Assembly: GCA_947650005.1 (NCBI GenBank)
Contig: CANSTU010000034.1
Coordinates: 1 to 36,397, forward strand
Length of the DNA: 36,397 nt
From: an uncultured Lachnospiraceae bacterium
GTDB lineage: Bacteria; Bacillota; Clostridia; Lachnospirales; Lachnospiraceae
Direction: 5' to 3'
Shown: positions 1 to 36,397 of the stretch, piece by piece
How positions within the stretch are numbered: position 1 is the stretch's first letter
How the letters are laid out: each line of letters opens with the position of its first letter
Translations under genes and position numbers: made by a program
The notes under the pieces: model-generated
Seen by the model: the letters and a program-made list of their open reading frames with translations, nothing else
Told to the model about the DNA's origin: nothing
Database searches by the model: none

Positions 1-263
1 AGCAAAAAACAGGACTAAATTAAAATAAATATCTAAGGATCTCCAATCAAACAGATAGCCTTTTTCCAATTTCCAGACCAATTTCTCCCAATATTCAGCA
101 GGCAAAATTCAAAACCCAGTTACTCAAATTGCACATAAAATTAAGAAATGTATGAATAATCACCAAATTTTGGAAAATCAGCAGTGGGAACACTTTTCCG
201 AAAAGGGAGTTAGAAAATGGAATCGTTCCCTGAGAAAAACCTTGGACAGGCATCAGACCGCAG

Positions 264-386
264 TCAGCACATTTCAAATAGCCGCTGGAAACTTTCCCGC
301 TCCGTATTGCCTCCCGTGTGCCCATCGTCCACGTACTCAGCATAACCTTCAAATTTATCCATGTGGTTACAGCAAAGATCGTTAAT
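264..386 (-). pseudogene. Possible serine recombinase remnant
   Basis: On the minus strand a short reading frame contains EYVDDGHTGGNTERESFQRL, resembling the stretch after the catalytic domain of large serine recombinases (EYVDDGYSG followed by a basic residue and FQRLL). It ends at an in-frame TGA at 264-266 and has no catalytic N-terminus, so it cannot be functional. It lies in AT-rich DNA with no intact gene. The match is by eye over about 30 residues and could be chance. Confidence 0.35.
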
Positions 387-585
387 TATATCACTTTTAT
401 TTATTATAGTCCGTAAGTTATCGCAAAAGTGCTTGCAGACACTTTATGGAAAGTTGGAAGAGAGCAAACATCTGCGCCGCCCTGCCCACGTAACGGGGCC
501 AGCATAGGCAACGCTGATCTCACTGTTTCAGCCCGCCTACGGTTTCTACGTTCTGCGCCCAAGTGTACAGTTTTCAAGAAATAAC

Positions 586-687
586 TTGCTCACGCAAAAA
601 TCTCAACATAAGAACAAAGCGCTGGCAGCAGTTGAACGGATGACAGAGAAATGGACGCCGAAATATCCAAATTCCATGAAACGCTAA
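586..687 (+). pseudogene. Possible IS256-type transposase C-terminal remnant
   Basis: The plus frame reads HKNKALAAVERM and then TEKWTPKYPNSMKR before a stop at 685-687. This resembles the C-terminal EKWGKKYP..KSWxxNW region of IS256/mutator transposases, but it stops just before the expected tryptophan. The DDE catalytic part is absent and upstream codons in the same frame contain stops. It is best read as a fragment left by an old insertion and deletion. The rest of 1-712 shows no recognisable gene. Confidence 0.4.
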
Positions 688-712
688 AAGTATCCGCCAA
701 AATAGCCCCTAT

Positions 713-1462
713 CTACTCACAGTATATCTGTATTAGACGATTTCTCTTTTCCCGGTCTAATCCGTACTCGCTTTCAAAGAATTCGTCATAGCCGGTATAT
801 TTCCTTTTGATAGAATCGATGGTCAACCGGATAAAATCTTCCGAGACGCCCAGCAGGGGCGTACATATCTGCCTATATTCTTCTGGAATATTCAACTGCT
901 CAGCTAAACCAGCATACTCCTCTTCCAAATACTGATTGGACAGCAAATATTCTTTCACCGCATCTTCTTCATTCATGTCCAATGCCATCATGATCAGAAA
1001 ACCAGCGACTCCGGTTCTGTCTTTCCCTGCGGTACAGTGAAAATAAATATTTCCATCGTTTTCTAAGAGAAGGGTAAACAGTCTTTGATATGCCGGACTG
1101 TCAAACGCCATGGTACGATATCCCTCCTTTAAATATCCAAGGATATCCTGGAACAGGCCGGCATCCATTTTCCTCTTTATCATCTTTTCAAAGTCAAAAC
1201 CATTTTCATCATGCTTTTGTACTCTTAACGCGCCAATCCGTTCATAGTCTGCAATAGAAAACGGGTAATCCTTCGCCATCTCAGCTTCTTTTTCATCGCG
1301 GAAATCAAGAATATGTCTGATCGCTAATGCATCTTCAAGATAATCTGCCTGCTCCGGTGTGATACAGTCTAGTGCTCCTCCGCGAAAAATCATATTCTTT
1401 TTCATCATTTTTCCGCCTTGGTTCTTATATCCGCTGATATCTCTAAAATTGCGTATGTTCAT
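713..1462 (-). CDS. Tyrosine-protein phosphatase (Y_phosphatase3 / PTP-like)
   Basis: The 249-residue cytoplasmic protein carries the cysteine phosphatase P-loop HCTAGKDRTG (C-x5-R), preceded by RNFRDISGY and RHILDFRD, typical of the bacterial protein-tyrosine/serine phosphatase family that includes lipid and phosphotyrosine phosphatases. The substrate is unknown. I place the start at the ATG at 1462, not the in-frame ATG at 1474: the latter lies inside the conserved hairpin leader block AGATGGGAGC, whose GGGAG is the ribosome-binding site for 1462. The coding region looks more AT-rich than the genes that follow and lies next to mobile-element scraps, so it may be a transferred gene where other Clostridia have rpe and thiN. 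Confidence 0.85.
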   Translation of the reverse strand: MNIRNFRDISGYKNQGGKMMKKNMIFRGGALDCITPEQADYLEDALAIRHILDFRDEKEAEMAKDYPFSIADYERIGALRVQKHDENGFDFEKMIKRKMDAGLFQDILGYLKEGYRTMAFDSPAYQRLFTLLLENDGNIYFHCTAGKDRTGVAGFLIMMALDMNEEDAVKEYLLSNQYLEEEYAGLAEQLNIPEEYRQICTPLLGVSEDFIRLTIDSIKRKYTGYDEFFESEYGLDREKRNRLIQIYCE

Positions 1463-1464
1463 AT

Positions 1465-1530
1465 TTGCTCCCATCTGCCCGCTTTAGCGGGCATACAAAT
1501 CAGGGAGATTGAAAATTTTATTTTTCAATC
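1465..1530 (-). repeat. Hairpin leader element (two hairpins) before tyrosine phosphatase
   Basis: Read on the minus strand: an AT-rich stem (GATTGAAAA / TTTTCAATC, 1507-1530), then GATTTGTAT, then a GC stem GCCCGC TAAA GCGGGC (1477-1492), then AGATGGGAGC and the start codon. The GC stem is perfect and its base is 14 nt from the ATG. The same layout occurs before rlmN and fmt. Confidence 0.8.
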
Positions 1531-1582
1531 TTTACCCATCTGTGTACAGGACACGCACTCAGATTAAGGAATTGAAAGTTTA

Positions 1583-1625
1583 AATTTTGCTTCCATCTAC
1601 GCGCTTTAGCGCACTTACAAACCAG
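1583..1625 (-). repeat. Orphan copy of the hairpin leader element
   Basis: Minus-strand sequence TTTGTAAGTGCGCTAAAGCG continues into GCGTAGATGGAAGCAAA. It has the GCGC TAAA GCGC stem (1601-1612) and a degraded AGATGGGAGC block, but no start codon follows. It sits 70 nt upstream of the functional-looking copy at 1465-1530. The gap 1475-1748 holds these elements and no gene. Confidence 0.65.
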
Positions 1626-1748
1626 AGGAACGAAGATTTGGAAAAGCTTCCGCTCCCAGCTTCCCACCCATCACAGGCTGCGCCCGCTAGGCTGCCGACG
1701 ATAAAGCGTTTTAAACTTCCAACCGATCCTCAGTCGCCTTATCACCTT

Positions 1749-2957
1749 TCAATATTTTCTCCTGTCCTTTAATTCATCGTAAAGCAGACAGTAATCCGCA
1801 TATCGCGACGCGCCGATTTTCCCCTCCGCAAGGGCCTTCTTCACGCCGCATCCCGGTTCCCTCAGATGGGCGCAGCCAGAAAAGCGGCATGCGGCTTCCC
1901 ACTTGGAAAACTCAGGAAAAAAGCCGGCCAGTTCTTCCTTTTCTATCCCGTATACCCCTGCAAGCTCGATGGAACTAAAGCCCGGGGTGTCCACAATATA
2001 GGTGCCGGGACGAATACAGATCAGTTCGGAATGCCTGGTAGTATGCCGTCCCCTTTTTATCTTAGCGCTGACCTCTCCAGTTTCCATTAAAATTCCGTCC
2101 TGTAGACCGTTAATCAGCGAAGATTTTCCCACACCGCTGGGCCCGGCCACCGCAGTGGTCCGGTTTTGCAGGATAGCCTGCAGTTCGCCGAGACCTTCTT
2201 GTTGTACGGCGCTGGTAAACAGAACCGGATAGCCTGCAATACGGTAATCCCATGCCAGCTTCTCCAATTCCCCTTCTCCTGCTAAATCGCGCTTGTTAAA
2301 ACAGATACAGCAGGGAATCCCCTGCTGCTCCATGGTAATCAGAAACCGGTCCAACAGGTTCAGGTTAGGTTCCGGGTTTGCAGCTGCCAGGATCACCAAT
2401 GCTTGATCCACATTGGCCACCGCAGGACGGATGAGCGCATTTTTTCTGGAAAGGATTCGGCGGACATTCCCTTCCCGCTCCTCCTCATCCAGCACGTCCA
2501 TTTCCACGTAATCCCCGGGAAGAGGCTTCATCCCGTCCTTCCGGAAAATTCCTTTTGCCCGGCATTCATAGACCACGTCCCGCAGGATAGCCTGGCCATC
2601 CGTCCCTCCCCTTCTGAGACACGCCGTTGGGCCGTCTTTCTTTCCTTTTCCCACGCAGGCTGTCAGGCCATCCCCGCCTCTTCTTTCAGCGCAAGATGTC
2701 AAGACATTTCCATCTCTCCCTTCAGCGCAGGCCGTCAGGCCATCTTTGTCTCTCCCTTCAGCGCAGGCCGTCAGGCCATCTCCACCTTCCCTTTCAGAGC
2801 AGGCTGTCAAGACATTTCCGCCCACCTTTTCAGCGCAATCAGCCTGACCATCTGCCTCTTCTCCCTGAGGATAGCCCACTGCATCCGCTGCCCTATCCTC
2901 TTCCAATACCTGCACATAATAGAAACCCGCAATGCCTCTAATAATCCGTCCCCGCAT
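1749..2957 (-). CDS. rsgA: Ribosome small-subunit GTPase RsgA with repeat-expanded N-terminal domain
   Basis: RsgA is a circularly permuted GTPase that aids late 30S subunit maturation. Visible motifs are NKRD (G4), AGPSGVGKSSLIN (G1), a threonine-bearing switch RGRHTTRH, DTPGFSS (G3) and the C-terminal zinc knuckle with C, H and C residues around CRFSGCAHLREPGCGVK. The OB-fold begins as usual (MRGRIIRGIAGFYYVQV) and resumes at VVYECRAKGIFRKD, but about 100 residues are inserted between these, made of a 12-residue repeat. The 402 residues compare with about 290 in typical homologues. The ATG at 2957 is preferred; a GTG at 2963 overlapping the prkC stop is possible. It is translationally close to prkC. 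Confidence 0.93.
   Translation of the reverse strand: MRGRIIRGIAGFYYVQVLEEDRAADAVGYPQGEEADGQADCAEKVGGNVLTACSEREGGDGLTACAEGRDKDGLTACAEGRDGNVLTSCAERRGGDGLTACVGKGKKDGPTACLRRGGTDGQAILRDVVYECRAKGIFRKDGMKPLPGDYVEMDVLDEEEREGNVRRILSRKNALIRPAVANVDQALVILAAANPEPNLNLLDRFLITMEQQGIPCCICFNKRDLAGEGELEKLAWDYRIAGYPVLFTSAVQQEGLGELQAILQNRTTAVAGPSGVGKSSLINGLQDGILMETGEVSAKIKRGRHTTRHSELICIRPGTYIVDTPGFSSIELAGVYGIEKEELAGFFPEFSKWEAACRFSGCAHLREPGCGVKKALAEGKIGASRYADYCLLYDELKDRRKY
2581..2868 (-). repeat. 36-bp in-frame tandem repeat inside rsgA
   Basis: Seven to eight units start at 2581, 2617, 2653, 2689, 2725, 2761, 2797 and 2833, exactly 36 bp apart. The best-conserved units begin GCGCAGGCCGTCAGGCCATC on plus. Translated on minus the unit is 12 residues, approximately xREGGDGLTACAE. 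The outer units are most diverged. There are no spacers, so this is a minisatellite-like coding repeat and not CRISPR. Confidence 0.9.
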
Positions 2958-2959
2958 AC

Positions 2960-5065
2960 TCACTCTTTTCTGCTGAATTCCACCGGTCTGCTAATCGACT
3001 TCTCCTCCACCGTTCCGGGCACGGTCGTGGTTTCTCCGGTTTCAGGGTTTACCACCGTTGAGGACTGGCTTGTCACGTTATAAATCAGCGTCAGCGTACC
3101 CGTCGCCTCGTTGAGATCCAACAGATTGACCGGCGTAGGGAACGACGCGGTGGTCATACGGTACAATTCTCTTCCGCCCGCCGTGGTGAGCACGATGAGG
3201 CACGGCGTACCCTGCACATAGGCTGGATCCTCCAGAGCAGGACTTTCGATATTGGCCATATACATATAGGTGACCTTTGGTCCAATGCTCACATGCAGAT
3301 CCACCGTTGTTCCCGGTTCCACCTCCGTACCAACGGAATAACTCTGATAGCATACTTTACCGACCAAGGCCTCGTTGTCGTTGTTCACCTCTTCCACGGT
3401 GCCCACATTCACCCCGGCCGCCTTCAAGGTGGTCTCCGCATCTTCAGGGAGCATACCCATCACATCCGGCACGGGCACCTTGCTTTCCTGAGCGCCCTGG
3501 CTGACGGTGATCGTTACGACGCTTCCGCGCTCCGCGCTGGTCCCGGCCTCCGGGTTCTGCGCCATCACATTTCCTTTCACCACAGTATCGGAAAAGCCTT
3601 CATTTTTTTCGGGCACAAACCCCTCCGCCTCCAGCTCAGACACGGCCTCCGCTAGACTCTTATTCTTTACATCTGGGATTTCCACCCCCGAAGTCCCGCT
3701 CACCGAAAGTTCCACATGATCTCCAGCCGAAAGTTGTGTTCCTTCCCTGATATTCGCGCCGATCACCTGGCCTTCGGGCACATCCGCGCTTTTCTCGTAT
3801 ACCACGGAAACTTCCAACCCCAGCCCTGTGAGCTCCTGTCTGGCCTGTGCCTCGCTCATTCCGGCCACTTCGATCATCTTGACCACATCTTCCTGGGTAC
3901 TGGGCGTAAAACGGAATACGCCGATTCCCCTTCCCACCAGAAAAATGACGATACATCCGATTAAAACAGCGCCTATCACCGCCAGGATGGTGGTAACGCG
4001 CTCCATCCTGGATTCATACTCTTCTTCCTCCTCTTCCCGATAATCCGCTTCGTAGTTTCCCTGCTTTTTCTTACTGCTTTTAGGCGGAGGGGCAGCCGCC
4101 TTCCTGTCGTTCTTTTTCAGGCGAATTTCCTCCGTATGGGACGACTTCCTGCCGGACTGCTTCTTGATCTCATTCAATTCATCCCGGGAGATCTTGCGGG
4201 TAGCGCCGCCCGTATCCATGTCCATCACCTTGACGAAGTCCTCGTCAGGTGAAACCAGGGATTTTTTCAGGTCTTCGATCAACCTGCCTACGGTTTGATA
4301 TCTGCGATCCGGGCTCTTCTGGGTGCTCTTAAGCACGATCTGTTCCACGCTCACCGGGATCTCCGGCACATAATCCCTAGGGGAAGGCATGGGCTCCTGG
4401 ATATGTTTGATGGCTACGGCGACCGTGGTATCCCCGTTAAAGGGCACCCTGCCGGTGAGCATCTCAAACAGAGTGATGCCCATGGAATAAATATCGCTCT
4501 TTTCATCGCTGTATCCGCCCCTGGCTTGTTCCGGCGAAGTATAGTGGACGCTCCCCATCACATTGGAGGTGATGGTGTCGCTCGTCGCCGCCTTGGCGAT
4601 CCCAAAATCCGTAACTTTGACCTTTCCTTCCTTGGAAATGATAATATTCTGCGGTTTAATATCCCTGTGGATAATATGGTTATTATGGGCCGCCTCAATC
4701 CCCATGCACGCCTGAATGGCAATGCTCACCGCCTCCTTCACGGACAGACGCGCTTTTTTCTCAATATATCTTTTCAGGGTGATCCCTTCCACCAGTTCCA
4801 TCACGATATAATGGATCCCGGCATCCTCACCCACATCATAGACATTCACGATATTGGGATGCATCAGGCTGGCCGCAGCCTGTGCCTCCACTCTGAACTT
4901 AGACACAAAGTTGGAATTTTCGCTGAATTCCTGTTTTAATACCTTTACCGCCACATAACGGTTCAGTTTATGATCTTTCGCTTTATATACATCCGACATT
5001 CCGCCGGTACCTATTTTCTCAAGTATTTCATATCTGTCGCCCAACATCATTCCGATTTTAATCAT
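2960..5065 (-). CDS. prkC: PASTA-domain serine/threonine protein kinase (PrkC/Stk)
   Basis: This 701-residue membrane kinase senses muropeptides or lipid II and phosphorylates proteins of cell-wall synthesis and translation. An N-terminal Hanks kinase domain (about residues 7-270) shows the glycine loop GTGGMSDVY, VAVK (K41), HRDIKPQN (about 133-140) and DFG (about 153). A basic, charged linker is followed by one membrane helix (TTILAVIGAVLIGCIVIFLV) and three extracellular PASTA repeats, the second starting GVEIPDVKNKSL and the third VPVPDVMGM. The C-terminus adds a beta-rich tail. The ATG at 5065 is chosen because the ATG at 5077 lies in the hairpin leader block. The cognate phosphatase is immediately upstream. 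Confidence 0.95.
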   Translation of the reverse strand: MIKIGMMLGDRYEILEKIGTGGMSDVYKAKDHKLNRYVAVKVLKQEFSENSNFVSKFRVEAQAAASLMHPNIVNVYDVGEDAGIHYIVMELVEGITLKRYIEKKARLSVKEAVSIAIQACMGIEAAHNNHIIHRDIKPQNIIISKEGKVKVTDFGIAKAATSDTITSNVMGSVHYTSPEQARGGYSDEKSDIYSMGITLFEMLTGRVPFNGDTTVAVAIKHIQEPMPSPRDYVPEIPVSVEQIVLKSTQKSPDRRYQTVGRLIEDLKKSLVSPDEDFVKVMDMDTGGATRKISRDELNEIKKQSGRKSSHTEEIRLKKNDRKAAAPPPKSSKKKQGNYEADYREEEEEEYESRMERVTTILAVIGAVLIGCIVIFLVGRGIGVFRFTPSTQEDVVKMIEVAGMSEAQARQELTGLGLEVSVVYEKSADVPEGQVIGANIREGTQLSAGDHVELSVSGTSGVEIPDVKNKSLAEAVSELEAEGFVPEKNEGFSDTVVKGNVMAQNPEAGTSAERGSVVTITVSQGAQESKVPVPDVMGMLPEDAETTLKAAGVNVGTVEEVNNDNEALVGKVCYQSYSVGTEVEPGTTVDLHVSIGPKVTYMYMANIESPALEDPAYVQGTPCLIVLTTAGGRELYRMTTASFPTPVNLLDLNEATGTLTLIYNVTSQSSTVVNPETGETTTVPGTVEEKSISRPVEFSRKE

Positions 5066-5093
5066 CCTAACTCCCATCTGCCGTCCCGGCGGG
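5066..5093 (-). repeat. Hairpin leader element before prkC
   Basis: Minus strand: CCCGCCGGGACGGC, then AGATGGGAGTTAGG and ATG. The stem is weaker than in other copies, but the downstream block and spacing match, and GATTTGG sits upstream where other copies have GATTTGTAT. It lies in the 56-bp gap between the PP2C stop and prkC, so the kinase has its own ribosome-binding site. Confidence 0.6.
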
Positions 5094-5121
5094 TGTCCAA
5101 ATCGAGACGGTTATCCACCAT

Positions 5122-5859
5122 CTATGCGAACGGGTCAACCACAATGACCGCGATGTTATCTCTTCCACCATTATCATTCGCCGCCTGGATCAAGGCCTTT
5201 GCCCCTTCGCGGACTCCCTCTTCCTCCGTCAGGATCCGATAGATCTCCGTATCCTCCAGCATATCCGTTAAGCCGTCCGAACACAGGAGTACCAGATTCC
5301 CGGGCGCAAGATCTTTCTCAAAGCAGTCTACCTTCAGGTTCTCTTCCAGCCCCACCGCACGGGTAATGATGTTTTTATTCGGATGAATCCTGGCCTCTTC
5401 CCTGTTGATGCCTCCCACGCGCACCATCTCCTGCACAAGGGAATGGTCCTCAGTAATCTGTCTGATTCCCCCATTGACCACATAAAGCCGGCTATCGCCC
5501 ACATTGGCCGTTATCAGGGTCTCTCCTTCAATGCATGCCGCCACTACAGTGGTTCCCATCCCATAGAGGCGTTCATCCTGCCCTGCCAATCGCTCCAGCA
5601 CACCGTTCGCCTCCCGGATCGCATCCGTGAGGATCTCCGGTATTCCGGTTTTTTTTGATTCCTGTATGCTTTTCAGAATGATTTCCACCGCACAGCTGGA
5701 GGCATAACCTCCGGCCCTATGGCCCCCCATACCGTCTGCCACCAGGAAAATATTAGGCAGATTACCCACCGGCTCCGTGGAGGCATACAAGTGGTCCTGA
5801 TTCAATTGTCTCTTTTTTCCGATATCCGTAATGGAAAACGCCTTCACTTCGTATCTCAC
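5122..5859 (-). CDS. prpC: PP2C-type serine/threonine phosphatase (PrpC/Stp)
   Basis: The 245-residue manganese-dependent phosphatase reverses phosphorylation by the adjacent PASTA kinase. PP2C motifs appear in order: SITDIGKKRQLNQD, VADGMGGHRAG (metal aspartate and glycine), MGTTVVAA, ANVGDSRLY, EDHSLVQEMV, CSDGLTD and GGRDNIAVI. The start is a GTG at 5859 whose GTGA overlaps the rlmN stop codon, implying translational coupling. The AAAGG just before it is closer than ideal, but no other start fits the family N-terminus. The rlmN-PP2C-kinase-rsgA order is conserved in Clostridia. Confidence 0.94.
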   Translation of the reverse strand: MRYEVKAFSITDIGKKRQLNQDHLYASTEPVGNLPNIFLVADGMGGHRAGGYASSCAVEIILKSIQESKKTGIPEILTDAIREANGVLERLAGQDERLYGMGTTVVAACIEGETLITANVGDSRLYVVNGGIRQITEDHSLVQEMVRVGGINREEARIHPNKNIITRAVGLEENLKVDCFEKDLAPGNLVLLCSDGLTDMLEDTEIYRILTEEEGVREGAKALIQAANDNGGRDNIAVIVVDPFA

Positions 5860-6893
5860 CTTTCTTCGGACAGATGACGGCGGCGCAGCTGCCCGCAGGC
5901 GCCGTCGATATCCCTGCCCATTTCCCTTCTAATGGTAACATTTATTCTATTTTTTTCAAGTTCCTTTTTAAAGGTCTCCGTAGCCAAACGGCCGGATTCT
6001 CGATAATCCCTCTCTCGGATGGGATTCACTGGGATCAGGTTCACATGTGCCGCAAGCGGCTTTGCCAGAGCTGAAAGCCGTCTGGCGTCCGCCGGTGAAT
6101 CGTTTATGCCGCCCACCAGCGCATATTCAAAGGTGATCCTCCTGCCCGTCTTTTCAAAATAGTATGCGCACGCCTCCATCAGTTCATCCAGAGACCATCT
6201 TTCGGCGATAGGCATCAGGCTACGGCGCTTTTCGTCCGTGGCCGCGTGCAGGGAAAGGGCCAGGGTAATCTGCATCCCTTCCTCCGCCAGCCGCCTCATC
6301 TGCGGCACAAGGCCGCAGGTGGAAACGGTAATATTCCTTTGGCTGATGTGCAGCCCGCCTTCCGAAGAAAGCAGCTGCAGGAACCTCACCAGATTGTCAT
6401 AATTATCCAATGGCTCCCCAGTCCCCATGACCACCACGTTGGAAACCCGCTCCCCCGTAATCCTTGTGATGGAGTAGACCTGCTCCAACATTTCAGAAGG
6501 CAGCAGGTTCCTCACCCAGCCGTCCAAGGTGGAAGCACAGAAGCGGCATCCCATCCTGCAGCCTGCCTGGGAAGAGATGCACACAGAATTTCCGTGCTTA
6601 TATTTCATCCAAACGCTTTCCACCAGATTTCCATCCCCCAAGGAAAACAGGAATTTCCGCGTTTGGTCCAAAGCGGATTCCTGCATTTTCACCAATTCAA
6701 GACGGATGAGGGGATGGGTATCCAAAAGACGCTTCCTAAAATCGCCCGGCAGGTTCGTCATCCGGTCGTAGTCCTCCGCCAGCTTGGCATGCATCCATCC
6801 ATAGAGCTGGGCGGCGCGGAAACCCTTTTCCCCCAGATCTTCCACTCCCCTTTTCAATTCTTCCAGCGTCATGGATTTGATATCATATCCCAT
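5856..6893 (-). CDS. rlmN: Dual-specificity RNA methyltransferase RlmN
   Basis: RlmN is a radical-SAM enzyme that methylates C2 of adenosine 2503 in 23S rRNA and A37 in some tRNAs. The 345-residue protein has the cluster-binding CRMGCRFC motif (C-x3-C-x2-C), the N-terminal accessory helices, VVMGTGEPLDNYDN, and the C-terminal catalytic cysteine in DIDGACGQL. The start is the ATG at 6893; the ATG at 6905 is part of the hairpin leader. The 3' end overlaps the PP2C start by four bases. The gap upstream to rsmB (6894-7139) carries several repeat elements, so this gene can be initiated separately from rsmB. Confidence 0.96.
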   Translation of the reverse strand: MGYDIKSMTLEELKRGVEDLGEKGFRAAQLYGWMHAKLAEDYDRMTNLPGDFRKRLLDTHPLIRLELVKMQESALDQTRKFLFSLGDGNLVESVWMKYKHGNSVCISSQAGCRMGCRFCASTLDGWVRNLLPSEMLEQVYSITRITGERVSNVVVMGTGEPLDNYDNLVRFLQLLSSEGGLHISQRNITVSTCGLVPQMRRLAEEGMQITLALSLHAATDEKRRSLMPIAERWSLDELMEACAYYFEKTGRRITFEYALVGGINDSPADARRLSALAKPLAAHVNLIPVNPIRERDYRESGRLATETFKKELEKNRINVTIRREMGRDIDGACGQLRRRHLSEER

Positions 6894-6895
6894 GT

Positions 6896-6960
6896 TTGCT
6901 CCCATCTAACACGTCAAGGCGCGTATACAAATCGGGGATTGAAAAGGTCAATTTTCAATC
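6896..6960 (-). repeat. Hairpin leader element (two hairpins) before rlmN
   Basis: Minus strand: AT stem GATTGAAAA / TTTTCAATC (6937-6960), GATTTGTAT, then ACGCG CCTTGA CGTGT (6909-6924), then AGATGGGAGCAAAC and ATG. The GC stem differs from the phosphatase copy at most positions yet still pairs, with one G-U. The AT stem arms match the phosphatase copy while the loop differs. Confidence 0.78.
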
Positions 6961-7110
6961 TTATACCCATTGAGCATCACAGGCTCTGTCTGTGATACTC
7001 CCATCCATCAGGAGTTTAAAACGAAATATAAAGCTTGACTCCCATCTGCTCACTTTGGCGCGTATATAAATCAGAGATGAGAGAAAAGATAACAGTCTTT
7101 CCCTCTTATC
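6961..7110 (-). repeat. Orphan hairpin-element copies between rsmB and rlmN
   Basis: Minus strand from 7110: an imperfect stem GATAAGAGGGAAAGA / TCTTTTCTCTCATC (about 7076-7110), GATTTATATACGCGCC, then GCAGATGGGAGTC (near 7030) with no start codon. A second block GATGGGAGT is followed by ATCACAG ACAGAGC CTGTGAT (6977-6997), a perfect 7-bp stem. AATGGGTATAAG then leads into the rlmN element; the phosphatase copy has ATGGGTAAAG at the same place. Confidence 0.6.
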
Positions 7111-7139
7111 CACAATCCGCCGACATATTGGCATTTCAC

Positions 7140-8507
7140 TTAGGAAAGGCGCCTGAAACAGGAGAGAAAGAAGCCGTCCGTCTCGAAAAATCCCGGCAAA
7201 AGCTGGCACATTCCTTCCCCCTCCTGCCCGGCCATTATCTCTTCAGGCAGCCTGCCCTTCAGGGAAACCGGTGCGAAAGGAAACGTACCGGAAAACCATT
7301 CCGCCATCCTCTCGTTTTCTTCCCGGTTAATTGTGCAGGTGCTATAGACCAGGATTCCTCCGGGTTTGACGTATTCCCAAACGGTTTCCAGGATCTTTCT
7401 CTGCAATGCCGCCACTTCCTTAAGGCTCTCTGGAGACACCCTGTATTTGATATCCGCCTTCCTTCCGATCACTCCCAGGCCGGAGCAGGGCAGGTCCGCC
7501 AGAAGCACGTCCGCCGTCCCTGTCATGGCAGGATCCCGCATTGTGGCATCCCAGACTCGCACCTCCAGATTGGACAGCCCCATTCTATCCGCATTCTCCC
7601 TTATGTATGCGGCCTTTTTCTCCGACACATCCCGGGCCTGTACGATACCGCGCCCGACCAGGCACTCCGCTGCATGGACGGCCTTGCCTCCGGGCGCGGC
7701 ACATACGTCCAAGACCAGAATATTTTTCTCTACGCCTCCCCCAAGGCCGGCACATTCCGCCACCAACATGCTGCTCACATCCTGCACAGCGAATTTTCCC
7801 TCCGCAAATCCCGGCAGCTGAGCCACATTTCCCACTCGTTTTAACAGATAGGCATATGAAAGGAGCGGATGACGCCTGGGATCGGCGCCTGCTTTCCCGA
7901 GTTCGTCCAGAACCGTTCTTTTCTCTTCTTCCGTCATCCGTGGAGAAATACGGACAGCCACAGGCCGCTCTTCCAAGAGTCCCTGCAGCATCCGTTCCGT
8001 TTTCTCCGTCCCATAGTCGGATGCCCACATCCGAACGATCCATTCAGGCATGGAATAGTACACAGACAGATATCGAAAAGGTTCTTTTTTCCGGTCCGGC
8101 CAGGGAATTTGATCTTTCCGGCAAGAAAGGCTGCGCAGTACGCCGTTCACAAAGCCCTTCAGAGGCTGGAAATGCCTTCTTGCCGCCAACTTTACCGCTT
8201 CATTGCAGGCCGCCGCATCAGGTACTCCCTCCATAAAAAGGATCTGAAACGCTCCCATCCGAAGCACATTCCGAATGAGCGGCTTCATCCTGCGTACCGG
8301 GACGCTGGAAAAGAAATCCAATACATAGTCCAGCTGGATCCGACGTTCCGTCACCCCCTGCGTAAGCCGCTTGGCAAAGGCCTTCTCCCGTTCTTCCAGA
8401 TAATCGTATTTATTCAGCACATCCCGAAGGAGCAGATTTTCATATCCCCCGCCCCGCTCCGTTTCCAGAAGCATATCCAGAACCAGTTCCCTTGCGCTTA
8501 TACCCAT
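7140..8507 (-). CDS. rsmB: 16S rRNA m5C967 methyltransferase RsmB
   Basis: RsmB methylates cytosine 967 of 16S rRNA with S-adenosylmethionine. The 455-residue protein has an N-terminal NusB-like helical domain (ARELVLDMLLETERGGGYEN) and a C-terminal Rossmann methyltransferase domain with the SAM loop DVCAAPGGKAVHAAE, the PCSGLGVIGRKADIKYR motif and the catalytic cysteine in YSTCTINREENE. The ATG at 8507 is chosen because MGISARELVLDML matches the family N-terminus and GAAAGGG lies just upstream; the open frame extends further to 8645 without family resemblance. It lies between the zinc peptidase and rlmN, as in other Clostridia. Confidence 0.95.
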   Translation of the reverse strand: MGISARELVLDMLLETERGGGYENLLLRDVLNKYDYLEEREKAFAKRLTQGVTERRIQLDYVLDFFSSVPVRRMKPLIRNVLRMGAFQILFMEGVPDAAACNEAVKLAARRHFQPLKGFVNGVLRSLSCRKDQIPWPDRKKEPFRYLSVYYSMPEWIVRMWASDYGTEKTERMLQGLLEERPVAVRISPRMTEEEKRTVLDELGKAGADPRRHPLLSYAYLLKRVGNVAQLPGFAEGKFAVQDVSSMLVAECAGLGGGVEKNILVLDVCAAPGGKAVHAAECLVGRGIVQARDVSEKKAAYIRENADRMGLSNLEVRVWDATMRDPAMTGTADVLLADLPCSGLGVIGRKADIKYRVSPESLKEVAALQRKILETVWEYVKPGGILVYSTCTINREENERMAEWFSGTFPFAPVSLKGRLPEEIMAGQEGEGMCQLLPGFFETDGFFLSCFRRLS

Positions 8508-8530
8508 TTTAACCCTTTCATGCCACGTCC

Positions 8531-8573
8531 TGCGCGGCCGCGCAATGCGAAATCCGCGCGGCCGACTTCGCAT
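8531..8573. repeat. Palindromes upstream of rsmB
   Basis: A perfect 14-bp palindrome TGCGCGGCCGCGCA (8531-8544) is followed by an inverted repeat ATGCGAA / TTCGCAT (8545-8551 and 8567-8573) enclosing a second GCGCGGCCG. It lies 24 nt upstream of the rsmB start. It may be a diverged relative of the hairpin leaders or a short palindromic repeat. Confidence 0.55.
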
Positions 8574-8679
8574 CTGCAATCCAGATTCTATTCTTGCAAC
8601 CCCCTGCATTGGTGACAAAACCCTTTTTTTCAGGCATCTCCCCAACTTGGAAACAGGCTTAGACCCGCAAGACAGGAAA

Positions 8680-9384
8680 TCAATCCCTGTCGCTTCTTCC
8701 TCTGGTTAAGAGCAACAGCCGCAGAAGTTGCAGGATGGAAGACGCCGCCGCTGCCACATAGGTGAGGGCCGCCGCGGAAAGCACTTTTTTACACTGGCCC
8801 GTCTCCTGGGGGGTGAGAATCTGATAGCCCTCCAGCATTTTCAAGGCGCGGCCGGATGCGTCGAATTCCACGGGAAGGGTCACCACCTGGAAGAGCACCG
8901 CCAGGGAAAAGACCCAGACACCGATCATGGCTAAAGACTCTGTAAGCCCCAGGAAAATGCCCAGCACCACCATGGGCAGGCCCAGTCTGGAACCGATATT
9001 GGCCGCAGGCACCAGTGCGCTTCGCAGCTTCAACGGGCCATAGCTCTCCTTGTCCTGTACCGCATGGCCGCATTCATGGGCTGCCACGCCGATGGCCGCT
9101 ACGCTCCCGGAGGCAAAGGTGGCATCCGACAGCCGCAGGACTTTGGAAGACGGGTCATAATGATCCGTCAGGTTTCCGCCCACATGCTCGATCTTTACGT
9201 TGGATAATCCATTATAATCCAGGATTCTCCTGGCAGCCTCCGCCCCTGTCATTCCTGTCATGCTGCGGACCTTAGCATATTTATTGAAGGTGGAATTCAC
9301 CCGGCTGCTGGCCCATATGGAAAGCACCGCGCCGATGATGACCAGTATATAAGTGGGGTCAAAATAGTATCCGTAACCTAACAT
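8680..9384 (-). CDS. Membrane zinc metallopeptidase, YugP family
   Basis: The 234-residue membrane protein has an N-terminal helix (YILVIIGAVLSIWAS), the family signature RVNSTFNKYAKVRSMTGMTG, the zinc site AAHECGHAVQ (HExxH), and three further helices, two after the zinc site (about 110-165) and one near the C-terminus. The family (Zn_peptidase_2, B. subtilis YugP) is widespread in Firmicutes, but its substrate is not established. The start codon overlaps the fmt stop by seven bases and AGGAG lies upstream, so it is co-translated with fmt. Its position between fmt and rsmB is the usual one. Confidence 0.92.
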   Translation of the reverse strand: MLGYGYYFDPTYILVIIGAVLSIWASSRVNSTFNKYAKVRSMTGMTGAEAARRILDYNGLSNVKIEHVGGNLTDHYDPSSKVLRLSDATFASGSVAAIGVAAHECGHAVQDKESYGPLKLRSALVPAANIGSRLGLPMVVLGIFLGLTESLAMIGVWVFSLAVLFQVVTLPVEFDASGRALKMLEGYQILTPQETGQCKKVLSAAALTYVAAAASSILQLLRLLLLTRGRSDRD

Positions 9385-10310
9385 CCCAATCTCTCTCCTT
9401 TTTCCATCCGATATCCCAGCAGAAAATCTTTCACCGCCATCTGCTTCTTTCCTTCTATCTGAACCCGGATTACTTTCAGAAGCCCGTTTCCCGTATTCAC
9501 ATAAACGGCTTCCTTTTCCACCCGGCTCACGCTGCCTGGGCTGCCGTCCGCCTCTTCTCCCGGCACGCAGGCCTCCCAGATCTTCAACGTCTTTCCTTTA
9601 TAAGAAGTATACGCACTCGGCCAAGGATTTAACCCCCTGATCAGCCTCTGGATCTGTTCCGCCGAACTGGAAAAGTCGATCAGCCCCATTTTCTTATCGA
9701 TCATGGAGGCATAGCAGCTGCCTGCTTCCGGCTGGGGTGTGGCTTTTGCCGTCCCCTTTTCGATGGCATCCAGCGCGGGCACGATCAGGGCAGCGCCCGC
9801 TTCTGCCAGTTTATCCTGGAGGGTAGCAGCGGTATCCTGCAAATCGATGGGCACTTCTTTCTTAAAAAGCATGTCCCCAGTATCTATTCCCTCGTCCATC
9901 TGCATGATGGTAACTCCGGTTACCGCCTCGCCATTCAGAATGGCCCACTGGATGGGAGCCGACCCTCTGTACTTTGGCAGGAGAGACGCATGGATATTCA
10001 CACAGCCATAGATCGGCAGCTGCAAGATTTCGCGGGATAGGATCTGCCCGAAAGCCGCCACCACGAAGATGTCGGCCCCATAGGAAGCCAGCCTCTCCAC
10101 AGCCTCCGGCCGTTTCACCCGTTCCGGCTGGAATACTTCGATCCCCTTTTCCACAGCAAATGCCTTCACCGGCGACATCTGAAGCGCCTTGCCCCTGCCC
10201 TTCGGCTTGTCCGGCTGGGTCACAACTGCCCGGATCTCATGTCCCGCTTCCCATAAGGAACGCAGAGCCCCCACAGCGAAATCGGGGGTTCCCATAAATA
10301 CTATCCTCAT
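9378..10310 (-). CDS. fmt: Methionyl-tRNA formyltransferase
   Basis: Fmt transfers a formyl group from 10-formyltetrahydrofolate to initiator methionyl-tRNA. The 310-residue protein begins MRIVFMGTPDFAV and has the catalytic region NIHASLLPKYRGSAPIQWAI with the expected asparagine and histidine, followed by DEGIDTGD, and a C-terminal tRNA-binding OB domain. The start at 10310 is preferred over the in-frame ATG at 10322, which lies in the hairpin leader block. It forms the expected def-fmt pair, with the deformylase 176 bp upstream. Confidence 0.96.
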   Translation of the reverse strand: MRIVFMGTPDFAVGALRSLWEAGHEIRAVVTQPDKPKGRGKALQMSPVKAFAVEKGIEVFQPERVKRPEAVERLASYGADIFVVAAFGQILSREILQLPIYGCVNIHASLLPKYRGSAPIQWAILNGEAVTGVTIMQMDEGIDTGDMLFKKEVPIDLQDTAATLQDKLAEAGAALIVPALDAIEKGTAKATPQPEAGSCYASMIDKKMGLIDFSSSAEQIQRLIRGLNPWPSAYTSYKGKTLKIWEACVPGEEADGSPGSVSRVEKEAVYVNTGNGLLKVIRVQIEGKKQMAVKDFLLGYRMEKGERLGC

Positions 10311-10312
10311 TC

Positions 10313-10380
10313 TTGCTCCCATCTGCCCGCTTTATCGGGCCCTCAAACCAAGGAGGTTGAAAGCGCTTTTCTTTCAACCT
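10313..10380 (-). repeat. Hairpin leader element (two hairpins) before fmt
   Basis: Minus strand: AGGTTGAAAG / CTTTCAACCT, a perfect 10-bp stem (10354-10380); TGGTTTGAGG; GCCCG ATAAAG CGGGC (10325-10340); AGATGGGAGCAAGA; ATG. Compared with the phosphatase and rlmN copies, the first stem has A-U pairs changed to G-C on both arms (GGTT/AACC for GATT/AATC), a compensatory change. Confidence 0.8.
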
Positions 10381-10408
10381 TCCTCCTTCCCGCAGGCACG
10401 TCAATCTG

Positions 10409-10448
10409 CGCATCAGACGCAGGTTATCGCCGCAAAGCGTCGGATGCG
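10409..10448. repeat. Inverted repeat between def and fmt
   Basis: CGCATCAGACGC (10409-10420) and GCGTCGGATGCG (10437-10448) pair with one mismatch in 12 around a 16-nt loop. No T run follows on either strand, so it is not a standard terminator. It may stabilise or process the def-fmt message. Confidence 0.6.
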
Positions 10449-10454
10449 TTCAGC

Positions 10455-10493
10455 ATGAATAAAATCCTTTTATCACAAGCGGGTTTTATTCAT
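10455..10493 (-). terminator. Hairpin overlapping the def stop codon (possible terminator/attenuator)
   Basis: Minus strand ATGAATAAAACCC pairs with GGATTTTATTCAT (one mismatch in 13) with a 13-nt loop. The left arm includes the def TAA stop, and the right arm ends TTTTATTCAT. The AT-rich arms make termination possible but weak; read-through into fmt is likely. Confidence 0.4.
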
Positions 10494-10974
10494 ACTCCTC
10501 TTCATATTCTTCTTCCGCCACGTCCGTCAGCTCGCCTTCCACCTTCTCCACATACATGTGTCCGTCCAGATGGTCCACCTCATGGCAAATCGCCCTGGCC
10601 AAAAGCTCCGTCCCCTCCACTTCTATGGGCTGCATATCCCTGTCATAGGCTTTCACCTTCACATAATTCGGCCTGGTCACGGTACCGCTCTTCCCGGGCA
10701 GGCTCAGGCAGCCTTCCCCTCCGGTCTGTTCCCCGCTGGTTTCCATGATGCGGGGATTGACCAGCACGATCAGATCCTCCCCTGTCACGTCGATCACCAC
10801 GATCCGTTTCAGAACCCCTACCTGGGGAGCCGCCAGCCCCACGCCGTTCGCATCGTACATAGTATCAATCATATCGTCGATCAGTTCCCGCGTCCGGGGC
10901 GTCATTTCCTTTACTTCCTTACACGTTTTTTCCAATATGGGGTCTCCCATGAGCCTGATATTTCTGATTGCCAT
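10486..10974 (-). CDS. def: Peptide deformylase
   Basis: Def removes the formyl group from nascent N-terminal methionine. The 162-residue metalloenzyme has all three motifs: GVGLAAPQVG, EGCLSLPG and HEVDHLDG, which supply the metal-binding cysteine and two histidines. The short C-terminal tail is acidic (EEEYEEEYE). The ATG at 10974 follows GGAGGG at good spacing and gives the family N-terminus MAIRNIRLMGDP; the frame extends upstream without support. In related genomes def lies directly after priA; here three accessory genes separate them and def appears to have its own promoter. Confidence 0.96.
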   Translation of the reverse strand: MAIRNIRLMGDPILEKTCKEVKEMTPRTRELIDDMIDTMYDANGVGLAAPQVGVLKRIVVIDVTGEDLIVLVNPRIMETSGEQTGGEGCLSLPGKSGTVTRPNYVKVKAYDRDMQPIEVEGTELLARAICHEVDHLDGHMYVEKVEGELTDVAEEEYEEEYE

Positions 10975-10993
10975 TCCTATCCCTCCTGCATTT

Positions 10994-11102
10994 GGCATAC
11001 AAAATATGCCTCCGCTTTAATCCGTCCGTTTGTACTCCATGTACCGCCATTTAAGGGCTTCCTATCGAAATAATATATAATCATACCATAATCTAGGCCC
11101 AA
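10994..11102 (-). promoter_or_regulatory. Putative def promoter and leader hairpin
   Basis: On minus, an extended -10 TGGTATGAT (complement of 11080-11088) is just downstream of the accessory gene stop; TTGGGC (11097-11102) with a 17-nt gap to TATATA is an alternative reading. The leader has a 6-bp stem GGCATA TTTTG TATGCC (10994-11010) shortly before the GGAGGG ribosome-binding site. Confidence 0.45.
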
Positions 11103-11105
11103 TTT

Positions 11106-12107
11106 CTATCCCTTTCCGAAATCCTCTTCCATGATGTACTGCATCATATCCTGGGGAAGCATGGTATATCCTTTTGCCTTCAGCTGGGGAAGCTGTTGCG
11201 TATATTTGGTTTTTAGGGAAGACAGATAATAATCCTTATAATGATAATCTCTCAGCCTTTCCACTTGGCCGTCGCAATACTTCAGCGCTATCGTCTCCCT
11301 GGTCTTCCGGATCCTGCCCTCGATCTCCTCTATCCATTTTTCCATATCCGTTCTGGTTGAAACGGGAATCTGATCCTGAAATTTGTCATATTCCGTCCGC
11401 GCATCCTCAAGCTCCTTCTCATCCTTCTTTAAATACAGGCCCTTGCACCAGCCGGCGATTTTCCAGTCCAGATTGTCCGCCGCATCCGGAAACCGCGCCC
11501 GAAATGCCAGTTTCAGCTGTCCTTCCGCTATATTCCTATTGGTGGATGAATCATAAAACTCGAGGATCAGTCCCTCCCATTGGCGGATCAGCTCCTCCTT
11601 CTCATACGCCTGAGACAGCTCGTCCACCAACGTGGAGGCGAGGGAATACACTCTTTCCGCCAGTTTTTCCAGTGCCTCCACCGCAGGCTGGTAATCCTCG
11701 GCCTGTGTCGGCTCCTCCTTCTGTATCGCATTCCGAAGCCACTGCTGGGCGCGTCTACGCACATCCCCGGTGCCGCTCTCCTCGCTGACGTTATGGGCAA
11801 AATTCGTACGCAGATCCTGCACCAACGCCTGGCAGTCCTGCAGATTGCCGAATACGTCCCGGCATTTCCGGCCGAGGCTGCCTCCCAGCTTCCCGTCCAG
11901 CCTTTTCAGCCTGCCGATCAGCCCCGCATCCACCACGAATTTATACAGGTTTGCCACGCCCTTGAGAAATCTGCCGTCGTCTCCGAAAATCCGAACGCTG
12001 TCCGGCTCGTAATTGCACAGTAAAAACAGATGGGGCGCTATTCTTTCCTGCACCAGCGCGTTCAATTCCTCCGCGCCATCCCGGTAAAAAAGAAGGCTTC
12101 TGTTCAT
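11106..12107 (-). CDS. HEPN-motif protein, putative RNase partner of the SIR2-like/STAND gene
   Basis: I do not recognise a named family. The 333-residue soluble protein is predominantly helical and charged. Around residues 98-106 it has DLRTNFAHN, an R-x4-H motif (R100, H105) with the adjacent N, as in the active site of HEPN ribonucleases found in toxins and abortive-infection effectors. The C-terminal two thirds look coiled-coil rich (EKELEDARTEYDKF, WIEEIEGRIRKTRETIA). The ATG overlaps the upstream STAND gene stop (ATGA), and GGAGGG inside that gene's last codons serves as ribosome-binding site, so the two are translationally coupled. I infer an effector or regulator; a single motif is not proof of RNase activity. 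Confidence 0.6.
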   Translation of the reverse strand: MNRSLLFYRDGAEELNALVQERIAPHLFLLCNYEPDSVRIFGDDGRFLKGVANLYKFVVDAGLIGRLKRLDGKLGGSLGRKCRDVFGNLQDCQALVQDLRTNFAHNVSEESGTGDVRRRAQQWLRNAIQKEEPTQAEDYQPAVEALEKLAERVYSLASTLVDELSQAYEKEELIRQWEGLILEFYDSSTNRNIAEGQLKLAFRARFPDAADNLDWKIAGWCKGLYLKKDEKELEDARTEYDKFQDQIPVSTRTDMEKWIEEIEGRIRKTRETIALKYCDGQVERLRDYHYKDYYLSSLKTKYTQQLPQLKAKGYTMLPQDMMQYIMEEDFGKG

Positions 12108-15100
12108 GGTCTGCCCTCCAATCTCTTACGGCCCTCCGCCGTATACAGGGAAAATCCCATATAGCCGATGCCCATTTCCAGGCCGGGCAGATATTCGTTT
12201 TCCTCGGGCATTTTACGGTTTCCCAGGTTGTTTAAGAAGAAACGGACTCCCTTCTTATTGCCCAGGTACAGCGGAAGACCATCCACCTTAATGAAGCCCT
12301 TAAAGCGTTCCTTGGCGTCGATCACCTTGCCCGCGTACGCGGCCGGAGCGCCGTCTGACGTACAGATCATATATGGAACCCGCATCCGCGGCGTGGCGTA
12401 AAAGGCCTCCTCATTCAGGTTAACCAGCATATCTGCGGCCTCCCGATAGTCCCCCGCAAGCTGCACCACGGACAGGGCATGGATCAGGACGACGATGGGA
12501 CGCCTGTTGGAATTGGTGCATGCCTCATAGAGACAGCAGATCCTTCTGATATCCTCCCACTGCCCGCGATCCAGCCTGGTCATCCGGCGTTCCTGCCCGC
12601 GGTCGGACAGGGGTCTCCTGTTATAGCACATCCAGGCCACCCGGAGCAGTAGATACAGAGCATGGGAATTCCTCTCCATGCACTCCGCATACTCCTTTTT
12701 GCTGAGGAAATCATAAATCTCCTGGCATTTCTCCAGCTGTTCGACAGACAATTCGGCCGTCTCGTCCTCCAGATCCCTTCCCGCCTGGTTCAATCCGCCC
12801 AACTCCAGCTCCTGCTGCGCCACAAAAGTGATGGCGGAGGCGTTGTTCTGCTCCAGCATAGTCTGGAACAGACCGGCAAAGGAAGCGCTGCAGCTTCCGT
12901 CCAAAATGCTGCGGATACCGACCCGAACGGCGCTGCCATACTGCCGGATACGCGTTAAATGCTGGCCAAGCTCGTCCACGCCGGCTGGCCCCCGATCTTG
13001 GATATCGGCGCTCAACGCATCGTCCACATACATCATTATCTCGCTCAGCAGAGCGATCTTTTTCTCTTCCCCGTCCGCATCCTGATATTCCTTTTCAAAT
13101 AGATCAAACAGGGCATTATAAATATATCCGTTGAGCGGGTCGCTGTTGAGCGCCTTCGTCAGCATCTGGTACATGGGACGGTAAGGCAGCGGATTGTAAA
13201 TCGAACAGTCGACCCTCGGCTCCAGCTCTTTTTTCCGGCACAGGCGGAAATACTCGTTCAGAATCTTTTCCAGGCTCATGTTGCAGCGGCACAGCTCCAC
13301 GGTCAGGGAATTGATCTGGGAGGCTACCTGACGCCTGCAGTTATAATCCACATCGGAGCGCTCCAGCATATCGATATTGGCATTGGCCAGATCCACCGCC
13401 TTTTTCAGCTGTTTCAGTCTGGTATAATAGGTTTCCTCGGTGAAAATAGCGTCGTACACATCCCAGCATTCCAATCCCCCCAGTTCGTTTTCGCTGGCAG
13501 AACGGCCGTGCACGATCCTGGACCAATTGTTACCGAAATATTCCCGCAGGAACGTAATTTCAATGGATGCAAAGCTGGCATCCGTATCCTCCATCCCGAT
13601 TTCTTCCCGCATATAGGTCAGCTTATCGATCATTTGATCCATATTTTTTAGCAGCAGGTTGTGTTCCGTATCCCCCTGATCCTGAAACTTCTCATAATCC
13701 GAGTTCGGGCCCAGGATCCGGATGAGCCGCTGCAGCGTCCTTTTCAGGAACGGATCCTGGGATCCGTACTGCCTGTAGCTGTAGATGTAGTAATCCAACA
13801 TCTGCAGAACCATACCGATGGTCTTATCCGGCTCGCTGATATAATTTTTCAGGTGGATTTCCGCCTCCCTGGCGCTTCGGTAATAGAAGCAGAACTCGCC
13901 TTCCTCGTTTTCCCGATAGAAAATCCACGGGATAGAAGATGTCACGATCTTGAACAGCTCCCGCTTGCTGTCCGAGTAGAAAAGCTCGGCCTGTCCGGCA
14001 TTCCCCTCGTACAGCAGATAGAGCGCCAAGGACACCGGCGTATCCAGCTTAAAACGGCTGAAAAGCGCGACGCAGTCGTTTAACCGGCCCAGGTTTTTCA
14101 AAGCCTGATCCTCTTTTTCCTCCGCAGCCTCCTCCGGCCCATCCAGGGTGATTCCGGCCTCCTGTAATGCCTTCTGTATGGGAGTGAGCGCCTTTTCCTG
14201 CGTTTTATCCGCACTCTCCCCCATATAACCCTTCATCTGTTCCTGGACATAGCGGAAGACGATCCGCTGCTCATCGCCCAGTCCCTGCTCCAGGGGCGGC
14301 TGCAGCGCCACGATCAGTTCATAGAAATAGTCAAACAGGCTCGCATCCGGCATATTTTTCAGTTTTTCCCACTTCCTTTTGATGTGGGAGGAATTTTGCG
14401 GACAATATTTCCTTATATTATTCATCAATTCATATTCTTCGCGGCCGTTGATCCAGCGGTTGCTGTTGACAAAATAACAGCCATTGTAATAGGATACTGC
14501 AGCCGGAACACCGTCTGAGCTCTCCCGAAATCCCGTCTCTTTCTCCCAGACATATCGGCGCACCTCGTCCTGACGGGCCTTTTCCAGGGCCAGGCTGCGG
14601 TACGCGCTGCACACTAGGATGAAGCGGCGCCCCCTGTTGTCCAGCTGTCTGGCGATGTTTTTCGCGTTCTTCTCGATATTGTGATAGGCAGAGCCGTCCC
14701 AGATCACCAAAATGCGCGTATCCGGCGTATCCGCTTTTCCCGCGGTCTCGATCGTCTGCATCATATTGTCCAGCTCTTCCAGATCCTCATTGATATTCAA
14801 TTCCTTCTTGGTAATAAAAATGACCGGATTGATCTTCTTCTGGAAGATCCGATAGGCCAGGGCCCCCAGCACGATACTCTTGCTGCTTCCCGGATCCCCG
14901 TTTAAAATGATCGGCGTGGCATATCCGTAGCCGGCCATTTCCTTTCCGTCCAGGATGTTACTGACCAGCTCCGTCAGGATTTCCCCGTACTTCCTTTTCA
15001 GGTAGAATTCCGACTGGGGCAGGTAGCCGTACCACTGCGGGCCGTAGACCGCGGTTCTCGTCAGGAAATTGGCGAACCATCTCGCCTGCTGAATCCTCCC

Positions 15101-15868
15101 CAGCGGACGAATCTCATAGACCTTCTCTTCGGTCAGAAGCTCCCCCACATTCTTATAACGCAGCAGCTGGCTCTTGGGCAGAAATACAGGCTTTCTGCCC
15201 TTATGGAACAGGCTTTTGGAGGCATCCGGATCCTCCTTTGCCTCCGGCGCATCCTCCGTGCCCCGACGGTCCAGCATCTGCGCCAAGGTCTCCCTGTAAT
15301 GAGGAAAGTTCATCTTTTTCGCGGACTTCAACAGCTTCGCGGTCTCCGGATCGTCCGGATCCATACCGAACAGGCTGATACTGCCTCCCTGGCATTTTCC
15401 CCATGCAACCACAAGGGATGTCCTTTTGAGCTCGTTCTCCTCCCCCGGGCGGTAACCCACTATAACCATCTGGCTGACCACGTCCAGCTTGGCCATGACC
15501 GCTGCCAGGATGGTTTTGCATTCGTCCTGCTTTTGTTCTAGGAGGAGTTCCGGATCCTCTTCCGCCTCTTCCACGGCCCCGGCGCCGAAGCATCGGATCA
15601 CCGGAAGCTGTGAACGGTTGAACAATTTTAGGGGAAGTTCTCCCACGCTGTTGTATTCCTTAATCCTTCTGCCGTCCTTTTCAAAATATTTACAGAAGCC
15701 CTCTTCCTGATTCGTCGTGATCACACAGCTCCAGGGAAGATGGCAGACCTCAGCGGTCAATTCTTCTTCGGAGGCGCCTGTCCCGACGAACAGGATCATA
15801 TTGTTGACGTTGAAGCTCTGAATCAGCTCCGCAATGACCGCATCCTCTTCTTGGATCGAAATTCCCAT
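12104..15868 (-). CDS. SIR2-like / STAND P-loop NTPase, putative defence protein
   Basis: This is a 1254-residue multidomain protein. Residues about 20-200 resemble a SIR2-like domain: ILFVGTGAS (nucleotide loop, 25-33), VITTNQE (49-55), VIRCFGAGA (90-98) and MVIVGYRPGEENEL (134-147). Where active SIR2 proteins have a catalytic histidine in an HG motif, this one reads FG, so NAD cleavage is uncertain. A P-loop NTPase follows: Walker A NGDPGSSKS (323-331), Walker B RILVIWDGS (385-393) and a sensor-like RRFILVCSAYR (414-424). The remaining 800 residues are helical, as in the sensor arm of STAND proteins. The architecture matches NLR-like antiphage proteins such as SIR2-STAND AVAST types. Start 15868 follows a hairpin leader and a weak GGTGG. 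Confidence 0.7.
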   Translation of the reverse strand: MGISIQEEDAVIAELIQSFNVNNMILFVGTGASEEELTAEVCHLPWSCVITTNQEEGFCKYFEKDGRRIKEYNSVGELPLKLFNRSQLPVIRCFGAGAVEEAEEDPELLLEQKQDECKTILAAVMAKLDVVSQMVIVGYRPGEENELKRTSLVVAWGKCQGGSISLFGMDPDDPETAKLLKSAKKMNFPHYRETLAQMLDRRGTEDAPEAKEDPDASKSLFHKGRKPVFLPKSQLLRYKNVGELLTEEKVYEIRPLGRIQQARWFANFLTRTAVYGPQWYGYLPQSEFYLKRKYGEILTELVSNILDGKEMAGYGYATPIILNGDPGSSKSIVLGALAYRIFQKKINPVIFITKKELNINEDLEELDNMMQTIETAGKADTPDTRILVIWDGSAYHNIEKNAKNIARQLDNRGRRFILVCSAYRSLALEKARQDEVRRYVWEKETGFRESSDGVPAAVSYYNGCYFVNSNRWINGREEYELMNNIRKYCPQNSSHIKRKWEKLKNMPDASLFDYFYELIVALQPPLEQGLGDEQRIVFRYVQEQMKGYMGESADKTQEKALTPIQKALQEAGITLDGPEEAAEEKEDQALKNLGRLNDCVALFSRFKLDTPVSLALYLLYEGNAGQAELFYSDSKRELFKIVTSSIPWIFYRENEEGEFCFYYRSAREAEIHLKNYISEPDKTIGMVLQMLDYYIYSYRQYGSQDPFLKRTLQRLIRILGPNSDYEKFQDQGDTEHNLLLKNMDQMIDKLTYMREEIGMEDTDASFASIEITFLREYFGNNWSRIVHGRSASENELGGLECWDVYDAIFTEETYYTRLKQLKKAVDLANANIDMLERSDVDYNCRRQVASQINSLTVELCRCNMSLEKILNEYFRLCRKKELEPRVDCSIYNPLPYRPMYQMLTKALNSDPLNGYIYNALFDLFEKEYQDADGEEKKIALLSEIMMYVDDALSADIQDRGPAGVDELGQHLTRIRQYGSAVRVGIRSILDGSCSASFAGLFQTMLEQNNASAITFVAQQELELGGLNQAGRDLEDETAELSVEQLEKCQEIYDFLSKKEYAECMERNSHALYLLLRVAWMCYNRRPLSDRGQERRMTRLDRGQWEDIRRICCLYEACTNSNRRPIVVLIHALSVVQLAGDYREAADMLVNLNEEAFYATPRMRVPYMICTSDGAPAAYAGKVIDAKERFKGFIKVDGLPLYLGNKKGVRFFLNNLGNRKMPEENEYLPGLEMGIGYMGFSLYTAEGRKRLEGRP

Positions 15869-15898
15869 TTAAAACCACCATTCTGCCGCCGCAGGCGG
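15869..15898 (-). repeat. Hairpin leader element before the SIR2-like/STAND gene
   Basis: Minus strand: GGATTTGAAGA, CCGCC TGC GGCGG (15886-15898), then CAGAATGGTGGTTTTAA and ATG. Layout and spacing match the other leaders, but the ribosome-binding block is GGTGG and the ATG inside the block is out of frame with the gene. Confidence 0.65.
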
Positions 15899-15930
15899 TC
15901 TTCAAATCCGAAGGGAACTTTCATGCATAA

Positions 15931-15969
15931 GGTAACATTTCGTACTATAAAGTAACACTTTATGTTACC
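15931..15969 (-). promoter_or_regulatory. Repeat-flanked promoter-like site of the SIR2-like/STAND operon
   Basis: Three copies of a GTAACA-type motif are present: GGTAACAT (15931-15938), AGTAACAC (15951-15958) and the inverse ATGTTACC (15962-15969); the outer two form a perfect 8-bp inverted repeat. Between them is a palindrome TACT ATAA AGTA (15943-15954) that contains a minus-strand -10-like TATAGT (15944-15949) with no good -35. This looks like an operator overlapping a promoter. The regulator is unknown. Confidence 0.45.
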
Positions 15970-16006
15970 CGACACAAATTCCCGAGTTGAACAATCCCTG
16001 TCTCCT

Positions 16007-17566
16007 TCACGCTTCCCGCATCAGGACCACCTTGGCCGTTCCTGTGGAATGCCGCCCCTCCAAGGACACTTCCACAAGGAATTCCAGCTTCCCTCCCTCA
16101 TAGAGCTCCGGCCGGAAGACGATCCTCGCCTCCGCCTTGGCCCCGTACAGATTATTCAGCGGAAGCTCAAAGGCCTTTCCGTTTATCGTCTCCACGCCCT
16201 CAGGCATATAGACCCGGATCCTGGCCCACTGCTGCTGGCACATGGTATGGGAATTGACGACGCTAACCTTCACCTCTCTGGTTTCCCCGGCTCTGAAAAA
16301 CACGGAATCCCCATAGTCTACCATCATCCGGAAGGCCGGGAACTCATATCGGGCCACATAGGCGGACAGGCCGCATAAGTCGCGCACGGGAAGCGCCTCA
16401 TCCTTCCCGCCTCCGTTGATACCGGGCAGATAATCCGCGGCCCTCCTACAGTAGAGATCCCTGCCTTCCAGGCATTCTATGCTCATTCCGCCCTCCCCGA
16501 ATATATCGCATCGCTCCGGCCCCAAAAACCCGGGAACCGCGCGCATGACCCGATCCGTCAATTCCGTCACCGTGGAGGGCACCCAGACCCCTCCTGAGGT
16601 TCTGTCGATGCACAGGGTGGAAATTTTATCGTCCAGAGGGGCCGTCCACTTCTCCGGAAGGCCGCTGGCCCCGGATAGAATGCCCAGGACAGCTCCCAGA
16701 GTGGCGCAGGTACAGTCCGTGTCCTCCCCGCAGGATACGGCCATGCAAAGGCTCTTTCCGAAATCCTCTTCTCCGTACATCCATCCCGCAATGGTGAACG
16801 CCACATTCTCCGGCGCATCGAATCCGGGAGCGCCCAGCTCCATTCCCTCGTTTCCCTCCGTCGGAATCTGCGCGATCGTGCAGCCTTGAATGCCAAAGGT
16901 TCCGGGCGCCGTATTGTGGATCCGTCTGCGCGCTTCGGCGAATTCCACTCCGGTATCGTAGCATTCCATGGCTGTGCGGATCGCTTCCGCCGTCCGACAC
17001 TCCTCAGGAATATAGGATAGGGCGATATCGATCAGCTTCCGTTTATCCGTCTCCACAAAGGCCGCGCTCTCCAGAGCCGCGAAAAAAATCTCCCCATACA
17101 CCCCTTCTCCTTCGTGATCCACAATGGCATCCTCATAGGCATAACGGGCCGCCAGCTCCGGATTGCCCGGAGCGAGACATGCCCAGATCTCCGAACGGAT
17201 GAAGCAGCCGCAGCTGTCCTTGTAGATATTGCCCACCACGCCCGAAAGGGGCGGCTGCAGGCCGGCGCGCAGGTTCGCCTTTCCCGTTCCGTATTCCACC
17301 CAGTTCGGAATGCAATAAGAAAGCCAGTATTCCCCCAGGATGGAAGCATTCACATTTCTGCCGTAACGTTCCACTGCTGCCAGCCAGATGATCTGCAGAT
17401 CCAGATCGTCATTGGGCGGCGGCCCCATGGACAGATCCTGTGTATAAAAGGAAATGTCGTTCATCTGCCTGATTCCCTCAAAGGGCGCGCCCAGCACTCC
17501 TCCTATGTTTTTCCCTGTCCAGCATCCCATTACCTTGTCTTTATATGTGGCAAAATCCAGCTTCAT
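16007..17566 (-). CDS. ADP-ribosylglycohydrolase family protein
   Basis: The 519-residue protein belongs to the DraG-like fold that hydrolyses ADP-ribose or related N-glycosidic bonds with two metal ions. Visible family features are GCWTGKNIGGVLGAPFEG at the N-terminus, PPNDDLDLQIIWL in place of the usual TDDT motif, and GEDTDCTCATLGAVLG, corresponding to the GGDTD metal site. Residues after about 360 form a beta-rich accessory domain. Many gut Firmicutes carry such long members with unproven substrates, so it may be a nucleoside or glycoside hydrolase. It starts 39 bp after priA with AGGGAGG upstream and is followed by the SIR2-like gene, whose substrate chemistry would also involve NAD or ADP-ribose. 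Confidence 0.85.
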   Translation of the reverse strand: MKLDFATYKDKVMGCWTGKNIGGVLGAPFEGIRQMNDISFYTQDLSMGPPPNDDLDLQIIWLAAVERYGRNVNASILGEYWLSYCIPNWVEYGTGKANLRAGLQPPLSGVVGNIYKDSCGCFIRSEIWACLAPGNPELAARYAYEDAIVDHEGEGVYGEIFFAALESAAFVETDKRKLIDIALSYIPEECRTAEAIRTAMECYDTGVEFAEARRRIHNTAPGTFGIQGCTIAQIPTEGNEGMELGAPGFDAPENVAFTIAGWMYGEEDFGKSLCMAVSCGEDTDCTCATLGAVLGILSGASGLPEKWTAPLDDKISTLCIDRTSGGVWVPSTVTELTDRVMRAVPGFLGPERCDIFGEGGMSIECLEGRDLYCRRAADYLPGINGGGKDEALPVRDLCGLSAYVARYEFPAFRMMVDYGDSVFFRAGETREVKVSVVNSHTMCQQQWARIRVYMPEGVETINGKAFELPLNNLYGAKAEARIVFRPELYEGGKLEFLVEVSLEGRHSTGTAKVVLMREA

Positions 17567-17568
17567 CC

Positions 17569-17598
17569 GAATAACCTCCCTGCCGCGTTCCTGGCGGC
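17569..17598 (-). repeat. Hairpin leader element before the ADP-ribosylglycohydrolase
   Basis: Minus strand GCCGC CAGGAAC GCGGC (17582-17598), then AGGGAGGTTATTCGG and ATG. The stem is a perfect 5 bp with its base 15 nt from the start codon. It fills almost the whole gap after the priA stop. Confidence 0.65.
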
Positions 17599-17605
17599 TT
17601 CCCGA

Positions 17606-19834
17606 TCAATAGGGCGACATGGGATCAAAATCAAACTGAACCCGTCCAGCTGCCTCCCCCTGCCCCTTCAAATAATGTTCCATCCGATCCTTCAGTCCGG
17701 TTAAAAGCCCATAATCCGGGCTTTTGATATAAAGCGCATACCGGAATACATCATTGATTTTCCCAATGGAGGCAGGCGCCGGGCCGATCACGTACGATCC
17801 CTCCGGCGCCTCCCCCACCAGGGTCCTCATGCATTGCGCCATCTGCGCCGCTCCCTCTTGGGTCGGCGCGCCCACTTGCACCGCCAGGATGTGCGCCACG
17901 GGCGGATAGGCCAAGAGGCTACGGTAAAGGATTTCTTCCTCATAAAAGCCTTCATAATCCTGGGCCGCCGCGTGAACAATGCTGTAATGCTCCGGCTGAT
18001 AGGTCTGAATAACCACCTCTCCAGGCCTGCTCCCTCTGCCTGCCCGGCCCGCCGCCTGGGTAAGAAGCTGGAAAGTCCTCTCCCCGGCCCGATGGTCGCA
18101 CACCCCCAGGGACATGTCAGCCGCCAGAACCCCCATCAGGGTTACATTGGGGAAATCATGCCCCTTTACGATCATCTGCGTCCCCACCAGCACGTCCGCT
18201 TCCCCTGACGCAAAAGCGGAAAGAATCTTTTCATAACTTTCTTTCTTCCGTGTGGTATCCGCATCCATGCGCAGCACCCGTTTACCGGGATATTTCTCCA
18301 AGAGCTGCTCTTCGATCTGTTCCGTCCCGGCCCGGAATCCTCCGATGTATTTGGAGCCGCATTCCGGACACAACCGCACCGCATCCTGTACATAACCGCA
18401 GTAATGGCACGCCAGCGTGCCGTTCCTGTGCTCTGACAGGGATACGTCACAGTGGGGGCATTTCATCACATGGCCGCACATCCGGCAGGACACAAATCCC
18501 GCATACCCCCTCCTGTTTAAGAAAAGCATACTCTGTTCTCCCCTGGAAAACCGATCCTCCAGAAGCTGCGTTAACCTGCGGGAAAAAATGGAACGGTTCC
18601 CGTTCTTTAATTCTTCCCGCAGATCTTCCACATAGACCGTCGGCAGCGTCCCTCCGGTCAGCCGTTCCTCCAGGGTGAAAAGCCGGTAAATTCCTTGCTT
18701 TGCCCGGTAATAGCTGTCCAGGGAGGGCGTGGCGGATCCCAGAAAAACGGAGGCATGATGCAGCCTGGCCAATTCCTCCGCGGTTTCCCGGGCATGATAC
18801 TTGGGCATGGTTTCGCTCTTATAGCTCCCTTCGTGCTCTTCGTCGATGATGATCAGGCCAACCTGCGTAAACGGGGTGAAAAGCGCGGAGCGAGGACCGA
18901 TGATCACATCGATCTCCCCTTTTCTCGCCCGTTCGCACTGATCATATTTTTCCCCGGCAGACAGCGTCGAATTCATCACCGAAACCCGATCCCCGAATCT
19001 TTTATAAAAGCGCAGGACGGTCTGGTAGGTGAGGGCGATTTCCGGAATCAGCATGATGGCCTGCTGCCCCCTTGCCACCACCCCCTCAATGAGCGCCATA
19101 TAGACCTCTGTCTTGCCGCTCCCCGTGATCCCCCGCAACAGATAGGTCCGACGGCGCCCTTCATCGTAGTCCGTCAACACTTCATCCACGATCCGTTGCT
19201 GACCGGCACTCAGCTGACGGCCAGCTTCCCTAGCGGCATCCAGCTTCACCGGATTCCGATAATAGGGTACCGTATTGACAGAAATCAGCCCCGCTTCCTG
19301 AAGGCTTCGGAAGGTGGCGGGAGAGATATTCAGTTTCTTTGCCACCAGCCCCATGGGCAGCTGCTCTTCCGCGATCAGCTCACGCAATACTCTGGCTTTG
19401 GCCGCCTGATGCTTCCTTTCACAGGCCAGCATTTCCCCTCTGGCCTCCTCGCGGCCCACACGCAGGCAGATTTCCTTCTTTTCCTGCGCTTTCATCTTCT
19501 GGCGCACCGGCAGCACGGTTTTCAGGGAATTGATCATGGTGGAGCCATAGTGTTCTTTCATCCAGAAGGCCAGCCGGATCAGCCGGCCTTCCACCTGAAT
19601 GCCGTCCTCCAGGATATCTGCGATCTCTTTGAGCCGGGTTTCATCAAATTCCGCTTCATCCGTCACTTCAATGACGTATCCGGTCCGCAGTCCGTTTCCC
19701 CTTCCAAAAGGAATACGAACGCGCATCCCCGGCTCCAGCATTCCGGACAATTTCTCCGGAATGCGGTAGGCAAAGGGGCGATCCACCTTTTCATGGGAGA
19801 TATCCACGATCACATTTGCAAACCTGCCCTGCAT
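17606..19834 (-). CDS. priA: Primosomal protein N' (replication restart helicase PriA)
   Basis: PriA recognises stalled forks and reloads the replicative helicase. The 742-residue protein has an N-terminal DNA-binding domain (ANVIVDISHEKVDRPFAYRI), helicase motif I GITGSGKTEVY, DEEH in IIDEEHEGSYK, the zinc-binding insertion with paired cysteines (CRMCG, CPHCD, CHYCG, CPECG), and motifs V and VI (GTQMIVKGHDFPNV, QAAGRAGRG). The ATG at 19834 follows GGAGG and gives the family N-terminus; it lies 44 bp inside the 3' end of murE, so the two are probably coupled. Confidence 0.96.
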   Translation of the reverse strand: MQGRFANVIVDISHEKVDRPFAYRIPEKLSGMLEPGMRVRIPFGRGNGLRTGYVIEVTDEAEFDETRLKEIADILEDGIQVEGRLIRLAFWMKEHYGSTMINSLKTVLPVRQKMKAQEKKEICLRVGREEARGEMLACERKHQAAKARVLRELIAEEQLPMGLVAKKLNISPATFRSLQEAGLISVNTVPYYRNPVKLDAAREAGRQLSAGQQRIVDEVLTDYDEGRRRTYLLRGITGSGKTEVYMALIEGVVARGQQAIMLIPEIALTYQTVLRFYKRFGDRVSVMNSTLSAGEKYDQCERARKGEIDVIIGPRSALFTPFTQVGLIIIDEEHEGSYKSETMPKYHARETAEELARLHHASVFLGSATPSLDSYYRAKQGIYRLFTLEERLTGGTLPTVYVEDLREELKNGNRSIFSRRLTQLLEDRFSRGEQSMLFLNRRGYAGFVSCRMCGHVMKCPHCDVSLSEHRNGTLACHYCGYVQDAVRLCPECGSKYIGGFRAGTEQIEEQLLEKYPGKRVLRMDADTTRKKESYEKILSAFASGEADVLVGTQMIVKGHDFPNVTLMGVLAADMSLGVCDHRAGERTFQLLTQAAGRAGRGSRPGEVVIQTYQPEHYSIVHAAAQDYEGFYEEEILYRSLLAYPPVAHILAVQVGAPTQEGAAQMAQCMRTLVGEAPEGSYVIGPAPASIGKINDVFRYALYIKSPDYGLLTGLKDRMEHYLKGQGEAAGRVQFDFDPMSPY

Positions 19835-21302
19835 TGCCCTCCTCCATGATTTCCGCAATCAGCACTCTTTCGTCCATCGGATGCTTCACACCGCATATTT
19901 CCTGATAATCTTCGTGGCCTTTTCCGGCCAAGACAATGATATCCCCGGCCTGTGCGTGCTCTATGGCCCAGGCGATGGCTTCCTTCCGGTCGCAGATCTC
20001 TACGTACTTTCCGTCCGTTTTCCGGATTCCCGTGATGATATCATCGATGATGGCCTGGGGTTCCTCAAACCTGGGATTATCCGAGGTGATGACCGTCAGA
20101 TCCGCCAGCCGGCCGCTCACTTCTCCCATCTCAAGCCGCCGCAGCTTGGAACGGTTTCCGCCGCAGCCGAAGACACACACCAGCCGGCCATGTTCATACT
20201 CTTTCAGCGTGGTCAACAGGCTTTCCAGCGCCATAGCATTGTGGGCATAATCGATAAGCAGCGTAAATTCGTCCGACACCTTTACCGGCTCGATACGTCC
20301 CCGCACCTTCGCCCCTGCCAGAGCGCGTCGGATGTCCTCACAGGATACGCCGAAATGCCTGCAGATCGCAATGGCCGTCAGCGCATTATAGACGCTGAAC
20401 CGCCCCGGCATAGCGATCTGCGCCTCCATCTCCATAAGCCCTTCCACCCGGAACGCCACGCCCAGCCGGCCGTTTTCATTGACCAAGCGCAGATCCGCGG
20501 CCCGCAGGTCGGCCGGGCCGTCACAGCCATAGGTTTCCAAAGTACACGTATGGCCGGAAAGCACCGTTTCCCAGTGGCTATCATCCCGATTCACGATTCC
20601 CACCCGGCACTGGCGGAACAGAAGTCCCTTGCATTGCATGTACTCTTCAAAACTGTCGTGCTCATTGGGGCCAATGTGATCCGGCTCCATATTGGTGAAA
20701 ATACCGAAGTCAAAAACGAATCCCTGGCTGCGGTGAAGCTTCAGCGCCTGGGAGGAAACCTCCATCACCACCGCATCGCAGCCCTCCTCCACCATCCGCG
20801 CCAGATAGGACTGCAGCAGCCAGGATTCCGGCGTGGTATTCTCCGCATGGATGTGGGTATCGCCGATGATCGTTTCAATGGTTCCGATCAGGCCCACCTT
20901 CAGGCCCGCATTTTCCAGGATGGATTTCACCAAATAGGTGGAAGTGGTCTTCCCTTTGGTTCCAGTGATCCCGATGGTTTTCAGCTTTTGTGCCGGATGG
21001 CCGAACCAAGCCGCGGAAAGGGACGCCAACGCATAACGGGTATCCGCCACGCGTAGAATGCATACGTCCGCCCCCTCCGGCACCTTCACCTCTTTACAGA
21101 CGACGAGCGCTGCCGCGCCCTGGGACGCTGCCTGGGCTGCCGCCGTATGCCCGTCGAAATTCGCCCCTTCTATACACACGAATAAGCATCCTTTTGTAAC
21201 TTTCCTGGAATCGTATACCACCGCACTGATCTCTTGATCCGGGACGACGCCCTGCACGACGGATACCTCCAAGTCTTTCAGTAAATCCTTCAATGCTGCC
21301 AT
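19791..21302 (-). CDS. murE: UDP-MurNAc-tripeptide synthetase MurE (meso-DAP adding)
   Basis: MurE adds the third residue to UDP-MurNAc-L-Ala-D-Glu in peptidoglycan synthesis. The 503-residue protein has the P-loop GITGTKGKTTSTYL, TTPES, the central-domain region DYAHNAMALESLL, and SDNPRFEEP, whose DNPR signature indicates meso-diaminopimelate as the amino acid. The ATG at 21302 is chosen because MAALKDLLKDLEV is the family N-terminus and GAGGTGG precedes it; the open frame runs on to 21617 through the foldback element without family resemblance. A good promoter lies at 21415-21442, making murE the likely first gene of a murE-priA-glycohydrolase transcript. Confidence 0.95.
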   Translation of the reverse strand: MAALKDLLKDLEVSVVQGVVPDQEISAVVYDSRKVTKGCLFVCIEGANFDGHTAAAQAASQGAAALVVCKEVKVPEGADVCILRVADTRYALASLSAAWFGHPAQKLKTIGITGTKGKTTSTYLVKSILENAGLKVGLIGTIETIIGDTHIHAENTTPESWLLQSYLARMVEEGCDAVVMEVSSQALKLHRSQGFVFDFGIFTNMEPDHIGPNEHDSFEEYMQCKGLLFRQCRVGIVNRDDSHWETVLSGHTCTLETYGCDGPADLRAADLRLVNENGRLGVAFRVEGLMEMEAQIAMPGRFSVYNALTAIAICRHFGVSCEDIRRALAGAKVRGRIEPVKVSDEFTLLIDYAHNAMALESLLTTLKEYEHGRLVCVFGCGGNRSKLRRLEMGEVSGRLADLTVITSDNPRFEEPQAIIDDIITGIRKTDGKYVEICDRKEAIAWAIEHAQAGDIIVLAGKGHEDYQEICGVKHPMDERVLIAEIMEEGNAGQVCKCDRGYLP

Positions 21303-21332
21303 AGCCACCTCGCATTCCCCGCCCCGCCATAT

Positions 21333-21395
21333 AGAAAGCAGGGCGGCCTTCCTTTCTGATGAAAGGCAATTACCCCGCAGCGGGCTACGGGGTAA
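21333..21395 (-). promoter_or_regulatory. Structured 5' leader of murE
   Basis: Two hairpins lie between the promoter and murE: TTACCCCG / CGGGGTAA (21370-21395, perfect 8 bp, 10-nt loop) and AGAAAG-x-AGG / CCT-x-CTTTCT (21333-21357). Neither is followed by a T run. They do not match a riboswitch I know. Confidence 0.45.
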
Positions 21396-21414
21396 CCAGT
21401 TTAATCTATTAAGA

Positions 21415-21442
21415 ATTATAACACGTTTTAAAAATAAAACAA
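21415..21442 (-). promoter_or_regulatory. murE: Vegetative-type promoter of murE
   Basis: On minus, TTGTTT (21437-21442), a 16-nt spacer, and a perfect TATAAT (21415-21420) preceded by TGT. The predicted transcript begins about 100 nt before the murE ATG. Confidence 0.65.
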
Positions 21443-21475
21443 CTCGAACCCTGCGCCCGCCGATCTCCTCCGCTC

Positions 21476-21752
21476 TATTTTGGTTCCTGTTCATCCCCCT
21501 GCCATGATACCGTTCGGAGAGGGGCGTTCCAGGAGGGAGGCGCGGCTGCCGTTTCTGTTTCCGCGCGCCATCGCGCCGGACATTGCGATGAGCCCTAGAC
21601 GCTTCCCTCTCGGGCAATGGCCCTCCAGGGAAGCAGGTCTCATCTACATGGCGCGAAATGCGCGCGGAAACAGAAACGGCAGCCGCGCCTCCCTCCTGGA
21701 ACGCCCTCTCCGAGCGGTATCATGGCAGGGGGATGAACAGGAACGTATTTTG
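21476..21752. mobile_element. Foldback/MITE-like palindromic element with flanking direct repeats
   Basis: Arms 21483-21567 and 21661-21744 are inverted copies of 85 and 84 nt differing by one substitution and one 1-nt indel. The 93-nt centre has further imperfect pairing (GATGAG and GCTTCCCT against AGGGAAGC and CATC). The element begins GTTCCTGTTCATCCCCCTGC. TATTTTG directly precedes the left arm (21476-21482) and recurs one base after the right arm (21746-21752), as expected of a target-site duplication. There is no transposase inside. It lies immediately after the stop codon of the next gene upstream. Confidence 0.7.
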
Positions 21753-22931
21753 TTACTTCTCCATTCCTTTTATGTATTCCAGGTAGGTTCTTCCCCGTTC
21801 TGCCGCGTATATCCTGGCATCCTCTTCTACGGACTGTCCGTAGTAGGCAGCGTATTCCTCCCAGGAGGGCGCATCCCCCACCGCCTGATAGGCGAGGATA
21901 TCCTCCTGCCAGGCGAGCGCCTTTTCATAGACACAAAGTTCCCATCCCCACTTCCGGCGGCCAAGCTCCCTGATACAGGAGACCTCATAGGCATGATAAC
22001 ATTCATGCAGCACGGTGTTCAGGCAGTCCTGCGCACTGATCCCTTCTTCAAACAGTCTGTCACTGATGAAAATGGATGAACCTCCCACGTCGAAATACCC
22101 CGCCTCATTTTCATTTTCTATTGGGACGGCTGACAGGGATACCCTGTCGATTCCAAAGGCAATCATCTCCAGCTCCACAATGCCTTGCATAACCTGAAGT
22201 TTTTCCTCCGGCGTCATGTTCTGAAAAATCTCCTCTCGAAGAAGGAAAAGGCGATCCCTGTTTTGGCTCCATAGGGCGTCCGATTCCCGCGCGTTCCCTT
22301 CTGCTTCTTGCGATTTCGCTACCAGGACTCTCGTTTGCAGCCCGGCGGATAACGCACAGAATATCAGCAGGGACAGAGTCACCCATACTCTGCCCTTCCC
22401 GGCACAAGCCCTGCGAATGCGGCCCCCACGAAGTCTTTGTCTCTTTCTTCTCCCAGATTGGCCGTTCTCCATCCTGGCGGAGGTCCGTTTTTTTCGCTCT
22501 TTTCCCATTTCCCCCTTCGCCATCATCCACGCCGCACCACCCGCCAACAGGCACGAGGAGAGCAGCAGGAGCCCTGCACCGTAAAAATCCCGTACCATCC
22601 ACTGCAGGGTACAACAGGCCAGAATGGGAAAAAGCGCCACCTGTCCAAGATTCGGCAGGGATTTAAGGCCGCGTTCCAGGAGGCAGAAGGCTCCGCAGTT
22701 CAGGATGAAAAACGCCCAGGCCAGTTGCCTCATATCTCTGCTGTCCAGATATAAACGGAAAGCTTCCAGATATACGGGCTTCAGCGCTCCCCACCACAAC
22801 GTGATACACAGATAAAACAGGCATACGGAAAGCAGGAGAAAGGCATTCCTCCCGTAGATTTCTTTTGTTATTTGGCCAAACCTTTGCTTCCTTTGTATCC
22901 TGCCCTTGCTGCCCGTATGGTTTTCCCTCAC
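21753..22931 (-). CDS. Membrane protein with C-terminal HExxH metallopeptidase-like domain
   Basis: I do not recognise the family. The 392-residue protein has about four membrane helices in residues 28-135 (for example NAFLLLSVCLFYLCITLWW), a very basic cytoplasmic segment (GKERKKRTSARM, GRRKRQRLRGGRIRR), another helix near 185-205, and a C-terminal domain with VLHECYHAYE. HECYH fits a zinc-binding HExxH, and the downstream acidic helix (WQEDILAYQAVG) could supply a third ligand. It starts at a GTG (22931) with AGGAGG 11 nt upstream. It may be a membrane-anchored peptidase for a surface or membrane substrate. Its stop codon directly abuts the foldback element. Confidence 0.65.
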   Translation of the reverse strand: MRENHTGSKGRIQRKQRFGQITKEIYGRNAFLLLSVCLFYLCITLWWGALKPVYLEAFRLYLDSRDMRQLAWAFFILNCGAFCLLERGLKSLPNLGQVALFPILACCTLQWMVRDFYGAGLLLLSSCLLAGGAAWMMAKGEMGKERKKRTSARMENGQSGRRKRQRLRGGRIRRACAGKGRVWVTLSLLIFCALSAGLQTRVLVAKSQEAEGNARESDALWSQNRDRLFLLREEIFQNMTPEEKLQVMQGIVELEMIAFGIDRVSLSAVPIENENEAGYFDVGGSSIFISDRLFEEGISAQDCLNTVLHECYHAYEVSCIRELGRRKWGWELCVYEKALAWQEDILAYQAVGDAPSWEEYAAYYGQSVEEDARIYAAERGRTYLEYIKGMEK

Positions 22932-23345
22932 CGCTGTGACATCCTCCTGCCGGCCGCCGTTTCCTGCTGCTATGCTTCTAAGTCATTCTATCAGAATATC
23001 AGGCGGTTTGTCATCCCTGATTTCGTTTCTTCCAGGACAAATGCACGGATGCGCCGGCTCTAAGTCCTTCGCGGGAAAGAAAGCCATCGGACCCTTTCCA
23101 GACGCTTTCATGTCTGTGGGGAAGTATGCTACAGGAAGGCCAGCTTCCCACAAGGGACAGCCCCACCAAGAAACGTCCAGAGCCCATCTGAATGTCCGGC
23201 ATCCGCTTTTCTTTCGCTTTTCTAAAGAAAGCCTTAAGACTTTTTATTTTCTTTTTCTGAAACGGACACATTCCTGTCACAATTTTCGTTTACTATAAGA
23301 ATCGGATAGTGGAACAACTCAAAACTATCTCCCCCCTCATAAGTA
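22932..23345. other. Intergenic region without a recognisable gene
   Basis: About 410 bp. Small frames on both strands lack family resemblance and convincing ribosome-binding sites. A 9-10 bp inverted repeat TGTGGGGAAG / CTTCCCACA lies near 23115-23153. TATAGT and TTGTGA occur on minus near 23260-23300, but I cannot define a promoter confidently. Confidence 0.5.
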
Positions 23346-23378
23346 CGAAAAGCCCCCGCAGCCCGCGGGGGTTTTTCG
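23346..23378 (-). terminator. Rho-independent terminator after the MFS gene
   Basis: CGAAAAGCCCCCGC and GCGGGGGTTTTTCG form a stem of about 13 bp with a 5-nt loop, with A and T runs at opposite ends so it can work in both directions. It lies 82 bp past the MFS stop and isolates it from the next gene downstream. Confidence 0.85.
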
Positions 23379-23460
23379 TTTTGATCCAATAACGGCTTCT
23401 CTTACAAAGGCCGCATATTTCACTTCTCATAAAGCTTTTTATTATTTGAAACGCTTCCGC

Positions 23461-24645
23461 TTATCCGAACACTTTCTCCCTGTTGCCCACCCGCAGGGGA
23501 AGCGCCAGCGTCAGGACGAACACGGTGAGCGCCGCCATCGCCATATAAAGGGCCCGAATCTGGAACGCTTCCATGGCAAGGCCGCCCAGGTTCTGTATCA
23601 CAATGGCTCCCAAGCTGCTGCAGGCACTGACCACAGCCAGTCCCAACGTAGCCGCTTCAGGTGGAAGCAGGTTCCGGACGGTCTTTAAATTCACCATCAT
23701 CATGAGCGTGGAGGCTACTGCCTTTAGGAGGATGACAGTGGATACCGCCGCCCAGGGTGCGCCTGCCAGCGCATATAGTGAGAACTGCGCCGTAAAAATG
23801 ACCGTGGTGATCACCAAAAGGCTTTTTGCGGAGAAGGAATCCATAAATCGGTTCGAAAACAGGAGCATCGGTATCTCCACCAGCGTGCTGATGGACAGTA
23901 CGGTTCCTACGGCTCCCATCGGGATACCGAAGCCCGTAAGCATCAGAGGAACGCAGCTGCTGTTCAGGCTGGCACAGCCCGAGAGCAGGAAGGAGATCAC
24001 CAGGTAAAGAGCGAAAGAAGGGCTGCGAAGGATCGATGAAGAGGAAAGCCCGGACAAATCTTTCGCCTTTGCATATTTCATCGGATCTTCGTTATTTTCC
24101 ACCACACCCAGATACCCTGCCACGGCAAGAAGCCCGGACACAGCAATCATGGAAAATAATACCACGGAGGGGAAACGCTCCACAGCAATGCCTGCCGCCT
24201 GAGCCCCCAGCGCAAAACCAAAGGTTCCCCAGACGCGCAGAATTCCATATCGGTAGGGGCTCGACGCCGCGAGCTGCTCGGATACGGGAAGTGTGGCATT
24301 CAGAAAGGAACCTATGAACCCCTGCAGCAAAAACAACGCCCATACTGCTTGACAACGGGGATATATCAGGGCCAGGCCGCCCATACAGATCAACAGGATC
24401 ATACAAATCAAACGGGGGTTCTGCAGCCGATCGCACAGATACCCTGCGAGCGGGACAATGCCCAGTCCAAAGATGCCTGATGCGGAAACGATCAACGACA
24501 TCTGAGAAACGGATTTTCCGATACCCGTCAGGTATACGGACAGCACCGATGCGAGGGAACCGGTCATAATATAAGTGAAAAAAAAGATCATCACATAGCT
24601 GGCGTAACTGCCCTTCCATCGCTTCCATATATTTTTCTTTTCCAT
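23461..24645 (-). CDS. Major facilitator superfamily transporter
   Basis: The 394-residue integral membrane protein has about 12 predicted helices. The loop between helices 2 and 3 reads GYLCDRLQNPR, similar to the MFS motif GxLaDRxGrr. Sequences such as GLGIVPLAGYL, LLFSNRFMDSFSAKSLLVI and MAALTVFVLTLALPL fit sugar or drug transporter subfamilies resembling the nucleoside/lactose permease-like group, but the substrate cannot be read from sequence. The start at 24645 is chosen for AGGA five bases before; an ATG at 24651 is too close to it. It begins 13 bp after the sugar kinase stop, so uptake of a sugar phosphorylated by that kinase is plausible. Confidence 0.82.
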   Translation of the reverse strand: MEKKNIWKRWKGSYASYVMIFFFTYIMTGSLASVLSVYLTGIGKSVSQMSLIVSASGIFGLGIVPLAGYLCDRLQNPRLICMILLICMGGLALIYPRCQAVWALFLLQGFIGSFLNATLPVSEQLAASSPYRYGILRVWGTFGFALGAQAAGIAVERFPSVVLFSMIAVSGLLAVAGYLGVVENNEDPMKYAKAKDLSGLSSSSILRSPSFALYLVISFLLSGCASLNSSCVPLMLTGFGIPMGAVGTVLSISTLVEIPMLLFSNRFMDSFSAKSLLVITTVIFTAQFSLYALAGAPWAAVSTVILLKAVASTLMMMVNLKTVRNLLPPEAATLGLAVVSACSSLGAIVIQNLGGLAMEAFQIRALYMAMAALTVFVLTLALPLRVGNREKVFG

Positions 24646-24658
24646 ATTCATCCTGCGC

Positions 24659-25585
24659 CTAAATCCTCTCCACCACAATATCCCGATACAGTTCTTCTTC
24701 CAGCGAGAGGGGAATATCCCCATTTTCAAAGGTGGTGGCATTGGCCGCCGACAAAGCCGCCGCACGGCGCACCATTTCCTCTTCGCTGGCTCCGGCGATT
24801 CGCTGCATGGCTAACGCAGCCACCACGCTGTCCCCGCATCCCACCGTATTTTCAGCTTTCACCTTCGGCGTTTTGGCATACAGACAACCGGAACGGCCTG
24901 CCAGCATCAGGCCCTTTTCCCCCAGTGAAACCGCCACCAGAGGCACCCCGGTTTTTTGAATCACGCCAGCGGCCTCCTTCAACTCTTCCCGGTCCCGTAG
25001 ACGATGGCCTATAATATACTCCAGTTCCTTTCGATTTGGCTTAATGATGGTGGGACACGCCCGGATCCCCTGTCGTAGCAGTTCCCCGCTGGTGTCCAGA
25101 ATCGTTTCCTTTCCCGCCCGTACGGCTATCTCCACCAACCTGGCATAGATATCCTCCGGGATCCCGGGGGCAGCGCTTCCGGAAAGGACCACCATGCGGC
25201 AGTCCTGCACCAGGCAGGCGAAGCGTTCCAAAAAGATTCCCAGCTGTGCTTCGCTGATATGAGGGCCCGGTTCCAAAATCTCCGTGACAAAGCCGTTGTC
25301 CGCCACAATGTTCATACTGCTCCTCGTCTCCCCATCGATCTGTATGAATTCGCTGCGGATCCCAGCCTTCTGTAGCCTGGTTTCGATCCACTTTCCCGGG
25401 AAACCGCCCAGGAATCCAGTCGCCGTCACTTCATAACCATACTGTCTCAGCGTACGGCTCACATTGATCCCCTTTCCTCCCGGGATATTGGTCACGCAGC
25501 GCATCCGGTTCACCCTTCCGCAGAAAAGCTCTCCCGTCCGGTATGTCTTATCCACTGCCGGATTCAACGTAACTGTTAAGATCAT
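24659..25585 (-). CDS. PfkB-family hexose-phosphate kinase (1-phosphofructokinase-like)
   Basis: The 308-residue cytoplasmic kinase belongs to the FruK/LacC branch of the PfkB family, which phosphorylates fructose-1-phosphate, tagatose-6-phosphate or fructose-6-phosphate with ATP. Signatures are the start MILTVTLNPAVDKTY, GGKGINVSRTL, KPNRKELE, and the catalytic NTVGCGDSVVAA with the general-base aspartate. The ATG at 25585 is preferred because it gives the family N-terminus and follows AGAGGAG in a hairpin leader; the open frame extends to 25738 through a palindrome. It is followed closely by an MFS gene. Confidence 0.9.
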   Translation of the reverse strand: MILTVTLNPAVDKTYRTGELFCGRVNRMRCVTNIPGGKGINVSRTLRQYGYEVTATGFLGGFPGKWIETRLQKAGIRSEFIQIDGETRSSMNIVADNGFVTEILEPGPHISEAQLGIFLERFACLVQDCRMVVLSGSAAPGIPEDIYARLVEIAVRAGKETILDTSGELLRQGIRACPTIIKPNRKELEYIIGHRLRDREELKEAAGVIQKTGVPLVAVSLGEKGLMLAGRSGCLYAKTPKVKAENTVGCGDSVVAALAMQRIAGASEEEMVRRAAALSAANATTFENGDIPLSLEEELYRDIVVERI

Positions 25586-25587
25586 AG

Positions 25588-25616
25588 CTCTCCTCTCATT
25601 CCGCCGCGTCAGCGGC
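25588..25616 (-). repeat. Hairpin leader element before the PfkB kinase
   Basis: Minus strand GCCGC TGAC GCGGC (25603-25616), then GGAATGAGAGGAGAGCT and ATG. The AATGAGAGGA block is shared with the secDF leader, defining a second subtype of the element. Confidence 0.75.
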
Positions 25617-25645
25617 CTTTGGTGCATTGGTAGTCTATTAAAACC

Positions 25646-25722
25646 CATGCATGTCCGGGCCGTCCCATTTGGCACTGCGGCGCCTCGGCCGGGCGCCAAA
25701 TGGGACGGCCCGGGCACGCATG
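25646..25722 (-). repeat. Long hairpin between recJ and the PfkB kinase
   Basis: Arms of 28 nt (25646-25673 and 25695-25722) pair with two mismatches around a 21-nt GC-rich loop. The inner 18 bp, CCGGGCCGTCCCATTTGG and its complement, are perfect. On minus the hairpin begins 18 nt after the recJ stop and is followed by GGGTTTTAATAG, so it may act as a weak terminator, or be another palindromic insertion. Confidence 0.75.
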
Positions 25723-25739
25723 CGTTTATCCTGAACAAT

Positions 25740-27509
25740 CTATTGGTAATATTTCATGATCAGCTGCAGCTTCGCGTTCCCCTGCCAGGTGTTGACGGAA
25801 GGGTAATAGGCCACGGAAAGCCGGATTCCTTCCCCTCTTCCCCGATACAGCCCGTCCACCGCCGCCTGTCCGAACCGTTCGGCCAAATAGGCATCCATGG
25901 AATCCGGATCTCCAAAGGCCATCATCTCCCAGCGCTTTCCCTTATCATCCAGAACGGTGAAACGCACCGCGTTGCGATTCTTTCCCAATACCCGGGCGGA
26001 TAGAAATTCCAAATCCTTCTGGGCAAACAAAGGCCTGGGATTTCCGTTTCCAAAGGGCTCCAGCCGTTCCAATTCCTCCACCAGCGGCCAGGATACATAG
26101 GATACGGGCATGGGCACGTCGATGTGCACCTTTTCCTCCATATCCTCCTGCGTCAAGCGGCAGATCGCATTGATTTCCCGACGAAAGCAATCCACATCCT
26201 TTTCCTCCATGGACAAGCCCGCCGCCATTTTATGGCCGCCGTATCTGGTGAAAAAATGATTAACTTTGGTCATTTCCTCATACATATGATAGGTCTCGAT
26301 GGACCTTCCGCTTCCCTTTACCCCCTCCTCGCTCCGGGTGAGCAGAAAAACCGGCCGATGGTATTTCTCCCTCACGCGCCCAGCAATGATGCCCGCAAGG
26401 CTCTCGTGGCAATCTGGCAAAAAGACCACCAGAACTCTGTCGTCCCTGATCGGCCCTTCTTCCACCGATCGGACGGCCAATTTCACGTACTCCTCCGTCA
26501 TCGCCTTACGGCTGTCGTTGAGCTGTTTTAACTCGACGGCGGCCCGCACTGCCTCCCCTCGGTCCTGAGTTTCCAGCAGCTGCAGCGCCCTTGCTGCCGT
26601 ATCCAGCCTTCCCGTGGCATTCAGACAGGGGCCCAGTACGAATCCGATGGTATAGGCAGACAATTTTTCCCGATCCACCCCGTTTACTTCCATCAGGGCG
26701 CGGAGCCCTTCGTTACGGGTGCGCTTCATATGTTCCAGGCCTTCCTTCACGATGATGCGGTTTTCATCCAGTAGCTCCATCACGTCGCATACCGTGGCAA
26801 AGGCCGCCGCTTCCAGAAGTTCTCCCAACAGCCCTTCCATTTCCTCCGCAATCCCCATCGTCTCATACAGCCTGCAGATTACCTTATAGGCCACTACCCC
26901 GCCGCAGATTCCTTTAAAAGGGGAAACGTCCCCCTCCTGCTTGGGATCCACCACCGCGTCCGCGGGAGGCAGGAGATAATGTTTCTCCCCACCCCTTTCT
27001 TCATAGGGAATTTCATGATGGTCGGTGACGATTACCGTCATGCCCTTTTCCTTTGCAAGCGCCACCTGAGGCGCAGCCGCGATTCCGTTGTCGCAGGTGA
27101 GAATGGTATCGATTCCCGCCGCAAAGGCATCCTCCACCAGATGATCGTTCAATCCATAACCATCCTTGATTCGATGCGGGATTGCGGTATCCGCCACAGC
27201 TCCTGCCCCAAGAAGGCCTTGGTGCAGAATGAATGCGGAGCAGATCCCATCCGCATCATAGTCCCCGATGATTCGGATGGGCCGCTTTTCCCTGATCTTT
27301 TTTTGCAGCAGTCCCACCGTTTCTTCCATGCCTTTTAGAAGAGCCGGACTGTAGAGATCCTCCATCCCTCCTTCCAGGAATTTCCGGATTTCTTCTTCCT
27401 CCACCATGTCCCGGTTCCGGATGATACGAGCAGTCACCGGGCTGATCCCATATTTCTCGCTGATCCCCTGAAAATCCGCCTTTTTGGCGGCCACATACCA
27501 TTTTGCCAT
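25740..27509 (-). CDS. recJ: Single-stranded-DNA exonuclease RecJ
   Basis: RecJ degrades single-stranded DNA 5' to 3' in recombination and mismatch repair. The 589-residue protein has the DHH phosphoesterase motifs IIGDYDADGICSAFIL, TCDNG and VTDHHEIP, the DHHA1 motif RYGGHKMAAGLS, and a C-terminal OB-fold with NAVRFTVLDDKGKRWEMMAFG. Length fits compact Firmicute RecJ proteins. The ATG at 27509 follows GGAGGAAAGG. The upstream gap to secDF is unusually structured (27510-27822), so expression may be uncoupled from secDF or attenuated. Confidence 0.94.
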   Translation of the reverse strand: MAKWYVAAKKADFQGISEKYGISPVTARIIRNRDMVEEEEIRKFLEGGMEDLYSPALLKGMEETVGLLQKKIREKRPIRIIGDYDADGICSAFILHQGLLGAGAVADTAIPHRIKDGYGLNDHLVEDAFAAGIDTILTCDNGIAAAPQVALAKEKGMTVIVTDHHEIPYEERGGEKHYLLPPADAVVDPKQEGDVSPFKGICGGVVAYKVICRLYETMGIAEEMEGLLGELLEAAAFATVCDVMELLDENRIIVKEGLEHMKRTRNEGLRALMEVNGVDREKLSAYTIGFVLGPCLNATGRLDTAARALQLLETQDRGEAVRAAVELKQLNDSRKAMTEEYVKLAVRSVEEGPIRDDRVLVVFLPDCHESLAGIIAGRVREKYHRPVFLLTRSEEGVKGSGRSIETYHMYEEMTKVNHFFTRYGGHKMAAGLSMEEKDVDCFRREINAICRLTQEDMEEKVHIDVPMPVSYVSWPLVEELERLEPFGNGNPRPLFAQKDLEFLSARVLGKNRNAVRFTVLDDKGKRWEMMAFGDPDSMDAYLAERFGQAAVDGLYRGRGEGIRLSVAYYPSVNTWQGNAKLQLIMKYYQ

Positions 27510-27531
27510 GCCTTTCCTCCTGACAGCAGTT

Positions 27532-27639
27532 TCCGATTCTTGCACAGCGCCCTATCCCTGGCCGGGAAGGAGCCAAACTGCCTGTATGCTTTTGCGTATC
27601 CCTCCTGGGCCGGGGATGGGGCGCTGTGCGGGAATCGGA
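27532..27639. repeat. Long inverted repeat upstream of recJ
   Basis: Arms 27532-27563 and 27608-27639 (32 nt each) begin TCCGATTC and contain GCACAGCGCC. They differ at four sites, all T in the left arm opposite G in the right, so in a plus-strand RNA all 32 positions would pair (four as G-U); in a minus-strand RNA these become A-C mismatches. The tip has GTATGC TTTT GCGTAT. Confidence 0.75.
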
Positions 27640-27645
27640 GCGACG

Positions 27646-27719
27646 GCTCCACCTTCCGGATGCGCAAAGGGGCGCCCCATCCGGAAGGTGGAGCGCCCCT
27701 TTATGCAGGCCGCGCCTGC
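27646..27719 (-). promoter_or_regulatory. Interleaved inverted repeats upstream of recJ
   Basis: Pair Y: GCTCCACCTTCCGGAT (27646-27661) with its perfect complement at 27679-27694. Pair X: TGCGCAAAGGGGCGC (27661-27675) with GCGCCCCTTTATGCA (27693-27707), two mismatches. The order is Y-X-Y'-X', so the stems are mutually exclusive unless a pseudoknot forms. A further 6-bp hairpin GCAGGC CGC GCCTGC lies at 27705-27719. Confidence 0.7.
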
Positions 27720-27756
27720 GATATTGTACCTTTGGACAGCTTTCAACTCAAATCCC

Positions 27757-27773
27757 CTGTCTGCCGCAGACAG
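27757..27773. repeat. Short hairpin after secDF
   Basis: CTGTCTG CCG CAGACAG is a perfect 7-bp stem with a 3-nt loop, 50 bp past the secDF stop in the minus direction. No T run follows. Confidence 0.5.
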
Positions 27774-27822
27774 CCCTTTGATCCATACGGCCGATTACGT
27801 TTCTGCATCCATGGGAAAAGCA

Positions 27823-29973
27823 TCAAGCCTTCTTTCCTTCAAATTTCGTCCGAAGCACATACCATAGCGCCCCCGTGACGCAGACGGAGGAATAGGTTCC
27901 GCACACGATGCCCACCATCAGGGGAAGGGCAAATTCGCGGATGGAGCTCACACCCATAACAAACAGCACTGCCACCATTACAAAAGTGGTTAAGGAAGTG
28001 AAAATGCTCCGAGACAGGGTCTGGGTAATACTCCGATCCACCAGCTCCTCCAGGTGTTCCGTTCCCTCCAGCCTCATGTTTTCACGGATCCTGTCAAAGA
28101 TAACGATGGTGGCATTGATGGAATAACCCACGATGGTCAGCATACACGCGATGAAAGTGGAGCTCACCGATACCCGGGCCGCCGCGTAGAAAGCCAATAC
28201 TACCAGAACGTCATGGATCAGGGCCGCCACGGCGCTGGCGCCAAAGCGGATATCCTTGAATCGGAACCAGATGTAAACCAACATACAGGCCGCCGCCACG
28301 GCCACGGCGATCACGGACTGCTGGCGCATCTCCCCGCTGATGGTGGAGCTGATGGTCTCCGCCGTCGTCTTCTCCGGATCTGCCCCGAAGTCCTCCGAGA
28401 GCATGGAGGCCATTTCCTGCCTTTCCTCCACGTTCATAATACGGGTCTTAAAGATCACTTCATTCGTCCCCTGCACCTTCGTGGTCTGCACGTTGCCGTC
28501 TCCAGTGATCTTCTCGATCTGCGGAACCACCTGCGCATCGATCGTCTCGATGGCCATATCCTCCGGGAAGGTCACATTGGTGGAAGTGCCTCCGACGAAT
28601 TCCAGACTATAGTTTAACGCTTGGCCGCTCCCTGCATGGTGGATCCCCATGAATACAAAGCCCACCGCGATCAATACGATGGATACGCCGAAGAATATGG
28701 CCTTTTTGGAAAGCAGATTCACCGCCTTCGTTTCCCTGGCCTTTCCATAGAATTTCTCATCCTGGAGGCCCAGCGCGTAAAACGCATTCAGAAGCAACCT
28801 GGTCACCACCAGCGCCGTAAACATGGATACCACGATACCGAGCGCCAAAGTATAGGCAAACCCCTTCACCGTGCCGGATCCCATCACGCCCAGCACCCCT
28901 GCAGCGATCAGCGTGGTAATATTGCCGTCCAGGATGGCGGACAAGGCTTTCTGGAAACCGATCTTGATGGAAGAACGCACCGTCTTTCCTGTGGCGATCT
29001 CCTCCCGGATTCGGGCAAAGATGATTACGTTGGCATCCACCGCCATACCGATCGAAAGGATGATACCTGCAATGCCGGGCAGCGTCAGCGTGATGTCAAA
29101 ACCGTTCAGTAAAAGGATCATCAGCACCACGTACATGCACAGGGCCAACGCGCTTGCCACACCAGGGATCCAATAAACGGCGATCATGAACAGGATAACG
29201 ACAGCCATACCGATGGCCCCCGCCTTCAAACTCGTCTCGATGGCGGCAGAACCCAGCTGTGCGCCCACCACGTTGGAACGCAGTTCCTCCAGCTCCAGCT
29301 TCAGGCCGCCGATGCGAATGACGGAAGCCAGCCGTTCGGCCTCCTCAAAGGAAGCGCTTCCCGTGATGATCGCCTGGCCGTCCGTAATCTCCGCATTCAC
29401 AGACGGAGCGCTCACCACGGCATTATCGAAAATGATGTAGATGATATCCCTGGTGGGCGCCGCCTTCTTGGTGGCTTCCGCGAATTTTTCCCGGCCTGCC
29501 TCCGTAAGAGTAAGTTCCACCACAGGCTCCTGATTCTGCATGGAATTGGTATAATATCCCGCCTGGGCGTCCGCCACATCCGTCCCTTCCAGCACTATAT
29601 TGCCGCTGCTGTCCTGGAAAATGAGGGAACCGGGCCTGCCCAGCTCCTGCAGCACTGCGTTGGCATCGGACACGCCGGGGATCTCGATGTTGATCCGGTC
29701 GGTCCCTTCCTGGTAAACCTGCGCCTCCGTGGAGTATCCCTCCACACGCTGCTGCAGCTTGTAGATGGTGTCGTTCATGTCGTCCCGGTCTGGGGCTTCC
29801 TCCCCCACCACCTGGTAAGTGATGCTCACGCCCCCTGCCAGGTCAAGACCCTGCTTGACGCTGGAAGCGGAACCGGAGCGCTCCTCTCCTACCCCGAAGG
29901 CGGACACATACCCCAGGCCCAGCAGCAGGATGATAAATACGGCCAGGGTCGTTATTGCTTTGTTCTTATTCAC
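27823..29973 (-). CDS. secDF: Protein translocase subunit SecD-SecF fusion
   Basis: SecDF uses the proton motive force to assist protein export through SecYEG. The 716-residue fusion has a SecD half (first helix ITTLAVFIILLLGLGYVS, periplasmic part with GLDLAGGVSITYQV and IEIPGVSDANAV, helices around GIAGIILSIGMAVDANVIIFARIREE) and a SecF half from about residue 415 (NYSLEFVGGTSTNVTF, then VGYSINATIVIFDRIREN). Twelve helices are expected. The start is a GTG at 29973 (followed by NKNKAITT) with AGAGG eight bases upstream in a hairpin leader. It follows the SCIFF maturase, a known neighbourhood in Clostridia. yajC is not seen here. Confidence 0.95.
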   Translation of the reverse strand: MNKNKAITTLAVFIILLLGLGYVSAFGVGEERSGSASSVKQGLDLAGGVSITYQVVGEEAPDRDDMNDTIYKLQQRVEGYSTEAQVYQEGTDRINIEIPGVSDANAVLQELGRPGSLIFQDSSGNIVLEGTDVADAQAGYYTNSMQNQEPVVELTLTEAGREKFAEATKKAAPTRDIIYIIFDNAVVSAPSVNAEITDGQAIITGSASFEEAERLASVIRIGGLKLELEELRSNVVGAQLGSAAIETSLKAGAIGMAVVILFMIAVYWIPGVASALALCMYVVLMILLLNGFDITLTLPGIAGIILSIGMAVDANVIIFARIREEIATGKTVRSSIKIGFQKALSAILDGNITTLIAAGVLGVMGSGTVKGFAYTLALGIVVSMFTALVVTRLLLNAFYALGLQDEKFYGKARETKAVNLLSKKAIFFGVSIVLIAVGFVFMGIHHAGSGQALNYSLEFVGGTSTNVTFPEDMAIETIDAQVVPQIEKITGDGNVQTTKVQGTNEVIFKTRIMNVEERQEMASMLSEDFGADPEKTTAETISSTISGEMRQQSVIAVAVAAACMLVYIWFRFKDIRFGASAVAALIHDVLVVLAFYAAARVSVSSTFIACMLTIVGYSINATIVIFDRIRENMRLEGTEHLEELVDRSITQTLSRSIFTSLTTFVMVAVLFVMGVSSIREFALPLMVGIVCGTYSSVCVTGALWYVLRTKFEGKKA

Positions 29974-29975
29974 TT

Positions 29976-30007
29976 CTTTTTCCTCTCATTCTGCCGCCTC
30001 CGGCGGC
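29976..30007 (-). repeat. Hairpin leader element before secDF
   Basis: Minus strand GCCGCC GGA GGCGGC (29993-30007), then AGAATGAGAGGAAAAAGAA and the GTG start. The stem is a perfect 6 bp with its base 19 nt from the start. It shares AATGAGAGGA with the PfkB leader. Confidence 0.75.
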
Positions 30008-30028
30008 CTTGCGCTTTGGCGGCTCATC

Positions 30029-31462
30029 TCAAGCGTTTTGTAAATCCGTTGCCTCATTCGGCCCATTTTGAGCCAGATCAGCCAATGCTGCCTTTATCAT
30101 AATCGCACATTCGATCCGTTTTCTCTGCAGCTCGCACCCGATCTCATAGGCCCCGTTTATCTTACCAGAGAAATTGTAGGAATTGGCGGCGCATCCGCCG
30201 CTGCAATAGAACTTTGCAAAACAATCCCTGCATTTTTCTTTCGCATACACATTGCAGCCCTTGAACTCATCTCTGATATCGCATCTTTTGATGCCTTCGT
30301 AAACGTTTCCCATTAGGAATTCTTCCTTCCCGACGAATTGATGGCAGGGATAGAAATCCCCCCAGGGCGTAACCGCCAGGTACTCCGTCCCCGAGCCGCA
30401 GCCCGCCATCCGTTTTGCCACGCAGGGGCCTGCGTCCAGATCGATCATAAAGTGGAAGAAATTGACGCCCTTCCCTTGCTGATGGCGCTGAAGCAATTCC
30501 ACCGCCAGCCTGTCGTATTCCTCCAGAAGCTGCGGCACATCCTCCTCTCGCAACGCATAATCCTCGCAGGGCTCCGCCACCACGGGCTCCACGGAAATCT
30601 GCTCAAAACCCAGATCGGCCAGATGCGTCACATCCCGGGAAAAATCCAGGTTATGGTGGGTAAAGGTTCCGCGGACATAATAGTTCGTCTGGTTCCTGCT
30701 TTCCGCCAGCGTACGGAAACGGGGCACGATTCTGTCGTAACTGCCCTGCCCGCCCCGGAAAGGGCGCATCCGGTCGTGCACTTCCTTGCGGCCGTCGATG
30801 CTCAGCACCACGTTGGCCATTTCCCGGTTTACGAATTCCTGGACCTCGTCATCCAACAATACGCCGTTAGTTGTCAGCGTAAAACGGAATTTCTTGTGAT
30901 TGGCTTCCTCCAGGCTCCTTCCGTAGGCCACCAGATCCTTGACCACCTGCCAGTTCATCAAAGGTTCCCCGCCGAAGAAATCCACTTCCAAATTCACCCG
31001 GTTCCCCGAATTCGCCACCAGGAAATCCAGCGCCGCCTTTCCCACCTCCAGGCTCATGAGCGCCCTGCGTCCGTGATACTCCCCTTCTTCGGCAAAGCAG
31101 TACCTACACGCCAGATTGCAGTCGTGGGCGATGTGCAGACAGAGGGCCTTCACCACCGTCTGGCGCTTCTTGAAATCCCCCACATAGCCCTCGTAAATAT
31201 CCTCCGCAAACAATTGCCCTGCATCCGCCAGCGCCAGAATCTCTTCCACCGCTTCCGTCACCTCTGCCGGACTGTAGGGACACTCGCCTTCCCAATCCCT
31301 TTCCACCGACTGGGCGATCCGCTGCCCGTCCGTCTCTCCCGCCAGGAAGCATGTCTCTACTCGGGGCAGCACGTCATAGGCGCATGCATCCACCACATGG
31401 ATGCTTCCGCTGTTCACATCCATCACGATATGATAACCGTTATTCTTAAACTGGTGTATCAA
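30029..31462 (-). CDS. scfB: SCIFF peptide maturase (radical-SAM/SPASM, thioether-forming)
   Basis: This enzyme installs cysteine-to-alpha-carbon thioether cross-links in the SCIFF peptide. The 477-residue protein has an N-terminal peptide-binding region (IHQFKNNGYHIVMDVNSGSI), the radical-SAM cluster motif CNLACRYC (C115, C119, C122), NLEVDFFGGEPLMNW, and a cysteine-rich C-terminal SPASM region with CGSGTEYLAVTPWGDFYPCH, CRDC, CSGGC and a final IGC, expected to hold two auxiliary clusters. The start appears to be a TTG at 31462, preceded by AAGGAAGG at seven bases. Its substrate gene lies 226 bp upstream. Confidence 0.94.
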   Translation of the reverse strand: MIHQFKNNGYHIVMDVNSGSIHVVDACAYDVLPRVETCFLAGETDGQRIAQSVERDWEGECPYSPAEVTEAVEEILALADAGQLFAEDIYEGYVGDFKKRQTVVKALCLHIAHDCNLACRYCFAEEGEYHGRRALMSLEVGKAALDFLVANSGNRVNLEVDFFGGEPLMNWQVVKDLVAYGRSLEEANHKKFRFTLTTNGVLLDDEVQEFVNREMANVVLSIDGRKEVHDRMRPFRGGQGSYDRIVPRFRTLAESRNQTNYYVRGTFTHHNLDFSRDVTHLADLGFEQISVEPVVAEPCEDYALREEDVPQLLEEYDRLAVELLQRHQQGKGVNFFHFMIDLDAGPCVAKRMAGCGSGTEYLAVTPWGDFYPCHQFVGKEEFLMGNVYEGIKRCDIRDEFKGCNVYAKEKCRDCFAKFYCSGGCAANSYNFSGKINGAYEIGCELQRKRIECAIMIKAALADLAQNGPNEATDLQNA

Positions 31463-31600
31463 TGAAAAGCCTTCCTTTCCCTTCTGTCCCGTCCGCAGCC
31501 GGGATCAGTCTGAAACTTCGTTTCTTCGGTATGGTATCACAGATAGAGAGCTGCGGTATGTGATAAGATAAAGGCAGACCCATCCGCCCCTTTACGCATA

Positions 31601-31639
31601 ATAAGCAGCGATTTCTTTGTTCTCCAAATCGCTGCTTAT
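31601..31639 (-). repeat. Hairpin between the SCIFF peptide gene and its maturase
   Basis: ATAAGCAGCGATTT (31601-31614) and AAATCGCTGCTTAT (31626-31639) pair perfectly over 14 bp with an 11-nt loop. On minus only TTATTATG follows, so termination would be partial. A second inverted repeat TATCACA / TGTGATA lies at 31535-31565. Together they could set a high peptide-to-enzyme ratio. Confidence 0.7.
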
Positions 31640-31688
31640 AGTTCTTATATTCTGTTTCCTATCAAAACCGTGTTCCCTGCGGCAGATC

Positions 31689-31832
31689 TCACTTCATCTT
31701 CTCGCAGCTCTGGTTTCCTACCGTACAGGATGTTTTGCAGGCAGACTGGCAGGAGGTCTGGCATTCGCCGCATCCGCCCTTCTTCATAGATTCCTTATAG
31801 TCTCTGGTGCTCAGAGTCTTAATATGCTTCAT
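31689..31832 (-). CDS. scfA: SCIFF peptide (six cysteines in forty-five residues)
   Basis: A 47-residue ribosomally made peptide precursor: it begins MKHIKTLSTRDYKESMKK and continues with a core GGCGECQTSCQSACKTSC, then TVGNQSCEKMK and a TGA stop. The spacing of its six cysteines matches the near-universal SCIFF peptide of Clostridia, which is modified by the adjacent radical-SAM maturase; its physiological role is unknown. AAGGAGG lies seven to eight bases before the ATG at 31832. An extended -10 promoter at 31865-31873 drives it. A strong hairpin follows before the maturase gene. Confidence 0.95.
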   Translation of the reverse strand: MKHIKTLSTRDYKESMKKGGCGECQTSCQSACKTSCTVGNQSCEKMK

Positions 31833-31864
31833 CTCAATATCCTCCTTCGTTCGCTATGAATGGT

Positions 31865-31873
31865 AGTATATCA
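31865..31873 (-). promoter_or_regulatory. Extended -10 promoter of the SCIFF operon
   Basis: Minus strand TGATATACT is TGn followed by TATACT (five of six consensus), in very AT-rich DNA 33 bp before the peptide start. No clear -35 is seen at the usual distance, which fits an extended -10 promoter. Confidence 0.55.
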
Positions 31874-31914
31874 TAGATTTTTTCTTTAGAAAAGTATTTT
31901 TCAAGAATTTTTTG

Positions 31915-32289
31915 TCAGCTGAGCATCCCTCCCAGCATCCCTCCTGCGCCGCACAGGGCCAATATGGAAAAGAAATGGGTGTCGAATCCCTTCAGCCCAT
32001 GGTTTGCCGCCATGGAGATGAGTACCATAATCCCAAAATAGGCCAGTCCCATCGCCAGCCCCCACAGAAATTTCCTGCTTCCCATCCTCTTTCCCGCTAT
32101 AAACCCCGCCATAAATACCGCTGCCACATAGATTACGATGATTCCGATGGATACCACCTGCTCTGATAGCCGGAACCGGTACAGAAGCAGGGCCAATAAC
32201 ATCAGGCATCCCCCAGTCAAAATATACGCAGCCAGCATACATTTCAGCAGGAATAACACAGTGGAGCTTCCGATCAACCTTTTATCCAT
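31915..32289 (-). CDS. Small membrane protein, TIGR04086-like
   Basis: The 124-residue protein has four predicted membrane helices: LFLLKCMLAAYILTGGCLMLL, VVSIGIIVIYVAAVFMAGFIAG, FLWGLAMGLAYFGIMVLIS and FFSILALCGAGGMLGGML. Length, helix pattern and the FIAGKRMGSRKFLWGL loop fit the TIGR04086 putative membrane proteins found beside yajC, secDF and SCIFF genes in Clostridia. Function is unknown. The ATG at 32289 follows GGGAGG at eight bases; the frame upstream is not supported. A GC hairpin (32320-32334) stands 30 nt before the start. Confidence 0.75.
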   Translation of the reverse strand: MDKRLIGSSTVLFLLKCMLAAYILTGGCLMLLALLLYRFRLSEQVVSIGIIVIYVAAVFMAGFIAGKRMGSRKFLWGLAMGLAYFGIMVLISMAANHGLKGFDTHFFSILALCGAGGMLGGMLS

Positions 32290-32319
32290 TGCCACATCCT
32301 CCCTCAACCTTTTTCTTCG

Positions 32320-32334
32320 GCGGCCTCATGCCGC
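32320..32334 (-). repeat. GC hairpin upstream of the TIGR04086-like gene
   Basis: GCGGC CTCAT GCCGC is a perfect 5-bp stem. It is farther from the start codon (30 nt) than in the other leaders and lacks the AGATGGGAG block, so it may be only a distant relative. Confidence 0.4.
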
Positions 32335-32428
32335 AACAGTTGTCATAACGATCCGTGAAGTAAATGCACAGACCTGCCCGAACTGTTACACCCTTTTACA
32401 ACATGTATATTCTTTACGGTCAATTAAC

Positions 32429-32457
32429 TTGACATTTCTTTCTCTTTTTTGTAAGAT
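32429..32457 (+). promoter_or_regulatory. Consensus sigma-A-type promoter of the CNNM gene
   Basis: TTGACA (32429-32434), a 17-nt pyrimidine-rich spacer, and TAAGAT (32452-32457). The -35 is perfect and the -10 matches four of six. Predicted transcription starts near 32464, leaving a leader of about 170 nt. TTGACC on the opposite strand near 32416-32421 may serve the divergent membrane-protein gene. Confidence 0.75.
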
Positions 32458-32463
32458 TCCTAT

Positions 32464-32637
32464 AAATGTACATATCAATATCATTATTTTCCGGCGTCTG
32501 AACCCCGCCGGAAGCCCTTCCGCCATTCCGATATATAAGGAGGTGCCTTTTAGGCGGCATTTCCTGATTTTCCCTATCAATAAATATAGGGAAGCGGTCG
32601 GATACGGCTGGGTAGCATAAAGGAGTGAAAATTTAAA
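32464..32637 (+). promoter_or_regulatory. Long, possibly structured 5' leader of the CNNM gene
   Basis: Visible stems are CCGGCG / CGCCGG (about 32493-32514) and CCCTAT / ATAGGG (about 32573-32592). AAGGAGG is followed at once by GTG and a 25-codon open frame ending TGGGTAGCATAA, but that ribosome-binding site is too close to its GTG. No known riboswitch is recognised, though a metal sensor would suit a CNNM-family transporter. Confidence 0.35.
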
Positions 32638-33966
32638 GTGGATTCATCGTCAGTCCTACAACTTGTTGTTCTGTTCGTTCTGCTCGCCCTCTCGGCATTC
32701 TTTTCTTCGGCTGAAACCGCCCTCACCACCGTGAACCGGGTGCGGGTGCGTACCTTAATCGAGGAAGGGAATAAACGGGCCATGGTCCTCCAGAAAGTGC
32801 TGGATAACTACAGCAAAATGCTTTCCGCCATTCTGGTAGGCAACAATGTGGTCAATCTGTATGCTTCTTCCCTCACCACCACTCTCGCCATGAAGATATG
32901 GGGTAATTATGCCGTCAGCATCGCCACCGGCGCATTGACCTTAGCAGTGCTTCTCTTTGGGGAAATCGTCCCCAAGAATGCCGCTACCCTCAGTTCAGAG
33001 AAAATCGCCCTGGCCTATGCCCGGATCATCCTTTTTCTCATGAAGGTACTCACCCCCATCATCTTTCTGGTAGATAAAATATCCGTCGGCATCATGCGCC
33101 TTCTGCACATGGATCCCAACAAGAAAAAGGATCAGATCACGGAATCCGAATTGAAAACCTATGTGGATGTGAGCCATGAAGACGGGGTCATCGAATCGGA
33201 AGAGCGGGAAATGATTTACAACGTATTTGATTTCAGCGATTCCCTTGCAAAAGATATCATGATTCCCCGGATTGATATGTGCTCTGTCAGCGTAGATGCC
33301 GGATACGAAGAGCTCCTGGTCTTATTCAAAAAATTCATGTATACTCGGATTCCCGTCTACCAAGAGGAAAATGATAATATCATCGGCATGGTAAATGTAA
33401 AAGACCTGATCCTCATGGAAAATCGGGAAAATTTCCATATAAAGGACATCCTGCGCGATGCCTATTATACCTATGAATACAAAAAAACGGCTGATTTGAT
33501 GATGGAAATGCGGGAAAAACGCCATAACGTGGCTTTTGTCCTGAATGAATACGGTTCCTGTGAAGGAATGATCACCCTGGAAGACCTATTGGAAGAGATT
33601 GTGGGTGAAATCCGGGACGAGTACGATGCGGATGAAGACGAACTGATCCAGGAGATCGCAGAACGTCAATATCTGGTGGAAGGCGGCATGAAGCTGGACG
33701 ACGTGAATAATGCGCTGGGAACCAAGCTGGACAGCGAAGACTATGATTCCATTGGCGGCATTATCATTGGAATTCTTGACCGGATGCCGGTTCCCGGGGA
33801 TGAAGTTGCCACCAAGGATGGAATTACGCTTCATGTGGAAAATGTGCAACACAACCGGATCACTGCTGTTTTGATGACTCTGCCCGAGCCTTCGGAGGAA
33901 GAAACGGAGGAAAAGGAGGAGCGGGAAGAGAAATCCCCCTCATCCGATACGGAAAAACAGGAATAA
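32638..33966 (+). CDS. CNNM/CorC-type hemolysin-family membrane protein
   Basis: The 442-residue protein belongs to the DUF21-CBS-CorC_HlyC family linked to magnesium or cobalt handling. The N-terminal DUF21 domain has three to four helices (VLQLVVLFVLLALSAFFSSAE, then a segment ending TLAVLLFGEIVPKNAATL), with ETALTTVNRVRVRTL typical of the family. Two CBS domains follow (DIMIPRIDMCSVSVDAGYEE; HNVAFVLNEYGSCEGMITLE), then a CorC_HlyC domain (about 345-425) and an acidic tail. It starts at a GTG at 32638, with AGGAG about 12 nt before. A strong promoter and long leader precede it and a terminator follows, so it is a single-gene unit. Confidence 0.9.
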   Translation: MDSSSVLQLVVLFVLLALSAFFSSAETALTTVNRVRVRTLIEEGNKRAMVLQKVLDNYSKMLSAILVGNNVVNLYASSLTTTLAMKIWGNYAVSIATGALTLAVLLFGEIVPKNAATLSSEKIALAYARIILFLMKVLTPIIFLVDKISVGIMRLLHMDPNKKKDQITESELKTYVDVSHEDGVIESEEREMIYNVFDFSDSLAKDIMIPRIDMCSVSVDAGYEELLVLFKKFMYTRIPVYQEENDNIIGMVNVKDLILMENRENFHIKDILRDAYYTYEYKKTADLMMEMREKRHNVAFVLNEYGSCEGMITLEDLLEEIVGEIRDEYDADEDELIQEIAERQYLVEGGMKLDDVNNALGTKLDSEDYDSIGGIIIGILDRMPVPGDEVATKDGITLHVENVQHNRITAVLMTLPEPSEEETEEKEEREEKSPSSDTEKQE

Positions 33967-33974
33967 GCGATTAG

Positions 33975-34003
33975 AAAACGGACGGTTTAGCCGTCCGTTT
34001 TTT
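33975..34003 (+). terminator. Rho-independent terminator after the CNNM gene
   Basis: CGGACGG TTTAG CCGTCCG followed by six T, with AAAA before the stem; it begins nine bases past the stop codon. Confidence 0.92.
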
Positions 34004-34061
34004 CACGCAACAGCTTGCTTCCACATATAGATAAAACAAGTAAAAACAGGTGGTTTCCATT

Positions 34062-34607
34062 ATGGCCGCTTCTACTTATACCATTTTCCTGGACGCGGGG
34101 CACGGAGGCAGTGACCCCGGGGCCGTATATAACGGAAGGCAGGAGAAAGACGATACGCTTGCCATCACGCTTGCCGTCGGTAAATATCTGGAGGAATACG
34201 GCTTCCCAGTCGTATATTCCCGCACCGAAGATGTCTATGAATCCCCTTACCAAAAAGCCCAAGAGGGAAATGCCTCCGGCGCGGACATTTTCATCTCCAT
34301 CCATCGGAATTCCAGTCCCATCCCCAATCAATATTCCGGCGTGGAAAGCCTGGTCTATAACGAATGGCTTCCGGCTGGCACCATCGCCACCAACATTAAC
34401 CGGCAGCTGGAAAAGGTGGGGTACAAAAACCTGGGCGTAAATGCCAGGCCGAACCTTGTGGTTCTGCGGGAAAGCAATGCTCCCGCCGTCCTGGTGGAAG
34501 TGGGTTTTCTCAACAACGACAGCGACAACGCGCTGCTGGACAGTCAGTTTGACGCCACTGCCAGGGCGATTGCGGACGGCATCGCCGGGACGCTCTGGAC
34601 CTGGTAA
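34062..34607 (+). CDS. N-acetylmuramoyl-L-alanine amidase (Amidase_3)
   Basis: This zinc amidase cleaves between N-acetylmuramic acid and L-alanine in peptidoglycan. The 181-residue protein is a bare catalytic domain: IFLDAGHGGSDPGAV (first zinc histidine), the GRQEKDDTLAI glutamate region, SRTEDVYESPYQKAQEGN, FISIHRNS (second histidine) and VLVEVGFLNND with the catalytic glutamate. It has no signal peptide or membrane helix, so it acts in the cytoplasm, in a spore mother cell, or leaves by lysis. The ATG at 34062 follows AGGTGG; an in-frame GTG at 34050 is less suitable. Confidence 0.93.
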   Translation: MAASTYTIFLDAGHGGSDPGAVYNGRQEKDDTLAITLAVGKYLEEYGFPVVYSRTEDVYESPYQKAQEGNASGADIFISIHRNSSPIPNQYSGVESLVYNEWLPAGTIATNINRQLEKVGYKNLGVNARPNLVVLRESNAPAVLVEVGFLNNDSDNALLDSQFDATARAIADGIAGTLWTW

Positions 34608-34614
34608 GAAAAAA

Positions 34615-34658
34615 CATAAAGAAAACGGTACAGATTCTTCTGCACCGTTTTCTTTATG
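34615..34658. terminator. Bidirectional terminator between convergent genes
   Basis: CATAAAGAAAACGGTACAGA and its complement pair over 20 bp with one mismatch and a 4-nt loop; A and T runs on both sides serve the amidase (plus) and the 205-residue gene (minus). Confidence 0.9.
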
Positions 34659-34674
34659 CCTCTAAAAGCAATAT

Positions 34675-35292
34675 TTAGCGATTCCCCGCATAATAATCAT
34701 CAAAAAGCTTGTTGACAGCTTCATGGGTATCACCACAGATAGAAGGAAGGTCTCCGCCCCAAGCCGCTCCGGCCTGCTCAAAGCCCTTCTCCACGGCTGC
34801 CTGCATCTTCTTCATCTTCTCCACATCGTCCCCGGCAACAGCCTTGGCAAAGTCAAAGATTCTTTGAGAAGTCTGCTTTACGCCCCAGAAGCCATCCTCA
34901 GAAATCGCTTCCTGAGCTTCCGCCTTTGTCTTGGCGTCCACAGTATAGTTACCGCTGGCCATCATCCTCCAGAAATCATTTCCCTGAGCCTGCCCAAAGG
35001 TAATTCCCTGCTTCTGGAAATTCTGCACCATCATATTGGTGAAACGGCTCATCTGGTTATCCAGATCCGCTTTCAGGCTGTTCACCAGGTCAGCGCGCTC
35101 CGCGTCGGTCATCTTGGTAACATTCGCATCCTTGCTCAGTTCCACACGATCCGTATCCGCTTCCTTCTTAGGAGCTTCCGCCGCCTGTCCGGAATTCTCC
35201 GTAACCGCTGTCGCATTCTTCACCGCCTGGGACGCAGCCGGCTGCACGCCCTGCGCATATTGCTGCCAGGCTACATTATTATTTACCTGCAT
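34675..35292 (-). CDS. Hypothetical protein, 205 residues
   Basis: I do not recognise it with confidence. The N-terminal 60 residues are low complexity and polar (QPAASQAVKNATAV), followed by DTDRVELSKDANVTKMTDAE, which recalls the ELS segments of flagellar-associated proteins. The C-terminal half is helical with SEDGFWGVKQTSQRIFDFAK and FEQAGAAWGGDLPSICGDT, a pattern I associate with DUF5610-like proteins. There is no signal peptide or membrane helix. AAGGAGG lies seven bases before the ATG at 35292. A GCCGATAT upstream resembles a flagellar sigma factor -10, so a motility link is possible but weak. Confidence 0.7.
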   Translation of the reverse strand: MQVNNNVAWQQYAQGVQPAASQAVKNATAVTENSGQAAEAPKKEADTDRVELSKDANVTKMTDAERADLVNSLKADLDNQMSRFTNMMVQNFQKQGITFGQAQGNDFWRMMASGNYTVDAKTKAEAQEAISEDGFWGVKQTSQRIFDFAKAVAGDDVEKMKKMQAAVEKGFEQAGAAWGGDLPSICGDTHEAVNKLFDDYYAGNR

Positions 35293-35358
35293 TCATATCC
35301 TCCTTCCTTAAATGAAAGAAACCTTTCCTATATGCATTCAATTAGGAATCTATTATTA

Positions 35359-35366
35359 ATATCGGC
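35359..35366 (-). promoter_or_regulatory. Possible sigma-D (flagellar-type) -10 element
   Basis: Minus strand GCCGATAT equals the -10 consensus of sigma-D/sigma-28 promoters. No TAAA is present at the expected 15-nt distance, only AT-rich TTAT-like sequence. The site is 67 bp upstream of the 205-residue gene. Confidence 0.3.
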
Positions 35367-35399
35367 ATTGCCCGCATAAAAATAACCATACGCCCTCAA

Positions 35400-35428
35400 A
35401 AATTTCCATTTAGCCGATTTGGAAATTT
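35400..35428 (-). terminator. Terminator after the membrane-anchored amidase
   Basis: AAATTTCCA and TGGAAATTT form a perfect 9-bp stem with an 11-nt loop; on minus it is followed by TT and extends the T run to five. It lies 10 bp past the amidase stop. Confidence 0.65.
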
Positions 35429-35437
35429 AATGAGAAA

Positions 35438-36223
35438 TCAACCGGACGTTTTTCCCCTAAGAATATATTCCTTCAAATCTATTTTAAATTCCTCCCAGGC
35501 GCCTTCGTCCTCCACAAAATAAAGGGGACATTTTTTCCCTCCCACATCGTAGTGCCGGAGAACGTCGGCCGGAGTAAGGTCATATTCATTCAACAGCCAT
35601 GCCGTCAACTTCACCAAAGACGAGTAGGTGGCATCCGTGAAGGAGCCATTCTCCGACAAATAACAACACTCTATGGAAACAGAATCATAATTCCTCGATT
35701 TCACCGCATATCCGATCTCTTCCAAAGGCAGGCACTGGATGATCTCGCCCTCATATCCGATCACGAAATGCGCACTGGCTGAAGTCTCTCCCGATGTTCC
35801 CAGGTTCTCAAAGTAGCTTCTATTCTGCCTGGCAGAGGTTCCCTGGTTAGCCGTATAATGCACAAAGATATTCTTTACCGTCTCCAGCGGTTCTCCAGGC
35901 CTAGAATAAGGATTCATCGTAAGAAAATCTTCTTCTATCATAGGACGGGCGGTTCGATTCTCCCGGATCAGTTCTTCCCGTTCCTCTTCCTGTTCCAGGG
36001 TCATCGTCCCTTGGGCCGTATCCCGGTCTCTCGCCAACAGCGTGAGCAATTTCCATGTCAAGGCTCCCAGCGTCATACCGCACACCAGGACAAAGGACAC
36101 CATGATTGTCCTGGCAATCATCATCCGCCTTCTTCGCTTCCTGCGCCGCGCCAAAATTTCTTTCCTGCTTCTTCTCCTTGGTACGGGTCGTTCCTCCCGT
36201 CTGGAAATATCGATTACATCCAT
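35438..36223 (-). CDS. Membrane-anchored N-acetylmuramoyl-L-alanine amidase (Amidase_2)
   Basis: The 261-residue protein has a very basic N-terminus (RRRSRKEILARRRKRRRR), one membrane helix (IMVSFVLVCGMTLGALTWKLL) and an extracellular PGRP/Amidase_2 domain. Zinc-site features are NIFVHYTANQGTSARQNR (first histidine), SAHFVIGYEGEIIQCLP, and LRHYDVGGKKCPLYF (second histidine and the conserved cysteine-proline). It is expected to cut the MurNAc-L-Ala bond in the wall from the membrane face. The ATG at 36223 is supported by AAGGATGAGGGG just upstream. Positions 36224-36397 hold AT-rich sequence and no visible gene. Confidence 0.92.
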   Translation of the reverse strand: MDVIDISRREERPVPRRRSRKEILARRRKRRRRMMIARTIMVSFVLVCGMTLGALTWKLLTLLARDRDTAQGTMTLEQEEEREELIRENRTARPMIEEDFLTMNPYSRPGEPLETVKNIFVHYTANQGTSARQNRSYFENLGTSGETSASAHFVIGYEGEIIQCLPLEEIGYAVKSRNYDSVSIECCYLSENGSFTDATYSSLVKLTAWLLNEYDLTPADVLRHYDVGGKKCPLYFVEDEGAWEEFKIDLKEYILRGKTSG

Positions 36224-36397
36224 AACCCCTCATCCTTTGTAGCTTTTTCCAGAACATTTCCAGTGTAACACGGAAAAAAGAGGCATTTTTTTAACAAAAA
36301 ATGAAGTTTTCTTTAATATTTCTTTGTCGCGGCGGCAGTCCCTGCCAAACGCAAGAATGGTTCTCCGCCTCCTTGGCCCTTTGCCTCCCGGCCGATG

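Follow-up and report, generated by a model that had tools for sequence, protein, structure and literature searches.

The window, by which we mean the whole stretch of 36,397 nucleotides from an uncultured, gut-type Lachnospiraceae bacterium that was analysed, carries two overlapping genes, named P1 and P2 here, which lie together with an ADP-ribosylglycohydrolase gene between priA and def (Table 1). The junction of the two genes is GGAGGGCAGACCATGA, where the reading frames overlap by ATGA and a Shine-Dalgarno-like GGAGGG stands ahead of the P2 start. A preliminary description of this DNA had reported reading frames of 1254 and 333 codons with this overlap, and both were recovered on the minus strand at the positions it gave, as were its P1 motifs (GTGAS 29-33, TTN 51-53, IVGY 136-139, GDPGSSKS 324-331 and ILVIWD 386-391) and its R100-x4-H105 in P2, which reads R100-TNFA-H105. 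Comparison of the window with the congener G107 indicates purifying selection on P1 (dN/dS 0.10) and on P2 (dN/dS 0.20). Neither of the window proteins passed the Pfam/NCBIfam cut-offs.

Table 1. Features of the P1-P2 locus and its flanks (positions in the window)
Feature	Position	Strand	Basis or conservation
P1, 1254-aa SIR2-like/STAND NTPase protein, candidate sensor/switch	12104-15868	minus	ORF with ATG start
P2, helical protein of 333 aa, putative HEPN RNase effector	11106-12107	minus	ORF with ATG start
P2 Shine-Dalgarno-like GGAGGG, within P1 3' end	12114-12119	minus	junction sequence
P1 degenerate SIR2-like Rossmann domain, ~20-205 (approximate)	15254-15811	minus	KomC profile match and low-confidence model
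P1 GTGAS 29-33, site of SIR2 GxGxS motif	15770-15784	minus	family alignment; unconserved in family
P1 TTN 51-53, site of TTNxD	15710-15718	minus	family motif table; N retained in 2/7
P1 F94-G95, site of HG/NG motif	15584-15589	minus	family motif table; H in 1/7, N in 0/7
P1 Walker A GDPGSSKS 324-331	14876-14899	minus	family alignment; K330 in 7/7
P1 Walker B ILVIWD 386-391	14696-14713	minus	family alignment; WD in 7/7
P1 helices and hairpin, winged-helix-like (tentative), ~579-663	13880-14134	minus	low-confidence model
P1 alpha-helical repeat-like region, candidate sensor, ~666-1150	12419-13873	minus	low-confidence model
P2 R100-TNFA-H105, HEPN-type R-x4-H	11793-11810	minus	invariant in 6/6 P2
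def (peptide deformylase), downstream flank of insertion site	10486-10998	minus	PF01327 E=9.4e-49
ADP-ribosylglycohydrolase gene, same insertion as P1-P2	16007-17566	minus	PF03747 E=1.4e-40
priA, upstream flank of insertion site	17606-19858	minus	adjoins def in 11 congeners

Homologues of P1 were found at seven loci from no fewer than four of the phylum's families, with identities as low as 18%. P2 lies directly downstream of P1 at six of them, and at the seventh, from Blautia, the contig stops 414 bp past P1 and that assembly contains no P2. The pair is a conserved unit. Within the genus, the cassette occurs in two of 13 genomes, inserted between priA and def along with the ADP-ribosylglycohydrolase gene; priA and def adjoin in the remaining 11, whose priA-def gap also lacks the hydrolase gene. 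The distribution of the cassette is patchy and the cassette itself uncommon. The neighbourhood check for co-occurrence that the preliminary description had proposed supports the pairing, and the picture that it had named as fatal to its reading, homologues always separate and housekeeping in all strains, is excluded by the adjacency at six of seven loci and by the presence of P1 in only two of the 13 congeners. Strong P2 matches (E<1e-80) among 391 genomes of the class fall in exactly the three genomes with P1, a count that is partly circular because the P2 proteins from all three went into the search profile, and which tells solely that no strong P2 occurs elsewhere in the sample.

The surroundings of the P1 genes vary. 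One homologue sits on an element with an integrase and a MobA/L relaxase, one locus has Cas6 and C5 methylase genes within ~3 kb, and a SIR2-nSTAND3 gene that we label Avs5-like stands 91 bp upstream of the L050 locus. The window locus, with def, fmt and priA as neighbours, and the L049 locus are surrounded by genes read as housekeeping. No copies were found in viral contigs scanned with the window P1 and P2, A1 and the L049 P1, in plasmids by tblastn with four of the seven P1 proteins, or in phages by tblastn with two of the seven. Several matches were set aside: G553, one of four phylum matches to P1 at E<=1e-3, is a 333-aa ORF among replication genes which we take to be DnaI-like; G378, matching P1 at the same threshold, is a SIR2-STAND protein that aligns over the SIR2 region only and was retained for comparison as an intact SIR2; and the G125 match to P2 (4.3e-4) lies inside a 1455-aa ORF read as a coiled coil. 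Three more P2 profile matches had values of 4.5e-4 to 6.0e-4, and two of them contain in-frame stops.

P1 possesses the P-loop NTPase with Walker A and Walker B that is expected of STAND proteins. The nSTAND_NTPase5 model was matched by six of the seven members at E<=0.1 (best 1.1e-9), with the window P1 under the cut-off at E=0.0072, and nSTAND3 by three (best E=1.2e-5, 25.5 bits against a cut-off of 27.2), the window P1 giving no nSTAND3 match at E<=1. None of the PADLOC Avs models matched any of the seven members at E<=0.1; the SIR2-nSTAND3 protein beside the L050 locus, included for comparison, likewise matched none, so this test had no working positive control. Assignment to MADS was rejected since the mad8 matches of the family span the NTPase region only, and so was HerA, whose PADLOC matches in one homologue (E=0.003 and 0.0067) fall on its P-loop region.

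The structural model of P1 is weak (pLDDT 55, pTM 0.40) and omits the last 54 residues. Its secondary structure is in agreement with the long helical C-terminus of the preliminary description, with helices from about residue 666 to 1150. The top PDB fold match is human SAMD9, with a Foldseek E of 2.3e-15 and probability 1.00 over 1240 columns but a TM score of 0.16; the second match is Avs4 (8.2e-5). Against a viral library the best match had E=5.1e-4, the matches being chiefly ATPase-type proteins. Sequence and profile comparison gave no match between P1 and SAMD9 at E<=10, no profile matched a C-terminal OB fold in P1, and Pfam gave no AlbA_2 match in the family. Judging from this low-confidence model, P1 may be similar to SAMD9, an antiviral protein of humans.

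The N-terminal region of P1 matched the KomC SIR2 NADase profile (E=0.0052), and strands and helices alternate along it in the low-confidence model. Alignment by hhalign with two intact SIR2 domains gave a probability of 19.5%, with the TTN region aligned, and SIR2_2 was matched by one of the seven members (E=0.059). The SIR2 letters singled out in the preliminary description, GTGAS and TTN, proved not to be conserved in the family: GTGAS has become GTGPL even in a relative of 89% identity. Four of the seven members also lack the helical insert that separates Rossmann strands 1 and 2. None of the seven holds GxGxS, TTNxD and HG/NG together, nor the full set in its Avs5 form (GAGxS, TTNxD, HG or NG). 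For this reason the SIR2 domain, which looks inactive from its residues, is unlikely to be an effector, a role that the preliminary description had allowed for one or both partners, and the family-wide loss revealed by the motif table led us to reject a SIR2 effector as the main reading.

P2 has a different pattern of conservation. Homologues beyond the genus are only 15-28% identical to the window P2, and R100 and H105 are two of just eight invariant columns in the alignment (n=6). An R-x4-H near the same position arose in none of 20,000 shuffles of five P2 proteins, the 78%-identical copy being left out, and eight invariant columns placed at random include an R-x4-6-H with P about 7e-4. The residue after R is polar in all six (T, T, T, S, T and N), so that every P2 carries the HEPN signature of R-x4-6-H with a polar residue following R. 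Among the Pfam matches of the six proteins at E<=1 there was no HEPN family, in a scan where the HMMER filters discard most matches above about 0.1. The P2 model (pLDDT 57.5) gave no fold match at E<=0.001; it is all-helical, and the R-x4-H ends its fourth helix, within residues 98-117 where pLDDT is <50, while in HEPN proteins the motif lies at the end of helix 3 (PMC3710099). Given the lack of a Pfam or fold match and the fourth-helix placement, the HEPN assignment rests on the motif, and P2 is best described as a candidate HEPN RNase. As the SIR2 positions are eroded and the NTPase motifs and R-x4-H are retained, the conservation points to P2 as the effector of the pair.

Four other explanations were weighed against this one. 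P2 could serve P1 as a helical adaptor or co-sensor, its R-x4-H being structural, as its predicted all-helical structure, its divergence, its variable length (246-354 aa) and its lack of a Pfam HEPN match would allow; we regard this as unlikely, considering that R and H stay invariant at such low identity, that the polar residue is kept throughout and that the operon has no other evident effector. Less probable still is a toxin-antitoxin or stress pair in which P1 restrains a HEPN toxin and answers an endogenous signal. HEPN toxins are indeed known in such pairs (PMC3710099). The position of the window locus beside def, fmt and priA would also fit this explanation, but some P1 homologues accompany CRISPR, Avs5-like or mobile genes. 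Moreover, a STAND protein of 1250 residues would be an unusual antitoxin.

The remaining two give the SIR2 domain a catalytic role. If P1 were an Avs5-like NADase, which would sense a phage protein and deplete NAD+, with P2 as accessory chaperone or inhibitor, the profile similarity to KomC and the GTGAS and TTN of the window P1 would be accounted for, and the HG histidine is dispensable in Avs5, where NG works too (PMC12931631). However, N110A and D112A abrogate immunity in PaAvs5-1, in which N or H is required at HG/NG (PMC12931631), whereas the P1 family retains N of TTNxD in two of seven members, D in two and H in one, never two together. Even the nearest relative has an altered first motif, four of the seven members lack the helical insert, and the SIR2-nSTAND3 neighbour at L050 keeps GAGIS, FNWDD and HGD, so intact SIR2 domains do occur next door; this explanation is accordingly quite improbable. 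The least credible of the four is a NAD/ADP-ribose system of three genes, with the ADP-ribosylglycohydrolase undoing what the SIR2 domain has modified. The hydrolase gene shares the insertion in both pair-carrying genomes of the genus, but that SIR2 domain looks inactive, and we rejected the enzyme as a core part because a search of the 14-20 kb surrounding five other P1 loci turned up no homologue. It is probably a passenger or accessory.

Among described systems, Avs5 has a SIR2-like domain, STAND P-loop and helical C-terminus in the same order as P1, and its published model is likewise reported to resemble SAMD9 by Foldseek (PMC12931631). It differs as a SIR2 NADase with the motifs that are eroded in P1 (PMC12931631), whereas P1 is accompanied by a second conserved gene bearing R-x4-H, and nSTAND3 matches reach only three of seven P1 members, under the cut-off. 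SAMD9/SAMD9L proteins, including bacterial members, appear to share with P1 the core order of SIR2-like variant, P-loop NTPase and helical repeats (PMC5445408). In SAMD9 the Walker A lysine retained throughout the P1 family is replaced by G, and an AlbA_2 domain, undetected in P1, precedes SIR2 although some members have lost it (PMC5445408). Nor was a kinase domain detected in P1, no profile match pointed to the C-terminal OB fold of the SAMD9 family, its RNase-like partner would act in trans, and the likeness has no sequence-level match.

P2 shares its invariant R-x4-H with HEPN RNases (PMC3710099), among them Tha of S. aureus prophages, in which the motif reads RNSIMH and a phage tail protein is the activator (PMC11087260), but it matches no HEPN family model in Pfam and would be switched by a STAND protein encoded separately. 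Inactive-STAND modules with a fused HEPN or GT4 effector, a predicted conflict system, also combine STAND with HEPN; there the HEPN is fused and the NTP-binding motifs are eroded, while here the P1 motifs are intact and P2 is separate (PMC8195603). Nezha is likewise a SIR2-containing defence operon of two genes, made of SIR2 and helicase proteins (PMC11559045), but no HerA-type protein is found at P1-P2. No pair of a SIR2-STAND protein with a separate HEPN protein appeared among the open-access matches listed, as judged from titles and the beginnings of abstracts.

Taken together, the most likely reading is a SAMD9/Avs5-like STAND sensor, P1, whose RNase effector is the separate HEPN protein P2. 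That the two form an abortive-infection-type defence module, with P1 as an Avs5/SAMD9-type switch and P2 as a HEPN-type RNase, we consider somewhat more probable than otherwise. Of the SIR2-STAND plus HEPN interpretation of the preliminary description, the STAND/HEPN-motif operon is supported, and it proved to be patchily distributed, with some relatives on a mobile element or close to CRISPR or Avs5-like genes; SIR2 as an effector is not supported. At rest, P1 would be closed and P2 silent. Binding of a phage product by the helical region would let P1 open in an ATP-driven step and oligomerise, so that copies of P2 meet, probably on the SIR2 domain, which would have lost catalysis and serve for docking or polymerisation; alternatively, opening of P1 might free P2 from inhibition. 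The P2 dimer would then cleave RNA (tRNA or rRNA) and halt the infected cell.

More tentatively, the pair could be seen as a split SAMD9, a pseudo-SIR2/STAND/repeat receptor whose RNA-cutting effector is a separate HEPN protein in place of a fused AlbA_2 tRNase. In this speculative arrangement the dead SIR2 domain would be the hub for docking or polymerisation, through which assembly of the receptor leads the RNase to dimerise. As with SAMD9, tRNA may be what is cut.

Avs proteins have been described with N-terminal effectors in the receptor's own chain (PMC13245274). A conserved pairing of a dead fused SIR2 domain with an RNase-like protein from a neighbouring gene would, if true, show receptor and effector coming apart, and the SIR2-like variant present in SAMD9 proteins would gain a testable role as a platform, in a system small enough for transfer into laboratory bacteria.

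The two genes of the pair, P1 (a SIR2-like/STAND NTPase protein) and P2 (a protein with an R-x4-H, HEPN-type motif), overlap by ATGA in the window sequence, and all the motifs listed for them in the preliminary description were found in the sequence letters. No Pfam or NCBIfam cut-off was passed by either protein; P1 came closest in Pfam to nSTAND_NTPase5 (E=0.0072, under cut-off), and PADLOC gave a best match of only E=0.037 for P1 and no match for P2.

Positions of the gene pair and of features in the window or beside P1 homologues (L-numbers, loci of those homologues)
Feature	Stretch	Position	Strand	Details
P2	window	11106-12107	minus	ORF, 333 aa
P1	window	12104-15868	minus	ORF, 1254 aa
ADP-ribosylglycohydrolase-family gene	window	16007-17566		PF03747; in the priA-def gap of both carrier genomes of the genus
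Radical-SAM maturase-like protein	window	30029-31462		
SIR2-nSTAND3 gene	L050	4813-8061		91 bp upstream of the P1-P2 pair; nSTAND3 E=8.7e-10; SIR2_2 E=0.0035, under cut-off
Element with P1 homologue	L009 (L043), Blautia sp. An81	1-9985		
Cas6 and two proteins	L015 (G395)	692-4291		beside P1-P2
Three large adjoining ORFs	L042	595-7763		upstream of P1-P2

P1 is carried by 2/13 genomes of the genus, and by 2/5 congeners when these are restricted to at least 90% completeness and at most 5% contamination. Matches in the family sample came from 3/299 genomes, namely the window, its congener G107 and the distant carrier G028 (22% identity), and in the class sample from 3/391 (the window, G742 and G889). 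The phylum sample yielded four matches in 398 genomes at E<=1e-3: the window, one genuine new relative (G395) and two that were set aside (G378 and G553). A scan of named genomes confirmed loci in Lachnospiraceae bacterium S29_Bin8, an uncultured Clostridia MAG (27% identity) and Blautia sp. An81. Counting S29_Bin8 as one with G107 and Blautia sp. An81 as one with G028, the distinct loci number seven and belong to families f1, f22, f147, f166 and that of the Clostridia MAG. No copies were found in the viral contigs scanned, or in plasmids and phages searched by tblastn, using part of the queries.

P2 lies directly 3' of P1 at six of the seven loci (the window, L008/L041, L042, L015, L049 and L050), overlapping it or at most 1 bp away. 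At the seventh locus, in Blautia, the contig stops 414 bp past P1, and no P2 was found in that genome; a 96-aa ORF stands where the contig ends. Strong P2 matches among the 391 class genomes, leaving three marginal ones out of the count, lay in exactly the three genomes with P1, which shows only that no strong P2 was detected without P1, since the profile included the P2 of those genomes. Given that P1 is only 18-29% identical to the window protein outside the genus, its linkage with P2 is old, or passed on by repeated transfer.

The Walker A lysine and the WD of Walker B are retained in 7/7 P1 proteins. The N-terminal domain weakly matched the SIR2 NADase KomC (E=0.0052), and the glycine motif, TTN and HG fell at corresponding positions in this match. 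Taking the window first, then L041, L042, L043, L015, L049 and L050, the glycine motif reads GTGAS, GTGPL, GEGFK, GQQYL, GDNFN, GQAYL and GQEYE, the TTN region TTNQE, TTNQE, TTSDS, TTSVD, TTLRQ, TSAID and TSLMN, and the HG position FG, FG, HK, YG, SG, FG and FG. In the Avs5 protein PaAvs5-1, N110 and D112 are reported to be required, as is an H or N at the HG position (PMC12931631). Judged from these residues, the SIR2 site of P1 is eroded, and in 4/7 proteins the helical insert that separates strands 1 and 2 is absent as well. The SIR2-nSTAND3 protein of L050, which we call 'Avs5-like', retains GAGIS, FNWDD and HGD, so that kept and eroded SIR2 domains stand side by side in a natural contrast; this gene and P1-P2 possibly form a three-gene arrangement. 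Compared by profile with this protein and a second SIR2-STAND protein, P1 aligned in the NTPase (77.5% probability, E=1.9e-5) but only weakly in the SIR2 region (19.5% probability).

The predicted model of P1 (residues 1-1200, four sequences; pLDDT 55, pTM 0.40) begins with a Rossmann-like N-terminus; a P-loop domain and a winged-helix-like stretch come next, followed by a long region of helices. Using Foldseek against the PDB, human SAMD9 ranked first (E=2.3e-15, prob 1.00, 1240 columns, with 11% identity, TM 0.16 and rmsd 22.3), Avs4 second (8.2e-5) and NLRP14 tenth (7.2e-4). The core of SAMD9, an antiviral protein whose family has bacterial members, has been described as AlbA_2, variant SIR2, P-loop, TPR and OB (PMC5445408), and an Avs5 model is reported to be strongly similar to it (PMC12931631). 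P1 does not share the SAMD9 Walker A glycine, AlbA_2 was not detected in it, and a sequence-level search between the two gave no match. We read P1 as a member of the wider SIR2-STAND-repeat group, and its possible relation to SAMD9, suggested by the model, as a lead.

Eight columns are invariant in six P2 sequences (M1, N16, F47, Y55, D60, R100, H105 and Y185), the motif appearing as RTNFAH, RTAFAH, RTGFFH, RSCFCH, RTFFAH and RNSEQH. The chance of R-x4-6-H among eight randomly placed invariant columns is P about 7e-4, and shuffling of five sequences gave R-x4-H near that position in 0/20,000. The predicted structure (three sequences, pLDDT 57.5) is all-helical, with the motif ending helix 78-106, the fourth of the model, where pLDDT is <50. 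In HEPN proteins helix 3 ends with the motif, helix 2 holds the acidic residue when there is one, and the residue after the R is usually polar (Anantharaman et al. 2013, PMC3710099). D60 in helix 43-60 and the T/S/N after the R would fit, but the helix count agrees only with one extra helix. A fold search with the model returned nothing at E<=0.001 and the P2 proteins matched none of the HEPN family models, so it is the motif that suggests a HEPN protein.

In 11/11 other congeners priA is directly followed by def (gap about 11-198 bp), and in the window and G107 the ADP-ribosylglycohydrolase, P1 and P2 stand between them. The stretches around the five other P1 loci hold no homologue of the ADP-ribosylglycohydrolase. 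The GC content of the window insertion is near that of its flanks (0.53-0.58), and no integrase was found among the four scanned neighbours (ADP-ribosylglycohydrolase, priA, def and fmt); the Blautia element carries a tyrosine integrase, a MobA/L relaxase and a VapE-like protein. At L015 the pair is accompanied by Cas6 and a C5 methylase, and also by proteins of 391 and 143 aa with no Pfam match above cut-off. No clear defence genes were seen around L049 and L042, mostly judged by reading; the adjoining ORFs at L042 encode 425, 835 and 1075 aa, the first and last with nothing in Pfam at E<=0.01. The radical-SAM protein of the window presumably resembles the SCIFF peptide maturase.

The gene pair is co-conserved, its NTPase motifs and R-x4-H are kept and its SIR2 residues are lost. 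We consider it most likely, with moderate confidence, that P1 is the sensor and switch and P2 the effector. We infer biochemical steps in which a phage signal would open P1, which would assemble with ATP and gather or free P2, and P2 would then cut RNA. Precedents exist for SIR2-STAND proteins, for HEPN RNases and for fusions of STAND with HEPN. A conserved pair in which a STAND protein with an eroded SIR2 domain is accompanied by a separately encoded HEPN-motif protein was not found described in the protein libraries scanned, nor among the matches listed from the open-access literature.
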